The notes under the pieces are model-generated. The model was not told where the DNA came from, made no database searches, and saw only the letters and a list, made by a program, of their open reading frames with translations. Of a stretch of DNA of 64,000 nt, positions 1-64,000 are shown piece after piece. The translations under genes were made by a program, and so were the position numbers. Source of the stretch: Roseimicrobium sp. ORNL1 (lineage in GTDB: Bacteria > Verrucomicrobiota > Verrucomicrobiia > Verrucomicrobiales > Verrucomicrobiaceae); NCBI RefSeq assembly GCF_011044495.1, contig NZ_CP049143.1:1116001-1180000 (forward strand), written 5' to 3'. The stretch's first letter is position 1. Every line of letters begins with the position of its first letter.

Positions 1-777
1 TTCGATCTCGCGATTGAAGATCTCCTTGGGATCCTTCACGCCGTCGCGGGTGAGGTACTTGCCCTCGGCCACGATGCCCACGCTGGTCATCTGGTCGTGC
101 TGCGGGATGTGCCAGAACCAGCCCTTGTCCGGCACATAGGCCACCGTGGTATCGCCTTCATCGATGCCTTCGCCGCGACGCGAGCCCTTGTAGTAGGTCC
201 ACACGGCGATCTTGTTGAGGTAAGGGTCGTTCATGCGCCAGCCACGCTTGTTGGAGGTGAAGGCCTCCTTGCCGGTGCAGTCGAGTGTGATGGGCGCGCG
301 TAGCTCGTAGGTCTTGCCGCTCTTGTCCGTGGCTTCCACGCCCACGACCGTGTCGCCGTCCATGAGGAGCTTCTTCACGGTGGTTTCCTCGCGTACTTCG
401 GCGCCCTTCTCACGGGCGTTGTCCAGGAGCATCTGGTCAAACTCCGAGCGCAGCACCTGCCATGTCTGGGCGATGGTCTCCCGGTCATAGCGATTGAAGA
501 AGTAGAAGGGCTGCGAGCGCTTCCCATCCGGCTGCACGAAGGTAACGCTGTACTTCTTCACGAAGTGCGACTTCTTCATCTTCGGAATCATGCCGATGCG
601 CTCCAGCGGTTGGAAGGTGAAGGGGATTAGCGATTCACCAATGTGATAGCGCGGAAACTTCTCACGTTCGAGGATGATCACCTTGTGGCCGTACTCGCCG
701 AGAATCGCGGCAGCGCAGGAACCGGCGGGGCCGCCGCCGATGATAATCGCATCATAGTCGTTTGGGTTCTTCTTCAT
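1..777 (-). CDS. FAD-dependent oxidoreductase, geranylgeranyl reductase/halogenase-like (3' truncated)
   Basis: The minus-strand frame opens at the ATG at 777-775 and stays open to base 1, so 259 codons are visible and the C-terminus lies outside the window. The N-terminus has a Rossmann dinucleotide fold with GGGPAGS at residues 14-20, followed by LERE and the PRYHIGES segment. These are typical of the group that includes flavin-dependent halogenases and geranylgeranyl reductases. A later stretch reads DCTGKEA, resembling the second FAD contact. The protein is therefore a soluble flavoprotein monooxygenase or reductase; its substrate cannot be told. It reads in the same direction as, and 57 bases downstream of, an ABC importer, so it may act on the imported compound, but this is inference from position only. 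Confidence 0.8.
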   Translation of the reverse strand, partial: MKKNPNDYDAIIIGGGPAGSCAAAILGEYGHKVIILEREKFPRYHIGESLIPFTFQPLERIGMIPKMKKSHFVKKYSVTFVQPDGKRSQPFYFFNRYDRETIAQTWQVLRSEFDQMLLDNAREKGAEVREETTVKKLLMDGDTVVGVEATDKSGKTYELRAPITLDCTGKEAFTSNKRGWRMNDPYLNKIAVWTYYKGSRRGEGIDEGDTTVAYVPDKGWFWHIPQHDQMTSVGIVAEGKYLTRDGVKDPKEIFNREIE

Positions 778-834
778 AAGGGGCGTGTCGTGTCTGGTGG
801 TGGTAGCGGGTGATTCGAAAAGAAAATGGAAAAC

Positions 835-1668
835 TCAGTGGGACTGCGCCGTGACTCCGCCCTGGGCGTCCATGCCCATGATGGAGAAGATGCGGTCGCG
901 GACGGACAGGTAACGCGCGTCATCGAGGTTTCGTGGACGTGGTAAATCCACAATCACCTCCTCTTTGATCGTGGCCGGCCGGCGGCTCATGACGAGCACG
1001 CGGTCCGCGAGCTGCACGGCCTCCTCGATGTCATGCGTGACGAAGAGAATGGTCCTGCCCTCCTGCTGCCAGATGCGCACGAGATCGGCGCGCATTTTCA
1101 ATCGCGTGAGGAAGTCCAGCGCGCCGAAGGGCTCATCCATGTAGAGCACGTGAGCCTCAGCGGCGAGTGCACGGGCGATCTCCACGCGCTGGCACATGCC
1201 GCCGGAGAGCTCGCGTGGGTACGCTTTCTCAAAGCCGGTGAGCCCGACCATTTCGATGTAGTGGCGCACCTGCTTTTCGCGATGTGCCTTGGGGCGATTC
1301 AGCAGGCCGAAGCCGATGTTGTCCTGCACGGTGAGCCATGGAAAGACGCCATTCTCTTGAAACACAAAGATGCGCGAAGGGTGCGGTCCCTGAACCGGCT
1401 CGCCTTCGACCATCGCCGTGCCCCGGGTTTGTTTGATGAAGCCGCCGAGGACATTCAGCAGCGTGGTCTTCCCACAGCCGCTCGGTCCCACAATGCAGAC
1501 AAACTCACCGGGACGGACGGTGAACTGCACGTTCTCCAGCACATGGACGGACTCCTCCGAGCGTCGGCCGGCATAGGTCATCCACAGATCTTCAACTTTG
1601 ATCACGGGAGCCGTGCTCACGTTGCTACCGCTCTTCGCGCCATCCATCTTGTCCATCGCGGCACTCAT
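835..1668 (-). CDS. ABC transporter ATP-binding protein (nitrate/sulfonate/taurine type)
   Basis: This is a 277-residue ABC ATPase. It shows Walker A GPSGCGKTT (61-69), a Q-loop near FQENGVFPW, the signature LSGGMCQR (153-160), Walker B ending in DEPF (177-180) and a switch histidine in THDIEEA. The order and the DEPFGALD and EEAVQLADRV segments fit the SsuB/TauB/NrtD group. The frame is open further upstream, but the ATG at 1668 is chosen because it overlaps the permease stop (ATGA), which implies translational coupling. It would energise the permease and binding protein encoded just upstream. The substrate is not determined; nitrate, sulfonate or another small organic compound are all possible. 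Confidence 0.92.
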   Translation of the reverse strand: MSAAMDKMDGAKSGSNVSTAPVIKVEDLWMTYAGRRSEESVHVLENVQFTVRPGEFVCIVGPSGCGKTTLLNVLGGFIKQTRGTAMVEGEPVQGPHPSRIFVFQENGVFPWLTVQDNIGFGLLNRPKAHREKQVRHYIEMVGLTGFEKAYPRELSGGMCQRVEIARALAAEAHVLYMDEPFGALDFLTRLKMRADLVRIWQQEGRTILFVTHDIEEAVQLADRVLVMSRRPATIKEEVIVDLPRPRNLDDARYLSVRDRIFSIMGMDAQGGVTAQSH

Positions 1669-2441
1669 CGTTGGCCCACCCCCCAGCGTACTTCGTCGAA
1701 CTTCTCCAGGCGCCGCATGAGCAGGTCGAGTCCAAGGCCGATCAATCCAATCATCACCATGCCCGCGACCACGAGGTCGTAACGCTTGCCCGCGTTGCGC
1801 GCGTCGATGATCAAATACCCGAGCCCACCGCCCTGGGTGGCAATCATCTCCGCGGCCACCACCACCAGCCACGCAATCCCCAGCGCGATGCGCAGGCCCG
1901 TGATGATCTGCGGCAGCGTGGCAGGAAGAATGACGCGACGGAAAAGTTGGATGCCGCTGAGGCCGAAGTTCTGCGCGGCACGAAGGTAGACCAGTTGCAT
2001 GTTTCGCACTGCTGCCGTGGACGCCACCACGATGGGAAAGAGGCTGGCGAGGAAGATGAGAAACACCGGCGCGGAGTCATGCGTGCCAAACCACAGGATG
2101 GCCACCGGGATCCACGCAATCGGCGAGATGGGGCGCAGTATCTGGATGATCGGATTGATGGCCATGAACGCGCGGTCAAACCATCCGAGCGCCAGCCCCA
2201 GCGGCACACCGACGAGGATGGCCAGCACGAAGCCCCACGTGACGCGGAAGAGCGAGGCGACAATGTATTTCACCAGCAGCCCGTGGCTCGCCAGTTCGCC
2301 AATGCCCATGACCACCGCCCACGGCGTGGGGAAGATGGTGGTGCCGGAGATCACCACAGACACATGCCACACACCGAGCAAAATCGCGGCAACGAGCAGA
2401 GGCAGGCCAAAGCGCGCCAGCAGGGAGTGCTTGTCTCTCAT
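1665..2441 (-). CDS. ABC transporter permease (BinPDT / SsuC-NrtB family)
   Basis: This is a 258-residue integral membrane permease with about six hydrophobic helices. The segment running from RAAQNFGLSG through RRVILPATLPQI to GLRIALG is the cytoplasmic EAA-type loop that contacts the ATPase, as in SsuC, TauC and NrtB. The start is placed at the ATG at 2441 because it overlaps the stop of the binding-protein gene as ATGA; an in-frame start eight codons earlier exists but would overlap more. Its own stop overlaps the ATPase start in the same way. The three genes 3478-835 therefore form a tightly coupled binding protein, permease and ATPase operon. Confidence 0.92.
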   Translation of the reverse strand: MRDKHSLLARFGLPLLVAAILLGVWHVSVVISGTTIFPTPWAVVMGIGELASHGLLVKYIVASLFRVTWGFVLAILVGVPLGLALGWFDRAFMAINPIIQILRPISPIAWIPVAILWFGTHDSAPVFLIFLASLFPIVVASTAAVRNMQLVYLRAAQNFGLSGIQLFRRVILPATLPQIITGLRIALGIAWLVVVAAEMIATQGGGLGYLIIDARNAGKRYDLVVAGMVMIGLIGLGLDLLMRRLEKFDEVRWGVGQR

Positions 2442-3478
2442 CGTTGCACCCCCTTGTAGTCCCAAGCTTTCACCTGTGTGTCATCCGTAACAAACGACGG
2501 ATCCGCATAGTCTTCGAAGCGAGCCGTGCCCTTCAAGATGCCGCCTTCCTGACCGAGCGCTTCGATCTCCTCCAGATCTTTGCGGACGAGATTGAGGTTG
2601 GTATACTTCACCCGATCCGGTGGCTTGCTCAGCACGAACTTCAGCAGTTCGGGATTCTGGTTGTAGTACTTCTTCGCCACCACGTCCCCGGCTTCCATGC
2701 GGTTGTCCATGCTGCTGTCCAGCCACTTGCCGCTCTTCGCGATGCCATCCACCAGCGCCTGCACTTCTTCGCGGCGATTCTTGATGGCATCCTCATGCAC
2801 GGCGAGCACGCAGGAGATGAAGTTCGGCCACACATCCTTGGTCAGGTAGAGGATGCGGCCATAGCCATCCATCTCTGTCTGCGCCATGAAAGGTTCGCCG
2901 GATGTCACCGCATCCACTGCGCGCACGCTCAGCGCGGCAGGCATATCGGGCGGTGGCATTTCCACCAGCTTCACATCACTGATGGACATGCCGCGATCCT
3001 TCAGTGCTTTGAAGATGAGGAGCCGCTGATTGGAGAAGCGGCTCGGCACGGCGATGGTCTTCCCTTTCAGGTCTTCAATTTTGAAGATGTTCGAGTCCTT
3101 GTGAACCATCATCGCGGTGCCATCGCGATGGCCCAGATACACCATCTTGATGGGCACACCTTGTTCCCGCAGGGACATGGCCAGAGGCGCGAGGATGAAG
3201 GTGGCGGGCATCTTGTCCGGATGGGAGATGAACATTTCCTTCAACTCCGGAAACCCAGAGAACCGCATCGGCTTGAAGAAGCTCTCGCCTTCCACGTTCT
3301 GATTGATGAAATCCGTGACGGGGCACGTGAGGTGGCACGTCACCGGGATGAAGCCCACGGCAAACTTCTCCTTCTTCGCCTCCGGCTTGCCCCAGTCGAG
3401 ATTCAGCGTCCCGTGGAGCAGCGTGATCGCGGCGATCCAGGCAAGGCCAAAGACGAGCAGGGTGCTTCTCAGGGACAT
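2438..3478 (-). CDS. ABC transporter substrate-binding protein (NMT1/NrtA-like)
   Basis: This is a 346-residue periplasmic binding protein with an N-terminal hydrophobic segment (about residues 5-22) serving as signal or anchor; no lipobox cysteine is seen. The body has the NMT1/SsuA/NrtA arrangement: PATFILAPLAMSL, then GHRDGTAMMV, then an ingress segment LKGKTIAVPSRFSNQ and a domain-2 segment AVDAVTSGEPF. The GHRDGTAMMV stretch resembles nitrate/bicarbonate-type binding proteins more than taurine ones, but this does not fix the ligand. It is the first gene of the importer operon and is transcribed divergently from a LysR regulator 101 bases away, which is the usual arrangement for a ligand-responsive LysR switch. 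Confidence 0.88.
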   Translation of the reverse strand: MSLRSTLLVFGLAWIAAITLLHGTLNLDWGKPEAKKEKFAVGFIPVTCHLTCPVTDFINQNVEGESFFKPMRFSGFPELKEMFISHPDKMPATFILAPLAMSLREQGVPIKMVYLGHRDGTAMMVHKDSNIFKIEDLKGKTIAVPSRFSNQRLLIFKALKDRGMSISDVKLVEMPPPDMPAALSVRAVDAVTSGEPFMAQTEMDGYGRILYLTKDVWPNFISCVLAVHEDAIKNRREEVQALVDGIAKSGKWLDSSMDNRMEAGDVVAKKYYNQNPELLKFVLSKPPDRVKYTNLNLVRKDLEEIEALGQEGGILKGTARFEDYADPSFVTDDTQVKAWDYKGVQR

Positions 3479-3579
3479 GGGTGGAAAGAAAAACGTAGCC
3501 GGGGCCGGTGATAGCGGAAATCCAATCTTGCAATCGCAGTGATGCCGTGATGATCTAAAGCACCCGCCCCGCTTTGCCC
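3479..3579. promoter_or_regulatory. Divergent promoter region between ABC operon and lysR gene
   Basis: These 101 bases separate the divergent starts of the binding-protein gene and the LysR gene, so they must hold both promoters and probably the LysR operator. I could not pick out a convincing -35/-10 pair or a clean T-N11-A box by eye. The call rests on gene arrangement and the known habits of LysR regulators. Confidence 0.5.
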
Positions 3580-4506
3580 ATGGAACTCCGCCTCCTCCGC
3601 TATTTCCAAGCCGTGGCAGAGGAACTCAGCTTCTCCAAAGCCGCCCAGAAACTGCGCATCGCCCAGCCCGCCCTCAGCCGCGCCGTGCGGGAACTGGAGC
3701 AGGAACTCGGCGCCGACCTCCTCACGCGCAATAAACGCAGCGTGAAGCTCACCCCCGCCGGCTCCGTGTTGTTGAACGAAACCGGCATCATCCTCGGCCT
3801 GTGCGATGAAGCCGTGCGGAAGGTCCACCGCACCGTGAAGGGGCAGGAGGGGGAACTGCGCCTGGGCTACATTGGCCCACCCACTCAGCCCTTCCTCACG
3901 GAACTGCTCAAGGAATACCGCCAGCGCCATCCACGCGTTACCGTGGTCTTGGAAGAGCGCACCCCCGAGCGCGTGTGGGAGATGGTGTCCAAAGACCGGC
4001 TGGACATCGGCCTGACCCGCCCGGTGGCCGCCGGGGAGCGCATTGGGTTGCAGACCCTCCGCCTGCGCCGCGAGGCCATGTGTGCCGTGGTGCCGCGCGC
4101 GCATGAGCTGGCCAAAGTGGCCAAGGTGACGTGGAAGATGTTGCAGGCCCTGCCGCTCATCACCCTGGCCCGGCGCGAGGGCGTGGGCCTCTACGATGCG
4201 GTCATGCTCGGCTGTCACAAGGCTGGCTTCGCTCCGAGACTCTCCCACACCCCGAGTATTGTCAGCACGGTGCTCACCTATGTGGAGGCAGGTGCCGGTG
4301 TGGGTGTGGTGCCGGAGAGCATCAGCGCCTTCAACAACAGCAGTGATCTCATTTTCAAGCCACTCCACCCTGTGCAGCCGGTGGAACTCGTCATGGTATG
4401 GAATGCGGACCAGAACAATCCTGCCGCTCATGCATTCCGCACGCTGATGACTGACTGGCTGGCGCGCAAGAATGGCAAACAACCTCTGGTGCCTGCCGGG
4501 CGTTGA
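3580..4506 (+). CDS. LysR-family transcriptional regulator
   Basis: This is a 308-residue protein of standard LysR length. Residues 1-60 form the winged helix-turn-helix: MELRLLRYFQAVAEELSF, then KAAQKLRIAQPALSRAVREL. The rest is the type-2 periplasmic-binding effector domain (GELRLGYIGPP, then RLDIGLTRP, then GVGVVPESI). The ATG at 3580 is chosen over a TTG two codons earlier because LysR proteins usually begin right at the MELRxLRYF segment. It is divergent from the ABC operon and is probably its activator or repressor. The next gene starts three bases after its stop, so it may also be co-transcribed with the U32 protein. Confidence 0.93.
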   Translation: MELRLLRYFQAVAEELSFSKAAQKLRIAQPALSRAVRELEQELGADLLTRNKRSVKLTPAGSVLLNETGIILGLCDEAVRKVHRTVKGQEGELRLGYIGPPTQPFLTELLKEYRQRHPRVTVVLEERTPERVWEMVSKDRLDIGLTRPVAAGERIGLQTLRLRREAMCAVVPRAHELAKVAKVTWKMLQALPLITLARREGVGLYDAVMLGCHKAGFAPRLSHTPSIVSTVLTYVEAGAGVGVVPESISAFNNSSDLIFKPLHPVQPVELVMVWNADQNNPAAHAFRTLMTDWLARKNGKQPLVPAGR

Positions 4507-4509
4507 AGT

Positions 4510-7029
<2,520 letters not shown>

Positions 7030-7154
7030 TCATTGGCGCTGCCATTACTGCTGAGCCCTGGGAGCGCTGGCCTCCGGCCGGCGTTGTGAGCGCCCCTTCC
7101 CCTCAGACATTGGACAGATAAGCACCTTGGCAAAAAAGGCTTCGCCAAAGTGGC

Positions 7155-7174
7155 TCACGCTGCCCCCAGCGTGA
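7155..7174. other. Perfect 8-bp hairpin downstream of the U32 gene
   Basis: TCACGCTG and CAGCGTGA pair around a CCCC loop. No T-run follows on either strand, so it is not a classic intrinsic terminator. It lies in the 295-base gap between the U32 gene and the L,D-transpeptidase gene, where nothing else could be recognised. Confidence 0.5.
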
Positions 7175-7324
7175 ACCGTGGCAGGATCCCTGATGTCGCT
7201 CTCGCCCTTGCGACACAAATAGGAGTGGGAGTTGCAGAAGATGCTGCGAATCGGCCTGTAACAATGCAGATCACAGCCGGTGATTTTCCCTGCATCATTG
7301 CAGACTATTTGTATGATGGGACCA

Positions 7325-7840
7325 ATGGTGAAGAAAGCATTTGCGGCATGTGTGATCACTCTCGTGGCGGTGCTGACATGGGCAAACTGGCCAGGCACGC
7401 CCTTGCCAACGGGCGTGAATGCGGATCGCGTCGTGGTGGTGAAGAGCAGCCGGGAGCTTATCCTGTTTCGCGAATCCAAGGTCTTGAAGCGTTACCGCGT
7501 TTCGCTCGGGCGAGTGCCAATCGGACCGAAGGAACGAGAAGGCGACGGGAAGACCCCCGAGGGAGTCTATCGGATCACGGAGCACAAGCGCGACAGCACG
7601 TGTCATTTGGCCCTGCGCATTTCTTATCCCGGAGCCAAGGATATCCAGCGGGCTAAGGCCGCGGGAGTCAGTCCCGGCTCTGACATTATGGTGCACGGGA
7701 TTCGGAACGGTTGGGGTTTCTTGGGGCGGTCGCATCGATTTACAGACTGGACCGCCGGATGTGTCGCCGTCACCAATCCAGAAATTCGAGAGATCCTATC
7801 TGCGGTGCCGGTTGGCACGGTAATAGAAATCCGTGAGTGA
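7325..7840 (+). CDS. L,D-transpeptidase (YkuD-like) family protein
   Basis: This is a 171-residue protein with an N-terminal hydrophobic segment (MVKKAFAACVITLVAVLTW) acting as signal or anchor, so it acts in the periplasm. The YkuD domain starts at VVVVKSSRELILF and has the catalytic pattern HG (about residue 126), then TDWTAGCVAVTN with the presumed nucleophile cysteine. The more common form is SHGC; the TAGC variant belongs to the YafK-like branch of the family. L,D-transpeptidases make 3-3 peptidoglycan crosslinks or attach lipoproteins. Which of these applies here is unknown. The ATG at 7325 is preferred because it puts the hydrophobic segment at the very N-terminus; an upstream in-frame start at 7280 is possible. 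Confidence 0.8.
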   Translation: MVKKAFAACVITLVAVLTWANWPGTPLPTGVNADRVVVVKSSRELILFRESKVLKRYRVSLGRVPIGPKEREGDGKTPEGVYRITEHKRDSTCHLALRISYPGAKDIQRAKAAGVSPGSDIMVHGIRNGWGFLGRSHRFTDWTAGCVAVTNPEIREILSAVPVGTVIEIRE

Positions 7841-7918
7841 CCGGGCTCTCGTGCTTTGGTAGCCTCGCCACCTCGCGCGATCGGGTCTTCGACTTGGGAT
7901 CGACTCGCCAAGAAACTC

Positions 7919-8776
7919 ATGCATCTCAAATCCCTTGCGCATTCCCTGAGTATCGCCGCCTTCGCCTGCCTGTGCAGCTGCGCGACCACCGAAACGATCC
8001 CTCGGGTCGCTGTTCAACCCAACGACTCTGGGATCGAGGTCGGTACGATTCAGAGTCACAGGCCGGGCTGGCTGATCGGGATGGGCGGGGATGTGAATGG
8101 AAAACCGCGTGATCCGGATATTCCTGCACGAACAGTAATCCAGGTGAAGCGGACGAGGTCGATACCCTACAAGGGAGGGTACTTCATCCGGCCATCGGGT
8201 GCTTTGCAGGTAGCCAGCATCGAACATCTTTCGGACTATGATAAGAGAGCGATTGAATCGCTGGGACGCTGGCGAGATCTCTTGAGTTCACCTCACCCCC
8301 TTGGTGATCAGGAGCAGAGGATGCTATATCAAACTCAGCTCTCGGAGATCCCGTGGATGAACGCAGGCAGGTGCTTTCACGGCAAGCTGCGCAAGAGGAC
8401 CTTCCCTTGGGGAGACGCCGTCCTGTTCCTGACGAGTTATGTCCAGGGTTCTACTGGTGGTCCTGTCAGCAACGACATGCTGGTGTTGGTCGTACAGGGG
8501 GTGACGAAAGATGGCAGGTACGCCGTCAATGCGCGTTTCGAGATTCATCACCCGAAACTTCCCGATTCGACATGGGACGAGCGGAGCAAGGGGCGGGCGG
8601 TGTTCTCCATCAATGACGAATGCCAGAATGCCGAGCGCTGGTTGGATGGTCAGCCAGACGATGCATTCTCCCCCACATTTGAGCAGTATGAGCTATTCTT
8701 GAATTCCTTGGAGATATCCCCGGGGCCATCCATTAAGATGGTGAGCAAGGCGGCACTAACGCCTCACTCGCCGTAG
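7919..8776 (+). CDS. Putative lipoprotein of unknown function
   Basis: This is a 285-residue protein. Starting at the ATG at 7919 it has a signal peptide ending in ACLCSC, which fits a lipobox with the lipidated cysteine at about residue 20. An upstream in-frame start exists but would bury the signal. No known domain was recognised in the body, which is rich in polar residues and contains no repeats. It follows the L,D-transpeptidase gene by 78 bases in the same direction. The outer-membrane lipoprotein location is inferred; the function is unknown. Confidence 0.6.
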   Translation: MHLKSLAHSLSIAAFACLCSCATTETIPRVAVQPNDSGIEVGTIQSHRPGWLIGMGGDVNGKPRDPDIPARTVIQVKRTRSIPYKGGYFIRPSGALQVASIEHLSDYDKRAIESLGRWRDLLSSPHPLGDQEQRMLYQTQLSEIPWMNAGRCFHGKLRKRTFPWGDAVLFLTSYVQGSTGGPVSNDMLVLVVQGVTKDGRYAVNARFEIHHPKLPDSTWDERSKGRAVFSINDECQNAERWLDGQPDDAFSPTFEQYELFLNSLEISPGPSIKMVSKAALTPHSP

Positions 8777-8793
8777 TGCGTTCCACCACACCC

Positions 8794-9081
8794 ATGACCG
8801 AAGCACTCGCAGTCAAGACCGGTGCTACCTACGCGGTGACAGACCTCGTAGTGGGTGAGGCACGCCAGGAGTCGTTTGAGCATTCGGGATCGAGCCCAGA
8901 AGGCCGGGTCTATGTTCGTCGCTTCCTCTACATCGCCGACATTTCATTTCGCACTCCTATTTCAAATATCGGAGTCGGGATGTGTGGTGCTATGACACAC
9001 GGAGACGACACTTGGAGAGTGCGCATCACCCACGTGTCGCCGATGATGGATTCGCTGGAGGTGAGAGAGGAGTGGCATTAG
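8794..9081 (+). CDS. Small hypothetical protein
   Basis: This 95-residue protein has no signal peptide or membrane helix and no domain that I recognise. The ATG at 8794 is taken as the start; a GTG at 8776, overlapping the previous stop, is the alternative and would add six residues. It begins shortly after the lipoprotein gene and is probably co-transcribed with it. The sequence alternates hydrophobic and polar residues (VYVRRFLYIADISFRTP), suggesting a mainly beta fold. The 200 bases after it (9082-9280) hold nothing recognisable. Confidence 0.5.
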   Translation: MTEALAVKTGATYAVTDLVVGEARQESFEHSGSSPEGRVYVRRFLYIADISFRTPISNIGVGMCGAMTHGDDTWRVRITHVSPMMDSLEVREEWH

Positions 9082-9280
9082 TAGCGCACCGCATAGAGTT
9101 CCTTGCTTCTCCACCTTCCCCTGAACCACCTGAGGGGATTTCAGAGGTTGAGGCACAATTTTATGACTTGTGAGGCCGGTACCGCCTGACCCCGCTTTGC
9201 TCCGCACTAACCCCTCGGGACATCAGTCGCCATTCAACGCTCTTGCATGCCGGTTCGCTGTGCTCTAGCGACAGGCCGCC

Positions 9281-10129
9281 ATGAGCACGCTTTACGACAA
9301 GAAAGCTGTCAAGATTCTCTTCGATACCCATTGGACCTCAAAAGGCTGGCGCAGCCCGTTTGCTACGGACCCTGCCGACCTCGCTTACGCCATCAGCCAG
9401 GGAGTGATGTTCCCTCCCGTCCTTCTCCCGCACGATGCGACGCTCCAACGGCTGCGGGGGCTGTGCGACTCCATTTCACCGTCGTCCGTGGGTGATGCGT
9501 TTCTCTTCGGCCTTGGGTCGAAAGAGCCCGCCCTGCGTTCTGCTCTGGGCAGCTTCGCCGTGGCCAGATTCCTTCCTGCTCACCCGTTCACCGCTTACCC
9601 GCAGGCTCCCGCCGGTCGTACCACCTTCTGCGGCGACTGCCATCTTTGGCTCACCCCTACTGAGGCCCAGGCTGAGGATCTCAACGTCCTGAACTTCGAG
9701 CGTCTGAAATGGGGTGGTGTCCGGCACACGCGAGTCATGTATCAGGTGTTCGATCTGGAGCAGTTTCGTGCCTTGGCTCCCCGCCAGCCAACCGGGGAAG
9801 ATGTGGCACTTTTCCACCGCATTCTGGCAACCATCCGCACCCTTCCTCCCAATGCCACCGCCGGTCATCTTGAGAAGGCTCTTGCGTCTGCCATCCCTTC
9901 CAACAAAAACGAACGCCGCAGATTGATTGAAGTGCTCTGTTTATGCGGAGTTCTGTCATACCCGGGATACCGCCACTACTTTGACGACACGGTGCCTCCA
10001 AAGGGGCGTCCGTATCGCGACACTGATTGGGGTATCCCCGCCATGTATTGGCGGGCAGAAGACGGATACAGTATCGAGCGTTTGAAGGAATACTTCCCGA
10101 AGTATGTTTCAGAACTCGCGGCGGCCTGA
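9281..10129 (+). CDS. Conserved-looking hypothetical protein
   Basis: This is a 282-residue, apparently cytoplasmic protein opening with YDKKAVKILFDTHW, without signal peptide or membrane segment. It contains CGDCH at about residues 117-121, which matches the c-type heme pattern, but with no export signal covalent heme attachment is unlikely and a zinc site or chance is a better guess. The codon use and length suggest a real gene. I do not recognise the family. The nearest neighbours are also unknown proteins, so context gives no function. Confidence 0.6.
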   Translation: MSTLYDKKAVKILFDTHWTSKGWRSPFATDPADLAYAISQGVMFPPVLLPHDATLQRLRGLCDSISPSSVGDAFLFGLGSKEPALRSALGSFAVARFLPAHPFTAYPQAPAGRTTFCGDCHLWLTPTEAQAEDLNVLNFERLKWGGVRHTRVMYQVFDLEQFRALAPRQPTGEDVALFHRILATIRTLPPNATAGHLEKALASAIPSNKNERRRLIEVLCLCGVLSYPGYRHYFDDTVPPKGRPYRDTDWGIPAMYWRAEDGYSIERLKEYFPKYVSELAAA

Positions 10130-10225
10130 TCATGGCCCTCCGCGACTTCAACTCGCGCTCCAGATGTAGTCCACATCTCTCCTTGGTCGCGTTGCTGAAC
10201 TTGATTCGCCAAGCATCACCCTCAA

Positions 10226-10501
10226 ATGGATCGCAAACCTGTCATCCTGCCAGTCCTGGCCGTAATCGCGCTGATTTACTGCTTGAGTTATGGCGCGCTC
10301 CGCTGGCGAAAGTTCATCGTGATGCGCGAGTACTCCCTCAAGGAGCGCGGTTTGATCGTGAGACATACAGGGCCGGGATTGGACGTTCGCGATGATTGGC
10401 GGGGACGGTTCAAGAACCGCGCGAATCCGATCGTGTTCCAGTGCTTCCGCCCCCTCTGTGCACTGGAGGATCTTGTTCGCGGTGGCAGGGCAATTCCATG
10501 A
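10226..10501 (+). CDS. Small single-pass membrane protein, hypothetical
   Basis: This 91-residue protein has one clear N-terminal hydrophobic helix (PVLAVIALIYCLSYGALRW) followed by a basic segment (RWRKFIVMREYSLKERG) and a polar tail. The positive-inside rule suggests a cytoplasmic C-terminus. There is no recognised family. The ATG at 10226 is the only good start. It could be a chance frame, since its C-terminal part shows no obvious constraint. Confidence 0.4.
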   Translation: MDRKPVILPVLAVIALIYCLSYGALRWRKFIVMREYSLKERGLIVRHTGPGLDVRDDWRGRFKNRANPIVFQCFRPLCALEDLVRGGRAIP

Positions 10502-10857
10502 GTTCTGATAATGCGCCGCAATGGCTGCCGTATGCACCCATAGCCGAGCCCTGAACGGGTGTAGAATCCCAGCATCCGAAGCCTCCCAGTGCGCCGCCCT
10601 TGTCACGAGCGTTGGAAAGACCCTGCAGGCCACTCCCTTCCGCCTCTGTCCGTCAGCACAATCACCCCAGCCTGCACTCAACTTCTGCCAAAACTCTCCT
10701 TTTCCCCGATTCCAAGACACCCCGAAGTCCCTTCGCTCCTCCCTCCCTCCCCACCAACCCCGCCTTCCTGCTCGACTCCACCCCAGGTTCGCGCTAAGAC
10801 GCTGACGACGTTTTCTCCAGTTCTGTTTCCGCTACCCCCTCGCCCTCGTCTCCCGTC
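10502..10857. other. Intergenic region with a pyrimidine-rich stretch
   Basis: No gene was recognised in these 356 bases. From about 10676 to 10857 the plus strand is strongly pyrimidine-biased (long C/T runs such as CTCCTCCCTCCCTCCCC), right up to the murC-murB start. The short open frames here are proline/serine-rich artefacts of that bias. The region must contain the promoter of the murC-murB and nadE genes, but no clear -35/-10 pair stands out. Confidence 0.5.
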
Positions 10858-13167
10858 ATGACCCACGCAGTTCTCAGCTTGTTGAAGGAAGGCCGCACGA
10901 AGATGCGGGTGCATCTCATCGGAGTGGCCGGCAGTGGCATGAGTGGGCTGGCCTCCCTGCTGCTGGAACTGGGGCACTCGGTGAGCGGCTCGGACCGGGT
11001 GAGCACGGTGGAGACGACTCGCTTGCAAAAGGCCGGACTCACCTTCCACTGCCCGCAGCATGACCGCGAGGTGGACGGCGCGGACATGGTCATCTACTCC
11101 AGCGCCGTGAAGCCGGGGAATCCGGCCTATGAGGCTGCGTACAAGCAGGGCATCCCCTTGGTGCGTCGCGCGGAGGCGCTCGCCGCCATCATGGCGCGCA
11201 AGGCAGGTGTGGTGGTGGCTGGCACGCATGGGAAGACGACCACCTCCTCGATGACGGCGCATGTGCTGCGCGTGGGTGGCATGAGACCCTCGCACTATGT
11301 GGGCGCGGAGATTCCGATTCTTGGTGCGAATGCCCATTGGGACGAGGAAGGCGAACTCTTCGTGGCGGAAGGCGATGAGAGCGATGGCACCCTGGTCAAT
11401 TTCCAGCCTCGCCATGCCATCATCCTGAACATCGAAGCCGAGCATCTCGATTTCTATGAAGACCTGGACGCCATCAAGGTGGTGTTCCGCCAGCTTCTGG
11501 AGAAGACGAGCGGCTTCAGCGTGTACTGCGCGGAGGACCCCGTGGCCACTGAGCTCTGTCAGGGGCGCAAGAACGGTGTGAGCTACGGCTGGAGCCGCAC
11601 CTGTGACTTCTCTGCGGAGATCATCGAGCTGCGCCCCACGCAGACGGAGTACGAAGTGTACGAGGGCGAGACCAAGCTCGGCACCGTGGTGCTCGGCATC
11701 CCCGGGAAACACAACGTGCTGAACTCGCTGGCTGCCCTGGCCATGGCTTCGCGCGCGGGTGTGCCCTTCGACCGCATCAAGCAGGCTCTGGAATCCTTCC
11801 GTGGCGCACGCCGTCGCTTTGAGTCGAAGTACGCCGGTACGAACTACCAGATCATCGACGACTACGGGCACCACCCCACCGAGATCAAAGCCACGCTTGC
11901 CACGGCGAAGGCTCTCAAGCCGAAGCGGCTCATCTGCCTCTTCCAGCCGCACCGCTACTCGCGCACGCAATTGCTCAAGAAGGAATTCGGCCAGGCCTTT
12001 GGCGACGTGGACATCCTCTGCGTGACGGATGTGTATGCCGCGAGTGAGAAGCCGCTGCCTGGCGTGAGCGGTGAAACCATCATCGAAGAGGTGAAGGCGC
12101 AGTCGCCCGTGGATTGCTACTCCACTCCGAAGCTCTTGCAGGCGCGCGATCTCATTGCAAGCAAGTTGCAGCCGGGCGATTTGCTCATCACCCTCGGTGC
12201 AGGGAACGTGCATGAAGTCGGTGGTTGCCTCGCGAAGGACCTCAAGGTGGCAGAGCAGATCATCGAGATCCTCAACCGCGAAGGCAGCGGTGTGGTGAAG
12301 CTGTATGAGCCGCTTTCCAGCCACACCACCATTCGCATCGGAGGTCCGGCGCAGTTCTGGATTCAACCGAGCACGATTGCTGGATTTGTGGAGGTCGTGA
12401 GATTCCTGCGCGCCGGTTCCATCCCGATCCGTGTAATCGGTCGTGGGTCGAATCTTCTGGTGCGTGATGGCGGCATCCGTGGCGCGGTGATTCATCCGTC
12501 CAAGGGCGAGTTCGATGAAGTGAAGGTGGAGGGAAATCGCATCATCGCCGGCGCGGGGGCTCGTCTGAAGAAGATTGCCAGCGCCGCCAAGGCTGCCGGG
12601 ATCGGCGGGTTCGAATGGATGGAAGGCATCCCTGGAAATCTTGGCGGTTCGCTGCGCATGAATGCGGGCGCCATGGGTTCACAGACCTTCGACCAGGTGG
12701 TGAGCGTGCGGTTCCTGGATGGCGGTGGCGAGATTCGCGAGAAGACGAAGGATGAAATCATCCACCACTACCGCAGCGTACCGGAACTGGATCAGCACTA
12801 TGCTGTGAGCGCGGTGCTGGAGGGGCGTCCGGCGGATGCTGCGGAGATCGATGCCAAGATGGAAGCCTCCCATACGAAGCGTCGTGAGAGCCAGCCCATC
12901 GGTGCGAGCGCGGGTTGCATCTTCAAGAATCCCGGACCCATCCCTGCCGGCAAGCTGGTGGATGAACTCGGCCTGAAGAAGACCGGACGTGGCGCTGCCT
13001 TCGTCTCAGAAGAGCATGGGAACTTCATCCTCAATGACGGTGGCGCGAGTGCGCGGGACGTCTTGGATCTCATCAATGACATCAAGCAGTCCGCCCTCAC
13101 GGAGCGTGGCATCATCCTTGAGACCGAAGTTCAGATCATCGGGGAAGAGGAGCCCTTGGGCCTGTAG
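10858..13167 (+). CDS. murC-murB: UDP-N-acetylmuramate--L-alanine ligase / UDP-N-acetylenolpyruvoylglucosamine reductase fusion
   Basis: This 769-residue protein joins two cytoplasmic peptidoglycan precursor enzymes. Residues about 17-465 are MurC, adding L-Ala to UDP-MurNAc: GVAGSGMSGLA (22-32), ATP-binding GTHGKTTT (122-129) and the DDYGHHPTEI segment of Mur ligases. Residues about 480-769 are MurB, the FAD/NADPH reductase that makes UDP-MurNAc: GRGSNLLVRDGG, EGIPGNLGGSLRMNAGA, then GASAGCIFKNP, which carries the catalytic-region residues. The fusion therefore covers consecutive steps. The ATG at 10858 is used; a second ATG at 10903, directly before the Rossmann segment, is possible. nadE starts 12 bases after the stop, suggesting one operon. 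Confidence 0.95.
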   Translation: MTHAVLSLLKEGRTKMRVHLIGVAGSGMSGLASLLLELGHSVSGSDRVSTVETTRLQKAGLTFHCPQHDREVDGADMVIYSSAVKPGNPAYEAAYKQGIPLVRRAEALAAIMARKAGVVVAGTHGKTTTSSMTAHVLRVGGMRPSHYVGAEIPILGANAHWDEEGELFVAEGDESDGTLVNFQPRHAIILNIEAEHLDFYEDLDAIKVVFRQLLEKTSGFSVYCAEDPVATELCQGRKNGVSYGWSRTCDFSAEIIELRPTQTEYEVYEGETKLGTVVLGIPGKHNVLNSLAALAMASRAGVPFDRIKQALESFRGARRRFESKYAGTNYQIIDDYGHHPTEIKATLATAKALKPKRLICLFQPHRYSRTQLLKKEFGQAFGDVDILCVTDVYAASEKPLPGVSGETIIEEVKAQSPVDCYSTPKLLQARDLIASKLQPGDLLITLGAGNVHEVGGCLAKDLKVAEQIIEILNREGSGVVKLYEPLSSHTTIRIGGPAQFWIQPSTIAGFVEVVRFLRAGSIPIRVIGRGSNLLVRDGGIRGAVIHPSKGEFDEVKVEGNRIIAGAGARLKKIASAAKAAGIGGFEWMEGIPGNLGGSLRMNAGAMGSQTFDQVVSVRFLDGGGEIREKTKDEIIHHYRSVPELDQHYAVSAVLEGRPADAAEIDAKMEASHTKRRESQPIGASAGCIFKNPGPIPAGKLVDELGLKKTGRGAAFVSEEHGNFILNDGGASARDVLDLINDIKQSALTERGIILETEVQIIGEEEPLGL

Positions 13168-13179
13168 CAGCCAGACGTC

Positions 13180-14817
13180 ATGAAGATTGCGCTCGCTCAG
13201 CTCAATACCATCGTCGGCGACTTCGCGGGTAACCAGGCCCTGGTGCTTGATGCCTACCGCAAGTCGGTGGCAGACGGAGCGAACCTCGTGCTCACGCCGG
13301 AACTGGTCATCACGGGTTATCCCCCGCGCGACCTCGTGCATCGCTCCCGCTTCGTGCCGGGGAACATCGAGACGCTGCATGCCATCGCTGCCGAAGTCGG
13401 CGAGGTGCCCATGGTCGTGGGATTCGTGGACATCAACAAGGGTGCCGGCAAGCATTTCCACAATGCCGCCGCTGTGCTGCAGCACGGCAAGGTGGTGCAC
13501 ATCGTGCACAAGTCCCTGCTGCCCACCTACGATGTCTTCGATGAAGACCGCTACTTCGAGCCGGCGCGGATCATTGCCCCGGTCGCGGTGAATGGCCAGC
13601 GACTGGGTATCACCATCTGCGAGGACATCTGGACGGACGAATACCTGCCACGTCCCCTCTATGACGTATCACCGCCCGAGAAGCTGGGCGAGCAGGGGAT
13701 TGACCTGCTGGTGAACATCAGCGCGTCCCCCTATGCACTGGGCAAGCCGCAGATCCGCGAGCGCATGCTCGGCGAACTCGCGCAGGAGCTGAAGGTCCCG
13801 ATTGTCTACTGCAACGCCGTTGGTGGAAATGACCAGTTGGTATTTGATGGCAACTCGCTGGTGATTGGCGCTGATGGCACGGTGATGGCCCATCTGAAGG
13901 CGTTCGAGTCAGATCTTCAGGTGGTGGAAGTGGGCTCGGGCGCAACGAATAGCGCTCAACGTGCAACCTCGACCTGTGATGCCGAAGAGCTGTATCGCGC
14001 ATTGGTGCTGGGCACGCGAGATTATGTGCACAAGTGCGGCTTCAAGTCGTGCGTGCTGGGCCTGAGCGGTGGCATCGACTCCGCCTTGGTGGCCGTGATT
14101 GCCGCCGATGCGCTGGGTGCTGAAAACGTGCTGGGCATGTCGCTGCCGAGCGAGTTCTCCTCGCAGGGTAGCAAGGACGATGCGCGTGACCTCGCGAAGC
14201 ATCTCGGCATTCGCTATGACACCGTGGCCATCCAGCCGGTGTTTGAAAGCATCAAGGGGCAGATGAGTAATATCTTCGCGGGCAAGCCGGAGGACATCAC
14301 GGAGGAGAACATGCAGAGCCGCATCCGTGGGCTCGTGCTCATGTCCCTGTCCAACAAGTTCGGCCACCTCCTACTCACCACTGGAAACAAGAGCGAGATG
14401 GCTGTGGGCTACTGCACCATCTATGGTGATATGTGCGGCGGTCTCTCCGTCATCAGCGACCTTCCCAAGACTCGCGTGTACGAAGTCTCACGCTGGATCA
14501 ATCGCGAGCGCGAGGTCATCCCTTGGCCTACCATCGAGAAGCCGCCGAGCGCGGAGCTTCGTCCGGACCAGAAGGATCAAGACACGCTCCCGGAGTACGA
14601 CATTCTGGATGGCATCCTCGAGCTCTTCGTGGAGCAGGGGAAGAGCGTGGGTGAAATCGTGGCTGCGGGCTACGATGAGGAAGTAGTGCGCTGGATCCTG
14701 CGTCGTGTGGAGCTCAATGAATGGAAGCGTCATCAGGCTGCACCGGGATTGAAAGTCACCAGCAAGGCCTTCGGCGTGGGGCGGAGGATGCCGATTGTGC
14801 AGAGGTTCCGGGAGTAG
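13180..14817 (+). CDS. nadE: Glutamine-dependent NAD(+) synthetase
   Basis: This 545-residue protein has both domains of the glutamine-using enzyme. Residues 1-270 are a nitrilase-type glutaminase with the triad Glu41 (TPELVITGYPPRD), Lys111 (VHKSLLP) and Cys147 (GITICEDIW). Residues about 280-545 are the synthetase domain with the ATP-binding SGGIDS (296-301) and TTGNKSEMAVGYCTIYGD. It converts deamido-NAD to NAD in the cytoplasm using ammonia released from glutamine. Its length matches the bacterial glutamine-dependent form. It lies 12 bases after murC-murB and its 3' end faces the convergent TPR-redoxin gene, with a pair of hairpin repeats between them. Confidence 0.96.
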   Translation: MKIALAQLNTIVGDFAGNQALVLDAYRKSVADGANLVLTPELVITGYPPRDLVHRSRFVPGNIETLHAIAAEVGEVPMVVGFVDINKGAGKHFHNAAAVLQHGKVVHIVHKSLLPTYDVFDEDRYFEPARIIAPVAVNGQRLGITICEDIWTDEYLPRPLYDVSPPEKLGEQGIDLLVNISASPYALGKPQIRERMLGELAQELKVPIVYCNAVGGNDQLVFDGNSLVIGADGTVMAHLKAFESDLQVVEVGSGATNSAQRATSTCDAEELYRALVLGTRDYVHKCGFKSCVLGLSGGIDSALVAVIAADALGAENVLGMSLPSEFSSQGSKDDARDLAKHLGIRYDTVAIQPVFESIKGQMSNIFAGKPEDITEENMQSRIRGLVLMSLSNKFGHLLLTTGNKSEMAVGYCTIYGDMCGGLSVISDLPKTRVYEVSRWINREREVIPWPTIEKPPSAELRPDQKDQDTLPEYDILDGILELFVEQGKSVGEIVAAGYDEEVVRWILRRVELNEWKRHQAAPGLKVTSKAFGVGRRMPIVQRFRE

Positions 14818-14824
14818 CTGCCGT

Positions 14825-14852
14825 CAAGGAGTGGGGACATTCCTGTCCCCAT
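14825..14852 (+). repeat. REP-like 28-base hairpin repeat, copy 1
   Basis: The 28 bases consist of a head ending in GGAG, one T, and a perfect stem-loop GGGGACA-TTCC-TGTCCCC (14833-14850). An identical copy lies at 63607-63634, and its exact reverse complement at 63895-63922. It sits eight bases after the nadE stop, between convergent genes, and may also help end transcription. Confidence 0.85.
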
Positions 14853-14900
14853 TGTGGCATGGCAGTCGCGATTGAATCTGTGTGACCTTGGAACACAAAA

Positions 14901-14928
14901 ATGGGGGCAAGAATGCCCCCACTCCTTG
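14901..14928 (-). repeat. REP-like 28-base hairpin repeat, copy 2 (inverted)
   Basis: Read on the minus strand this is the same 28-base element as copy 1, but the stem is GGGGGCA-TTCT-TGCCCCC. The A-T pair of copy 1 is replaced by a G-C pair on both arms, so the hairpin is kept. Copies 1 and 2 form an inverted pair around a 48-base spacer, like a REP doublet. Confidence 0.85.
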
Positions 14929-14955
14929 AAGTGCTGCAAGCCCGAAGGCAGTGGT

Positions 14956-17406
14956 CTACTCAAACTTCAACAACCTCTTCGCCTCACCCAGCAGGAACTT
15001 CGCATCCTGGAACGGCGTGTAGTTCACATCCAGCCAGCGGGTCTGGCCTTTGGCATCGATGAGGAAGGTGCCGTGCAAGGGCGTCTTCTCGAAGTCGTCG
15101 TAGCAGCGCCAGCCCTTGAAGGACTTCAGGTCAGCATCCGAGAGGAGCGTGAAGGGAGCGCCTGATTTCACATCGCAGGTGGCGGCGGTGGAGGTGAGTT
15201 CGGCGGGCGGTTCGCTGCCGATGGCTACGATCTCGATACCTTCTGCGGCGTAGTCCTTCGCAGCGGCCGTGAAGGCCTTGAGTTGCTGCATGCAGTGCTC
15301 GCAGGTGCCGCCGAGGTAGAAGATGACCACCACCGGCTTGCCCGCGTAATCCTTGAGCGAGACCTGTTTTCCCGAAGCTTCGGATAACGTGAACCCGGGC
15401 GAGGTCATGGGATGCCAGTGCAAGGGTCCCAGCGAATCCAGCGAGGGACGCACGCCGCTGTCCTTGCGCGGAGCCGTGGGCTGACGCCAGTTTTTGCCAA
15501 TGCCAAACTCAACTGCAAGGTCATCCAGCCGGCGGCTCATGGGCAGTGAGGCATCGAGCAGGGATGCTGTCTTGCGGGCGGTTGCGAACTGCTTCTTGGC
15601 ATCGTCCGTCTTACCACACTGCATCAGTGCATCGATGCGGATGGCGAGGCCCGGGGCGTCGTTTTGAAGTTGATTGGCCAGGGTGACAGCTTTGTCCTTG
15701 TTTCCAATCTTCAACTGGTAGCGCACGAGGCGTTCCTTCGGCGTGTCCTTGGCCTGGTCCAGCAGCTTTGTCACTTCCTCGGCTGGCTTCTTCTCCAGCA
15801 TGGCGACCAGCGCCTGAAGTTCGGCGATGGCATTCGTCACCGTGACGTTGGGCTTGGGCTTGTCGTCTTTTTTCTCATCCCACTTGGATGCGGTGTTTTT
15901 GTTTGTCTTGGGAGGCGCGCCTTTTTTGGCAGCCTCAGGAGTTGTGGAAGGGGGCGTCGGCTTGGATTGCTCGTCCGTCTTTGGCTTCTCCTTTGGTTCC
16001 ACCTTGTTGGAAGCTTGAGCAGGCGGAACGTCCTGTTTCACGGCTTCAAACTCTACGGCTTCCTTCTGGGCATTCGCAGCAACTTGAGGCTTGCCCTTGC
16101 TGGTATCGAGAGATGCAAGCGTTGTCGGCTCTTCCTTCTTCTTTTCGGGCGCGTTCGGTGTGGGTTTCGCTTTCTCCTCCTGCTTCGCCTTGAGTTTCTC
16201 CACCTCCGCGAGACGCTTCTGCACCCCCGCCTTGTCTCCTTTGAAGAATGCGGCGATCCCGAGCGCGCGCAAGCGGCTGGCTTCAAAACTGGGGTTCTGC
16301 GAGATGTCGAGATAGGCTGTGCCATCAAGAGCCAGCACGTCATCCCACTTCTCAAATTCAAGCAGGGTATCCAGCAGACGGTTGCGTCCAAAGGCGCTGC
16401 TGCTGCGGTTCTTCTCCAGCGTGTTCCACTCCGGATGGCGGGGGAGTTCCACCATGTTCTTCGCCAGGCCCTCGGACTTCTCTGCCTGGCCGAGTTGGTT
16501 GTAAGTGCGGATGAGCCACTCGGCGTTGTGCGCGTAGTTGTGAATCTGGTCCGGCAGCACGCGCGTGCGGATCATGTAGGCGTGGTCTACGCGATTGGCG
16601 GCTTCCTGCTGCCACGCGGCGTCTTCATTGCGGTTCGTTTTGCTGAAGGTGTGGCCGGGCATGTGCCACATGTGGGCGATGCCGGGTGAAGTCTGGCCGC
16701 ACAAAGCGGCGGACGCGAGGGCACGCGAGGGCTTGGTGTCATCCCACAAGTGGATGATGTAGTGGTGCGCCGGATGCATCGGCGCCTTCGCGAACACCTG
16801 CTGCAGGATCGCGTCCACGGACTCGCGGCTCACCATGGTGACACCTGCATCCTTCGCCTTCCAGATGGCCCAGGCGAGAAAGGCCTTCGCCTCGATGTCA
16901 TCCGGATTGTCATGGATGATGTCCTCCAGGTCCTTGATGAAGGTGGTGTGGCGCGACTTCTTGTCCTTCTCCAGGTCGGCATAGAAGGTCTGGAGCGCGG
17001 TGATCCAGGACTGCTCCCGCTTGGAGGCCTTGTCCTTGCGCTTCATGGCTTCCTTGATGAAGCCCGCCGCGCGCTTCTCATTGTTCACGTTCGCCATCGC
17101 ACAGCCCCAGTAGGCAATGGCGCAGTCAGGATCGAGCGTAAGCGCCTGGCGGAAAGAACGCTCCGCCTCGTAGTACCAGAACCCATGAATCTGGCCCACG
17201 CCTTGATCGATGAATTGCTGGGCCAGGGTGCTCTTCGTCGTGGCCGGGAAGCTCACCTTGCCACAGCCCTCAATCAGCACCGCAGCCTGGCGCGGACCTT
17301 CATTGAAGGTCTCGCCATGCACCGAGTGCCCGGGCAGGGGATCGGCGGCGTGAAGGGTGAATGATGCCATCCCCGAAACGAGGAGGGCAAAGACGTGGAT
17401 GCGCAT
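14956..17406 (-). CDS. Exported TPR-like protein with C-terminal thioredoxin-like (AhpC/TSA) domain
   Basis: This 816-residue protein has a signal peptide ending around TLHAAD, so it is periplasmic. Residues about 50-390 form a helical TPR-like region (FDQG-type opening ALTLDPDCAIAYWGCAMAN, followed by His-rich HPAHHYIIHLWDD). Residues about 395-545 are low-complexity, rich in Lys, Pro, Ala and Thr. A second helical stretch follows, and the C-terminus (about 650-816) is a redoxin domain with the active-site motif Cys702-Glu-His-Cys705. A thiol-disulfide or peroxide-reducing activity is inferred from the CxxC. The partner is unknown. It is convergent with nadE, and the glycogen synthase gene is upstream in the same direction. 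Confidence 0.8.
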   Translation of the reverse strand: MRIHVFALLVSGMASFTLHAADPLPGHSVHGETFNEGPRQAAVLIEGCGKVSFPATTKSTLAQQFIDQGVGQIHGFWYYEAERSFRQALTLDPDCAIAYWGCAMANVNNEKRAAGFIKEAMKRKDKASKREQSWITALQTFYADLEKDKKSRHTTFIKDLEDIIHDNPDDIEAKAFLAWAIWKAKDAGVTMVSRESVDAILQQVFAKAPMHPAHHYIIHLWDDTKPSRALASAALCGQTSPGIAHMWHMPGHTFSKTNRNEDAAWQQEAANRVDHAYMIRTRVLPDQIHNYAHNAEWLIRTYNQLGQAEKSEGLAKNMVELPRHPEWNTLEKNRSSSAFGRNRLLDTLLEFEKWDDVLALDGTAYLDISQNPSFEASRLRALGIAAFFKGDKAGVQKRLAEVEKLKAKQEEKAKPTPNAPEKKKEEPTTLASLDTSKGKPQVAANAQKEAVEFEAVKQDVPPAQASNKVEPKEKPKTDEQSKPTPPSTTPEAAKKGAPPKTNKNTASKWDEKKDDKPKPNVTVTNAIAELQALVAMLEKKPAEEVTKLLDQAKDTPKERLVRYQLKIGNKDKAVTLANQLQNDAPGLAIRIDALMQCGKTDDAKKQFATARKTASLLDASLPMSRRLDDLAVEFGIGKNWRQPTAPRKDSGVRPSLDSLGPLHWHPMTSPGFTLSEASGKQVSLKDYAGKPVVVIFYLGGTCEHCMQQLKAFTAAAKDYAAEGIEIVAIGSEPPAELTSTAATCDVKSGAPFTLLSDADLKSFKGWRCYDDFEKTPLHGTFLIDAKGQTRWLDVNYTPFQDAKFLLGEAKRLLKFE

Positions 17407-17453
17407 GGGAAGGGTAACGTGCGGGCGGCAGGGATGTTGCGACCCGCGCCAGT

Positions 17454-18662
17454 TTACCTCTTCACCAGTGACTCGTACAGTTCATGCGTCTTCTCCGCGA
17501 TGGCGCGCCACGAGAAGTGCTGCTCGGCGCGTTCACGGCCGGCCTTGGCCATGCGGGTGCGCAGGGGCTCGTCGGCCATCAGGCGGTTAATGCCTTCTGC
17601 AAGATCGTGGCTGTATTGCTCTGGGTGTGAGGCCTCATAGGGGCTTTCCGATTGCTGAAGCAAGGGCACCAGCAGGCCGGTTTCGCCGGGCAAGACTACC
17701 TCTTTGATGCCACCCACGGCGCTGGCGACCACGGCAGTTTCACAGGCCATGGCCTCCAAATTGATGATGCCAAAGGGTTCGTAGATGGACGGGCAGCAGA
17801 AGACTTCCGCGTGCGAGTACAGGGCGATCTTCTCCTCCACCGGGAGCATGGCCTGAATCCACACAATGCCGTCACGGGTCTTCTGGGCTTCGGCCACAGC
17901 CTGTTGCATTTCCACCGCGATCTCGGGGGTGTCCGGCGCGCCGGCGCAGAGCACCACCTGATAGCCGGGGTCCATGTGCTTGATGGCGCGCACGAGGTGC
18001 ACGATGCCCTTTTGCCGGGCGATGCGTCCCACGAAGAGCACGAACGGCTTGTTCGGGTCCACTCCATGCTTCTGCAGCACTTCCGGGGCATGCACCTTCT
18101 TGTATTCCTCAGGGTCGATGCCGTTGTGGATGACGTGAATCTTCTTCGGGTCGGCGTGGAAGAAGCGCAGCACATCAACCTTGGTCTCCTGAGATACTGC
18201 GACAATGGCGTCTGCCATTTCAATCGCCGTCTTCTCTACCCAGCAGCTGAAGTCATAACCACCGCCGAGCTGCTCGCGCTTCCACGGGCGCAGCGGTTCC
18301 AGGGAGTGCACCGTGAGCACCATGGGAATGCCGTAGTTCAGCTTCGCGAGGATGCCACCGAGGTGGGAATACCATGTGTGCAGGTGCACCACATCAGCGT
18401 CGATGTTGGTGGTGTTGAAGCTCAAGCCACGCTGCACCGCCGCGAAGACGCTGGCGAGCGGCTTGGGGCAGGTCCAGAGATCCGTGTTCAGCCCGTAGCC
18501 TGTGACCTTGAGGTGGCCGTTGAGCATCTCATTCTGATCGCCGAAGCAGCGCACATCCACATCGCAGAGGCGGGAGAGTTCCTTCGTGAGGTACTGGACA
18601 TGGATGCCGGCGCCACCGTAGATGTTTGGTGGATACTCGTTGGTCAGGAAAAGGGCTTTCAT
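17454..18662 (-). CDS. glgA: Glycogen synthase, GT4 (actinobacterial) type
   Basis: The 402-residue protein is a GT-B glycosyltransferase of family 4. It begins KALFLTNEYPPNIYGGAGIH, with the glycine-rich acceptor/donor loop, has HTWYSHLGG and the donor-binding core SIYEPFGIINLEAMAC, with the E-x7-E pair typical of GT4 retaining enzymes. The YGGAGIHV and PLRPWKREQLGGGY segments match the short ADP/UDP-glucose glycogen synthase branch found in actinobacteria and in other phyla, rather than the about 480-residue GT5 GlgA. It probably elongates alpha-1,4-glucan, or makes maltose-1-phosphate as GlgM does; the two cannot be told apart by eye. It stands alone, with no other glg gene in the window. 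Confidence 0.85.
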   Translation of the reverse strand: MKALFLTNEYPPNIYGGAGIHVQYLTKELSRLCDVDVRCFGDQNEMLNGHLKVTGYGLNTDLWTCPKPLASVFAAVQRGLSFNTTNIDADVVHLHTWYSHLGGILAKLNYGIPMVLTVHSLEPLRPWKREQLGGGYDFSCWVEKTAIEMADAIVAVSQETKVDVLRFFHADPKKIHVIHNGIDPEEYKKVHAPEVLQKHGVDPNKPFVLFVGRIARQKGIVHLVRAIKHMDPGYQVVLCAGAPDTPEIAVEMQQAVAEAQKTRDGIVWIQAMLPVEEKIALYSHAEVFCCPSIYEPFGIINLEAMACETAVVASAVGGIKEVVLPGETGLLVPLLQQSESPYEASHPEQYSHDLAEGINRLMADEPLRTRMAKAGRERAEQHFSWRAIAEKTHELYESLVKR

Positions 18663-18756
18663 GGGAAATGGATTCAGGCGTTGGAAAATAGAAAGACTCG
18701 GGCCGTGTCGATGAGGGAATTGTAACAGATGAGTCGCGTCGGCGTCGGCATCAGAA

Positions 18757-20157
18757 TCAGAGAGTCACGGATTCATGCAGCTTTGCGACACGCACCTTGC
18801 CGGAGGTGTGCTTCGGCGCCAGAGCCGCGCGGAAGGCTTCGCTGCGCTCAGGCTCACCATGGACGAGGAAGACTTCCTTTTTCGATCCGCCCACACGTGA
18901 GAACCAGTCCAGCAGTTTACTGTGGTCTGCGTGGCCTGAGTAGGAGTCCAGGATTTCGATGCGTGCGTTCACCACAAATTCATCGCCGAGGATGTTCACC
19001 TTGCGTGCGCCGTTGCGCAGCTTCCATCCCAGGGTGTGCTCGGCACAGTACCCCACGAAGAGGACGGTGGTGGTGGCCTCGCCCACATGGTTCCGCAGGT
19101 GGTGCAGGATGCGTCCGCTTTCGCACATGCCGCTCGCCGCGATGATGATGGCTGGCTCCTTCAGGTCATTGAGCTGGCGCGACTCGTTCGCCTCACGAAT
19201 GAAACGCAAGCCCTCAAAGCCAAACGGGTTCCGCTTTTCAAACAGGAACTGATACACCTCTTGATTGAAGCATTCCGGATGCAGTCGGAAAATCTCCGTG
19301 GCGCTGACGGCAAGAGGGCTGTCCACGAAGATGGGGATGGGTGGGAAGCAGTTGCTGTCGCGCAGTTTGTTGAGCGAATACAGCAGCTGCTGGGTGCGTT
19401 CCACCGCGAAGGAGGGGATGAGGATCTTGCCGTTGCGTTCGAGCGTGGCGTTGATGATCTCGCAGAGGTGATCGTCGCTGGCATTCTCCAGCTCATGCTC
19501 GCGCCCGCCATAGGTGCTTTCCATGATCACGTAGTCGATGCCTTCGCTCGGCTCTGGGGGATTGAGCAGGTCACTCTTGGGGCGGCCTACATCACCGGAG
19601 AAGAGCAGTCGTGATTTCTTTCCGGTCTCGCGGTCATCGATGTCCAGAATCACCTGTGCCGCGCCGAGGATGTGCCCGGCATCAATGAAGGTGAACTTCA
19701 CCCCATCTGCCACCAGCATGGGGCGGTTGTAGTTGAGCGTCACGAACTGCCGCAGGCACTTCTCCGCGTCCATGCGGTTGTAGGCGGGTTCCAACAGCGG
19801 CAGTCCCTGTTTCGCGCGCTTCTTATTGAGCCACTGCACATCACTTTCCTGGATGTGCGCCGAGTCCGGCAGCATTACGCTGCACAGGTCACGTGTGGCA
19901 TCCGTGGCATAGATATTTCCTTCGTAGCCCTGTTTCACCAGGTTGGGAAGATTCCCGCTGTGGTCGATGTGAGCGTGCGAAAGAACTACCGCATCGAGTT
20001 CCTTGGGGTCAAAAGGGAAATGCCGGTTGCGCTCGAAGGCATCGCCGCGATGTCCCTGATACAGGCCACAATCCAAGAGGATGCGCTGGCCATTGACCTC
20101 AAGAAGATGCTGTGAGCCCGTGGTGGTTTCCGCGGCGCCGTGGAAGGTGATTTTCAT
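18757..20157 (-). CDS. Metallo-beta-lactamase fold protein of the beta-CASP nuclease group
   Basis: The 466-residue protein has the metal-binding SHAHIDH (60-66), AGHILGAAQ, SGDVGRPKS and a beta-CASP region with FVDSPLAV, IIAASGMCESGRILHHL and SGHADHSKL. These are the hallmarks of bacterial and archaeal RNA-processing metallo-nucleases related to CPSF-73 (the YSH1/RNase J superfamily). It is cytoplasmic and likely an RNA endo- or 5' exonuclease. Its length is usual for the stand-alone group without KH domains. Its start codon overlaps the stop of the upstream membrane-protein gene (ATGA), so the genes from 21133 to 18757 read as one operon. Confidence 0.9.
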   Translation of the reverse strand: MKITFHGAAETTTGSQHLLEVNGQRILLDCGLYQGHRGDAFERNRHFPFDPKELDAVVLSHAHIDHSGNLPNLVKQGYEGNIYATDATRDLCSVMLPDSAHIQESDVQWLNKKRAKQGLPLLEPAYNRMDAEKCLRQFVTLNYNRPMLVADGVKFTFIDAGHILGAAQVILDIDDRETGKKSRLLFSGDVGRPKSDLLNPPEPSEGIDYVIMESTYGGREHELENASDDHLCEIINATLERNGKILIPSFAVERTQQLLYSLNKLRDSNCFPPIPIFVDSPLAVSATEIFRLHPECFNQEVYQFLFEKRNPFGFEGLRFIREANESRQLNDLKEPAIIIAASGMCESGRILHHLRNHVGEATTTVLFVGYCAEHTLGWKLRNGARKVNILGDEFVVNARIEILDSYSGHADHSKLLDWFSRVGGSKKEVFLVHGEPERSEAFRAALAPKHTSGKVRVAKLHESVTL

Positions 20158-20645
20158 GCAAGAGGCAAATGGGGAGCGTTTGCAGCGTAGTATTTCAGAC
20201 GCACCGTGGGGCGGTTGAGAACGATAAAGGTGAAAACGCCGAGAATCGTGCCGATAGGGAACTGCACGCAGTTAAACGCGGCCGTGGTGAGTGAGAACCC
20301 CCGATGCCGACCCTTGAGCAGGAACCATCCGGACAGGCCATTGAGCGTGATTCCTGCTATTAAGAGTGCGATGGCGAATACATAGGCCCACTTCATGAGC
20401 GGAGGCATGGGTGTGACGATCGCCAGCTCCTCTCCAGAGGGGGATGTCACCATCTGCACACGGGAGCCCAGGATGGATTTCATGATCACATAGTGGGTTG
20501 CGGTGACGGCAAGTCCCACGGCCGCGATTCCCGCGACGATGAAATGGAAGAGGGCTAGAGTCTTGAGATGTTCCACATCCCTGTCCCGTGTCGGCACATG
20601 GTGCATGTGCGGTGGAGTGGCACTGGGAACGGGCGGCGGGTTCAT
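20154..20645 (-). CDS. Four-helix membrane protein, paralogue of the next gene
   Basis: This 163-residue protein has about four hydrophobic helices. After a Pro/His-rich cytoplasmic start comes RDVEHLKTLALFHFIVAG, and near the end FSLTTAAFNCVQFPIGTILG then FTFIVLNRPTVRLKYYA. The adjoining gene encodes a protein with the same layout and many identical positions, so the two arose by tandem duplication. The function is unknown. The gene is translationally coupled to the beta-CASP gene by an ATGA overlap, which is the only functional hint. Confidence 0.7.
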   Translation of the reverse strand: MNPPPVPSATPPHMHHVPTRDRDVEHLKTLALFHFIVAGIAAVGLAVTATHYVIMKSILGSRVQMVTSPSGEELAIVTPMPPLMKWAYVFAIALLIAGITLNGLSGWFLLKGRHRGFSLTTAAFNCVQFPIGTILGVFTFIVLNRPTVRLKYYAANAPHLPLA

Positions 20646-20674
20646 GGTGGAAGGTGCTTCAGCAGGGCCACGGA

Positions 20675-21133
20675 CTACCTTGGCGGAGCCAGTGTCCCTT
20701 CGGCCGCGGCGAATTTTGCGCGCACGCTGTCACGATTGAGCACGATGAGGGTAAAGATACCCAGAGCGGTGCCGATGGGCATGTGGAGACAGTTCAGCCC
20801 GGCGACGACCATGGAGAAGGTGCGATGACGGAGCTTCTCGAGGTAGAAGCCAACCATGACGTTCAGCACAACTGAGACGAGATGCACCAGACCAAAAAAG
20901 AGGATGATCCAGATGAAGAAGTCGAAAAAGAACTCAGGCGGGGGATTCTTCTTGAATCCGGGTGTGAACTTCATGCGCGTGAATATCGAATTCATGAAGG
21001 CATACTGAACGGTGATGGCGCCAACCATGAGAAGATCCAGGCCGCCCTTGATGAAGTGAAACAGCGCGAGCAATCGTAAATGCTCCGCATCACGGTCGGG
21101 AGGCGATGCGGAGGCCAGGGCGGGCGGGTGCAT
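20675..21133 (-). CDS. Four-helix membrane protein, paralogue of the previous gene
   Basis: This 152-residue protein has the same plan as its neighbour at 20154-20645: RDAEHLRLLALFHFIKGG, four hydrophobic helices, and FSMVVAGLNCLHMPIGTALG followed by FTLIVLNRDSVRAKFAA. The family is not one I can name and no catalytic residues stand out. It is first in the three-gene run ending with the beta-CASP nuclease, 29 bases before its paralogue. It begins 24 bases past the stop of the TIM-barrel isomerase gene, so that gene may belong to the same transcript. Confidence 0.7.
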   Translation of the reverse strand: MHPPALASASPPDRDAEHLRLLALFHFIKGGLDLLMVGAITVQYAFMNSIFTRMKFTPGFKKNPPPEFFFDFFIWIILFFGLVHLVSVVLNVMVGFYLEKLRHRTFSMVVAGLNCLHMPIGTALGIFTLIVLNRDSVRAKFAAAEGTLAPPR

Positions 21134-21157
21134 GGGGGGGCGGGCTGCCTGGGATGT

Positions 21158-21979
21158 CTACTTCTGCGCAGCAATCACCTTTTTAAGATACTCAATGCTG
21201 CGTTCGGCGATGACCTTGGGTCCGAGCGTGTAGTCGAAGACTTCCGTGCTCAGCCAGCCATCGTAGCCCACTTCATTCAGCGCAGCGATGATGGGCTCGT
21301 ACTTCACTTCGCCCATGCCGGGGCCGAGGAGGTTTGGGTCATTCGTGTGGAAGTGGATGAACCACTCCTTGCTGTTGCGGATGATGTCGGGGATCGATGT
21401 GGGCTCATCGCTCATCGCCTTTACATCGAGGTGCAGCTTGCAGCCGGGGTGATCCACCAGCTTGCAGAAGTCGATGCCCTCAGCAGCTGTGTTCATCCAG
21501 TTGGTTTCCTTGCGACCGAGAGGTTCCATCGCGAGCGTCGCGCCGTTTTCGTAGGCCACTTCGGCCACGCCGCGCACCACTTCGGCGGCGCGCTTGGTGG
21601 CTTCTTCCTTGTCCCATTCCGGGAGAAGGTTGCGGGCCTTGGGGCTGCCCCAGACCATCACCTTGCCGCCGAGGGCTCCGCAGAAGCGGGCGAGATTCTG
21701 GCCAAAACGCATCGCATCGCGACGCAGTACCGCATCCGGCGTGGTGATGTGCATCCACGTGGGGCGGGTGAGCAGCCAGTGCAGGCCGATGATTTCCAGG
21801 CCGAACGAATGGGCGATGCGCACCAGGCGTGTGGCGTCTGCCAGCGTCAGCTCACGGGGATCTTCCTTCAGGGTGAAAGGAGCCAGTTCCAGACCCTGGT
21901 AGCCGCATGCCGCGGCGTCTTCACATACCTTTTCAAATGGCTCATTGCCCCAGTGTTCGTTGCAGATCGCGAAACGCAT
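21158..21979 (-). CDS. Sugar phosphate isomerase/epimerase family (xylose-isomerase-like TIM barrel)
   Basis: This 273-residue protein is a soluble TIM barrel of the AP-endonuclease-2 / sugar epimerase group: FAICNEHWGN at the start, GYQGLELAPF, TLAMEPLGRKETNW, CKLHLDVKAM and IHFHTNDPNLLGPG. The Glu, Asp, His and Glu ligands typical of the divalent-metal site can be placed in those segments. The ATG at 21979 is chosen because the family starts there; the open frame extends 44 codons further without similarity. The exact sugar is unknown. These proteins are abundant in Verrucomicrobiota and Planctomycetota. Confidence 0.85.
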   Translation of the reverse strand: MRFAICNEHWGNEPFEKVCEDAAACGYQGLELAPFTLKEDPRELTLADATRLVRIAHSFGLEIIGLHWLLTRPTWMHITTPDAVLRRDAMRFGQNLARFCGALGGKVMVWGSPKARNLLPEWDKEEATKRAAEVVRGVAEVAYENGATLAMEPLGRKETNWMNTAAEGIDFCKLVDHPGCKLHLDVKAMSDEPTSIPDIIRNSKEWFIHFHTNDPNLLGPGMGEVKYEPIIAALNEVGYDGWLSTEVFDYTLGPKVIAERSIEYLKKVIAAQK

Positions 21980-22104
21980 GATGGGATCTTCTAGCGGAGC
22001 GCTCCCACCGCCGCAAGTAACGAAGCCGCTTTTTGGCTGGGGGTGAGAGAATTGAAGACGCATGCGACACATTTGCGTGTTTCCCCTTTTCCTGGGACTG
22101 GGCC

Positions 22105-22677
22105 TTACCAATCAGGCTGACGCCGCATTGCTCCCTCTGGCAGGCGCAGCCGCACGTAAGACAAGCCTCTTGCAGGTCGCGGGCTATCAAATTCAATCCC
22201 CGCCTCGGTAATCGTACCCTTCCACCGATTGTAACTGCCGTTGTCCTCAAGATGGAAAATTTCGACTTCGATGCGGTTGCCATTCACGCGGTAATACCCC
22301 GTACTGCACAATCCGGAAATCTCGTCGCCATCTGTTCCGGTTGGCAGTCTGCCCAGAATAGTCACGCCGCGCTTCATCACGCGACCATTCGGCCAGAAGC
22401 GCATGAAATTGGTTCCCCACATATTGAAAGTGCTCTCGGATGGCGGCAAGGGCAAGTGTGAGCCGGGATACGTCAAGACATATAGCGACCCTGGATCTGG
22501 ACGGATGGATGCCTTTTCGAGGCTCTTTCCGGAATCGCTCTGGCTTTTGAGGCGCCACATTGGCACCGTAGGAACGGAGTAGCCTGAAGGGCTGCGTTTG
22601 ACATTCCAGTACCAGGTACAGCTTGGGATGAACAGGGTGCCCGCCACCGCTATCCCCAACTGCAACAGCGCCTTCAT
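22105..22677 (-). CDS. Putative lipoprotein, hypothetical
   Basis: This 190-residue protein starts at the ATG at 22677 (MKALLQLGIAVAGTLFIPSC), giving a signal peptide with a lipobox-like IPSC and a lipidated cysteine at about residue 20. An in-frame start 11 codons earlier is the alternative. The body reads like a small beta-rich domain (FMRFWPNGRVM, then GYYRVNGNRIEVEIF, then WKGTITEAGIEF) similar in feel to calycin or lipocalin-type strands, but no family was recognised. It is probably an envelope lipoprotein of unknown role. Confidence 0.6.
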   Translation of the reverse strand: MKALLQLGIAVAGTLFIPSCTWYWNVKRSPSGYSVPTVPMWRLKSQSDSGKSLEKASIRPDPGSLYVLTYPGSHLPLPPSESTFNMWGTNFMRFWPNGRVMKRGVTILGRLPTGTDGDEISGLCSTGYYRVNGNRIEVEIFHLEDNGSYNRWKGTITEAGIEFDSPRPARGLSYVRLRLPEGAMRRQPDW

Positions 22678-22770
22678 CCGAGTAAAACGAGTTGCTGTCA
22701 TCACGAGCAATTTTCTGATAATCGATGTGGCTGTTACTGCCGTGCATGGGCTGCACGGAGGCTGGCTTCT

Positions 22771-23865
22771 CTACTTCTTCCGCGTCTCAAACGTCCGCGA
22801 GTGCTTCGTCGCCGGTACGGCGACCGTGTAGGTCTTTCCGTCAGCTGCCACGGTGCAGAGGATGTGATTGCCCTGGCAGCCCTCACCGAGGTCACCTTGA
22901 TTCGCGATTTGCTCCGGCGCAGTGTTGTTTTGCCGGTCGTCCCGCACGTTCTCATGCACCTGGTACATGGCCTGGATGGAGGGCGTGCCTTTCAGCGCGT
23001 CGATGGCGGATTGGCTGGTGCCCTTGCGCGGGCCGTTGTTCATCACCGAGACGGTGGGGGAGAGGCTTTTGATGAGCATGGGATTGTTGCTCACGTCGAG
23101 TCCGTGGTGGTTCACCTGATAAAGATCCGCCATGCCTGCAACATTAATAGGGGAGACCAGCTTCTCCTCCATGTTCCAGGTCAGGTCGCCTCCGTCGAAG
23201 AAGACGAAATCACCATACTGCAGGAGCAGGACCACGCTGTTGGCATTGTCTGAGGTGTCCTCCGGTTTGGGAGGGACCGAACCGTTGAGGGGATTCGGGG
23301 TGGTCTGGTCGGCGCGAGGCGAGATGAATTTCTTGTTCGCGCCCAGGCACTTAAGGGAAAGGGCAGGGGAGTTGGAGCCGCCGGGACTTAGCGGAATGGA
23401 GTCACCTGCCGCAATGGTCACGCGCTTGCCCACCTTGGCGTCCCGATAGGGCCGGCTCATCAGGGTCCAGCGCATGTCATTCGGCTTGTTGTCCGGGCTC
23501 TCATCCGTGATGCCTTTGTCGTAGAGTGTGCCGATGGGCATCAGGGCCGCCAGCTCGGCCAGTCCTCCAAAGTGGTCCACGTGAAAATGGGTGATGACCA
23601 CATGGTCGATTTTCTTCAACCCGGCGACCTCGGTGGCCAGCTTGTGAATGCGTCCCGCATCCCTCCCGCCGGGGTTCCCGGTGTCGATGAGGATGGACTC
23701 TTTCGACGGAGTGATCACCAGGGTCGCGCCCCCGCCTTCCACATCGATCCAGTAAATCGACAACCCGGCAGCGTTTGGCGTTTCGCCTTGAACGTGAAGA
23801 CTTAAGGGCGCAATGGCTAACAGTGACAGGATGCCGGCAAGGATGGGGCGACGGGCGGATTTCAT
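22771..23865 (-). CDS. Secreted metallo-beta-lactamase fold hydrolase (ComEC-like domain)
   Basis: This 364-residue protein has a signal peptide (about residues 1-27, ending HVQGE) and a metallo-hydrolase domain: [10 protein letters not shown], the zinc motif [10 protein letters not shown] (92-101), [12 protein letters not shown] and [12 protein letters not shown]. This pattern matches the extracellular beta-lactamase domain of ComEC/Rec2 but without the membrane channel, a common stand-alone secreted form. The substrate is unknown; nucleic acid or a small ester are possible. It is transcribed away from the ACIII operon, so 23866-24174 holds two divergent promoters. Confidence 0.82.
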
Positions 23866-24100
23866 GATGGAGAAATTCGGGCTGCCGCGAGCCTACGGGG
23901 GCCGATGGCCCGATGGGAATACAAATCGGGGACTGGCCCGGCAAAATTGGGGCGGAATCGTGACTTTTCAGGTCCGCGCTGAAGGGCAAAATCCTCCGAA
24001 ATTCCTGAGTCTTACAACGCTCTCGGGTTGCCCGCTTTCTAGAAGGGCGACATGGGACAGCGATTCTTTCGCGCGCGTTCAAAATTCTTCCATTCCTGCC

Positions 24101-24128
24101 TTGCATTCGGCAGGCCAATCTCTACAAT
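24101..24128 (+). promoter_or_regulatory. Candidate sigma-70-type promoter of the ACIII operon
   Basis: TTGCAT (24101-24106) and TACAAT (24123-24128) are separated by 16 bases. The -10 matches the consensus at five of six positions and the -35 at three. Transcription would start near 24135, just before or inside the CRP-type site. Found by eye only. Confidence 0.4.
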
Positions 24129-24136
24129 GGAAAACC

Positions 24137-24156
24137 CTTGTGAAATTTTTCACAAG
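24137..24156. promoter_or_regulatory. CRP-type palindrome upstream of actA
   Basis: A perfect 9-base inverted repeat (CTTGTGAAA, TT, TTTCACAAG) contains TGTGA-N6-TCACA at 24139-24154, identical to the consensus half sites of CRP-family regulators. Its centre is 28 bases before the actA start. If the promoter at 24101-24128 is right, bound protein would block transcription. The regulator is not in the window. Confidence 0.55.
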
Positions 24157-24174
24157 CGCTGAAACAACAACCTC

Positions 24175-24990
24175 ATGGGCAATTTCTTTCCTCGCTGGAG
24201 CAACTGGGTGCCGCTGCAAATCGCAGTCTGCCTCGGGTTTTTGGTGGTGGGCGTGGTCGTTGGCGCGACCTACTATTTCACGCCGAAGTACACGCGTGTG
24301 GGCTACGAGCCGACGCAGCCTGTTCCATTCTCGCACAAGCAGCACGTCGGTGAGCTCGGTCTCGACTGCCGCTACTGCCATTCGTACGTGGAGCAGTCCA
24401 GCCACGCGAACGTTCCCACGAACCAGACTTGCTACAACTGCCACGGCCCGGACAAGGTCCAGGTGAAGAAGGACAGCCCCAAGCTCGAGATGGTGCGCAA
24501 TGCCGACAAGAGCGGTCACCCCATCCAGTGGACGAAGGTGCACAAGGCTCCTGACTACGTGTACTTCAACCACAGCGTGCACATCTCCCGCGGCGTCTCC
24601 TGCGTGAGCTGCCACGGCCAGATCAACGAGATGGAAGTCGTGAAGCACGCTGAGCCGCAGAGCATGGGCTGGTGCCTTGACTGCCACCGCGAGCCTGAGA
24701 ACAAGCTTCGCCCGCTCGACCAGATCACCAACCTGACCTACAAGCCGGAAGACCTCGTCCGCGATCAGTTCTACAAGAACCTCGAAGCGAAGGGTGCCAA
24801 GGTGCAGGACCTCGCACAGGTCATCCTCGGCGACAAGAAGGCTGAATCCCTCCCTGGCGACATCACTGGCCTCGTGGCCCTCGCCGAAAAGACTTACGGA
24901 CCCAAGGTGACGCAGAAAGAGGTCGGCACCCAGCTCAAGCACAACTGGCGCATCACCCCGCCGGAAGACTGCACCGCCTGCCACCGCTAA
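24175..24990 (+). CDS. actA: Alternative complex III subunit A, pentaheme cytochrome c
   Basis: This 271-residue protein has one N-terminal membrane anchor (about residues 13-34) and five CxxCH heme c motifs at 65-69, 86-90, 143-147, 167-171 and 266-270, exactly the five of characterised ActA. It faces the periplasm and forms the electron wire of ACIII, the quinol:electron-acceptor oxidoreductase that replaces the bc1 complex. It is the first gene of the run actA-B-C-D-E-F, with spacing of 19-26 bases between the genes. Its upstream region carries a CRP-type site. There is no clear Shine-Dalgarno sequence. Confidence 0.95.
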   Translation: MGNFFPRWSNWVPLQIAVCLGFLVVGVVVGATYYFTPKYTRVGYEPTQPVPFSHKQHVGELGLDCRYCHSYVEQSSHANVPTNQTCYNCHGPDKVQVKKDSPKLEMVRNADKSGHPIQWTKVHKAPDYVYFNHSVHISRGVSCVSCHGQINEMEVVKHAEPQSMGWCLDCHREPENKLRPLDQITNLTYKPEDLVRDQFYKNLEAKGAKVQDLAQVILGDKKAESLPGDITGLVALAEKTYGPKVTQKEVGTQLKHNWRITPPEDCTACHR

Positions 24991-25014
24991 AATCCCGCGC
25001 CCGCCCTGCTCAGC

Positions 25015-28000
25015 ATGAAACGCATCTGGAACCATCCCGAAGTGAAATCCGAGCGCCGCTACTGGCGTAGTCTCGGTGAATATCAGCAAACGCCTGAATT
25101 CACGGAGAAGCTCGGTCGCGAGTTCGATCCCGGACTTGCCCAGGGAGAAAAGCAAGGGGAAGGCGAAGGCGAAACCCGCCGCGACTTCATGAAGGTGATC
25201 GGCGGTATTGCCGCCATGGCCGGTCTGGCAAGCTGCCGCCGCCCGGTGGAGAAGATTCTCCCCTTCACCAAGCACGTGGAGTGGATCATTCCCGGCAAGG
25301 CTCTTCTGTACGCCACCAGCATGCCGCGTCCCTGGGGCGCCACGCCGATGGTGGTGGTCACGCATGAAGGTCGTCCGACTCATCTGCAGGGCAACCCGCA
25401 TCACCCTGGCGGTGGCGGTCTCGATATCTTTGCGCAGGCATCCGTGCTGGACCTGTACAATGACAACCGCATCAAGCATCCGACGCGCAAGAAGAAGGAG
25501 CACTCTTGGGGTCAGTTTCAAAAAGAGCTGCGTCAATGGAATGAGACCGGTTGGAGCAAGGGTGGCGGCGAAGGCCTGGCCATTCTGACCAGCCCGAGCT
25601 CTTCTCCCACGCGCACCGCGCTGTATCAGGAGTTCACCAAGACTTATCCGAAGGCGAAAGTATTCGTCTACAGCCCTGTGGCTGGCGCTGGTGAAGCAGC
25701 GGTTGTGAAGGCCAGCCTTGGCGAGAACGTGCATCTCGTGCCGAACTTCGAAAAGGCAGAGCGCATCTTCTCCCTCGACAGCGACTTCCTCGGTCTCGAT
25801 GCCTCGTCCGACAACGGCACGAAGCAGTTCATGAAGTGGCGCGGCCCCTCCAGCAAGGAGGACAAGATGAATCGCCTCTATGTGCTCGAGAACCGCTTCA
25901 CCCTCACGGGTGGCATCTCGGATCACCGCCTGCCGGTGGCTGCCAGCATGATTCCGCAGGCTGCTGCAGTGCTCGCGGAAGAACTGGGCAAGGCTCTTGG
26001 CAATGCCGCTCTTTCCCAGTCCGCCTCGGCTCTCGCCGCTGGTGCGAGTGAAGATCTTCGCAAGTGGGTCGCCATTGCAGCGAAAGACCTCGCAGAGCAG
26101 AAGGGCAAGTCCCTCGTGCTCGCCGGCGCCCGTCAGGGTGAGGCCGTGCAGGCTCTCGTGCTGAGCATCAACCAGGCGCTTGGTGCCATTGGTGCCACGC
26201 TGGACACCTTCACCGTGGATGCTGTGAAGTCCGCTGGCGACGTCGCCGCTCTCGTGGCTGACATCAAGGCCAACAAGTTCAAACAGCTCATCATCACGGC
26301 AGACAGCGATCCTGCCTACGACGTCCCCGGCTTTGAAGAAGCCGTGAAGGGCGCCAAGGAAATGGGTGTGGTGCAGCTCGCGCTCCGCCCGAACTACACC
26401 GGACGCATTGCCGATTGGGTGCTTCCCGCGGCGCACTACCTCGAGTCCTGGGGCGATGCCCGCACCTCGAACGGCACCTACGGCATCGCGCAGCCGATGA
26501 TTCAGCCGCTCTTCGGTGGCGCTTCGGAAATCGAACTTCTGCTGGCCATGCTTGGCCGCAAGCGCATCGGTCCGGCTCCTGCACCGGCTCCGGTTGCTGC
26601 CGCCGCTCCTGCGGATCCCAAGGCCGCACCTGCTCCTGCCCCGGCGCCCGCCGCGGAGGAGTCTGATCCTGCCTATGAAGCCGTGAAGGTCACCTTCGCG
26701 AAGCTCGCGGGCGGCTGGGACCAGGAAAAGTGGGACATCACCCTGCGTGACGGTTTCCTCGCCGGTTCTACTGCTACCAAGGCCACCGCTTCTGTGAACG
26801 TAGGCGCGCTCGGCACCATCATTGGCAATGCCAAGAGCGCCGCCGCTCCCACCAAGGAAGCGTTTGAAGTCGTCCTCACCGCTGACGCCAGCGTCTTTGA
26901 CGGTCGCTACACCGACAACGCCTGGCTGCAGGAAGCTCCGGATCCCATCACGAAGCTGACTTGGGACAACGCTGCCTGGATGAGCGTCCGCACCTTCCGC
27001 GAGCTCGGTCTCAAGGAAGATGGCGACATGGTCAAGGTCACCGTGAACGGCAAGGAGCTGACGCTCGCCGTCGTGCAGTGCCCCGGTCATGCGCACAACT
27101 CCGTGACCATCCCGCTGGGCTACGGCCAGAAGGCCGCCAGCGCCGTTGGCAAGGATCGTGGTTTCAATGCCTATCCGCTGCGCAACAGCACGAGCGATTT
27201 CATCCTGACCGGCGCCAAGGTTGAGGATGCCAAGGATCATTACCAGCTGGCCATCACCCAGGACACCTACACCATGGAAGCCCGCGCTCAGGTGCGCGAA
27301 GGTTCCAAGGCCCGCTTCGAGGAGAACGAAACCTTCGCCGCGACCGAAGGTATGGACTCCCACATTCCGCCGGTGCTGACCCTCTACAAGGGTCGCGTGG
27401 GCGTGAAGAGCGAGGAGAATCCTCACGGTTTCGACTACGAGAACGAGCACCAGTGGGGCATGGTCATTGACCTCTCCAAGTGCCTTGGTTGCTCCGCTTG
27501 CATCGTGGCCTGCCAGAGCGAGAACAACATCGCGGTGGTCGGCAAGGAACAGGTGCGCATGGGCCGCGTGATGCAGTGGATCCGCATGGACCGCTACTTC
27601 TCCACCAGCGACGACGTCACGACCGATCCGAGCCTCGAAGAACTGGACAATCCGGAAATGGTCAGCCAGCCGGTGGCCTGCCAGCAGTGCGAAGCCGCTC
27701 CGTGCGAAACGGTCTGCCCGGTGAACGCCACGGTGCACACGGAAGAAGGCCTGAATGCGATGGCCTACAACCGCTGCATCGGTACCCGCTACTGCGCAAA
27801 CAACTGCCCGTATACCGCCCGCCGCTTCAATTTCTTCGATTGGAACAAGCGCAATCCGTTCATCAAGACGGAAGTGCTTGGCATCAAGATGAACAACTTG
27901 AAGGCCGGCCCGCTGGGCGAGAGAGCCCCGCAGGAAGTGCAGCAGCTTCAGAAGAACCCGAACGTCACCGTGCGTATGCGTGGTGTCATCGAGAAGTGCA

Positions 28001-28332
28001 CCTACTGCGTGCAGCGCCTTGAAGAAGCGAAGATCCGCCAGCGCCGTATCGTCAAGGACGACGCCACCAGGCTGCGCATCCCTGAAGGCTCTCTCAAGGT
28101 GGCCTGTCAGGCTGGTTGCGCCGCGGATGCCATCTCCTTCGGTGACCTCGCCAATCCGGAAAGCGCCGTGGTCAAGGCCAAGGCCAACCCGCGCAATTAC
28201 GAAGTGCTGAAGTACATCGGCACGCGTCCGCGTACGAGCTACCTCGCGCGCATCCGCAACGTGAATGAAGAGCTTCTCAAGCTCGACACTCGCGCTCGCA
28301 GGGCCGGTGAGGCCAGCAAGTTCAACATCTGA
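25015..28332 (+). CDS. actB: Alternative complex III subunit B, molybdopterin-oxidoreductase-like / 4Fe-4S protein
   Basis: This 1105-residue protein starts with the extended Tat domain (RRYWRSLGEY at about 14-23, then TRRDFMK at 54-60) found on ActB-type proteins, indicating folded export by Tat. Residues about 75-810 resemble the catalytic subunit of molybdopterin oxidoreductases; in known ACIII this part holds no molybdenum. The C-terminus is a ferredoxin-like domain with four cysteine clusters: Cys823/826/829/833, Cys889/892/897/901, one near 921-931, and a split one near 995-1040. It passes electrons between the quinol site and ActA hemes. An Ala/Pro-rich insert sits at about 520-548 and looks like a linker. 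A twin export system component (tatC) lies at 48273. Confidence 0.95.
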   Translation: MKRIWNHPEVKSERRYWRSLGEYQQTPEFTEKLGREFDPGLAQGEKQGEGEGETRRDFMKVIGGIAAMAGLASCRRPVEKILPFTKHVEWIIPGKALLYATSMPRPWGATPMVVVTHEGRPTHLQGNPHHPGGGGLDIFAQASVLDLYNDNRIKHPTRKKKEHSWGQFQKELRQWNETGWSKGGGEGLAILTSPSSSPTRTALYQEFTKTYPKAKVFVYSPVAGAGEAAVVKASLGENVHLVPNFEKAERIFSLDSDFLGLDASSDNGTKQFMKWRGPSSKEDKMNRLYVLENRFTLTGGISDHRLPVAASMIPQAAAVLAEELGKALGNAALSQSASALAAGASEDLRKWVAIAAKDLAEQKGKSLVLAGARQGEAVQALVLSINQALGAIGATLDTFTVDAVKSAGDVAALVADIKANKFKQLIITADSDPAYDVPGFEEAVKGAKEMGVVQLALRPNYTGRIADWVLPAAHYLESWGDARTSNGTYGIAQPMIQPLFGGASEIELLLAMLGRKRIGPAPAPAPVAAAAPADPKAAPAPAPAPAAEESDPAYEAVKVTFAKLAGGWDQEKWDITLRDGFLAGSTATKATASVNVGALGTIIGNAKSAAAPTKEAFEVVLTADASVFDGRYTDNAWLQEAPDPITKLTWDNAAWMSVRTFRELGLKEDGDMVKVTVNGKELTLAVVQCPGHAHNSVTIPLGYGQKAASAVGKDRGFNAYPLRNSTSDFILTGAKVEDAKDHYQLAITQDTYTMEARAQVREGSKARFEENETFAATEGMDSHIPPVLTLYKGRVGVKSEENPHGFDYENEHQWGMVIDLSKCLGCSACIVACQSENNIAVVGKEQVRMGRVMQWIRMDRYFSTSDDVTTDPSLEELDNPEMVSQPVACQQCEAAPCETVCPVNATVHTEEGLNAMAYNRCIGTRYCANNCPYTARRFNFFDWNKRNPFIKTEVLGIKMNNLKAGPLGERAPQEVQQLQKNPNVTVRMRGVIEKCTYCVQRLEEAKIRQRRIVKDDATRLRIPEGSLKVACQAGCAADAISFGDLANPESAVVKAKANPRNYEVLKYIGTRPRTSYLARIRNVNEELLKLDTRARRAGEASKFNI

Positions 28333-28355
28333 TTTCCTACTGATCCTTACCCGTC

Positions 28356-29825
28356 ATGGCGCAATCCGCGACAGCATCCTCCAAAGCACCGGCCACGCCG
28401 CGCATTCTTGAGCGCGAGCCCCTGGTGCTTAACAACCGCAACTACGCCTGGATCACGAACCGCATCTGCGGCATCGTGGAAAACAGGCAGCCCACCTTGT
28501 GGTGGTTGCTGTTCGTACCCTCAGTGATGCTGACCAGCATCATGGTGTTCGGCTTTGTGTACCTCATCTCCACCGGCGTCGGTGTGTGGGGCCAGAAGCA
28601 GCCGGTCGCCTGGGCGTGGGACATCACGAACTTCGTGTTCTGGATCGGTATCGGCCACGCCGGTACGCTGATTTCCGCCATTCTCTTCCTTACCCGGCAG
28701 AAGTGGCGTACCGCGGTGAACCGCGCGTCGGAAGCCATGACCCTCTTCGCGGTGATGTGCGCGGGCCTGTATCCCGCCTTCCACGTCGGTCGTGTGTGGA
28801 TGGTGTGGTTCCTCGCTCCCGTGCCAAACGCGAATGCCGTCTGGCAGAACTTCAAGTCCCCGCTGCTGTGGGACGTGTTCGCGGTGTCGACGTACTTCAC
28901 CGTGTCCGTGCTCTTCTGGTACCTCGGCCTCGTGCCTGACCTCGCCACCCTGCGTGACCGCTGCAAGGCTGGCATCAAGAAGACCCTGTACGGCATCTTC
29001 GCCCTCGGCTGGCGCGGTGGTAACCGTCAGTGGAACCACTATGAAATGGCGTACCTCCTTCTGGCCGCCCTTTCCACCCCGCTGGTGCTCTCCGTGCACT
29101 CCGTGGTGTCCTTCGACTTCGCCACCTCCGTTGTCCCTGGCTGGCACACCACCATCTTCCCGCCCTACTTCGTGGCAGGCGCCATCTTCGGTGGCTTCGC
29201 GATGGTGCTGACCCTGATGATTCCCGTGCGCGCCATCTACGGCCTGCACGACCTCATCACGGCGAAGCACATCGACAACATGTCGAAGATCATCCTGCTG
29301 ACGGGAACCATCGTGGGCTACGCCTACTGCATGGAGCTCTTCATGGCCTACTACAGCGCCAGCAAGTATGAGCGCGATGCCTTCCTTCTCCGTACGATCT
29401 ACGGACCGAGCTGGCCCTATTACTACGCGATGTTCTTCTGCAACGTGATCGCCCCGCAGCTCTTCTGGATCAAGAAGATGCGCACCAACCTCATCTCCGT
29501 GATGATTGTGTGCATGTTCGTGAACGCGGGCATGTGGTATGAACGCTACGTCATCATCGTGACGACCCTTGAGCGTCACTTCATGCCGGGCTCCTGGAGG
29601 ACCTTCGACGCCACCTGGGTGGACAACTGGACCTTCATCGGAACCTTCGGGTTCTTCCTCATGAACTTCCTTCTGTTCCTCCGCTTCCTGCCGGTGATCG
29701 CCATCGCGGAAGTGAAGGGCGTGGTACCGCAGTCCAATCCGCACTTTGACGACCACGGCGAGCGTGGTGTCCACGAACTTCAACCCGGGGTGTTTGGCAA
29801 TCCGGAACTGCCCAACAAGGCCTAA
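28356..29825 (+). CDS. actC: Alternative complex III subunit C, NrfD/PsrC-type quinol-site membrane protein
   Basis: This 489-residue integral membrane protein of the NrfD/PsrC family has about ten hydrophobic helices. Segments such as [18 protein letters not shown] and [32 protein letters not shown] match the conserved ActC/ActF core, where quinol binds near the periplasmic side and conserved His and Asp residues line a proposed proton path. It anchors ActB to the membrane. Its spacing of 23 bases after actB and 26 before actD fits one transcript. Confidence 0.95.
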
Positions 29826-29851
29826 TCACCCAGCCCACGAGGAAACCAATC

Positions 29852-30409
29852 ATGGCGAAGACCACCCTCAAACGAGTACACGGCTACCTGGCGGAGTTCG
29901 AAAGCGCCTCGGACGTGTATCATGCCTCCGAGAAGATCCGTGACGCGGGCTTCCAGCGCTGGGACGTGCACTCCCCGTTTCCCATCCACGGCCTCAATGA
30001 AGCCATGGGTGTGAAGCGCTCCACGCTGCCCTACTTCGTGTTTTTCGGCGGCGCCACGGGCACGCTCACCGCGTTCCTTCTGGCCTACACCACCCAGGTG
30101 ATAATCTACCCCACCGTGGTGCAGGCGAAGCCGACGAACATCTTCACGACGGCGGCTTTCTTCCCCATCATGTTCGAGTTGACGATTCTGTTCTCGGCGT
30201 TCACCACGCTGTTCGGCTGCTTCGCCTTCATGGGCCTGCCCCGCTTGAATCACCCGCTTTTCGCCTCGAAGCAGTTCAAGAAGTTCTCGGACGACGGCTT
30301 CTTCATCTGCATCGAAGCACGCGACCCCAAATTCCATCAGGCGGAGACCAAGGCGCTCCTTGAGGAGATTGGCGGCAAGAACATCGAACTGGTGGAGGAC
30401 GAACTGTAA
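29852..30409 (+). CDS. actD: Alternative complex III subunit D (DUF3341)
   Basis: This 185-residue protein has two membrane helices (roughly 62-88 and 106-130) and the DUF3341 opening LAEFESASDVYHASEKIRDAGF with WDVHSPFPIHGL. ActD is a structural subunit of ACIII without cofactors; its exact role is not established. Length and position between actC and actE are as in known operons. Confidence 0.93.
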   Translation: MAKTTLKRVHGYLAEFESASDVYHASEKIRDAGFQRWDVHSPFPIHGLNEAMGVKRSTLPYFVFFGGATGTLTAFLLAYTTQVIIYPTVVQAKPTNIFTTAAFFPIMFELTILFSAFTTLFGCFAFMGLPRLNHPLFASKQFKKFSDDGFFICIEARDPKFHQAETKALLEEIGGKNIELVEDEL

Positions 30410-30428
30410 GAGTTCCCGGGCTCAATCC

Positions 30429-31091
30429 ATGAAATACTTTTTCATCATCTACATCCTGGTAGCGGTGGCTGTTGTGAGCTTCGCCGGCTTCCGTGGTCAC
30501 AAGACGGAACAGACTCCGTGGGAAATCTTCCCGGACATGGACCGTCAGGCCAAGGTCAAGTACCAGCGCGCCAGCAACTTCTTTGAAGACGGTCACGCCA
30601 TGCGTCACCCGGTGACGGGCACCATGCCAATCGGTTTCGTGATGCCCAGCAAGCCCGCCAGCGAGGGCTTTGAGAAGCAGGAATACGGCTTCACCCACGG
30701 CACCAGCTACTACTACACCGGCAAAATCGGTGACTTCTACGGCGACGGCTTCCCGAAGGAAGTGACGGTGGACACCGCACTGCTCAAGCGCGGCCAGGAA
30801 CGCTACAACATCCATTGCGCGATCTGCCACGGCGCCTCCGGCAACGGCAAGGGCATGGTCACCAAGTACACCGTGGTGGCTCCGACTGACCTCACCGGCC
30901 CCGGCATTGATGATCCCGCCAACCCGACCTATCGCCCCGATGGCAAGATCTACGATGTGATCACCCACGGCTGGAACCAGATGGGCTCCTATGGCGCCAA
31001 CGTTTCCGTGGAAGACCGCTGGGCCATCGTCGCCTACGTGCGCACGCTCCAGCACGCTGTGAAGAACCCAGCCCCCGCCCCTGCCAAGTAA
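30429..31091 (+). CDS. actE: Alternative complex III subunit E, monoheme cytochrome c
   Basis: This 220-residue protein has an N-terminal hydrophobic anchor (about 3-20) and a single heme c motif CAICH (130-134) with a class-I cytochrome fold after it (GASGNGKGMV, then a predicted Met ligand in the NQMGSYG region). ActE is the terminal electron-exit cytochrome of ACIII on the periplasmic face. The open frame extends upstream, but the ATG at 30429 puts the anchor at the N-terminus. The C-terminus ends in a short Ala/Pro tail (NPAPAPAK), a feature shared with several other products of this operon. Confidence 0.93.
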   Translation: MKYFFIIYILVAVAVVSFAGFRGHKTEQTPWEIFPDMDRQAKVKYQRASNFFEDGHAMRHPVTGTMPIGFVMPSKPASEGFEKQEYGFTHGTSYYYTGKIGDFYGDGFPKEVTVDTALLKRGQERYNIHCAICHGASGNGKGMVTKYTVVAPTDLTGPGIDDPANPTYRPDGKIYDVITHGWNQMGSYGANVSVEDRWAIVAYVRTLQHAVKNPAPAPAK

Positions 31092-31110
31092 AGGCCACAC
31101 TCCTGTCCGC

Positions 31111-32451
31111 ATGCATCATCCCCTGACACTCGACGACCTGCCACGCGACGGCGAGAAGCTGGATCTGGCCAAGATCAGCAAGCTCAACGGCATCCTCCTC
31201 ATGGTGGGTGGCATTGGAGCGATCATCTCGCTGATCTACCTCTTCGGATTCGCCAACACCAAGGACGAAGCAGGCCATGTGATCAATCGCCAGGGCGAGT
31301 TCGCCTACTCCTGGCTGTTCGCCTTCTTCTTCTTCTTCACGATCAGCTGCGGTGGCGTCTTCTGGACCATGCTGCAGCATCTTTCCAACTCCGGTTGGAG
31401 TGTGGCTGTGCGCCGTCTCTTTGAAAACCTGGGCGGCAGCGTGAAGTTGATGGCGGTGCTCGCGCTCCCCTTCCTCCTCATCCCCGGCGTGCGCGACTCG
31501 TTGTGGGAGTGGATCGTGGTGCATCACCACGCCGCTGAAGTGGCCAAGGCACAAAACCTTGCCGGTGGCACCCAGGAAGCCCTGCACAACATGCATGAGG
31601 TGATCCTCGCAGAGAAGTACGGCTACCTGAACACCACCTTCTGGTACATCCGCGCCGTGTTCTACTTCGCGTTCCTGATTGGCATCATCGGTTTGCTTCG
31701 CAAGTGGAGCATCCAGCAGGACAGCGACGGTGACTTCAAGCACACCTTCCGTGCCCGCGCGCTCTGCGCCTTTCCGCTGCTCTTCTTCGCACTCACCGTG
31801 ACCTTCAGCGCAGTCGACTGGGTCATGAGCATGGACTACACCTGGTACTCCACCATGTGGGGCGTGTACATCTTCGCCGGCGGCGCCTGGGCGGCCATGG
31901 CGGTCTCCATCCTTGCGCTCACCTATGTGCGCAGCAATGGATACCTCAACAAGATCGTGACGGGTGAGCACTACCACCTCATGGGCAAGCTGCTTCTGGC
32001 CTTCACCATCTTCTGGGCCTACATCGCCTTCAGCCAGTTCTTCCTCATCTGGTATGCGAACATCACGGAAGAAACGCGCTTCTTCATCCTGCGAAACACC
32101 GGCCCTTGGTGGTACCTGAGCAACATCCTCGTGTGGGGCCATTTCGTGGTCACCTTCGTGGTGCTGCTCTCCGCAAGCCGCAAGAAGAAGACCACCATGA
32201 TGAACTGGGTCTGCGCCTGGGTCCTTCTCATGCACCTGGTGGACTGGTACTGGCTCGTCATTCCCGAGCGTGGACCTTCCCTTTCCAAAGGCGGCTACCT
32301 GATCAGCCCTGGTGCCTGGGTGGGTGATGTCATCGCCTTCCTGACCGTCGGTGGTCTTGCCGGCTGGGCTTACCTCCGCCGCCTTGCCAGGGCCAGCCTC
32401 TATCCCTGCCGCGACCCGCGCCTGCTGGAGTCCGTGACCGCCATCAACTAG
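31111..32451 (+). CDS. actF: Alternative complex III subunit F, NrfD-like membrane protein
   Basis: This 446-residue polytopic protein has about ten helices and is paralogous to ActC. It has a soluble N-terminal start (LDDLPRDGEKLDLAKISKLN) and the characteristic FSAVDWVMSMDYTWYSTMWGVY segment of ACIII ActF. Known structures place it beside ActC in the membrane, contributing a possible proton channel. It begins 19 bases after actE. Confidence 0.94.
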   Translation: MHHPLTLDDLPRDGEKLDLAKISKLNGILLMVGGIGAIISLIYLFGFANTKDEAGHVINRQGEFAYSWLFAFFFFFTISCGGVFWTMLQHLSNSGWSVAVRRLFENLGGSVKLMAVLALPFLLIPGVRDSLWEWIVVHHHAAEVAKAQNLAGGTQEALHNMHEVILAEKYGYLNTTFWYIRAVFYFAFLIGIIGLLRKWSIQQDSDGDFKHTFRARALCAFPLLFFALTVTFSAVDWVMSMDYTWYSTMWGVYIFAGGAWAAMAVSILALTYVRSNGYLNKIVTGEHYHLMGKLLLAFTIFWAYIAFSQFFLIWYANITEETRFFILRNTGPWWYLSNILVWGHFVVTFVVLLSASRKKKTTMMNWVCAWVLLMHLVDWYWLVIPERGPSLSKGGYLISPGAWVGDVIAFLTVGGLAGWAYLRRLARASLYPCRDPRLLESVTAIN

Positions 32452-32484
32452 CATCAGCAGCCGCAGTACCCGATTCGATTTCCC

Positions 32485-33168
32485 ATGTCATCAACCGCGA
32501 CACAACCACCTTCCCGCGCTCTCACCACCACGCTTGGCGTGCTGGCGGCGATTGCCAGCTTTGCCGTGCTGGCCGTGCTGTTCCAGTGGGCTGGCGGCGG
32601 CGCTCCCGAGGATACGCGTCACGAGCAGGCCCTGCAGAAGAAGGCCGACCTCCAGAAAGAACAGCAAGCCCTGCTGGTGAAAACCGGTATCGCCGGAAAC
32701 ACCGAAGCCGTCTTCGCCAAGGCTCTTGAAAGCATCAAGACCCGCCAGCAAGCTCCCAGCAAGGTAGTCGTTCCTGGATCCAAGACTGCGCTGGCACAGG
32801 CCGCTGCTGCCGCCCCGGCACCGGCTCCCGCCGCTGCCCCCGCAGACAAGAAGGCTCCTGAAGCTCCCGCCGCTGCACCGGCTCCAGCTCCAGCACCCGC
32901 CCCAGCTGCGGAACCCAAGCCAGCTCCGGCTCCTGTAACACCAGCTCCCGCACCTGCCGCCGCCCCGGCCCCAGCACCTCAGCCGACTCCCGCCCCGGCT
33001 CCTGCCGCTGGCGCACGGGTCGAGCCGCCGCTGCCGGTCAAGGAGGCTGAAGCCGCCCCGGCTGCCCCGGCACCCGCTCCGGTTCCCACGACTCCTCCCG
33101 CCGCGCCGCCGCCCCCTGTCTCTGCTCCTCCGCCGGCCCCCGCTCCTCCCGCACCGAATCCCCAGTAA
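32485..33168 (+). CDS. Membrane-anchored Ala/Pro-rich protein of unknown function
   Basis: This 227-residue protein has one N-terminal helix (about 14-34), then a charged probable coiled-coil (EQALQKKADLQKEQQAL, 46-75), and from about residue 95 to the end an almost pure Ala/Pro repeat with occasional Lys, Gln and Val. Such tails are extended and flexible. Its place after actF is where some ACIII operons have actG, a small membrane subunit, but no sequence likeness to ActG was recognised. It is most likely a periplasm-facing tether or spacer within the respiratory assembly. It could also be poorly constrained; the clean reading frame, with spacing of 33 and 24 bases, argues that it is real. 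Confidence 0.7.
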   Translation: MSSTATQPPSRALTTTLGVLAAIASFAVLAVLFQWAGGGAPEDTRHEQALQKKADLQKEQQALLVKTGIAGNTEAVFAKALESIKTRQQAPSKVVVPGSKTALAQAAAAAPAPAPAAAPADKKAPEAPAAAPAPAPAPAPAAEPKPAPAPVTPAPAPAAAPAPAPQPTPAPAPAAGARVEPPLPVKEAEAAPAAPAPAPVPTTPPAAPPPPVSAPPPAPAPPAPNPQ

Positions 33169-33192
33169 GTTTTTCCCAAGTATCAACCAACC

Positions 33193-34713
33193 ATGGCGAC
33201 CACTGACTCGTCCGTCTCGAACAGCGACAGCCTGCGCCGCGCGGCCATTGACCGCTCGGTGAAAGGGCCGGTGCTATTCCTTTTCGCTAATGCCGCCATG
33301 TGGCTGCTGGCTGCGACCTTGATGGGCTTGATTGCCTCCATCAAACTGGTCTCCCCTGACTTCCTGAACAAGGACTGGCTCTGGTTCTTGAACTACGGTC
33401 GTCTTCAACCCGCTCACATGGCTGCGCTCGTTTATGGCTGGGCCATGCAGTCCGGTCTGGGCGTGGCGATCTGGCTCCTTGCCCGCCGTAGCGGACAGGC
33501 TCTCTCCGGTGGTGCCGGCACCATGCTTGTGGCAGGCATCTTCTGGAACGTGGGTGTTACTCTCGGCGTGGTCGGTATCCTCTCCGGCAATGGCACGGCG
33601 CTGCAGTGGCTGGAGTTCCCCTCCTTCGTCTGGCCGGTGCTGCTCATCCCGTACCTCGTCATCGCGGTGAAGATGATTGTGCACTACAACCGCGCGAATC
33701 GTCAGCAGGGTTTCCACCTCACCTCCTGGTACATCCTCGCAGCGCTGCTGTGCTTCCCTTGGATCTTCCTCACCGCTAACTTGGTTCTCAACTGCTTCGC
33801 GGCCGTCACGCCCCTCGGTGCCATCGGCGCAGGTGTGAATGCGTGGTACGTGAGCGCGGTGATCATGCTCTTCTTCGCTCCGCTGGGTCTTGGCGTTTGC
33901 TATTACTTCATCCCGAAGATCACCGGCCAGCCGGTGTACAGCTACCAGCTCGCGCAGATCGGCTTCTGGGGTCTCATCATCCTGGGCGGCTGGAGCGGCT
34001 TCCAGAAGTACATGGGTGGCCCGGTTCCCTCCTGGCTTGCTGCCGTGGGCGGCATGGCCACCATCCTGCTCCTCGTGCCCGCGGGCATCGTGGCGCTGAA
34101 CCATCACCTGACCACCACGGGCAAGCACAGCCTCATTGAGACCAGCCCCACACTGCGCTTCATCTTCGTGGGTTCCGCCTCTTTCCTTGTGACCTGCGGC
34201 ATCGCCGCCCTGACCAGCAATTTCTGGACCGGCCCGAACTTCCAGTTCACCCACGCGGAGTACGGCTACCACCTCGCCGCCGTCTACGCCTTCTTCAGCA
34301 TGACGATGTTTGGCGCCATCTACTACATCACGCCTCGCCTCGCGGGTTGTGAGTGGCTCAGCGCCCGTCTGATTCGCAACCATTTCTGGTTCTCTGTGTA
34401 CGGCATCGCCGCGCTGGTCATCTGCATGGTGATCGGTGGTCTTGCCCAGGGTCAAAGCCAGAACAACCCCGACAACTGGAACGCCTTGTTTGTCGGCAGC
34501 ATCAAGAATGCCCAAGGCTATCTCGTGGGCCGTGTGCTCGCCTGGGCGTTCATCCTCTGGTCGAACTTCTGGTTCTTCACGCACCTGGTCTTCATGGTTC
34601 TCGGCCTTGGCCGCCGCAGCGTGGCTCCCACCCTGCTGGTCCATGATCACCACGACGAGCATGCAGCCCCTGTGCCTGCTCCCACGCATCCCCCGGCCTC
34701 CGCGACGGTCTAA
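33193..34713 (+). CDS. CcoN-like heme-copper oxidase subunit I lacking CuB ligands
   Basis: This 506-residue polytopic protein aligns by eye with CcoN of cbb3 oxidases: NYGRLQPAHMAALVYGW (low-spin heme ligand His75), YYFIPKITGQPVYSY and IYYITPRLAG. The expected CuB histidines are missing. The CcoN pattern WYGHNAVGFF reads WYVSAVIMLF here (218-227), and the GPHHLHY region reads GWSGFQKY (266-273). The HVH pair that binds the two hemes is reduced to Tyr-His-Leu (His360). It therefore cannot reduce oxygen in the normal way and may at most hold one heme b. It is followed by CcoO-like and cytochrome c genes and precedes a full aa3 oxidase. The C-terminus is His-rich (VHDHHDEH). Confidence 0.88.
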   Translation: MATTDSSVSNSDSLRRAAIDRSVKGPVLFLFANAAMWLLAATLMGLIASIKLVSPDFLNKDWLWFLNYGRLQPAHMAALVYGWAMQSGLGVAIWLLARRSGQALSGGAGTMLVAGIFWNVGVTLGVVGILSGNGTALQWLEFPSFVWPVLLIPYLVIAVKMIVHYNRANRQQGFHLTSWYILAALLCFPWIFLTANLVLNCFAAVTPLGAIGAGVNAWYVSAVIMLFFAPLGLGVCYYFIPKITGQPVYSYQLAQIGFWGLIILGGWSGFQKYMGGPVPSWLAAVGGMATILLLVPAGIVALNHHLTTTGKHSLIETSPTLRFIFVGSASFLVTCGIAALTSNFWTGPNFQFTHAEYGYHLAAVYAFFSMTMFGAIYYITPRLAGCEWLSARLIRNHFWFSVYGIAALVICMVIGGLAQGQSQNNPDNWNALFVGSIKNAQGYLVGRVLAWAFILWSNFWFFTHLVFMVLGLGRRSVAPTLLVHDHHDEHAAPVPAPTHPPASATV

Positions 34714-34737
34714 TTTTCTCCTCCACGTACGTAGCAC

Positions 34738-35448
34738 ATGACTGGTTCCCGCAAATTTCTGTTTGCCCTGGCAGGCGCCTTTAGCGTCCCGTGGCTGATG
34801 GTCATCATCATCCCGGCGCTTCACGCACAAAAGAGGCTCGTTCCCCGGCCTTACGTGAAGGATCGTGATGGCATCGAGGGTGTGTATCCCTCCACCACCA
34901 TCGATCGCCAGGGACAGTTGGTGTTCATCAGAGAGGGTTGCGCCCAGTGCCACACCCAGATGATTCGTCCGAGCTTCGCCGGCATTACCGACGGCTGGAA
35001 GAAGGGCTGGGGCAGCGACCAGAGCGCGCAGCCCAAGCACGTGGTGCGCCCGAGCACCTGGGAAGATTATATGGGTGAGCCGGTGGCTCCGTTGGGCATC
35101 CAGCGCATTGGCCCTGATCTCGCCAACTACGGCTATCGCGCCCCGAGGAACGGTGGTGAGGTGGATCGTGCGGCCATCCACCTGAAGCTGTTTGCCCCGC
35201 GCGCAACCAAGGAGACCGCCTGGAGCATCATGCCGTCCTTCCGTCACCTCTACAAGGTGAAGCCCATCGAAGGCAATGGTTCTCCCAAGGCCCTGAAGCT
35301 TCCGGCTGACCTGCCCAAAGATTACCGCCCTGCGAAGGGTTATGAAGTGGTGCCCACCGAAGCGGCGGAGCAACTGGTCGACTACCTGCTTTCACTGAAG
35401 AAGGACTCCCCCGTGCCCGGCAAAGTCGTGGCTGAGGACGCGAAATAA
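34738..35448 (+). CDS. CcoO-like membrane-anchored monoheme cytochrome c
   Basis: The 236-residue protein has an N-terminal anchor (about 8-28) and the CcoO pattern GQLVFIREGCAQCHTQMIRP with heme motif C68-A-Q-C71-H72. A later RIGPDLANYG corresponds to the RxGPDL segment of CcoO, and the region IMPSFRHLY provides a likely Met ligand. CcoO normally passes electrons to CcoN. Because the adjoining CcoN-like protein has no CuB site, this subunit more likely relays electrons onward to another partner. It lies 24 bases after that gene. Confidence 0.9.
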   Translation: MTGSRKFLFALAGAFSVPWLMVIIIPALHAQKRLVPRPYVKDRDGIEGVYPSTTIDRQGQLVFIREGCAQCHTQMIRPSFAGITDGWKKGWGSDQSAQPKHVVRPSTWEDYMGEPVAPLGIQRIGPDLANYGYRAPRNGGEVDRAAIHLKLFAPRATKETAWSIMPSFRHLYKVKPIEGNGSPKALKLPADLPKDYRPAKGYEVVPTEAAEQLVDYLLSLKKDSPVPGKVVAEDAK

Positions 35449-35459
35449 GGATTGAGCCC

Positions 35460-36185
35460 ATGAACGAAAACGCTCCACAGAATTTTGACGCCACCGACCT
35501 TGACCGCCTGCATGCTGCGGTGAAGCGCGAGAAGCCGGACGTGAGGCCCGGCGCAGAGCCCACGCCGCTCTGGGTCTTCATTGCCACCATGGCTGCCATG
35601 GTCATCGCTGGGGGCTACCTCGGCGCTTACGTCGGCGGTTTTAGCTTCGAACGCAATTCGCCCTTTGATGGCACGCCGGAGGACGTCCGGCCGATCGATG
35701 GGGATAAGGGTCCAGAGCTCGATCCCTTCCAACTCGCCATGAAAAAAGGCGCGGATGTGTATGCTATCTGCGGCGGTTGCCACGGTGTTGCCGGTGGTGG
35801 CCAGCCGGGGGCGATTCCGCCTCTCGCAGGATCTGAGTGGGTGCTCGGCGGTACCGAACGTACGGCTCGCATTGTCCTCCACGGCTTGAGTGGAGCTGTT
35901 CAGGTGAAGGGCGCTACCTACGTCAGCGCGATGCCTCCTCAGGGCGCACTGAACGACAAGGAAATCGCCAACGTGCTCACCTACATCCGCAACTCTTGGG
36001 GCAATAGCGGCTCCATGGTCACACCGGAGATGGTGAAGAAGATCAGAGAGGCGACCGCCTCCCACGCCGCTCCGTTCACCCAGGAGGAGCTTGAGCCCTT
36101 CAAGGACAAGAATATCGAGGGCCCGATTCCCGCCGGCCCCGGCGCTACTGCTGCCCCTGCCGCAGCTCCTGCACCCGCCAAGTAA
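35460..36185 (+). CDS. Membrane-anchored monoheme cytochrome c (CcoP-like position)
   Basis: This 241-residue protein has a cytoplasmic N-terminus, one membrane helix (about 37-58) and a class-I cytochrome c domain with CGGCH at 104-108 and an axial Met probably in SAMPPQG. The C-terminus is an Ala/Pro tail. The topology (short cytoplasmic start, helix, periplasmic heme domain) recalls CcoP, but with one heme rather than two. It lies 11 bases after the CcoO-like gene and 54 before the aa3 subunit I gene, so it may be the direct donor to CuA of subunit II. Confidence 0.88.
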   Translation: MNENAPQNFDATDLDRLHAAVKREKPDVRPGAEPTPLWVFIATMAAMVIAGGYLGAYVGGFSFERNSPFDGTPEDVRPIDGDKGPELDPFQLAMKKGADVYAICGGCHGVAGGGQPGAIPPLAGSEWVLGGTERTARIVLHGLSGAVQVKGATYVSAMPPQGALNDKEIANVLTYIRNSWGNSGSMVTPEMVKKIREATASHAAPFTQEELEPFKDKNIEGPIPAGPGATAAPAAAPAPAK

Positions 36186-36239
36186 AGTAACCTTTTTCAA
36201 AACCCCACTTACCAAGTACAGGTCAGCTCCCCCTTTCTC

Positions 36240-38195
36240 ATGAGCTCTGCGACTGCCACTCACGACCACTCTCACGCCGATCATGCGCACGAGCATGATC
36301 ACCACCAGCAGAGTTGGCTCTACAAGTACATCTTCTCGACCGACCACAAGGTCATCGGCATCCAGTACGGATTCACCGCAATGGCGTTCCTGCTGTTCGG
36401 TTTCTTCCTAATGATGGTCATGCGCTGGAGCATTGCCTTCCCAGGAGAAGGCATGCCCATCGTGAAACAGGTGTTTCATTGGACCGGACTCAATCTGCTG
36501 GGTGAGCGCTGGGCTCCAGGTGGCGTGGTGACTCCCGAGCTCTACAACATGTTCGGCGCCATGCACGGCACCATCATGGTGTTCCTTGGCATCGTGCCCC
36601 TCGGTTTCGCTGCGTTCGGCAACTATGTGATGCCCCTGCAGATCGGTGCGGTGGACATGGCCTTCCCGAAGCTGAATGCCTGGAGCTACTGGCTCTACTT
36701 CATCGGCGGCCTCATGATGATGATGAGCTTCTTCCTTCCGACGGGCGCTGCCCAGGTGGGTTGGACGAACTACTCCCCACTGGCCACCACGGCTCAGATC
36801 GACGTGAAGGATCTCTTCTGGACCGGTCAGACCCAGTGGCTCATGGCGATGGTGATGCTCATCTCCTCCTCGCTGCTCGGTGCGGTGAACTTCATCACCA
36901 CCCTGCTGAACCTGCGCTGCAAAGGCATGACCTGGATGCGCATGCCGTTCTTCTGCTGGGCGATGCTCGTCACCGCCTTCCTGCTCCTGCTGGCCTTCCC
37001 CCCGCTGGAAGTGGCCGCCATCCTGCAGCTCTTTGATCGCCTCTTCGGTTCCAGCTTCTTCCTGCCGACCGGCCTTGTGGAAGCCAACCGTCACCTCGAC
37101 ATCGCCGGTGGTGGCAGCCCGCTGCTCTACCAGCACTTGTTCTGGTTCCTGGGCCACCCTGAGGTGTACGTGCTCATTCTTCCGGCCATCGCCATCGTGG
37201 CAGAGGTCATCCCTGCGAACATCCGCCGTCCGCTCTGGGGTCACCGCACCATGATCTACGCAGCCTTGGTGCTGGGCTTCCTGAGCTTCATCGTTTGGGC
37301 GCACCACATGTACCTCACGGGCATGGGCTCGGTGGTGAGCACCTTCTTCCAGATCACCACGGTGCTGATCTCGGTGCCATCAGTCATTCTGTTGACCTGC
37401 CTCATGATTTCGCTGTGGGGCGGCTCCATCCGGTTCAACACGGCGATGCTTTTCGCCTGCGCCTTCCTTCCGATGTTCGGTATCGGTGGTCTTACCGGTC
37501 TGCCTCTGGCCTTCAGCTACATCGACCTCTTCCTGCACGACACCTACTATGTGATCGGTCACTTCCACTACGTGGTGGCGCCTGGTACCATCTTCGGTCT
37601 CTTCGCCGGTGTCTATCACTGGTATCCGAAGATCACCGGCCGCTTCATGAATGAGAAGGCTGGCCGCCTGCACTTCTGGCCTTCGCTGGTGTTCATGAAC
37701 CTGCTCTTCGCACCGATGCTGGTTCAGGGCATGGCGGGCTTCCATCGCCGCTGGCATGATGGTGGCGCCGCCTTCGAAGGCACCACGCACGGCACCATGT
37801 GGATCTCCGAGATCGTTGGCGGTGTTTTCCGTCTGTTCGGCTTCACCATGCTGGATCCCAACACCGGCAAGGACATCACGGACACCCTGATGATTCTGAA
37901 CCCGCTCATGTCCTTCGCGGCATGGGGCCTGGCGCTGTCACAGATTCCTTTCATCCTCAATCTGTTCTTGAGCATCAAGGGCGGCAAGAAGGTGACCTCC
38001 GACAATCCCTGGCACGCGACCACGCTCGAGTGGGCAACCCCGACGCCTCCCGGACACGGCAACTTCCTCGAAGAGCCCGTCGTCTACCGCCAGCCCTACG
38101 AATACAGCGTGCCCGGAGCCGAAACGGACTACACCCCCTCTTGGCTGCCTGAGGGAGCGAAGGTGGAGGAAAAACTCACCCACGCCTCGCACTAA
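36240..38195 (+). CDS. coxA: Cytochrome c oxidase subunit I (A-type, aa3)
   Basis: This 651-residue catalytic subunit has all expected ligands: low-spin heme His109 (FGAMHGTIMVF), CuB His306 with the cross-linking Tyr310 and the D-channel Glu308 in GHPEVY, CuB His355-His356 (WAHHM), and heme a3/heme a His441 and His443 (HDTYYVIGHFHYVV). It reduces O2 to water and pumps protons as an A1-type oxidase. The N-terminus has an unusual His/Asp-rich stretch (residues 8-22) facing the cytoplasm, which might bind metal. The order in this operon is I, III, IV, two small proteins, II, whereas subunit II usually comes first. Confidence 0.97.
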   Translation: MSSATATHDHSHADHAHEHDHHQQSWLYKYIFSTDHKVIGIQYGFTAMAFLLFGFFLMMVMRWSIAFPGEGMPIVKQVFHWTGLNLLGERWAPGGVVTPELYNMFGAMHGTIMVFLGIVPLGFAAFGNYVMPLQIGAVDMAFPKLNAWSYWLYFIGGLMMMMSFFLPTGAAQVGWTNYSPLATTAQIDVKDLFWTGQTQWLMAMVMLISSSLLGAVNFITTLLNLRCKGMTWMRMPFFCWAMLVTAFLLLLAFPPLEVAAILQLFDRLFGSSFFLPTGLVEANRHLDIAGGGSPLLYQHLFWFLGHPEVYVLILPAIAIVAEVIPANIRRPLWGHRTMIYAALVLGFLSFIVWAHHMYLTGMGSVVSTFFQITTVLISVPSVILLTCLMISLWGGSIRFNTAMLFACAFLPMFGIGGLTGLPLAFSYIDLFLHDTYYVIGHFHYVVAPGTIFGLFAGVYHWYPKITGRFMNEKAGRLHFWPSLVFMNLLFAPMLVQGMAGFHRRWHDGGAAFEGTTHGTMWISEIVGGVFRLFGFTMLDPNTGKDITDTLMILNPLMSFAAWGLALSQIPFILNLFLSIKGGKKVTSDNPWHATTLEWATPTPPGHGNFLEEPVVYRQPYEYSVPGAETDYTPSWLPEGAKVEEKLTHASH

Positions 38196-38261
38196 CCCGG
38201 TTCCACGACAGCAACGCGACCGTCTTCGTCTCAATCTGACAACCTGCTTCTCTCTCCTCTG

Positions 38262-39791
38262 ATGGAAATCCCATACACCGTAAAAGCCAGACCGGACACC
38301 GGGCTGTGGAATGCCAAGATTGGCGTCTGGCTCTTCCTCGCCTCGGAAGTCATGCTCTTCGGCGGCCTGTTCTCAGCCTACATCTTCCTGCGCCTCGCGC
38401 CGGAAGGTCCCTGGCCGGTGCAGGTGCTGGTGATGGAATGGGGTTTCGTGAACACCCTGATCCTGATTCTTTCTTCAGTCACAGTACTGCAGGCGTGGGT
38501 CGCGCTGAAACTGCGAAAGTTCAACCTCTACCGCATCTGGATGGCGCTCACCATTCTCTGCGCGCTGGCGTTCCTTGGCATCAAGAGCGTCGAGTACAAC
38601 GACAAGTTCCACCACTACGGCGTGCGCCTGCATGATGGCTCGGTCATGGAAGGCCACCTTCCGAAGGACGAGAAGGGCAACCACACCAAATACACGGTCA
38701 GCTTTGAGAATGTGACTTCCGTCACTCTTTCCAGCCGCCCCCAGGACATGGGTCTCTTCGGCTGGAGCTTCTTCCACAACGGCTCGGATGGTGACTTCCT
38801 GAACTACCTCACGGACGGCGAACCAAGGTTCAAGTTTGCGAGCAAGGAAGTTGCGGCCTCTCTGGACCAAAACCCGGACAATGAGATCACGTTGGATTCG
38901 GCAACGGTAGCGAAACTGATGAACGCCGCCCGCAGCCATTACAATGAGAAGGGTGCCTGGGCGCCTATCGCCTCGGTGGAACTCACGGCGGTGAAGCCGC
39001 TCAAGTTCGCCATCCCGGCTGGCAGGATGTTTGACAACTCCTGGACGGAGAAGAATGCTTTCCTCCGCGATGGCACCGTTCTCGCCGGCAAGCTGGCGGA
39101 TGACGACGTGAAGATCGAGGTGGACAAGCTCGACTTCCGCTGGCTCTTCCCCCACCACGAGACCAATGAGGAAAGGGCTTTCGCCGCTGCACTCAATGCC
39201 GATTTGTGGAAGCACATGGGTGCTGACCTGAAAGCCAAGTTCAAGTTGCACCGTGAGTTCCATTTGAAGGAGTTCCACGCCCATCATCCGGACAGCAAGG
39301 ATGGCAAGGAAGTGCGGAATCCGATGCTCAACGACGACTTCGTGCGCAACACGTTCTCAGTGAAAATTGAGACGCTTGAGGGATACAAGCTCGAGGGCGG
39401 GGAGAAGAAGGAGCACAGCTCGGTGGAGTCCTCCAGCGCAGCGTCCCGCGTGGCTGCCGCTACGGAACCTGCACACGGCGCGGAAGCAGCGCACGGAGCT
39501 GGTCATGGTGCACATGAGGCGCATCGCATTCCCCACAAGGAAATCGAGCACTTCTCCAACTTCACTCCGAAATGGCACAACTACTACGCCATCTACTTCT
39601 GCATCACCGGTCTCCACGGTCTGCACGTGCTGGCGGGTGCCATCGTTCTGACCTACTTCCTTCTCTTCGGCAAGAAGCTGTATGACAAGGATCCTGAGCA
39701 CATGGCCAACCGTGTGGAAGTCGGCGGCCTTTTCTGGCACTTCGTGGACCTGGTGTGGATCTTCCTGTTCCCGCTGCTGTACCTCCTCTAG
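38262..39791 (+). CDS. coxC: Cytochrome c oxidase subunit III with a large soluble insertion
   Basis: This 509-residue protein is far longer than the usual 190-260 residues. Helices 1-3 (about 20-43, 60-84, 92-109; GVWLFLASEVMLFGGLFSAY) and the last helices (about 441-468 and 487-508; ITGLHGLHVLAGA, FWHFVDLVWIFLFPLLYLL) are typical subunit III. Between them, about residues 118-435 are a hydrophilic insert with two similar short motifs, DGSVMEGHL (125-133) and DGTVLAGKL (270-278), many charged residues, and an Ala/His-rich stretch near 403-430. The insert has no recognised fold. The frame is continuous, so this is not an assembly artefact visible at this level. The role of subunit III is to stabilise subunit I and its proton intake. 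Confidence 0.92.
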   Translation: MEIPYTVKARPDTGLWNAKIGVWLFLASEVMLFGGLFSAYIFLRLAPEGPWPVQVLVMEWGFVNTLILILSSVTVLQAWVALKLRKFNLYRIWMALTILCALAFLGIKSVEYNDKFHHYGVRLHDGSVMEGHLPKDEKGNHTKYTVSFENVTSVTLSSRPQDMGLFGWSFFHNGSDGDFLNYLTDGEPRFKFASKEVAASLDQNPDNEITLDSATVAKLMNAARSHYNEKGAWAPIASVELTAVKPLKFAIPAGRMFDNSWTEKNAFLRDGTVLAGKLADDDVKIEVDKLDFRWLFPHHETNEERAFAAALNADLWKHMGADLKAKFKLHREFHLKEFHAHHPDSKDGKEVRNPMLNDDFVRNTFSVKIETLEGYKLEGGEKKEHSSVESSSAASRVAAATEPAHGAEAAHGAGHGAHEAHRIPHKEIEHFSNFTPKWHNYYAIYFCITGLHGLHVLAGAIVLTYFLLFGKKLYDKDPEHMANRVEVGGLFWHFVDLVWIFLFPLLYLL

Positions 39792-39835
39792 TCCTGTATC
39801 CAACCGAATCTCAAATAGTTTAAGACCGTTTTCAT

Positions 39836-40180
39836 ATGGCACACGACCATCACGACCATGATAGCCCTGAGGCGATCAAAAAGGCGTCGGCTCAAATTTG
39901 GTGGGTTGGTCTCATCCTCGTTATAGGCACCGGCATCACGGTGTGGGCGAGGGAATGGGACATGGGCACCCGCAGCAAGAATATCGCTTTAGGCATGTTC
40001 ATCGCCACCGTCAAAGCTGGGTGCGTAGGACTGATTTTCATGCACTTGAAGAACGAGCGCGGCCTGATCTACAAGTTCTTGTTCTTCACGGTCATCTTCG
40101 CCATCGGATTGTTCGTGCTGACGTACCTGGCGTGGGCTGACCCGCTGCACTCGCACATTATTCCGGCTGTCGAACACTAA
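39836..40180 (+). CDS. coxD: Cytochrome c oxidase subunit IV
   Basis: This 114-residue protein has a His/Asp-rich N-terminus (AHDHHDHDS) and three hydrophobic helices, including VKAGCVGLIFMHLKNERGLIYKF, which is the pattern of the bacterial subunit IV family of caa3/aa3 oxidases. It stabilises the oxidase core and has no cofactors. It lies 44 bases after coxC. Confidence 0.88.
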   Translation: MAHDHHDHDSPEAIKKASAQIWWVGLILVIGTGITVWAREWDMGTRSKNIALGMFIATVKAGCVGLIFMHLKNERGLIYKFLFFTVIFAIGLFVLTYLAWADPLHSHIIPAVEH

Positions 40181-40200
40181 GAGCATCCAAGTCCGCATCC

Positions 40201-40410
40201 ATGTCCCTCAAAGGTTTCCACATCATTTTCATCACTCTGGCCTTCCTCTGCACGGCGGGTTTCTGGGGATGGACCGTGGTGTTCGCGGAACGCGCGAAGG
40301 AACTGGGCGTGGTCTCCCTGGGTAACTTCAGCGGTTCCCTCGCCATTGCTCTGCTGGTGTACGGCGTCTGGTTCGTCGTCCGCAAAAGCAAAACCATTCA
40401 CGTCGTCTAA
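40201..40410 (+). CDS. Small two-helix membrane protein in the oxidase operon
   Basis: The 69-residue protein has two hydrophobic helices (about 5-28 and 42-61) with a short loop between and a basic C-terminus (RKSKTIHVV). No family was recognised. Its position 20 bases after coxD and before coxB suggests an accessory or assembly subunit of the aa3 oxidase. Confidence 0.65.
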   Translation: MSLKGFHIIFITLAFLCTAGFWGWTVVFAERAKELGVVSLGNFSGSLAIALLVYGVWFVVRKSKTIHVV

Positions 40411-40425
40411 CCCCCCTTGCTCGAC

Positions 40426-40626
40426 ATGGATCTTCTTTCCCCACTCCTGTCCTGTGCCACCTGCATGCCGGACCCTTCCTCGGAAGTGTCCAAGGCGGCC
40501 AGCATGTCCATCATGTTCCTCGGAGTAATCATCCTGGGAATGATGGGACTGTTCATCAAAATCATGTTCAACTTTGCCCGCCGTGAGCGGGAGTTTGATA
40601 AGTCTTCTTCTGCGCCACAGTCATGA
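40426..40626 (+). CDS. Small single-helix membrane protein overlapping coxB
   Basis: The 66-residue protein starts MDLLSPLLSCATCMPDP, with a Cys-x-x-Cys near the N-terminus, and has one helix (about 25-47) rich in Met and Ile, followed by a basic segment (FARREREFDK). The stop overlaps the coxB start as ATGA, so it is translationally coupled to subunit II. The CxxC could hold copper or a disulfide, but that is speculative. An in-frame TTG three codons earlier is an alternative start. Confidence 0.6.
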   Translation: MDLLSPLLSCATCMPDPSSEVSKAASMSIMFLGVIILGMMGLFIKIMFNFARREREFDKSSSAPQS

Positions 40627-41468
40627 ATCTGGACCCCCTCATCGCCGCCATTCCATCCATCAACAAGCTCCTCGGCATTCCCCAGCTTGCCTCGGAGCAC
40701 GGAGAGATGGTGGACCACATGCTGGAGCTGGTGCACTGGTTCATGTTCGTGCTCTTCCTGGGCTGGAGCACGTTCCTGGTGATTGTGTTCACCAAGTTCC
40801 GCAAGGACAGGGCTGCCAAGGCCGACTACGTGGGCGTGCGTGGCCATGCCTCCACCCACATTGAAATCGGCGTGGTGATCGTGGAAGCCATTCTGCTGCT
40901 CGGCTTCGCCTTCCCGCTTTGGGCACAGCAGTCGGTGGGTTATCCCACGGGCAAGGACGTCGTAAAGGTCCGCGCCATGGGTGAGAAGTTTAAGTGGAAT
41001 TTCCAGTACGCGGGTCTCGACAGCACCCTGGGTGGTTATGCGCTCAGGAACATTGGCACCCCCGCCACCAACGAAATGGGCCTCGACCTCAAGGACCCCA
41101 ACGGCAAAGATGACTTCGTGAAGGGTGGTACCCTGACGCTGCCCGTGGGCCGTCCGGTGATCATCGACGTGACCAGCAAGGACGTGATTCACAACCTCGC
41201 CCTCGTCCCCATGCGCGCCGCGCAGGATGCGACCCCCGGTGTGAACGGTCACCTCTGGTTCACCCCGACGAAGACCGGTGAGTGGGACATCATCTGCGGT
41301 CAGCTCTGCGGGGCTGGTCATAGCGGCATGCGAGGCAAGCTGGTGGTGCTGCCCCAGGATAAATTTGACGAGTTCATGAAGGAAGGCAGCGAAGACGCAC
41401 TCAAGAAGGCCAACGCGACTCCTGCAGCTCCGGCTCCTGGCGCTGCCGCTCCTGCCGCCGCGCACTAA
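40623..41468 (+). CDS. coxB: Cytochrome c oxidase subunit II (CuA)
   Basis: This 281-residue protein has two membrane helices (about 36-58 and 82-102) and a periplasmic cupredoxin domain with the full CuA site: His190, Cys225, Cys229, His233, Met236 (CGQLCGAGHSGM). There is no fused cytochrome c domain, so the enzyme is aa3, not caa3, and must receive electrons from a separate cytochrome. The C-terminus is an Ala/Pro tail (ATPAAPAPGAAAPAAAH). It is unusually last in the oxidase gene order, and is coupled to the preceding small membrane protein by ATGA. Confidence 0.96.
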   Translation: MNLDPLIAAIPSINKLLGIPQLASEHGEMVDHMLELVHWFMFVLFLGWSTFLVIVFTKFRKDRAAKADYVGVRGHASTHIEIGVVIVEAILLLGFAFPLWAQQSVGYPTGKDVVKVRAMGEKFKWNFQYAGLDSTLGGYALRNIGTPATNEMGLDLKDPNGKDDFVKGGTLTLPVGRPVIIDVTSKDVIHNLALVPMRAAQDATPGVNGHLWFTPTKTGEWDIICGQLCGAGHSGMRGKLVVLPQDKFDEFMKEGSEDALKKANATPAAPAPGAAAPAAAH

Positions 41469-41522
41469 GTTGCGAGGTGCGTGTGCCTGCGTTGTCCCGG
41501 CCTTTTCCTGTCGTTTCACGAA

Positions 41523-41548
41523 TGTCCCGCGCTTGTGCGGGACATTTT
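41523..41548 (+). terminator. Intrinsic terminator after the ACIII-oxidase operon
   Basis: A perfect 8-bp stem TGTCCCGC / GCGGGACA (41523-41530 and 41537-41544) with a six-base loop is followed directly by TTTT. It lies 54 bases after the coxB stop and 21 before ctaA, so it probably ends or attenuates the long transcript before the heme A genes. Confidence 0.75.
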
Positions 41549-41569
41549 GCCTGAGGCGGACGCACGCAC

Positions 41570-42607
41570 ATGACTTGGACCCGCTTTCAACGCCTCGCAC
41601 TCGCGACCTTCATCGCGGTGGAGGTGCTTATTTTTGTAGGCGCGACCGTCCGGGCGAGTGGTTCCGGGCTGGGCTGCCCTGACTGGCCCTTCTGCTATGG
41701 CTGCTGGGTGCCTCCGACGAAGGCCGCGGACATTGATTTCTCGAAGCTGAATCTGGAAAAGTTCCGGAAAAAGGCGGCGCAGCACGGGCGCGATCCCTCG
41801 ACCATCACTGAGGAGAGCCTGCGTCAGGAGTTCGATCCTGTGGCCACCTGGGTGGAGTACCTGAACCGGCTCACCAGCGTACCAGTGGGCCTCTTGTCGC
41901 TAGGGCTGTTTGTGGCCTCGTTCGGCCAGATGAGGCAGGGGCGCTTCGGGGTTGGCCTCGCCGGGGTGGGTGCCTTTATCCTGGTGCTGGTGAATGCCTG
42001 GCTGGGTGCAAAGGTGGTGATAGGCGGATTGCAACCCGGGCATATCACGCTGCACATGGCGCTGGCCATCCTTTTGCAGTGTGTGCTGGTCTATGTGGCA
42101 TGGGCCGGCACGTCGCGGCCCTGGCGATTGGTCGCGGAGGAACGGATGACCTCCGGCATGAGAATGCTCGGTCTGCTGCTGTTTATTCTGGTCGTGGCGG
42201 AGGGCGTGATGGGTTCCCAGGTTCGCGAGCTTACGGATTCCCTGGCGAAGAGTCATGCAGGCGAGCTCCGCTCCCAGTGGGTGGGGGAACTGGAGCAGAG
42301 CTGGGTGTACCTCATCCACCGGAGTTTCTCCTGGCTGATTGTCGGATGCGCGGTGTGGTGGATTTGGAAGGCGAAATCCGTGTTGAAACGTCTCGGGTGG
42401 CTGGAGTGGGGTGTGGTGGCGATTGTCTTTGCGCAGATGTTCCTCGGGTTGATCCTGGCGCACGTGGGCATCGTGCGGGTGGTGCAAGTGCTGCACATCG
42501 GCCTGTCATCGCTTTTGGTGAGCGGACTTTTCCTCTGGCTGCTGGGTGCTTCGGGCCGTAGTCGCGCCGGTGATGAAGCGGGTGGCATCCCGCTTCCGAC
42601 GCGTTAA
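41570..42607 (+). CDS. ctaA: Heme A synthase (COX15/CtaA family)
   Basis: This 345-residue polytopic protein begins with LALATFIAVEVLIFVGATVRASGSGLGCPDWPFCYG, the CtaA N-terminal helix and Cys-containing loop. Heme-ligand histidines fit GHITLHMALA, YLIHRSFSWL and VVQVLHIGLSS. It oxidises the heme O methyl group to give heme A for the aa3 oxidase encoded just upstream. A soluble stretch of about 50 residues (KLNLEKFRKKAAQHGRD) sits between the first and second helices, as in some long CtaA proteins. It starts shortly after an intrinsic terminator and 16 bases before ctaB. Confidence 0.93.
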   Translation: MTWTRFQRLALATFIAVEVLIFVGATVRASGSGLGCPDWPFCYGCWVPPTKAADIDFSKLNLEKFRKKAAQHGRDPSTITEESLRQEFDPVATWVEYLNRLTSVPVGLLSLGLFVASFGQMRQGRFGVGLAGVGAFILVLVNAWLGAKVVIGGLQPGHITLHMALAILLQCVLVYVAWAGTSRPWRLVAEERMTSGMRMLGLLLFILVVAEGVMGSQVRELTDSLAKSHAGELRSQWVGELEQSWVYLIHRSFSWLIVGCAVWWIWKAKSVLKRLGWLEWGVVAIVFAQMFLGLILAHVGIVRVVQVLHIGLSSLLVSGLFLWLLGASGRSRAGDEAGGIPLPTR

Positions 42608-42623
42608 GTTAGTTGCCCCTCCC

Positions 42624-43571
42624 ATGACAGAAACCGAAACCAGCACCGAGGCACAGGTAACGACACCGCCCCAAGGCACCATGAAGGACCTCATGGCGCT
42701 GACCAAGTTCCGTCTCAGCGCGTTGGTGATCGTCACGACCTTTGTCGGCTTCTGGCTGAACAGTCACGGCCCCCTGAACTGGTGGCTGCTGATTCACACG
42801 CTGCTGGGCAGCACGCTCGCGGCCTTTGGTGCGGCGGTCTTCAACCAGCTCATGGAGATGGATGTGGACAAGCTCATGAAGCGCACGGCGGACCGTCCGC
42901 TGCCCTCCAGCCGCATGCAGCCGGGGGCGGCCTTTGCCATTGGTTGGATCCTGAGCGCCTTTGCCATCATCCATCTCGTGAAGATGGTGAACCTTGAGGC
43001 CGCCACTCTCTGCGCGATGACGCTGGCCGTGTACCTCTTCGTCTACACGCCGATGAAGCAACAGTCGGCGTGGAATACCATTGTGGGTGCCGTCTCCGGT
43101 GCACTGCCTCCGCTGATTGGCTGGGCTGGCGCGGCAGGGCCACCGGTGGAAGGGGACCCGTACTTCCGCTGGCAGCTCGTCAGCTCCCCCGGAGCCATCT
43201 ATCTTTTCCTCCTGCTGTTCCTCTGGCAGCTCCCGCACTTCCTCGCCATCAACTGGATGTACCGTGATGAGTACCGCAAGGGCGGCTTCGTCATGTGGGC
43301 CAATGATGACGAGACGGGTGCGAAGACCTCCCGGCTCGCATTCCTCTTTTCCATCTGCACGGTAGCGGCGGCGTTCCTACCTGCGCTCACGGGGCAGACC
43401 GTCGTCTGGTTCCTCCCTGCGGCGTGTATCATCAATGGAGCGCTCCTCTGGCTGGCGTGGAAATTCCTCCAGACACGGGATCGGGCCACGGCTCGGAAGC
43501 TGTTCTTTTATACCCTGATGCACCTGCCCCTGTTGCTCGGGATTAGCATGGCATTCTGGAAGCGCCCCTGA
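42624..43571 (+). CDS. ctaB: Protoheme IX farnesyltransferase (heme O synthase)
   Basis: This 315-residue UbiA-type prenyltransferase has about nine helices and two Asp-rich motifs: NQLMEMDVDKLMKRTADRPLP (DxxxD, with the RTADRPLP tail typical of CtaB) and YRDEYRKGGFVMW. It adds farnesyl to heme B, giving heme O, the substrate of CtaA. The ATG at 42624 is chosen over an in-frame upstream start inside ctaA. It is co-directional and 16 bases from ctaA. Confidence 0.95.
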   Translation: MTETETSTEAQVTTPPQGTMKDLMALTKFRLSALVIVTTFVGFWLNSHGPLNWWLLIHTLLGSTLAAFGAAVFNQLMEMDVDKLMKRTADRPLPSSRMQPGAAFAIGWILSAFAIIHLVKMVNLEAATLCAMTLAVYLFVYTPMKQQSAWNTIVGAVSGALPPLIGWAGAAGPPVEGDPYFRWQLVSSPGAIYLFLLLFLWQLPHFLAINWMYRDEYRKGGFVMWANDDETGAKTSRLAFLFSICTVAAAFLPALTGQTVVWFLPAACIINGALLWLAWKFLQTRDRATARKLFFYTLMHLPLLLGISMAFWKRP

Positions 43572-43599
43572 TCCTTCCGCAGCGTACCTTATTTCTGTC

Positions 43600-44406
43600 A
43601 TGAGCACGCCCCCCCCTGCAGATCGCCCTCGCATCCACCCTCTCACCATCTGGATACCCATCATCGCCATCGTGGGCGGTATCGTGGTGGCCTACAGCTA
43701 CCTCACGAAGCTCAGCCTGGAGAAGCGCTCGCCCCGCCTGCCGGTGGTTTCGCGGTTGGAGAAGAGCATCCCGCTGGTGGAGCGCAGCGGCAAGGAGGTC
43801 GAGCTCGCCGACCTCAAGGGCAAGGTCATCGTGGCCTGCTGGGTGTACACGCACTGCCCGCGTGGTTGCGCCGGAGTGGTGGGTGCCATGCTGGGCCTGC
43901 ACAAGGAATTCGAAAACAATCCGGATGTGCATTTCCTCTCCGTGAGCGTGGACCCGGACGATACTCCCCAGCAGCTCAAGACGTTTGCGGATGGTTTGAA
44001 GCTCGGTGGAGACAACTGGTGGTTTGTGAATGGGAACAAGGACACGCTCCGCAGCTACATGACGCGGTATTTCCAGTTCACCGGGGTGCAGGACATTCCT
44101 GAAAAGGACAGGCTGTCTCCCGCGGACAAGTACATTCATGACATGCGCGTGGCGCTCGTGGACAAGCAGGGCCAGGTGCGCAAGCACTACCACGTGGGCA
44201 GTGGCGATCCGGAACTGGCACAGTTGTCGCTCGACGACCTCCGCCGCGACATCAACATCGTGCTGAAAGAGAAGCATGAATCGAGTGGGTTCCTCGGTGC
44301 GGTTCTGCTCTCTGTCATCGGCATCTGTGTGCTCTCGCTGCTGTTCATGGCGTGGAAACGCCCCCCAGGAAAACCGCAGTCTCCCGAAAGCACTCCTGCT
44401 CCCTGA
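43600..44406 (+). CDS. SCO1/SenC-type copper chaperone
   Basis: The 268-residue protein has an N-terminal helix (about 16-36), a thioredoxin-like SCO domain with Cys86-x3-Cys90 (THCPRGC) and the distal copper ligand His180 (KYIHDMR), and a second C-terminal helix (about 236-254). SCO proteins deliver copper to the CuA site of subunit II. It sits between ctaB and DUF420, in keeping with oxidase assembly. The additional C-terminal membrane helix is less common than a single N-terminal anchor. Confidence 0.92.
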   Translation: MSTPPPADRPRIHPLTIWIPIIAIVGGIVVAYSYLTKLSLEKRSPRLPVVSRLEKSIPLVERSGKEVELADLKGKVIVACWVYTHCPRGCAGVVGAMLGLHKEFENNPDVHFLSVSVDPDDTPQQLKTFADGLKLGGDNWWFVNGNKDTLRSYMTRYFQFTGVQDIPEKDRLSPADKYIHDMRVALVDKQGQVRKHYHVGSGDPELAQLSLDDLRRDINIVLKEKHESSGFLGAVLLSVIGICVLSLLFMAWKRPPGKPQSPESTPAP

Positions 44407-44440
44407 CCTGCACTGACCTCTCTCACATCGACGCCTGCCC

Positions 44441-44860
44441 ATGGAACTTGCGGATCTCCCCACGCTCAACGCCATTCTCAACTTCTGCGCCACCGTTCTG
44501 CTGGTGGCAGGATGGTATTGCATCAAGACCCGCAAGGTGGCTGGTCACATCGCCTTCATGGTGCTGGCGTTGCTGGTGTCGGCGGCCTTTCTCACCAGCT
44601 ATCTCATCTATCACTACAATGTCGGCAGCTTCCCGTTCCAGGGAAAAGGCTGGATCCGTCCTGTCTATTTCACCATCCTGATCACGCACATCCTCATGGC
44701 GGTGGTGAACCTGCCCATGATCATCATGACGGTCATCCCGGCGCTGGGCCGCAAGTTTGACAAGCACAAGCGCATTGCCCGCTGGGCTCTGCCGGTGTGG
44801 CTCTACGTGTCCGTCACCGGCGTGCTGGTCTACATGATGTGCTACCAGTGGTTCTATTGA
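44441..44860 (+). CDS. DUF420 membrane protein (oxidase-associated)
   Basis: This 139-residue four-helix protein matches DUF420: LNFCATVLLVAGWYCIKTRK, HIAFMVLALLVSAAFLTSYLIYHY and RKFDKHKRIARWALPVWLYVSVTGVLVY. The family includes CtaM, needed for heme A-type oxidase maturation in Firmicutes. A role in oxidase assembly fits the position at the end of the cta-sco cluster. Its 3' end overlaps the convergent M23 peptidase gene by seven bases. Confidence 0.9.
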   Translation: MELADLPTLNAILNFCATVLLVAGWYCIKTRKVAGHIAFMVLALLVSAAFLTSYLIYHYNVGSFPFQGKGWIRPVYFTILITHILMAVVNLPMIIMTVIPALGRKFDKHKRIARWALPVWLYVSVTGVLVYMMCYQWFY

Positions 44861-45534
44861 GAGCTGGCGGCCCGCTCAGGGGCTTTTAGGGCGGTGAGGT
44901 CGCCATTCTGCCCCCGCTCTTTTTGGAAGCTGGCCGGGGACACCCGATCGAGGGGAAAGTCCGAGTACCCTGGGCCAGGATAGACTGAGCGGCTCTCGCG
45001 GATTTCAAAATGGAGGTGCGCCAAGTACCGTCCTCCAGCCGTGCCCACGGTCCCCAATTTGGCGCCGCGAGGGACCACTGCGCCGTGCTGCACCAGAATC
45101 TTGTCGAGGTGGGCGTACACGGCCTGGTAGACCCGCCAGCCCTCCGGAGCGCTGGCGTCCGGTACGCGGTGGGCGAGCACCACCATGTTCCCCCAGCCAT
45201 CGCTGGGCCAACCGGCGTAAATGACCTTCCCAGTCGCCGCAGCGTAGACTGGGTCACCGAGGTCGGAGTTCCAGCCGCCGATGCCGTTCAGGTCATCGCC
45301 CAGGTGGCGGGTCACGCGAAAAGGCTGGGCGTTGTACGTGAGTGCCGCCTGCTCAGACCCCATGGGTGCCTCAAAACGAACGGCAAGCGGCAGGCTCGCG
45401 ACCTCGGCGGGTGTCAGGCGGAGATAGGCTGCGTCAAACGGCGGATGGGCCGGCGTTTTTTCGGAAGGGGTGTGCTCACAAAAATTCAGCAGGAACAGGG
45501 GAACGAGTGCGAGAATGGAGGTGCCCCGGAGCAT
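44854..45534 (-). CDS. M23-family metallopeptidase, putative lipoprotein
   Basis: This 226-residue protein starts at the ATG at 45534 with a hydrophobic stretch (LRGTSILALVPLFLLNFC) that ends in a lipobox-like LNFC. The peptidase domain has HLGDDLNG (metal His and Asp), YAHLDKIL and HLHFEIR, the full LytM/M23 zinc pattern, so it is probably an active peptidoglycan endopeptidase in the envelope. The frame extends 32 codons upstream but those residues would spoil the signal. It is convergent with the DUF420 gene and divergent from fur. Confidence 0.85.
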   Translation of the reverse strand: MLRGTSILALVPLFLLNFCEHTPSEKTPAHPPFDAAYLRLTPAEVASLPLAVRFEAPMGSEQAALTYNAQPFRVTRHLGDDLNGIGGWNSDLGDPVYAAATGKVIYAGWPSDGWGNMVVLAHRVPDASAPEGWRVYQAVYAHLDKILVQHGAVVPRGAKLGTVGTAGGRYLAHLHFEIRESRSVYPGPGYSDFPLDRVSPASFQKERGQNGDLTALKAPERAASSQ

Positions 45535-45650
45535 TGTGGAAACTGCGCGCTGCTGGCCCTGCGTCAACGTGCGACAGGGTCGCATGTTCAAAAAGTCCCC
45601 TGCCTGCATTGCGGGTTGACCCTTGGGCAAATGATTGGAATGTTGACTGG

Positions 45651-46160
45651 ATGACCGAGACCGCCCGCCAGCAGATTGAAACTTTCCTTTCCGGCAAGGG
45701 CCTTCGCCGCACCAAACAGCGCGACGTGATCGTGGAAGCTGCGTTTGGCACGAAGGAACACTTCAATGCCGAGGAACTGCATGAGATGGCGCGCCGCATC
45801 GACCGCACGATCTCGCGTGCCACGGTGTATCGTACGCTGGCCCTGCTCGTGGAGTGTGGTCTCCTGCGTGAAGTGGATCTCGGGCGCGACCAGACCTACT
45901 ACGATCCCAATTTCCTCGACAAACCGGAGCACAATCACCTCATCTGCCTCGACTGCGATCGCGTCGTGGAATTCGAGGATGACCACATCGCGCTCATGGA
46001 GGACTGCATCACCCGCCGTCTGGGTTTCACACCTTCCAGCAAGACCATCCGCATCGCGGCGAATTGCGACCAGCTCGCGCGTTCCGGCCACTGCGCCTAT
46101 CGCGACCAGAAGGTAGCGGGCACCCTGCCAGCCCATTCGCACGCGCACGTGCACGCGTAA
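45651..46160 (+). CDS. Fur-family transcriptional regulator
   Basis: This 169-residue protein has the Fur winged helix (LRRTKQRDVIVEAAFGTKEHFNAEELHEMA, RATVYRTLALL) and metal-binding C-terminal half (EHNHLICLDCDRVVEF). Only one CxxC pair is evident; a second C-terminal pair is not seen, although a Cys and a His cluster (SGHCAYRD, HSHAHVHA) are. Fur proteins sense iron, zinc, manganese or peroxide; the metal cannot be chosen. The ATG at 45651 matches the usual Fur start, whereas the open frame extends much further. It begins 116 bases from the divergent peptidase gene. Confidence 0.9.
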   Translation: MTETARQQIETFLSGKGLRRTKQRDVIVEAAFGTKEHFNAEELHEMARRIDRTISRATVYRTLALLVECGLLREVDLGRDQTYYDPNFLDKPEHNHLICLDCDRVVEFEDDHIALMEDCITRRLGFTPSSKTIRIAANCDQLARSGHCAYRDQKVAGTLPAHSHAHVHA

Positions 46161-46256
46161 GTTTATTTTCTCCTCTGGCGCCGCTGGCGGATCAGGCGGT
46201 GACGTTGCCAGACATTTCTTGCGTGCAGGGCGGTTCCGTCTACTCTCTGCCTCCCC

Positions 46257-47624
46257 ATGTGGAAAGGCAGATTCCAGCAACCGACCAGTGCGCTCGTGCA
46301 GCGTTACGGAGAGTCCGTGTCCTTTGACTGGAGGCTGTACGAGCACGACATCCGAGGATCCATCGCGCACTCGAAGGCGCTGGTGAAGGCCGGCATCCTC
46401 ACCGCCGAGGAGCAGCAGGGCATCGAAAAAGGCCTGTTGGGCATTCGCGCGGACATTGAAGCGGGCAAGTTCACCTGGAAACAGGAGCTTGAGGACGTGC
46501 ACATGAACATCGAGTCCGAGCTCACCCGCCGTATCGGTGCGGCCGGAGCGAAGCTGCACACGGCCCGCAGCCGGAATGATCAGGTGGCCACAGATGTGCG
46601 CCTCTATTGCCGCGCCTCGGTGGACCAGATCTTGAGATTGATTCGTTCCATGCAGCGCTCGCTCGTGGAGTGCGCCGAGCGGAACGCTGATGCGGTGATG
46701 CCCGGGTACACGCACCTCCAGCGGGGACAGCCCGTGCTTTTTGCCCACCACCTGCTGGCGTATGTGGAGATGCTGGATCGCGATGCGAGCCGCCTCGCCG
46801 ATGCGCGGAAGCGGTTGAATGTCCTGCCGCTCGGCTCCGGTGCCCTCGCAGGCAGCACCATCGTGCTGGACCGCGCTTTCGTAGCGCAGGAACTGGAGTT
46901 CGACGGGGTGACGCAGAACTCGATGGATGCTGTGAGCGATCGCGACTTCATCGCCGAGCTGCTCTTTGATTTCGCCCTCACCGGTGTGCATCTCTCGCGT
47001 CTCAGCGAGGATGTCATCCTCTGGGCGAGTGCGGAGTTCGCCTTCGTCTCCTTGAGCGACGCCCATACCACGGGCTCAAGCCTCATGCCGCAGAAGAAGA
47101 ATCCGGATGTGGCGGAACTCACGCGCGGCAAGTCCGGTCGCCTCGTCGGCAATCTCATGGGCCTGCTCACCACGCTCAAGGGCCTGCCCATGACCTACAA
47201 CCGCGACCTGCAGGAGGATAAGGAGCCGCTCTTTGACTCCATCGAAACCTTGGGTCTCGCGCTGGAAGTCTTCGCGGAAATGGTCAGCGGCATGGAGGTG
47301 AACCGGCCCAAGACCATCGCCGCCACGGCGGACCCGCTGCTGCTCGCGACCGACCTGGCAGATTACCTGGTGCTGAAGGGGGTTCCCTTCCGCCATGCGC
47401 ACGAGGTCATAGGCAAGCTGGTGGCGCACTGTGGCCAGACTGGGAAGACCTTCCTGGAACTCAGCACGGCGGACTATCGCCAGTTCAGCGAGGTGTTTGA
47501 TGATTCCGTCCACGACCTGCTGAAGGTGGATGTGGCGCTCGCGGCCCGGAAAGGCGCCGGTGCCCCCTCGCCGCAGAATGTGGCTGCACGCCTGAGCCAC
47601 TGGAGAAACGTACTGTCGGAGTAG
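46257..47624 (+). CDS. argH: Argininosuccinate lyase
   Basis: This 455-residue protein of the fumarase/aspartase superfamily has the signature GSSLMPQKKNP (273-283), with the catalytic Ser275, and HTARSRNDQV (101-110) and MPGYTHLQRGQP (148-159, with the general acid/base His). It splits argininosuccinate into arginine and fumarate, the last step of arginine synthesis. The length and the start MWKGRFQQPT are standard. The Nudix gene starts 12 bases after its stop. Confidence 0.96.
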   Translation: MWKGRFQQPTSALVQRYGESVSFDWRLYEHDIRGSIAHSKALVKAGILTAEEQQGIEKGLLGIRADIEAGKFTWKQELEDVHMNIESELTRRIGAAGAKLHTARSRNDQVATDVRLYCRASVDQILRLIRSMQRSLVECAERNADAVMPGYTHLQRGQPVLFAHHLLAYVEMLDRDASRLADARKRLNVLPLGSGALAGSTIVLDRAFVAQELEFDGVTQNSMDAVSDRDFIAELLFDFALTGVHLSRLSEDVILWASAEFAFVSLSDAHTTGSSLMPQKKNPDVAELTRGKSGRLVGNLMGLLTTLKGLPMTYNRDLQEDKEPLFDSIETLGLALEVFAEMVSGMEVNRPKTIAATADPLLLATDLADYLVLKGVPFRHAHEVIGKLVAHCGQTGKTFLELSTADYRQFSEVFDDSVHDLLKVDVALAARKGAGAPSPQNVAARLSHWRNVLSE

Positions 47625-47636
47625 TTTTACAGAACC

Positions 47637-48239
47637 GTGACCATCCCCGACTTCGACATCTGCACCTTTGACGACCACGACGGCTGGCAAAAGCTGCCGG
47701 GCAGGGTCGTCTATGGGGGGCGCTATGTGCAGGTGGAGGAGTGCCATTTCCGCACGCCGGCACGGCCGGGTCAGGACATCCCCTGGACCGTGGCACATCG
47801 TGTGCCTGCGGTCGCCGTGGCTGCCTTCACGGAGGATGGAAAGTTTGTCCTGGTGCACCAGGAGCGCCTGCCGGTGAAGCGGGCGTTGTGGGAGTTCCCC
47901 GCGGGCCAGATTGATGATGGCGAGACGCGGGAGAGCATCATTGCCACCGTCTTGCGCGAACTGGATGAGGAGGCCGGGGTGGAAGCACTCCCCGGCGCCG
48001 AGTTCACTCCGCTGGGATGGTTTTTTGCCTCGCAAGGATTCACCAGCGAGCACGTTTACCTTTTTGCCGTCGGCCCGGTGCGTATCGTCCGCGCCCCACA
48101 ACCCGTCGGCGGGGAGCACATCGGCGAGGTCCGGCTGGTAACGCCGGATGAACTGCGCCACCTGGTGGCTTCCCTGATCATCCAGGACGCGCTATCGCTC
48201 GCCCTCTTTGCGCGCCTGTCGGCCCGCGGGATGGTGTGA
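47637..48239 (+). CDS. Nudix hydrolase (ADP-ribose pyrophosphatase-like)
   Basis: This 200-residue protein uses a GTG start at 47637, 12 bases after argH. The Nudix region reads FPAGQIDDGE, then TRESIIATVL, then RELDEEAGV. The spacing between the first Glu and REL is ten residues, three more than the canonical seven, so the loop-helix is enlarged, but the metal-binding REL-x-EE-x-G is intact. The overall form resembles ADP-ribose/sugar-nucleotide pyrophosphatases (NudF-like). The substrate is inferred only. Confidence 0.85.
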   Translation: MTIPDFDICTFDDHDGWQKLPGRVVYGGRYVQVEECHFRTPARPGQDIPWTVAHRVPAVAVAAFTEDGKFVLVHQERLPVKRALWEFPAGQIDDGETRESIIATVLRELDEEAGVEALPGAEFTPLGWFFASQGFTSEHVYLFAVGPVRIVRAPQPVGGEHIGEVRLVTPDELRHLVASLIIQDALSLALFARLSARGMV

Positions 48240-48272
48240 GCGGGCACTCCCCCTTAGCGACAAACGCGAAAC

Positions 48273-49865
48273 ATGTTCAACTGGCTCTTTAAGAAAGTCG
48301 TCACCTTCCGTGAGAAGGTGGCGGTGGACCTCGGCCAAGGCGACGACGAAAAACCGTTCCTGGATCACCTCGAAGACTTGCGCGCGATGATCGTGCGCAT
48401 GGCGGTCACCCTGCTGCTGGTGACTCTGGTCACCTTCTTCTTCATCGAAGAGTTGATGTCCATCATCACCTATCCCCTGGTCCTGGCCGGGATTGCGGAT
48501 AACGTGACGCTGCAGAACTTCAAACCCACGGGTGGCTTCATGACGGCGATGAATATCTCGCTGGTGGCCGGCGTGATCCTTTCGTTCCCGGTGCTGCTGT
48601 ACTTCCTGATGCAGTTCGTTCTGCCGGGACTGCGGAACAATGAAAAGAAGGTACTCTTCCCCGCGCTGGGTGTCGGGGGCGGTCTCTTCCTCATTGGGGT
48701 GGTGTTTGCCTACTTCGTGGTCACCCCGCGGGCGCTCACGTTCTTCTATGAGTTCAGCCGCGATATTGGTAACACGGCGCATGTGAAGGTGCAGGGGTCT
48801 ACACCTCAGTCGACCCAGACCCAGAGCGGAGCTTCCATCATTCCAGAACTCAAGCAGGGCACTCGTGTCACGGCGCTGACCGGGGATGGAAAGACCATCG
48901 TGTTCGAAGTGGTGGAAGTGCGCGCTCCTGCAACAGAGCCGGGCAAGGAAGGCACTACTACCCCGGGCAGTGCCGTGGCGGCAACTGCTGCGGCTGTGGC
49001 TGCGGCTCCTGCTGCGGATGCTGTCGCGGTGGCCAAGTCTCCGGCGCCCTTCATGTGGGAGCTCACGGAGTACGTGAAGTTCATCTGCCAGTTCATCCTC
49101 ATCTTCGGCGCGTGCTTCGAGCTCCCCGTGGTGGTGATGGCTCTGGTGAAGCTGGATGTGCTGAACTACAAAGTGATGAAGACCTCCCGCTCGTGGGCGG
49201 CCATCATCATCGCCATTGCTGCGGCCGTCATCACGCCGACGCAGGACGCCATGACGCTCGCCCTTCTGGCCGTGCCGATGTACGTCCTGTACGAGATCTG
49301 CATCTGGCTCGCCTGGTGGCTGGAGAAGCGTGACCGCCAGCTCTATCCCGAGTACTACAAGGAACAGGATGCCGACGAGAAGGAACTCGAAGTTTCCGAC
49401 GAGTGGGATAACGAAAACTACAACCCATGGGGTGGTGGTGACGACGGTGACGAGGACGACGACGAGGGCCCGAACTCCAAGCCGAAGCCCAAGCCGGCGG
49501 CTCCTGCCGGTGAATCGAAGCCGGATGCGGAAGCAACACCGGAAGGGGAGTCGTCGACGTCAACGTCTTCGCTCTCGACAACGCCGTCTGCCACCGAAGG
49601 CAGCGGCGAGGAGAACGCCGTCTCAGACACCGGCTACAGCCCGCCGGAATCGAGCCTTTCCAGTGACAGGCCGGCCGAATCTGCACCTGTGTCTGAAGCT
49701 AAACCTGCGCCCGAGCCTGAGGCTGAGGCTGACCATGAACTCAGTCAAGACCAAGACCAGGGCGGCAAGGATTCGACGGAGTCTTCAACCGAAGATGACG
49801 ATTGGTCCCTGAAGAAGGACAAGCCAAACGACGAGCCAACCGCGGACAAGCGGGACACGGATTGA
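48273..49865 (+). CDS. tatC: Sec-independent protein translocase TatC with large insertion and acidic tail
   Basis: This 530-residue protein is twice the usual 240-270. The TatC core is clear: PFLDHLEDLRAMIVR (28-42), FKPTGGFM (83-90), a PxxLYFLMQFVLPGL helix, and ELTEYVKF followed by ELPVVVMALVKLDVL and AAVITPTQDAMTLALLAVPMYVLYEICIW. A periplasmic loop carries an extra segment of about 90 residues (168-259), part of it Ala-rich. After the last helix a highly acidic, Ser/Pro/Glu-rich tail runs from about 351 to 530. It is the receptor of twin-arginine substrates such as ActB and the Tat-signal oxidoreductases in this window. No tatA/B lies nearby. Confidence 0.93.
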   Translation: MFNWLFKKVVTFREKVAVDLGQGDDEKPFLDHLEDLRAMIVRMAVTLLLVTLVTFFFIEELMSIITYPLVLAGIADNVTLQNFKPTGGFMTAMNISLVAGVILSFPVLLYFLMQFVLPGLRNNEKKVLFPALGVGGGLFLIGVVFAYFVVTPRALTFFYEFSRDIGNTAHVKVQGSTPQSTQTQSGASIIPELKQGTRVTALTGDGKTIVFEVVEVRAPATEPGKEGTTTPGSAVAATAAAVAAAPAADAVAVAKSPAPFMWELTEYVKFICQFILIFGACFELPVVVMALVKLDVLNYKVMKTSRSWAAIIIAIAAAVITPTQDAMTLALLAVPMYVLYEICIWLAWWLEKRDRQLYPEYYKEQDADEKELEVSDEWDNENYNPWGGGDDGDEDDDEGPNSKPKPKPAAPAGESKPDAEATPEGESSTSTSSLSTTPSATEGSGEENAVSDTGYSPPESSLSSDRPAESAPVSEAKPAPEPEAEADHELSQDQDQGGKDSTESSTEDDDWSLKKDKPNDEPTADKRDTD

Positions 49866-49959
49866 TTGATCGTAGGGTCTACTCTTTTAGCTGGGCAAGC
49901 TGCCTCCGGGCATTTATTCCTGTGAGGCAGTGAGCCCAAGCCAACTTGTGACGGCGAAG

Positions 49960-50946
49960 ATGCAACGGCAGACTATTGTCGCCTGCGTCGGTGGCTTGCT
50001 GACGTTGTTGGCATGGGGTTCCCAGACGTCATCATTGCGTGCCGAGGAGAAGGCGGCAACTGGTGCGCGCAAAGGGGAAACCGGCTACATCGAGTACTGG
50101 CCGGGTGACCTGCCCGTGATTCTCTCCGCGCCGCACGGAGGTCGTCTCACACCCAGTGAACTACCCAATCGCACCACGGGGCGACTCCAGCGTGATGCTT
50201 TCACCGTGGAACTGGCCACCGCGATGCGCACCGCGATGCAGCGGAAATATGGCGCTGCCCCGCACCTGATTGTCTGCCATCTGGCACGTGTGAAACTGGA
50301 TGCGAACCGCGAAATCAAAGAAGCAGCGCAGGGAAATGCCACGGCGGAAAAGGCATGGCATGAGTACCACGACTTCATCAGTGAAGCGGAGAAGAGTATC
50401 CTGCAAAAATATCCCAAGGGGCTGTATCTGGATATCCACGGGCACAGTCATGACAAGCAGCGCGTGGAGCTGGGCTATCTCCTCGGCAAGGATGAGATCC
50501 AGTGGCCACCGCAGCGGCTGAATCTTCCCGAGGTTGCAGCCCGCAGCAGCATCCGTTTGCTGGACCAGAGTTCAGACGAAGACTTTGCCGGCTTGCTGCG
50601 TGGACCGTCCAGCCTGGGAGGACTCCTGGAGCAGCGTGGCGTGGCGTGCGTTCCCGCGCCGGGCGCCAAGGTGGAGTCCGCGGATTTGTATTTCAACGGC
50701 GGCTATAACACGGAGACACACGGCTCGATGGACGGGGTGGGGCTGGATGCCATCCAGCTCGAAGTGCCGCGCAAATTCCGCAATGAGAAGGTCGATCGCG
50801 AAGCGCTGGCCCGCGCCCTGGCGGATGCCCTGAGCCCCTACTTTGAGAAGCACTTCAAGATGCCCTTGATACAGGAGAAGCCAGCGGCCCCGCCCGCGTC
50901 ATCTTCTGCAACATCGGACTTGAATCAAAAGCCTCCCAGCCGTTGA
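49960..50946 (+). CDS. N-formylglutamate amidohydrolase-like exported protein
   Basis: This 328-residue protein starts best at the ATG at 49960, giving a signal peptide (MQRQTIVACVGGLLTLLAW, ending near SLRAEE). An in-frame GTG at 49930 would add ten residues. The body shows VILSAPHGG, VKLDANREIKEA, LYLDIHGHSHDKQRVELGY and NTETHG, matching the metal-binding His and Glu pattern of the N-formylglutamate amidohydrolase (FGase) fold. As it is exported, the substrate is unlikely to be cytoplasmic formylglutamate; an amide hydrolase or peptidase role is inferred. It is followed by an OsmC gene seven bases on. Confidence 0.72.
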   Translation: MQRQTIVACVGGLLTLLAWGSQTSSLRAEEKAATGARKGETGYIEYWPGDLPVILSAPHGGRLTPSELPNRTTGRLQRDAFTVELATAMRTAMQRKYGAAPHLIVCHLARVKLDANREIKEAAQGNATAEKAWHEYHDFISEAEKSILQKYPKGLYLDIHGHSHDKQRVELGYLLGKDEIQWPPQRLNLPEVAARSSIRLLDQSSDEDFAGLLRGPSSLGGLLEQRGVACVPAPGAKVESADLYFNGGYNTETHGSMDGVGLDAIQLEVPRKFRNEKVDREALARALADALSPYFEKHFKMPLIQEKPAAPPASSSATSDLNQKPPSR

Positions 50947-50953
50947 TGGCAGC

Positions 50954-51367
50954 ATGGCAGTAGAAATCAATGTCACCTATGAAGGCGGCCTGCGCACCCG
51001 CGCCATCCACGGCCCCTCGAAGACGGAACTCGTCACGGATGCTCCCGTGGACAACATGGGGAAGGGCGAATCCTTCTCTCCCACCGATCTCGTGGCCACC
51101 GCATTGGCTGGTTGCATCGCCACCACCATCGGCATCGTGGCCCAGCGAAAGGGCATCGAGGTCACCGGCATGCGCGTGCGCACGGAGAAGCACATGAGCA
51201 CGGACAGCCCGCGCCGCATCGTGCGCCTGCCCACCACGGTGTGGATGCCGCTGCCGCCGGATCATTCGGAGCGCGCGCTCTTCGAGAACACGGCCCACGG
51301 CTGCCCGGTGCACCAGAGCGTGCGTCCGGAGATCGACATCCCGATTGAGTTTGTGTGGGAGGGCTGA
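50954..51367 (+). CDS. OsmC/YhfA-family protein
   Basis: The 137-residue protein has the OsmC fold: ESFSPTDLVATALAGCIATT with the first redox cysteine and FENTAHGCPVHQSV with the second. OsmC proteins reduce organic hydroperoxides when both cysteines are present, as here. The YhfA-like branch may have a different role. It is cytoplasmic, begins seven bases after the amidohydrolase-like gene, and ends before two hairpins. Confidence 0.88.
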   Translation: MAVEINVTYEGGLRTRAIHGPSKTELVTDAPVDNMGKGESFSPTDLVATALAGCIATTIGIVAQRKGIEVTGMRVRTEKHMSTDSPRRIVRLPTTVWMPLPPDHSERALFENTAHGCPVHQSVRPEIDIPIEFVWEG

Positions 51368-51375
51368 GGCCCTGC

Positions 51376-51393
51376 TCGTGCTACTGAGCACGA
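51376..51393 (+). terminator. Hairpin after osmC-like gene (possible terminator)
   Basis: TCGTGCT and AGCACGA form a perfect 7-bp stem around ACTG, nine bases after the stop. No T-run follows, so termination would be weak or Rho-assisted. Confidence 0.35.
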
Positions 51394-51408
51394 AATACCT
51401 AAAACTGA

Positions 51409-51430
51409 TTCCTTCGTGACCCCGAAGGAA
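51409..51430. other. Second hairpin in the osmC-Gfo/Idh gap
   Basis: TTCCTTCG and CGAAGGAA form an 8-bp stem around TGACCC, 63 bases before the Gfo/Idh start. It might be an operator or a leader structure for the downstream gene. Confidence 0.35.
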
Positions 51431-51492
51431 GATGACTGATTCACGCGCGTAGATGCACACCGAAGCATCACTACCGTTTGCACTCTACGCCG

Positions 51493-52767
51493 ATGAATCG
51501 TCGCACTCTTCTCACTCAAGGCACGGCCGCAGGAGCCGCCGTGGCTCTTTCCTCATTCAATATTGTCCGGGGCGCTGAGCAGCCCGGAAAGAAACTGAAG
51601 GTCGCGGTCGTCGCGCTTGGGCGTGGCATGGGCCATGTGAGCGCCCTGCTCACGCTGCCGGACGTGGAGATCGCCTATCTCGCCGAGGTGGATCCGAAGC
51701 GCCTCGAGCGCGGGCTCAAGGTGGTGGCGGACAAGCAGCAGGTGTCCTGTCAGGGTGTGAGGGACTTCCGCAAGATCCTTGAGGATAAGTCGGTGGATGC
51801 GGTCTTCATTGCGACGCCGAACTTCTGGCACACGCCCATGGCACTCATGGCCATGCAGGCGGGCAAGCATGTGTACGTGGAAAAACCGGGCAGCCAGAAT
51901 CCACGTGAGGCGGAGATGATTGTAGAAGCCTCCAAGAAGTACAACCGCCTCGTGCAAATGGGCAACCAGCGCCGCACGTGGATGAAGGACGCCATTGATG
52001 CGCTGCATGGCGGCGCCATCGGTGAGGCAAAGTTTGGCCGCGCTACGTATTACAACAAGCGTAAAGCCGTTGGCGTGCCGGGAGAACTCGCGGCCTCGCC
52101 GGATCTCGACATGGATATGTGGCAGGGACCGGTGCCGGATGAGCGCGACATGAAGCCCTTTGTGCACTATGACTGGCACTGGCTCTGGCATTGGGGCAAC
52201 GGTGAACTCGGCAACAACGGCATCCACACGCTGGATATCCTGCGCTGGGGTCTGAAGGTGAACTACCCCGAGCGCATCACTTATCTCGGCAATCGTTACT
52301 GGTTCGACGACAAGCAGGAGACGCCTGACACCGGCACCGCTGTATATGACTGCGGCAAGGTGGGCTTCGAGTGGGTGCAGAGCAGTTGCCACCAGCGCTC
52401 CGCCGAGAAGAGCATCGGCGAAATCGTCTTCTATGGAGACAAGGGCACCATGGGCATCAGCCGCGACACATGGACCACCTACGATCTCGCCGGCGCGGAA
52501 ACCGGCAAAGGAAAGTCCACCGCGAAGGGAGGAGATCCCGCGCACATCGGCAATTTCCTTGATGCCATCCGTGGCAACGCCAAGCTCAACTCACCCATCG
52601 ACGAAGGCCAGAAGAGCACCATGCTCTGCCACCTGGGGAACATCGCCTACCGTACCAACACCGTCGTGCGCTGCGACCCGAAGACCGGCAAGGTCCTCGA
52701 CAATGCCGGAGCTGAGAAGCTCTGGGGCAGGCCGGAGTACCGCAAGGGGTGGGATGTGAAGGTGTAG
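51493..52767 (+). CDS. Gfo/Idh/MocA-family oxidoreductase with Tat signal
   Basis: This 424-residue protein starts at the ATG at 51493 with a Tat signal (MNRRTLLTQGTAAGAAVALS), so it is exported folded with its cofactor. The Rossmann domain (LKVAVVALGRGMGHVSALL) and VYVEKPGSQNPREAEMI place the NAD(P) site and catalytic Lys of the family. The substrate domain includes DWHWLWHWGNGELGNNGIHTLD. Such exported Gfo/Idh proteins are frequent in Verrucomicrobiota and Planctomycetota and act on sugars or sugar acids; the exact substrate is unknown. It is convergent with the minus-strand catabolic cluster, ending 87 bases from it, with a hairpin repeat in between. Confidence 0.9.
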   Translation: MNRRTLLTQGTAAGAAVALSSFNIVRGAEQPGKKLKVAVVALGRGMGHVSALLTLPDVEIAYLAEVDPKRLERGLKVVADKQQVSCQGVRDFRKILEDKSVDAVFIATPNFWHTPMALMAMQAGKHVYVEKPGSQNPREAEMIVEASKKYNRLVQMGNQRRTWMKDAIDALHGGAIGEAKFGRATYYNKRKAVGVPGELAASPDLDMDMWQGPVPDERDMKPFVHYDWHWLWHWGNGELGNNGIHTLDILRWGLKVNYPERITYLGNRYWFDDKQETPDTGTAVYDCGKVGFEWVQSSCHQRSAEKSIGEIVFYGDKGTMGISRDTWTTYDLAGAETGKGKSTAKGGDPAHIGNFLDAIRGNAKLNSPIDEGQKSTMLCHLGNIAYRTNTVVRCDPKTGKVLDNAGAEKLWGRPEYRKGWDVKV

Positions 52768-52779
52768 GAACGCTCACCC

Positions 52780-52807
52780 CAAGGATTGGGGGCATTCTTG
52801 CCCCCGT
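52780..52807 (+). repeat. REP-like 28-base hairpin repeat, diverged solo copy
   Basis: This is the same element as at 14901-14928, with stem GGGGGCA-TTCT-TGCCCCC, but the head reads GGAT instead of GGAG and the last dinucleotide is GT. It is single, 12 bases after the Gfo/Idh stop and between convergent genes. A T-rich run (GTTTCTTATTT) follows, so it may work as a terminator for the plus strand. Confidence 0.75.
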
Positions 52808-52854
52808 TTCTTATTTAGAACAACACGCTGTCCTGCTGGGTTAAGTCAGCGCTT

Positions 52855-53739
52855 TTACCCCCAATACTGCCCCATCTTCTTGCGCAGGAATGTCACGCTG
52901 CGCTCAAGCTGGTCCATGCCTTCCACACCGTCTTCGATGCTGATCCAGCCGTCGAAGCCCACGCGCTTGAGTTCGGTGAAGATGGCGTCGTAGTCGTTGA
53001 GGCCCTTGCCGATTTCACCGTGGCGGAGGCGCTTGGCATAACCGAGGGCGCCGCCTTCTTCCTTGCGGAGGTCTTCGATGGTGCCTTCGATGAGGTAGCG
53101 ATCGCTGGCATGCATGGTGACCACGCGCTTGGAGACGCGGTAGAGGAGTTCCAAAGGATCCTCGCCGGCGAGGTAGGTGTTGCTGGGGTCGTAGTTCACT
53201 CCGAAGTGGGAGTGATGCACGGCGTCCACCAGTTTGCAGAAGACGTCCATCTTCTGGGCGAACTCGGGGTACTCCCAGAAATCATCCTTGTAGTGGTTCT
53301 CCAGGATGAGGGTGATGCCGCGCTCCTGAGCATAGGGGATACAGGCGTAGATGCAATCGGCGGCGAGCTTCACACCCTCGTCCATGCTGAGCTCTGGACG
53401 GCGTTGACCGCTGAGCACGCGGCAGTAGGAACCGCCGAGGACCTCCGTCATGTCGATCCAACGCTTCTGCTTGGCGATTTCCTTTTCACGGAAAGCGGCA
53501 TCAGGATGCGTGAAGTCCGGAGAGCAACACATCATGGGGATGCACTTGCCCGTGTCTTCCACTTCCTTGCGAAAGCGGGTCCAGTTGGATTCATCGGCCA
53601 TCTCCAACAAGCCTGCGTACCATTCGAGGCCATCGATATCGAGCTTGGAGGCGAGGGCGATCCATTCGGAGACTTTCATGGTGCCGTCCTTGCAGAGAGC
53701 CTGCATGAACGCTTTGGGGAAGGCGGCGAGTTTTGGCAT
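52855..53739 (-). CDS. Sugar phosphate isomerase/epimerase family protein
   Basis: The 294-residue TIM barrel opens KLAAFPKAFMQALCKDGTM and has LDIDGLEWYAGLLE, ITLILENHYKDDFW, HFGVNYDPSNTYL and VTMHASDRYL. The Glu, Asp/His and His metal ligands of the xylose-isomerase-like group fit these segments. It is cytoplasmic with no signal. It is last in the minus-strand cluster 58846-52855, which also encodes an SDR, an FAD oxidoreductase, a zinc-type dehydrogenase and a decarboxylase, so it is likely one step of a sugar catabolic route. Confidence 0.87.
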   Translation of the reverse strand: MPKLAAFPKAFMQALCKDGTMKVSEWIALASKLDIDGLEWYAGLLEMADESNWTRFRKEVEDTGKCIPMMCCSPDFTHPDAAFREKEIAKQKRWIDMTEVLGGSYCRVLSGQRRPELSMDEGVKLAADCIYACIPYAQERGITLILENHYKDDFWEYPEFAQKMDVFCKLVDAVHHSHFGVNYDPSNTYLAGEDPLELLYRVSKRVVTMHASDRYLIEGTIEDLRKEEGGALGYAKRLRHGEIGKGLNDYDAIFTELKRVGFDGWISIEDGVEGMDQLERSVTFLRKKMGQYWG

Positions 53740-53784
53740 GAGTCGGGAAGAGGCGAAAGAGTGGGGAAAAGCTGTGCCGGGCTA

Positions 53785-54594
53785 TTACTTGGCGGGCGTC
53801 GGGATGGTGGTCGCGTCCTTGGGAGGATTGCGACCGATGAAGGGATGCTGCTCAAGATCTACCACCTGTCCGCTGATGGGGCCGCTTTCATCCGCGAGCC
53901 AGTACACGACGGCAGCGGCGATTTCCGCGGGCCACAAGATTCGACCAGCTGGCGCATAGACCTTGGGCACCTGGGTGTACCAGTCATCGGCGAGGCCGTG
54001 TTCGCGTTTGCGTTGGGCTTCGTTTTCGGTGAGCACCCAGCCGGGATTGATCTGGTTCACTCGTACGCCGTCTTCGCGCATCAGTGTATCGCCGAGGTTG
54101 CGGGTGAGGGTCATGAGCGCGCCTTTGGAAACGCTGTAGGGAAAAAGGTTAGGCTCGCCACTCCACGCATTCACGGAGCCGATGTTCAGCACGGCACCGC
54201 GTACTTTACGAAGCTCCGGCAGCGCGACCTTGATGAGGGAGAAGGGAGCCAGCGTATTCACCTCCAGCATGCGCCGGAAGAAAGCGAGGTCCGTGGTGTG
54301 GATGTTCGAGGCGGAGACCATCGCAGCGTTGTTCACCACAGCATCCAGCTTGCCAAAGGTGAATACGGAAAGTTGCACCAAGCGCTCTGCCGCGCCTTCA
54401 GCGGTGAGATCCTCAATGTGCAGCACGGCCTTGTCCTTGCCGAGTTCTGCGACGAGTGCTTCACCCAGGTCCTTCTCCAGGCCGTGGATGATGACGCGGG
54501 CGCCTTCGGTCACGCAACGCTGTGCAATGGCCTTGCCGATGCCGGTGCAGCTGCCGGTGACGAGTACAACTTTATCTTGGAGACGGGAAGACAT
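53785..54594 (-). CDS. Short-chain dehydrogenase/reductase
   Basis: The 269-residue SDR has the cofactor motif TGSCTGIG (14-21), NNAAMV, and the catalytic Ser-Tyr-x3-Lys: GSVNAW followed by YSVSKGAL. The order and the 45-base spacing from the isomerase gene fit the same operon. It probably oxidises or reduces a hydroxyl group of a sugar-derived intermediate using NAD(P). The family is too broad for a substrate call. Confidence 0.9.
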   Translation of the reverse strand: MSSRLQDKVVLVTGSCTGIGKAIAQRCVTEGARVIIHGLEKDLGEALVAELGKDKAVLHIEDLTAEGAAERLVQLSVFTFGKLDAVVNNAAMVSASNIHTTDLAFFRRMLEVNTLAPFSLIKVALPELRKVRGAVLNIGSVNAWSGEPNLFPYSVSKGALMTLTRNLGDTLMREDGVRVNQINPGWVLTENEAQRKREHGLADDWYTQVPKVYAPAGRILWPAEIAAAVVYWLADESGPISGQVVDLEQHPFIGRNPPKDATTIPTPAK

Positions 54595-54652
54595 GGAAAG
54601 AAAGGAGCGTGGTGGATGAGGAAATGTTAAAAGTGGGAGCGCAGAAGATTTT

Positions 54653-54895
54653 TTAGGCTGGGCTGTCGCCCGCTACACCTTCGCTGCGGTTTTCCTGAAA
54701 ATGTTTGGCAAGTTGATCTGCATAGAAGGGCACCCACTTGTCCAGAAGCTCATTGCGTTTTTTGAGAATGTCTTCGCTTTTGGCATCACGCATTTTGCGG
54801 TCCACCACGCCCATGTCTTCAAGAACACCCAGATAGCGATTGCACGTATCGCACATATACATGTCCAAGGTGCGCTGCAGTTCTTCGACATTCAT
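54653..54895 (-). CDS. Small CxxC-containing hypothetical protein
   Basis: The 80-residue protein has no signal or membrane helix. It begins MNVEELQRTLDMYMCDTCNRY, with Cys-x-x-Cys at 15-18, and then a helical region rich in Lys and Glu. The pair could hold zinc if the protein dimerises. No family was recognised. It lies 14 bases downstream of the FAD oxidoreductase gene in the same direction, so it is probably in the operon. Confidence 0.55.
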   Translation of the reverse strand: MNVEELQRTLDMYMCDTCNRYLGVLEDMGVVDRKMRDAKSEDILKKRNELLDKWVPFYADQLAKHFQENRSEGVAGDSPA

Positions 54896-54909
54896 CGGAG
54901 TTCAAGGAA

Positions 54910-56283
54910 TCAGGCCTGCGTGAAAGGGCCGGCATTCTGCTTGGTGAGCGCCTCACGGACCTTCTGTCCGTTTAAGTTGGCCACTTCGGCTTTTGATTGC
55001 AGGGCCAATGCTGCGGCACATCCGGCAGCTTCGCCCATGGCCATGGCGGTGACGGTCACGCGCGTGGAGGCATGAGCGCCACGGGTGGCGGAGTGGCAAC
55101 GGCCGGCGACCAGGAGGTTTTCGATCTTCTGCGGCAGCAGTGATCGATAGGGGATGTCGTATGGCGCAGGCTGCACCTTCTCCGGCTGGAAGTCATTGGC
55201 ACTGCCCAGCGTGGTCTTGTTGGGATGCAGGTCCAGATACCAGCAGCCGGTGGCGATGGCGTCGTCGAAGGAACGCCCCTTCATGATGTCATCCTCATTG
55301 AGCACATGCTGGCCGAGGAGACGTCGGGATTCACGCACACCAATCCACGGATAGGCTTCGAGGAAGTAGGAGTCCTTGAAGGCAGGCACCTCCGCTTTCC
55401 AGGCGCGGAACATCGCCAGCGCATCGGCGCGGCCCTGCATTTCTGCACGGGTGAGATCCGCGGCATCCGTGGGATTCGCGGGCACGCGCACGCCGTGGAT
55501 GTAAACCTCGTCTTTGCCGTAGGTGAAGCCCACTCCGGGGCCGTAGAAGTGCGGCAGTTCACCGCGCTGCTGGGCATTGAGCAATGCGGTGCGGCACAGG
55601 GCGCTGATGCCCTTGGTGGGTTGCACGTGTCCGATGCGGAAATGCAGGGTGAGCGGCTGCACCTCGGCGCTTTGTTCCGTGGGAGCACCGGCCCAGGCGG
55701 CCACATCGGCATCACCCGTGCAATCGATGACCACCTTGGGGCGGATGCGCACGAGGCCATCTTTGTTGGCAATGGTGACCGAGGTGATGCGGCCACCGGA
55801 GGATTCCGCATCGCACGCCACGGAGTTGAAGAGCACCTTCAGCTTTTCACCGCAGGCCTGGAGCTCACGATCCAGCAGCACCTTGAACTCAAAGGTGTTT
55901 GGAATCGTGGGATTGTGCGGCTTGATGTGCGTGGCATCCGGCTTGCACACGCCGGTCTTCGCGAGCAGTTCCAAGGCGATGCCCTTCACCACCACGCGGT
56001 TGTCCTTGATGTTGGAGATGCCATCGAAGTAGGGCAGCCCTACGTTCGTGATGATGCCTCCCGCAAACGGAGCCTTCTCCACGAGCAGCGTCTTCGCCCC
56101 GGCGCGTGCTGCACTCAGGGCTGCTGCCGTGCCTGCGCAACCGCCACCGCAAACGAGCACGTCGGTTTCGATTTCGCGGACGTTCTTCTTTGGAGCCGTC
56201 GCATCAGGCGACTGCGCGCTCAAGAGGGGGGCGGCCACCGCGGCAGCCGCGGAAGAGGTGAGGAAGGTGCGACGCGTGTTCAT
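54910..56283 (-). CDS. FAD-dependent oxidoreductase with Tat signal
   Basis: This 457-residue protein starts at the ATG at 56283 with a Tat signal (MNTRRTFLTSSAAAAVAAP, ending in LLSAQS), so it is exported. The FAD-binding Rossmann motif is VLVCGGGCAGTAAALSAARAGA, followed by LLVEKAPFAGGIITNVGLP. The last part (NLLVAGRCHSATRGAHASTRV) is the second FAD contact typical of the FAD-dependent oxidoreductase family PF12831. These are common in planctomycete/verrucomicrobial sugar clusters. The substrate is unknown. A periplasmic flavoprotein in a cluster with cytoplasmic dehydrogenases suggests the pathway starts outside the cytoplasm. Confidence 0.88.
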   Translation of the reverse strand: MNTRRTFLTSSAAAAVAAPLLSAQSPDATAPKKNVREIETDVLVCGGGCAGTAAALSAARAGAKTLLVEKAPFAGGIITNVGLPYFDGISNIKDNRVVVKGIALELLAKTGVCKPDATHIKPHNPTIPNTFEFKVLLDRELQACGEKLKVLFNSVACDAESSGGRITSVTIANKDGLVRIRPKVVIDCTGDADVAAWAGAPTEQSAEVQPLTLHFRIGHVQPTKGISALCRTALLNAQQRGELPHFYGPGVGFTYGKDEVYIHGVRVPANPTDAADLTRAEMQGRADALAMFRAWKAEVPAFKDSYFLEAYPWIGVRESRRLLGQHVLNEDDIMKGRSFDDAIATGCWYLDLHPNKTTLGSANDFQPEKVQPAPYDIPYRSLLPQKIENLLVAGRCHSATRGAHASTRVTVTAMAMGEAAGCAAALALQSKAEVANLNGQKVREALTKQNAGPFTQA

Positions 56284-56309
56284 GGCATCGTCGTATGTGA
56301 TGAGGTTTG

Positions 56310-57335
56310 TTACACCGGCTTCAGCACGCTCTTCACCACTTCGCCCTTGTGCATCTTCTCGAAGGCTTCGTGCCAGTCCGTGATGGGCCACACGCCGCCG
56401 ATGATCGGGCGCACGTCCATCTGGCCGCTGGCGAGCAGCGCGATGACGCGTTCCCACACGGGCCAATTGTGGCTGAAGCTGCCCTGCAGGGTGATGTTCT
56501 TCTGCACGAGCGGATCAATGTTGAACCCGAGTGGCTGCGGGCCCCAACCCACCTTGCTGATCCAGCCGGCGGGACGTACGATGTCGAGCGCGATGCGGAG
56601 CGTTACGCTCGCACCAGCGGCGTCAATGACACCATCCGCACCCATGCCATCGCGTTCCATGGACCAGGGCTTGGCATCGCCGATGATGACTTCGCAGCCG
56701 TATTTCTTCGCGATTTCCAAACGGTGCGCATCCTGCGGCAGACCCACGAGGGCCACTTCCGCGCCACACAGGCGGGCCATGGCGGCACAGAGAATGCCAA
56801 TGGTGCCAGGTCCGAGCACGACGACGCGGTCACCGGGCTCGATGCGCGCGTTCTTCACCACCGCGTTGTAGGCTACGCAGCAGGGTTCGGTGAGGCAGGC
56901 CTGCTCAAAGGGAAGCTGGTCCGGCACATGGTGCAGGATGCGGGAGGGCACGCGCACGTACTTCGTCATCGCGCCATTCACGCCGTAGCCGAATCCCTTG
57001 CGCGTGGGGTCCAGATTGTAGAGCCCGCGACGCGTCATGGGATTGTTCTGGCTGATGATGGCGGCGGTTTCGCTCACCACGCGGTCGCCTTCCTTCCAGC
57101 CCTGCACCTCCTTGCCCACTTGCACAATGTGTCCACCGAACTCATGGCCCAGCACCACGGGATAGTTCACCGGCCAGGAATGATCCGCGGTCCACTGGTG
57201 CAGGTCACTGCCGCACACGCCGACATTGGCGACTTCGAGCAGCACATCCTCGGCGCCGATCTCCGGCTTGGGGATTTCACGGATTTCGACGGAGCCCTTT
57301 TCAGGCGCGAAGTTGACGACAGCGGCGGAGTTCAT
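56310..57335 (-). CDS. Zinc-type medium-chain dehydrogenase
   Basis: This 341-residue MDR protein has the catalytic zinc site: Cys41 (GVCGSDLHQW), His and Glu in GHEFGGHIVQVG, and the NAD-binding VVVLGPGTIGILCAAMA. The structural zinc lobe with four cysteines is absent; the segment after the GDRV motif reads SETAAIISQNNPM instead. It resembles sorbitol/threonine/L-idonate dehydrogenase-like enzymes. It lies 57 bases downstream of the decarboxylase gene in the same direction and probably oxidises a polyol or sugar acid in the same pathway. Confidence 0.88.
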   Translation of the reverse strand: MNSAAVVNFAPEKGSVEIREIPKPEIGAEDVLLEVANVGVCGSDLHQWTADHSWPVNYPVVLGHEFGGHIVQVGKEVQGWKEGDRVVSETAAIISQNNPMTRRGLYNLDPTRKGFGYGVNGAMTKYVRVPSRILHHVPDQLPFEQACLTEPCCVAYNAVVKNARIEPGDRVVVLGPGTIGILCAAMARLCGAEVALVGLPQDAHRLEIAKKYGCEVIIGDAKPWSMERDGMGADGVIDAAGASVTLRIALDIVRPAGWISKVGWGPQPLGFNIDPLVQKNITLQGSFSHNWPVWERVIALLASGQMDVRPIIGGVWPITDWHEAFEKMHKGEVVKSVLKPV

Positions 57336-57391
57336 GGGAGGAAGGGAATGCGTTTCGAAAATGGGATGGACCGACTCAGGCGGGAAGCGGC

Positions 57392-58096
57392 TTAGCCACC
57401 CACTGCTACATCGCCATAGGCGTGGATCTTTTCACAGATCAGGCGCAGGGAGCTTTCGAGGTCGCCATCGGCGGTCTTGAAGGCATCGGCATCAATGGTC
57501 AGCGGAGCGCCGAGCACCACGAGTGGGGCGCCAAATTCAGGGCAGCGGATGGCCTGCTCCAGGGTGAGGCCACCCACGGCCTGCACGGGAATCTTCACGG
57601 CCTGCACCACTTCGCGAAGCTGGTCCAGCGGGCTCGGCATGCGATGACCGGCAGCGGCGATGCCACGGCGCTCATCATAGCCAATGTGGTGAATCACATA
57701 ATCACAGCCGAGATCTTCCAGCCACTTCGCGCCTTCCACCATGTCGGGGCACACCATGTTGTCGCCCATGACCTTCGCGCCGAAGTCACGACCGGCGTTC
57801 ACCACGCACTTGATGGTTTCCGCATGCGCGCGTGCCATCACCACCACATGCGTGGCGCCGGCCTTGGCCATCATCTCCGCTTCGAGGTAGCCACCGTCCA
57901 TGGTCTTCAGGTCAGCCACGATGGGCGTATTCGGGAATGCCTTGCGCAGGGCGCGCACGCCGTGCAGTCCTTCTGCGAGAATCAGCGGTGTGCCAGCTTC
58001 CAGCCAATCCACGCCGGCGCGCATGGCCAGCGCGGCAGTCTCAAGGGCTTCGTCGATGTTGGTGAGGTCGAGGGAGATTTGAACGATGGGTTTCAT
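57392..58096 (-). CDS. HUMPS-family decarboxylase/synthase (3-keto-L-gulonate-6-phosphate decarboxylase or hexulose-6-phosphate synthase-like)
   Basis: This 234-residue protein is an orotidine-monophosphate-decarboxylase-fold enzyme. Glu33 (WLEAGTP), Asp62-x-Lys64-x2-Asp67 (ADLKTMDGG) and HH at 135-136 with Arg142 align with the residues described for 3-keto-L-gulonate-6-phosphate decarboxylase. Hexulose-6-phosphate synthase shares most of them, and I cannot choose between the two by eye. No 6-phospho-3-hexuloisomerase gene is nearby, which favours a decarboxylase role in sugar-acid breakdown over formaldehyde fixation. It is the first enzyme gene after the GntR regulator gene. Confidence 0.82.
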   Translation of the reverse strand: MKPIVQISLDLTNIDEALETAALAMRAGVDWLEAGTPLILAEGLHGVRALRKAFPNTPIVADLKTMDGGYLEAEMMAKAGATHVVVMARAHAETIKCVVNAGRDFGAKVMGDNMVCPDMVEGAKWLEDLGCDYVIHHIGYDERRGIAAAGHRMPSPLDQLREVVQAVKIPVQAVGGLTLEQAIRCPEFGAPLVVLGAPLTIDADAFKTADGDLESSLRLICEKIHAYGDVAVGG

Positions 58097-58159
58097 AACG
58101 GAGGAGGAAGCGGGTGCTGAAATGAAAAGGCGTAGGGCGGGCAGGTGCGGGTGAATGAA

Positions 58160-58846
58160 TCACGCCACGGTGGTTTCATCCGCGGGCATCCACTCGGCCC
58201 ATTCGCGGATGTGCTTCTGCATCTGCTGCACCGCTTTTTCAGGGTCACCGGCAGAGAGCGCGCGGAAGATGGGGCGATGACCACGAAGGGCGTGGTCGCT
58301 TACGGGAATATCATTCGCCGCCTGCCAGCGATGCGCTTTGGCCAGGAGCAATTCAAACTGCGTGCGGACCGTGTGCCAGCAAACGCGCAGTCGCTCATGC
58401 CGCGCGGCCTGCATGATGAGGTCGTGGAATTCCACATCGAGACGGCTGATGTTCGTCACGTCCTTCTCTTCCTCCAGCGCTTCGAGATTGCTCTTCAGAA
58501 GGGCGAGGTCCTGCGAGGTCACTTTCTCGGCGGCGAGCTTCACGCTCATGAGTTCCAGATTGAGCCGCAACGAGAGAATCTCCTCGAAGTCCGCTTTCGT
58601 GAACTGCCGCACCTGGCAGCGCCCGCGATGATCGAAGACAACCACGCCATCGTGCTCCAGTTCCACCAGCGCTTCGCGTACGGGCACCCGGCTCACGTGG
58701 AGTTGCTCGGCCAGCTTGGGCTCACTTACCTGACTGCCCTCTGCGATCTGGCCGGAGATGATGGAGCGGCGCACCTGCGCAGCCACTTCCTCCGCGAGGG
58801 TGGAGCGGCGGATGGCCTGGAGACCGTTGGAGGGTAGGGATGCCAT
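58160..58846 (-). CDS. GntR-family (FadR-type) transcriptional regulator
   Basis: The 228-residue protein has a GntR winged helix (LAEEVAAQVRRSIISGQIAEG, then QLHVSRVPVREALVELEHDG) and an all-helical FCD effector domain (RLDVEFHDLIMQAA and HRPIFRALSAGDPEKAVQQMQKHI, with the usual metal-binding His/Asp pattern). It reads in the same direction as the catabolic cluster and is likely its repressor. The ATG at 58846 is inside a perfect palindrome, and no Shine-Dalgarno sequence precedes it, so the start or the mode of regulation is unusual. Confidence 0.9.
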   Translation of the reverse strand: MASLPSNGLQAIRRSTLAEEVAAQVRRSIISGQIAEGSQVSEPKLAEQLHVSRVPVREALVELEHDGVVVFDHRGRCQVRQFTKADFEEILSLRLNLELMSVKLAAEKVTSQDLALLKSNLEALEEEKDVTNISRLDVEFHDLIMQAARHERLRVCWHTVRTQFELLLAKAHRWQAANDIPVSDHALRGHRPIFRALSAGDPEKAVQQMQKHIREWAEWMPADETTVA

Positions 58847-58860
58847 ACTGTATACAGTAT
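58845..58860. promoter_or_regulatory. Perfect 16-bp palindrome overlapping the gntR start (probable operator)
   Basis: ATACTGTATACAGTAT is a perfect palindrome whose last bases include two of the three bases of the gntR start codon. Its GTATAC core recalls FadR-type GntR operators. A TATACT hexamer on the minus strand lies within and next to it and could be a -10 box. An autoregulatory site is inferred. Confidence 0.6.
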
Positions 58861-59015
58861 AAGTGCGACATGTAGGCAGGAGGAGCCTTTCGTCAATGGG
58901 CTTGTTGCGTTTTTGTCACGACCCCGGTGGAGCCCAAGATTCTTACAAGTCTGCTGGCGCGCCGGAATTCCTGCGTTTAGTTCCTCCAACAACTAACATC
59001 AGCTCCCTCAAAACC

Positions 59016-59540
59016 ATGCCTGTGGAAGATGAGTCCCTGTCACCGCCTGCAAGAGAAGAAACTGTGCTCTGGTCCGGCCATTCCTCCCAGTGGGTGCATT
59101 TCTGGTGGTACTTCTTTTGTGTGCTTCTGGCCGTGGCTGCGGTGGTCGGCGCGATCTTCACCGCAGGGCTCTCTCTGGTGGGACTAATCATTCCCCTCGT
59201 CATGTGGGGTCTTCGCTGGTGGATGACCCGGACGACGAAGTACGAGCTCACCTCCCAGCGTTTGCGCCGGACATCCGGCATCCTGAACCGCACCCTCGAT
59301 GAACTCGAGCTCTACCGGGTCAAGGACTACAGTGTGGAGATGCCTCTGATGATGCGCATCTTTGGTCTCGGCAATCTCCGGCTTGTCACCTCAGATGCCA
59401 CGACTCCGGTGGTGGACATCCCTGCCATCCAGGGAGCCATGGATGTGCGCGAGCTCCTCCGTACGGCTGTCCAGGCCGAGCGCGATCGCAAGCGTGTGCG
59501 AGAACTGGACGTGGATGGTCCTGGCGGATCGATTCCCTGA
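59016..59540 (+). CDS. Bacterial PH-domain (bPH2/DUF304) membrane protein
   Basis: The 174-residue protein has two closely spaced membrane helices (about 27-72) and then a PH-like domain: TTKYELTSQRLRRTSGILNRTLDELELYRVKDYSVEMPLMMRIFGLGNL follows the pattern of the YdbT/bPH2 family. The ATG at 59016 is preferred to an upstream in-frame start. The function of this family is unknown beyond membrane association. It is divergent from gntR with about 170 bases between. Confidence 0.85.
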   Translation: MPVEDESLSPPAREETVLWSGHSSQWVHFWWYFFCVLLAVAAVVGAIFTAGLSLVGLIIPLVMWGLRWWMTRTTKYELTSQRLRRTSGILNRTLDELELYRVKDYSVEMPLMMRIFGLGNLRLVTSDATTPVVDIPAIQGAMDVRELLRTAVQAERDRKRVRELDVDGPGGSIP

Positions 59541-59708
59541 AGGGGGAATGACCCGTGATTGCAATTAAATGCTTTACCCATTCGGCATTCCCAGATTGAA
59601 TCCGAATTACTCTATGGAGAGCGTGGTGATTTCGCTTCGTGAGATCACCTCTGTGCACACTGAAAGGTGTGGACATCAAATATCGCTTAACTAAACTCCG
59701 CTGAAATT
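59541..59708. other. Intergenic region before the histidine kinase gene
   Basis: It contains a 6-bp stem GGTGAT (59625-59630) / ATCACC (59644-59649) with a 13-base loop, and no recognisable promoter or RNA gene. Confidence 0.3.
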
Positions 59709-60464
59709 ATGTCGGCTGCGCATACCACCGCTACCTCAGGAGTTGTCTTCACTCATCCCACCCTCCTGGGCGCGACCACGGAAACGGGAGATGGCTATCA
59801 TCAGGAGCTTCTGCGTGGCGTCACGCATAAGCTGAATAACCTCCTCGCCATCATTCAGGGCTTCAGCAGCCTCATCTTGATGAATGATGATCTTGATGAG
59901 GGTTCCAAGGAGAACATGCAGCACATCAAGGAAGCGAGCGTCGCCGTGTCTGGCTTGAGCGAGCGTATTCGCGTGGCTGGTGGTTGTGCGAAGATCTCGC
60001 CCCAAACGCTGAACCTTGCGGATTACCTCACTGCTGTGGAGGCGTCCCTGCGTGACCCCTTCATCAAGGCTGGCGTTCCCTTTGATATCGAAGTTCCTCC
60101 GGGTCTGCCGAATGTGGAGATCGATCCTTCCAAGCTCAAGGATCTGCTGATGGAAATCCTGCGCAATGCCGCCGCAGGTGCGCAGAGTGGAGGTGGTCGT
60201 GCGCTGATGCAGGTCAGCGGTCCCGGCATTGTGACCCCGACGCAAGAAGGCCGGGTGGATATTTTGATCACGAATACCGGCTCCACGATTCCTCAGGATA
60301 AACTTCAGGAAATCTTCAAGCCCTTCGTCAGCAGCCGCAGCAGTCATCATCTTGGGCTCGGCCTCACCGTCGCGGCCATGCTGGCACGGCAGATGAACGT
60401 GCGTCTTGGAGTGCACTCGGAAGAGCACATCGTCACCTTCTGGCTGAGCCTGCCGATGGCGTAA
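59709..60464 (+). CDS. Soluble histidine kinase-like protein (NtrB-type)
   Basis: The 251-residue protein has no membrane helix. It shows an H-box around THKLNNLLAIIQGFSS with the predicted phospho-acceptor His40, an ATP-binding N-box (LLMEILRNAAAGA) and a G2 box (HHLGLGLTVAAML). There is no PAS or other sensor domain, so the signal probably comes from a partner protein. No response regulator gene is adjacent, making it an orphan. The VDILITNTGSTIPQ segment corresponds to the G1 box in weakened form. Confidence 0.82.
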   Translation: MSAAHTTATSGVVFTHPTLLGATTETGDGYHQELLRGVTHKLNNLLAIIQGFSSLILMNDDLDEGSKENMQHIKEASVAVSGLSERIRVAGGCAKISPQTLNLADYLTAVEASLRDPFIKAGVPFDIEVPPGLPNVEIDPSKLKDLLMEILRNAAAGAQSGGGRALMQVSGPGIVTPTQEGRVDILITNTGSTIPQDKLQEIFKPFVSSRSSHHLGLGLTVAAMLARQMNVRLGVHSEEHIVTFWLSLPMA

Positions 60465-60495
60465 CGCTACGCCATCGTTGCGCGGTGCGCATTGC

Positions 60496-61746
60496 TCAGT
60501 CCCGACGGACGACACTTTCCAGCACCTGCACCGCGATTGCCGCGGGCCGTGCTTCGTAGCATTTCGCCGCAGCCGTTCGACATGCGGCTGCCACGCGGTC
60601 GTTTTCCGCGAGGTTCTTCAATGCGGATGCGATCGTCACGGCCTTGAAGTTCTTGGGGTACACGGTTGCGGATGCTCCCAGTTTCTCAAGCCGCGCGGCA
60701 TTGTCCGGCTGGTCATGACCCATCGGCATGAGGAGCTGCGGCACTCCGGTGGCCAGAGCTTGAGAGAGGGTGCCGATGCCACCATGATGAACTAGCACAC
60801 TCACGTGCGGCAGCAGTTCACCGAAGGGCAGGTAGTCGAAATGCTGTGCAAACTCCGGCAGCGGAGACGGCAGTTGTTCTGGATACCGGGTGCCAATGAG
60901 GGCGCGCATGCCGGCAAGACGGCAGGCCTCCAGGCCTTCGTGGAAAAACTCCCTGGCCTGCGCGTTTCCACTGCCAGGGCTCAGCAGCACCGGCTTGTCC
61001 CCGGCTGCGAGCCACGCCAACAGTGCGTCGGGAAGCGGGTACTGACCCTTCAGATCCTCCAGAGGAAAGCCCGTCTGCGTCGTGTGCACCGGCCAGTCCG
61101 GCTGGGGGGCGGCGAACCAGGAGGGGAACAGCGCGAGGTTCGCATCTGGCGAGTGCATCCAGTGGGGCAGGGGACGGGGCGGTGGAGTGACTCCGATATC
61201 GCGGCAGAGATTTTTCAGCACCGGCGCCAGCTTGAAGTCCGCTGGATTGGGCATGGAAAACATCAGTCGCTTCACCCACTTGGGCAGCCGGGTGATCCAT
61301 TCCATGCCGGGAATCAGGATCGGCGTGTCGTACAGGCTGAGGAAGCACGAGGGTTGCAAGTGGGTGGACACGAGTGGCACTCCAAATTTTTCTCGTGCCA
61401 CCCGCGCGGCGAAGAGGTGAAAGGGCGAGACCAACCGGCTCTCCCCGGGGCGGATGCGTGAAGCGATCACCTCGTAGCAGGGGCGCAAAAATTTTGCCCC
61501 ACACTCCAGCACCAGAGCGGTGCCTTTCAGCGGCTTCCACAGGTCCGGGTGACGCACCAAAGTTTCGAATTCCGCCTCCTCGCCCAGTGGAAGGAACGTT
61601 AATCCGGCACCCTCCACCATGGGACGGAACATGGGCGCAGTGATGAGCTCCACCTCGTGGCCGCGGGCTTTCAGAAGCCGTCCCATCCAGATGAAGGGAT
61701 TCACATCACCAGCACTGCCAAATGGGGTCAGGAGAAAGTGCGCCAT
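60496..61746 (-). CDS. GT1-family glycosyltransferase (UDP-glucosyl/rhamnosyl transferase-like)
   Basis: The 416-residue protein starts with MAHFLLTPFGSAGDVNPFIWMG and has the GT1 donor-site signature HHGGIGTLSQALATGVPQL followed by MGHDQPDNAARL. This matches bacterial macrolide/sterol/rhamnolipid-type glycosyltransferases that modify small lipophilic acceptors. The ATG at 61746 is chosen over the upstream open frame for the family start. The acceptor is unknown. It stands alone and converges with the histidine kinase gene. Confidence 0.88.
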   Translation of the reverse strand: MAHFLLTPFGSAGDVNPFIWMGRLLKARGHEVELITAPMFRPMVEGAGLTFLPLGEEAEFETLVRHPDLWKPLKGTALVLECGAKFLRPCYEVIASRIRPGESRLVSPFHLFAARVAREKFGVPLVSTHLQPSCFLSLYDTPILIPGMEWITRLPKWVKRLMFSMPNPADFKLAPVLKNLCRDIGVTPPPRPLPHWMHSPDANLALFPSWFAAPQPDWPVHTTQTGFPLEDLKGQYPLPDALLAWLAAGDKPVLLSPGSGNAQAREFFHEGLEACRLAGMRALIGTRYPEQLPSPLPEFAQHFDYLPFGELLPHVSVLVHHGGIGTLSQALATGVPQLLMPMGHDQPDNAARLEKLGASATVYPKNFKAVTIASALKNLAENDRVAAACRTAAAKCYEARPAAIAVQVLESVVRRD

Positions 61747-61909
61747 CTCCCCCACGCTGCACCATTCCCGCCCGTTCGTAAAATGTCGCCTTCGGTGGAC
61801 AGGGGTATCTTTCTCCGGTACCTCGATGTTCCGGTAAATGCCCACTTTTCACCGATTCTTGTTTTCCGTGCCTTCAAGCTGCGCAGTGCCACGTACACTC
61901 CTTTAGGAA

Positions 61910-62917
61910 ATGGCGGCGAAACGAAAACCCATCATTGCTCTCACCATGGGCGACCCTGCCGGTGTGGGCCCTGAGGTGTGCCTGCATCTCATCACGCGGC
62001 AGAGCATCTCGGAGATCTGCACGCCGGTGATTTTCGGGGATGCGCTGATCCTCAAGCGTGTCGCCGCACTGACAAATCTCCCGTTTGATGCAGATGTCCT
62101 GAAGCCTGCTGAGTGGAGAACAAAGCGCAAAAAGCTCGACCGTCCTGCGGTGCTCGATTTGCCAGCGGTGAATTCGGACCGCGTTACGCCGGGTGAGATC
62201 GGCGCGCACACCGGCGCTGCGGCGTTTGCCTATGTGGAGGCTTCCATCGAGGCCGCGCTCGCGGGCGAGATTGCCGGCGTGGCCACGGGCCCGCTGAACA
62301 AGGAGGCGCTACACATGGCCGGCATCGACTTCCCCGGGCACACGGAGATCTTCGCCAGCCGCACGCACGCGCCGCGCTGGTGCATGATGCAGTACTCGGA
62401 CGAGATAACCTGCACCTTTGTCACCGTGCACGTGGGCTATTCGGAAGTGCCCGCGCTGCTCACCCAGGAGCGTATCGTCGATGTCATCGAGCTCACGGCA
62501 ACGGCCCTGCAGCGCATCCGCGGTTATGCGCCGAAGATCGTGGTATGCGGGCTCAATCCCCATGCCGGTGAGCACGGCCTCTTTGGAAACCAGGAGGAGG
62601 AGCGTGTCATCATTCCTGCCATCGAGATTGCTCGTTCCAGAGGGCTGCAAGTGGAAGGCCCCCTGCCTCCTGATACGTGCTTCGTTCCCGCCAAGCGCAA
62701 GACCACCGATGCCTTCGTGTGCATGTATCACGATCAGGGGCACATCCCCGTGAAGGCCCTCGCCTTCGACAGCGCGGTGAATACCACGCTCGGTCTCCCA
62801 GTCATCCGCACCAGTGTCGATCACGGCACAGCGCTGGACATTGCCTGGCAGGGCAAGGCAAATCCCGGCAGCATGATTCAGGCGGTGCGATTGGCGGTGA
62901 AACTGGCGGGTGGGTGA
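61910..62917 (+). CDS. pdxA: 4-hydroxythreonine-4-phosphate dehydrogenase
   Basis: This 335-residue protein has the PdxA pattern: ALTMGDPAGVGPEV at the start, GVATGPLNKEALHMAGIDFPGHTEIFA with a metal-binding His, CGLNPHAGEHGLFGNQEEE, MYHDQGHIPVKAL and RTSVDHGTALDIAW. It makes 3-amino-2-oxopropyl phosphate in the DXP-dependent pathway to pyridoxal phosphate, in the cytoplasm. Length is normal. A pyridoxamine-oxidase-fold gene follows 63 bases on, but that protein is of the general-stress branch, not PdxH. Confidence 0.95.
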   Translation: MAAKRKPIIALTMGDPAGVGPEVCLHLITRQSISEICTPVIFGDALILKRVAALTNLPFDADVLKPAEWRTKRKKLDRPAVLDLPAVNSDRVTPGEIGAHTGAAAFAYVEASIEAALAGEIAGVATGPLNKEALHMAGIDFPGHTEIFASRTHAPRWCMMQYSDEITCTFVTVHVGYSEVPALLTQERIVDVIELTATALQRIRGYAPKIVVCGLNPHAGEHGLFGNQEEERVIIPAIEIARSRGLQVEGPLPPDTCFVPAKRKTTDAFVCMYHDQGHIPVKALAFDSAVNTTLGLPVIRTSVDHGTALDIAWQGKANPGSMIQAVRLAVKLAGG

Positions 62918-62980
62918 GTGTTGTGGTGGTGCTGGCAGACACTGCACCACCATGCCCGGTTCCACACGCGATCCACGGGC

Positions 62981-63517
62981 ATGAGTTCCATCAATCAAAA
63001 CCAGCCGGAGCACAATCGCGACGACCTTGCCGGCCCGCAGGCGGTCGATAAGATTCGGGCGCTGGTGAGCAAGGCGCAGACCTGCTTCTTCTGTTCCAAG
63101 GTCGTGGTGCGTGGTTCTACCGGAGCGCGTCCCATGAATGTGCGGAAGGTGGATGACAATGGCAGTCTCTGGTTCCTGAGCGCGGATGACAGCCATCTGA
63201 ATCACGAACTCGCCCGTGACCCTTCGGTGCATCTCTATTTCCAGGCTTCACCGCATTCGGGATTTCTGCATCTCATGGGGCGAGCCCGGGTCACGCGTAA
63301 TCCGGCGATGATTCACGAACTGTGGGAGCCGCTGATCAAGACATGGTTCACGGGAGGCGAGAACGATCCGCGGATCACTGTCATCGAAGTTATTCCCACG
63401 GAAGGGTACTACTGGGATGTGAAGCACGGCAACATGGTCGCCGGCATCAAGATGATGATCGGCGCGGCGATTGGCGAGACGCTGGATGATTCGATCGAGG
63501 GTGCGATCCGGCTGTGA
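62981..63517 (+). CDS. Pyridoxamine 5'-phosphate oxidase-fold flavin-binding protein (general stress protein 26-like)
   Basis: The 178-residue protein has the split-barrel FMN-binding fold: FFCSKVVVRGSTGARPMNVRKVDDNGSLWFLS, then VHLYFQASPHSGFLHLMGRARV, ending with GYYWDVKHGNM. This is the general stress protein 26 group, not a pyridoxamine phosphate oxidase of B6 synthesis. The ATG at 62981 fits the family start; an earlier in-frame TTG exists. It may bind FMN or F420-like flavins and act in stress protection. Confidence 0.85.
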   Translation: MSSINQNQPEHNRDDLAGPQAVDKIRALVSKAQTCFFCSKVVVRGSTGARPMNVRKVDDNGSLWFLSADDSHLNHELARDPSVHLYFQASPHSGFLHLMGRARVTRNPAMIHELWEPLIKTWFTGGENDPRITVIEVIPTEGYYWDVKHGNMVAGIKMMIGAAIGETLDDSIEGAIRL

Positions 63518-63606
63518 TGGGGAAGTGAAAAGTGATAAGTAATATCAGGACGAGTTGAAAACAGGGCTTTAACGCGACGAACTCACCCAGCGTGTTGCGG
63601 CAGGCC

Positions 63607-63634
63607 CAAGGAGTGGGGACATTCCTGTCCCCAT
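63607..63634 (+). repeat. REP-like 28-base hairpin repeat, outer left arm
   Basis: Identical over 28 bases to 14825-14852: head ending GGAG, then the stem-loop GGGGACA-TTCC-TGTCCCC. It forms an inverted pair with 63895-63922. Confidence 0.88.
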
Positions 63635-63697
63635 GGAAGCGCGAACTACACCTTCAAGCTCTCAATAGCTCCCTTCGTGTAAACGAGGCGACTGCTT

Positions 63698-63725
63698 CGC
63701 AGGGAGCGGCACTAGCCTGGTGCCG
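63698..63725 (+). repeat. Second hairpin repeat family, inner left arm
   Basis: The element has a head ending in GGGAG and then CGGCACTAGCCTGGTGCCG, a stem of up to nine pairs with one G-T wobble. It is unrelated in sequence to the outer repeat but has the same head-plus-stem layout and length. It pairs with 63811-63838. Confidence 0.75.
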
Positions 63726-63810
63726 TCATAGGCAGCGTCGTCACGCCAGCAGCTTGGAAACGTCCTTACAGCTTCGAAGAGAAAGGCTCCGCACCCTTTT
63801 TGCCCACCGC

Positions 63811-63838
63811 CGGCACTAGGCTAGTGCCGCTCCCTGCG
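63811..63838 (-). repeat. Second hairpin repeat family, inner right arm (inverted)
   Basis: The reverse complement of 63698-63725 with one difference (CCTAG for CCTGG), which makes its own 19-base stem perfect (CGGCACTAG-C-CTAGTGCCG). It lies inside the outer inverted pair. Confidence 0.75.
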
Positions 63839-63894
63839 AGACGCCCTTTCACCACTGGGGACGTTCTACCTCCAATGACTCCGTTTGTACTTCC

Positions 63895-63922
63895 ATGGGG
63901 ACAGGAATGTCCCCACTCCTTG
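63895..63922 (-). repeat. REP-like 28-base hairpin repeat, outer right arm (inverted)
   Basis: Exact reverse complement of 63607-63634 over all 28 bases, closing the nested structure. Confidence 0.88.
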
Positions 63923-64000
63923 ATCCCACTGCCTCTCTCAAAGGCACGAGCGACATGACTGTGCATCTCTGCCTCCTTTGCGTCGAGGTGCACCACGCCG

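Follow-up and report, generated by a model that had tools for sequence, protein, structure and literature searches.

Intact and ligand-less forms of a CcoN-like protein encoded beside ACIII in verrucomicrobial genomes

The ACIII operon of the window (the whole stretch of 64,000 nucleotides of Roseimicrobium sp. ORNL1 DNA analyzed here) encodes a protein, N*, that has the fold of the cbb3 oxidase subunit CcoN and has lost the ligands of its heme-copper site. Relatives of the same operon hold this protein, N, in both intact and lost forms, switches between the two states recur on trees of neighboring genes, and the lost form is under purifying selection in a conserved place, next to cytochromes that retain their c hemes. 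We consider it rather probable that a cbb3 oxidase linked to ACIII has turned, more than once, into a non-catalytic partner of that complex that passes electrons on via its cytochromes. If so, a terminal oxidase catalytic subunit has repeatedly lost its metal center while the protein and its cytochromes stayed, and this repeated loss separates the enzymatic role of such a subunit from its structural role.

Fold and ligand positions of N* in the window

The open reading frame of N* lies between ActF and the aa3 genes (Table 1). The operon was assigned to ACIII by the presence of ActABCDEF with 5 + 1 c hemes; the subunit names we take partly from gene order and partly from homology, as for ActA. 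A Pfam search gave no match for ActF, and neither a heme motif nor a Pfam match was found in the Ala/Pro-rich protein that follows it.

Table 1. Genes of the ACIII, N-O-P, and aa3 oxidase region, with positions in the window
Gene	Position	Strand	Product	Basis
ActA	24175..24990	+	Pentaheme cytochrome c of ACIII; five CXXCH, sixth absent	Synteny
ActB	25015..28332	+	Molybdopterin-like/iron-sulfur subunit of ACIII	
ActC	28356..29825	+	NrfD-like membrane subunit	Synteny
ActD	29852..30409	+		Synteny
ActE	30432..31091	+	Monoheme cytochrome c	ATG start by eye within ORF 30360-31091
ActF	31111..32451	+	Second NrfD-like membrane subunit	Name by order; synteny
Ala/Pro-rich protein	32485..33168	+	One N-terminal membrane helix	Helix by eye
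N*	33193..34713	+	CcoN-fold protein without heme-copper ligands, 506 aa	
O*	34738..35448	+	CcoO/FixO-like membrane-anchored monoheme cytochrome c; has CXXCH, Met165	
P	35460..36185	+	Monoheme cytochrome c, membrane-anchored	Anchor by eye
CoxA	36240..38195	+	A-type (aa3) oxidase subunit I; ligand motifs present	Motifs by eye
CoxC	38262..39791	+	Subunit III, long internal insert	
CoxD/subunit IV-like	39836..40180	+		Name from position
CoxB	40623..41468	+	Subunit II; COX2 (CuA-type) domain, no CXXCH	

The AF2 model of N* has a pLDDT of 90.1 and a pTM of 0.90. Its top five solved matches are all CcoN chains of cbb3 (Z 44.6-46.0, rmsd 2.2-2.5 Å), and a Foldseek search of the model also gives CcoN. 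Nitric oxide reductase was considered as another identity and set aside, as it ranks below CcoN in both the Foldseek and the VIA structure searches. Against the curated ccoN model TIGR00780 (NCBIfam), N* scores 127.9 bits, under the cut-off of 583.15; three relatives with intact N also fall under this cut-off (241.2-253.7 bits).

Ligand positions were read from a phmmer alignment with two CcoN chains of solved cbb3 structures (9g6b and 3mk7) and, in a second reading that agrees with the first, from a MAFFT alignment with seven canonical CcoN of the same phylum. His75 is present in both alignments, WYGHN has become WYVSA, IWAGPHH has become GWSGFQK, and GHVH has become GYHL, with His at 360. 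At positions 221, 271, and 272, the CuB histidine sites, N* has Ser, Gln, and Lys, and at 265, the place of the active-site tyrosine, it has Gly. The heme b3 histidine position, 359, is Tyr, and the bis-His pair of the low-spin heme (75 and 361) is reduced to His75 by Leu at 361. All seven residues are present in 7/7 control CcoN rows of the MAFFT alignment, six of them chosen by a pattern that favors histidine motifs, and likewise in three rows found by phmmer or profile alone (L002, itself a control, L254, and L258).

The original prediction had described a CcoN scaffold that keeps His75, has lost the CuB histidines, and has HVH reduced to Tyr-His-Leu at 359-361; both alignments and the fold bear this out, and the alignment with CcoN that it called for places no histidine at any CuB position. 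The evidence also supports its further claim, that normal oxygen reduction by N* is excluded: the CuB, b3, and tyrosine ligand positions are all lost in the window, even though the fold is that of CcoN. N* thus resembles the CcoN of cbb3 oxidases (3mk7, 9g6b, 8smr, 6xkw, 9g83) in fold, in homologous sequence, and in its CcoO-like companion, but differs in the missing CuB, b3, and tyrosine ligands, in having one of the two low-spin histidines, and in the absence of a diheme CcoP.

Intact and lost forms among relatives

The original prediction had also called for a search of other ACIII operons for the gene trio, whose absence would have suggested decay in this strain only. N was found there: in 162 of the 163 loci where ActF was seen, it lies no more than 1.8 kb from that gene. 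ActB had a match in 233/286 genomes of the class, and for 25 of these 233 no N match at E <= 1e-60 was found when the lists were compared by eye; 12 of the 25 belong to one genus, in which the two loci read hold only ActA- and ActB-like genes. In all, 175 N loci were read, a non-random set made up of the 80 best matches to the window and others chosen to span families, with one fragment (L071) among them. N is intact or nearly so in 32 loci, and the site is lost in 143. All seven residues are present in 29 loci, two are truncated before position 75 and have the other six, and L202, counted as nearly intact, has Arg for one CuB His. Ligand loss is therefore not universal, a point that the original prediction had raised as a question, and its label "degenerate" fits part of the family, the window included, but not the whole, because relatives of the same operon hold intact N. 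Both states occur within families f3, f5, f11, f70, and f74 and within genus g26. Two small genomes (99 and 98% complete) carry intact N, and in these two neither another COX1-family protein nor a bd oxidase was found.

Decay in a single strain was set aside because relatives share the ligand loss and selection is purifying. In 15 pairs of lost N with unsaturated dS, dN/dS was 0.010-0.247 (pairs were chosen by hand; two further lost pairs and one intact pair were synonymous-saturated and gave no N ratio). That N* is the product of a decaying pseudogene without function is, in our judgment, very improbable. Lost rows do have many different residues at the ligand positions, and N distance relative to ActB+ActC about doubles after loss (median N/ActBC ratio: intact pairs, 0.96, n = 16; intact-lost pairs, 2.11, n = 90; lost pairs, 1.86, n = 170). 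However, 79 of the 80 named loci have an N frame 440-560 residues long, and this length, the constant place near ActF, the low dN/dS, and the confident CcoN fold all argue against it.

Could the lost forms still hold a metal or heme center? If N* still reduced oxygen or NO at a rearranged, unrecognized metal site, this would account for the retained fold, for the many Verrucomicrobiales loci in which one CuB His is kept and residue 272 is basic, for a single His aligned elsewhere (at 359 in L203 and L206), and for L200, in which three CuB His are present and the b3 His is absent. Such an enzyme is hardly credible for N*, however, as the window has no ligand at any of the CuB, b3, and Tyr positions, and the residues that stand in their place vary from lineage to lineage. 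Moreover, each of the 26 surveyed genomes assigned to the lost group also has an A-type CoxA; for 24 of these genomes the assignment comes from reading N itself, and for G152 and G169 it was deduced from their low COX1 scores (50.9 and 96.2 bits).

N* could instead bind one heme b, through His75 and either residue 360 or a ligand from outside, and act as an intramembrane electron or quinol-linked relay. His75 is present in 90/142 lost loci, of which 83 have Q, E, D, or H at 360 (the window has His), and three loci retain the low-spin pair His75/His361 but no CuB or b3 ligand. Yet the window has Leu at 361, where 83/176 rows have Ile, Val, or Leu, His75 is present in only 30/103 lost rows of a less redundant set, and no acceptor would be left inside N. 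Shared ancestry also confounds the signal at 360, as many of the loci with a polar residue there are from Verrucomicrobiales. We regard this relay as rather unlikely.

How often N changed state depends on the tree used. Mapped on the ActB+ActC tree (98 of 108 non-outgroup rows, those with both genes in the stretch read), N changes state 17 times, at least 13 of them forced by starred branches. The ActE+ActF tree gives 16 changes (14 forced) and the O+P tree (94 rows) gives 11 (seven forced); N's own tree (118 rows, including 16 of the 80 named loci L072-L151 and excluding L065, L067, L069, L071, L176, and L180) gives only three. All trees are "quick" searches, with LG+G4 except for the N tree, and starred branches that involve long rows call for caution. 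We attribute the few changes on the N tree to the long branches of lost copies, in view of the distance ratios given above, and gene exchange may contribute.

The same pattern is what would be expected if lost and intact N were two old paralogues or alleles swapped between operons rather than the outcome of repeated losses in place: the N tree groups most lost forms, and among 12 lost rows queried, six are nearest to another lost row (for L179 and L207, one of their own family). The other six are nearest to intact rows. For lost L051 the closest row is intact L230, from the same genus; for L049, L052, and L178 it is an intact row from the respective family, and for L061 and L166 it is likewise intact. 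L052 is nested within the intact clade of the N tree on starred branches, and the replacement residues differ by lineage. These observations make an exchange of old forms unlikely as the explanation, and we favor repeated loss in place.

The companion cytochromes and a proposed role

O* matches the FixO model (53.2 bits, cut-off 29.6) and finds CcoO by phmmer (E 5e-8), and scores 51.5 bits against the curated ccoO model, short of the cut-off of 200.65. Its structure model is weak around the heme (pLDDT 73.5), and a fold search with it gave no match at E <= 0.001. The heme domain of P is closest to heme-carrying copper nitrite reductases and then to Thermus cytochrome c552; P has one CXXCH, compared with the two hemes of CcoP, and its Met158 is present in 95/96 rows. 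A CcoO-like monoheme cytochrome and a second cytochrome c downstream of N*, as originally predicted, are thus confirmed by the FixO match and by CXXCH in both. The heme c motif of O is present in 70/70 lost and 26/26 intact rows and that of P in 69/70 and 26/26; Met at the likely distal position of O is found in 49/70 lost rows (14 have Cys) versus 26/26 intact rows. Given that ActA has five hemes in 134/136 loci, and never six, and that CoxB has a heme c motif in 0/95, the window operon shows no further c hemes other than those of O and P.

We propose that the N-O-P trio derives from a cbb3-like (C-family) oxidase whose genes would have joined the ACIII operon of Verrucomicrobiota as a standing component. 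In part of the phylum, where N is intact, the trio still has the look of a complete oxidase, and electrons would pass from quinol through ACIII, P, O, and heme b to heme b3-CuB and O2. In many other lineages, including that of the window, N has lost its active site, on our reading on several separate occasions, and the folded, selected membrane protein that remains is most likely a scaffold that would dock both c-type cytochromes to ACIII. Electrons would then exit via P, or via O in lineages where it is suited to this, toward another acceptor, and in the window the cytochromes probably relay them onward to the adjacent aa3 oxidase, at its CuA. The fold, the ligand loss, the intact relatives, the repeated switches, the purifying selection, the conserved place, and the retained c hemes are computational results, from which we infer a physical complex with ACIII, electron flow in this direction, and donation from P to CuA. 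A relay or a structural bridge between ACIII and aa3 had been suggested originally. Such a role is compatible with the data and is the reading we favor, but the bridge is not specific to aa3, since in 43/143 lost loci no CoxA was found downstream in the stretch read (some stretches are short); the electron acceptor must therefore differ among lineages. The natural series of N (complete, low-spin heme pair only, none) could be used to test how ACIII hands on electrons.

A broader reading seems to us about evenly balanced: N-O-P would be a regular extra part of verrucomicrobial ACIII in which the oxidase chemistry of N was dispensable and was discarded about a dozen times or more. A terminal oxidase would thereby have become a non-catalytic relay partner of ACIII and would provide a third way of wiring ACIII to its oxidase, and the "cbb3" adjacent to ACIII in methanotrophs of this phylum would not be an oxidase.

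Relation to described ACIII-oxidase pairs

In the portions of the sources used here, an ACIII-aa3 supercomplex is described for Flavobacterium johnsoniae and an ACIII-caa3 pair for Rhodothermus marinus, each with a proposed extra link heme, either a sixth ActA heme or the caa3 heme c (PMC8552683, PMC5928083). The window is similar in that ACIII genes accompany an A-type oxidase partner. Unlike in those two systems, ActA and subunit II of the window are without the extra heme, and O and P, next to N, supply the additional c hemes; on the broader reading above, this wiring would be a third, alongside those through a sixth heme in ActA and through the heme c of caa3. One source gives, in the section available, the three genes directly after ActABCDEF as a caa3 oxidase (PMC13274419).

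In the literature searched, which did not cover Refojo 2010 itself, no description of ligand loss in N was found. Excerpts of three studies link ACIII-adjacent cbb3 genes to high oxygen affinity (PMC6688271), count cbb3 among the terminal oxidases (PMC10205796), or name cbb3-type oxidase genes beside ACIII (PMC11102522); such gene-based claims of cbb3 oxidases in these bacteria, as worded in these excerpts, need a check of the ligands. ACIII beside a C-type oxidase is reported, in the part of PMC8498564 consulted (citing Refojo 2010), for verrucomicrobial methanotrophs and Opitutaceae, an arrangement like that of the window, with ACIII followed by cbb3-like genes. That text treats this version as a cytochrome c oxidase, whereas in family f4, home of the pmoA-bearing genomes, 7/7 copies read (L066, L067, L070, L237, L242, L243, and L251) keep His only at 272. 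On the broader reading above, the protein described there as a "cbb3 oxidase" would not be an oxidase in the verrucomicrobial methanotrophs.

Ligand positions of the window's CcoN-like protein

In the window, which lies on a 7.96-Mb chromosome, the genes of alternative complex III (ACIII; subunits ActA-F) are followed by a 506-residue protein with the CcoN fold (the window N; N denotes the same family at other loci) and two monoheme cytochromes c, O and P, the first of them resembling CcoO/FixO. The named organisms nearest by the window N are Verrucomicrobiota, including Phragmitibacter, Prosthecobacter, and Brevifollis.

Features of the ACIII-aa3 operon in the window
Feature	Position	Strand	Remark
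ActA-F, ACIII	24175-32451	+	some subunit names presumed from gene order and homology
Ala/Pro-rich membrane protein	32485-33168	+	between ActF and N
N, CcoN-like protein	33193-34713	+	
O, CcoO-like cytochrome	34738-35448	+	
P, monoheme cytochrome	35460-36185	+	
aa3 oxidase with assembly genes		+	after P
CoxC, aa3 oxidase subunit	38262-39791		509 residues

By sequence, the window N matches solved cbb3 CcoN (9g6b, E 4e-28; 3mk7, E 5e-27), and its predicted structure (pLDDT 90.1) superposes on 3mk7 with Z 46.0 and an rmsd of 2.2 Å over 444 residues. At seven CcoN positions, located by alignment, which we take to be those of cofactor ligands or the active-site tyrosine, the window protein has His75, Ser221, Gly265, Gln271, Lys272, Tyr359, and Leu361. 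The CcoN residues are kept at all seven in 7/7 control proteins from the same phylum, six of which were selected with a His-favouring pattern and one (L002) without it. Solved CcoN and these controls bear out the ligand motifs of the original prediction, and its observation of a CcoN-like protein without heme-copper ligands in an ACIII-aa3 operon is confirmed and extended to relatives. Because the ligand set is not found at these positions, the window N falls, as judged by its ligands, outside the oxygen reductases.

In the window CoxC, a long insert separates the membrane parts; elsewhere, CoxC frames have 560-629 residues in some relatives and 203-277 in others. The equivalent subunit of F. 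johnsoniae contacts ACIII, according to a passage of PMC8361435.

Intact and lost N in relatives

Matches to the window protein occur in 60/194 genomes of the phylum, a count that takes in ordinary CcoN, and the family profile matches 212/286 genomes of the class (E <= 1e-60). N was read from 175 loci and called intact or lost by the seven positions. All seven residues are kept in 29; two further copies, whose starts lie beyond position 75, keep the other six, and L202 is missing one CuB His and keeps the rest. The remaining 143/175 loci lack the b3 His or have lost the CuB set. Ligand loss is not shared by all related ACIII operons, with N intact or nearly so in 32/175 loci; a less redundant set of 135 rows has 32 intact and 103 lost. 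Both low-spin His remain in three lost copies (L036, L040, L204) that have neither CuB nor b3 His. Many N of Verrucomicrobiales retain one or two of the CuB His, L200 has three CuB His and no b3 His, and L203 and L206 have His at 359 and no CuB His. Pfam COX1 scores across 42 genomes run from 236.5 to 262.4 bits at intact loci, and the best lost N reaches 195.3 bits.

That N recurs in related ACIII operons is clear from its position: it lies on the same strand within 1.8 kb of ActF in 162/163 loci with ActF seen, the sole exception being L070, with a gap of 7.3 kb. Intact and lost N occupy the same place, followed by O and usually by P. As far as the stretches reach, an A-type CoxA lies downstream of 100/143 lost and 5/32 intact copies. 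An extra monoheme cytochrome c stands directly upstream of N in 31 lost loci. In L227 (genome G008, which has PF02461), CoxC, CoxD, and CoxB come after ACIII, and N, O, and P were looked for in the stretch and not found; the whole N-O-P module has apparently been lost there. L226 and L228, whose two genomes belong to the same genus (f2 g4), have ActA- and ActB-like genes with no recognisable ActC, ActE, ActF, or N near them.

Among the 42 genomes (N state read in 40 and inferred for G152 and G169), A-type CoxA is present in 26/26 with lost N and 13/16 with intact N. In two of the remaining three, G001 (1.7 Mb, 99% complete) and G146 (1.3 Mb, 98% complete), intact N is the only COX1-family protein, and no A-type or bd oxidase was found; the third, G128, combines its intact N with a CcoN fusion and a bd oxidase. 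Where intact, N probably works as an oxidase. L221 and L223 each encode a second, divergent COX1-like protein (478 and 499 residues), whose neighbours by eye resemble a B-type oxidase subunit and a cytochrome b/ferredoxin protein. The divergent COX1-like protein of L222 (1898-4998) has 460 residues, and the frame after it carries a second CXXCH besides a stretch that by eye is CcoO-like.

Repeated changes of state and selection

In the ActB+ActC tree (98 rows), the state of N changes 17 times, at least 13 of them forced by starred branches; the ActE+ActF tree gives 16 changes (14 forced) and the O+P tree 11 (7 forced). Both states occur within each of families f3, f5, f11, f70, and f74. By these trees, the state of N has switched many times, in changes that we read mainly as losses because regaining seven ligands seems implausible, gain and loss not being separable from trees alone. 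Exchange of N between lineages is a possible source of the changes, since the tree of N itself needs only three and, among 12 lost rows queried, six (L060, L179, L185, L193, L206, L207) are nearest to another lost row. However, the other six (L049, L051, L052, L061, L166, L178) are nearest to an intact row, which for L051 is L230 of the same genus and for L049, L052, and L178 belongs to their own families. We regard the few changes on the N tree as attraction of fast-evolving lost copies, because N distance relative to that of ActB+ActC is raised in pairs that include them (median ratios 0.96, 2.11, and 1.86 for intact, intact-lost, and lost pairs, with n = 16, 90, and 170).

In 15 chosen lost pairs with usable synonymous distances, dN/dS of N is 0.010-0.247, with 0.012-0.121 for CoxA in 12 of them and 0.131-0.152 for N in three intact pairs. 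Decay of the window N is strongly disfavoured by the low values in lost pairs, together with the retained heme c motifs of O and P.

Cytochromes, electron path, and the published view

O has its heme c motif in 70/70 lost and 26/26 intact rows, and P has its own in 69/70 and 26/26, the one row without it (L120) coming from a fragmented locus. Met158, the likely distal ligand in P, is retained in 95/96 rows. For O, 26/26 intact rows retain the likely distal Met versus 49/70 lost rows, and Cys replaces it in 14 of the latter (e.g., L035, L119); some lineages may thus have retuned O or sidelined it. The sixth heme domain of ActA in F. johnsoniae and the heme c on caa3 subunit II in R. marinus have been proposed as ACIII-to-oxidase electron carriers (passages of PMC8552683 and PMC5928083), whereas here ActA has five hemes in 134/136 loci and six in none, and CoxB is without a heme c in 95/95. 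The only CXXCH proteins of the window operon are ActA, ActE, O, and P. Heme-carrying copper nitrite reductases have the heme domains closest to that of P, with Thermus cytochrome c552 second; heme domains of the former kind donate to copper sites. Because ActA and CoxB have no linking heme, O and P have CXXCH, and P resembles the copper-reductase domain, electrons in the window lineage would pass from ActE through P, with or without O, to CuA of aa3. The window N, presumably the former electron acceptor, would serve as a membrane scaffold; at loci without aa3 genes downstream, some other acceptor is assumed.

N-O-P of the window is best filed as an ACIII-linked cbb3-like module with a putatively catalytically dead N. 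We hold with moderate confidence that a cbb3-derived N-O-P has turned into a non-catalytic partner of ACIII, with N as scaffold and the c-hemes passing electrons on. No description of the loss of N ligands in such a module was found in the literature searched. According to passages of a review, verrucomicrobial methanotrophs and Opitutaceae have cbb3-type genes adjoining those of ACIII (PMC8498564), part of the Kam1 genome paper ties such genes to high oxygen affinity (PMC6688271), and excerpts of two further papers include cbb3 among terminal oxidases (PMC10205796) or name cbb3-type oxidase genes next to ACIII (PMC11102522).

In family f4, which includes the pmoA-bearing genomes, PF02461 is present in 7/7 genomes tested, and all seven N copies read (L066, L067, L070, L237, L242, L243, L251) have His at position 272 only; three genomes with such copies (G252, G238, G234) lie outside the PF02461 test set. 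In G042, G054, G072, and G152 alike, the window protein has a single match (E <= 0.001), so no separate CcoN was seen in them at that threshold. In the stretch 9377-19345 of L070 (G072), NosZ and NosD genes lie between ActF and N, and N-O-P may therefore adjoin a second acceptor; nos genes within the ACIII cluster recall M. caldifontis, as described in part of PMC11102522. From these markers, we infer that f4 corresponds to the published verrucomicrobial methanotrophs.
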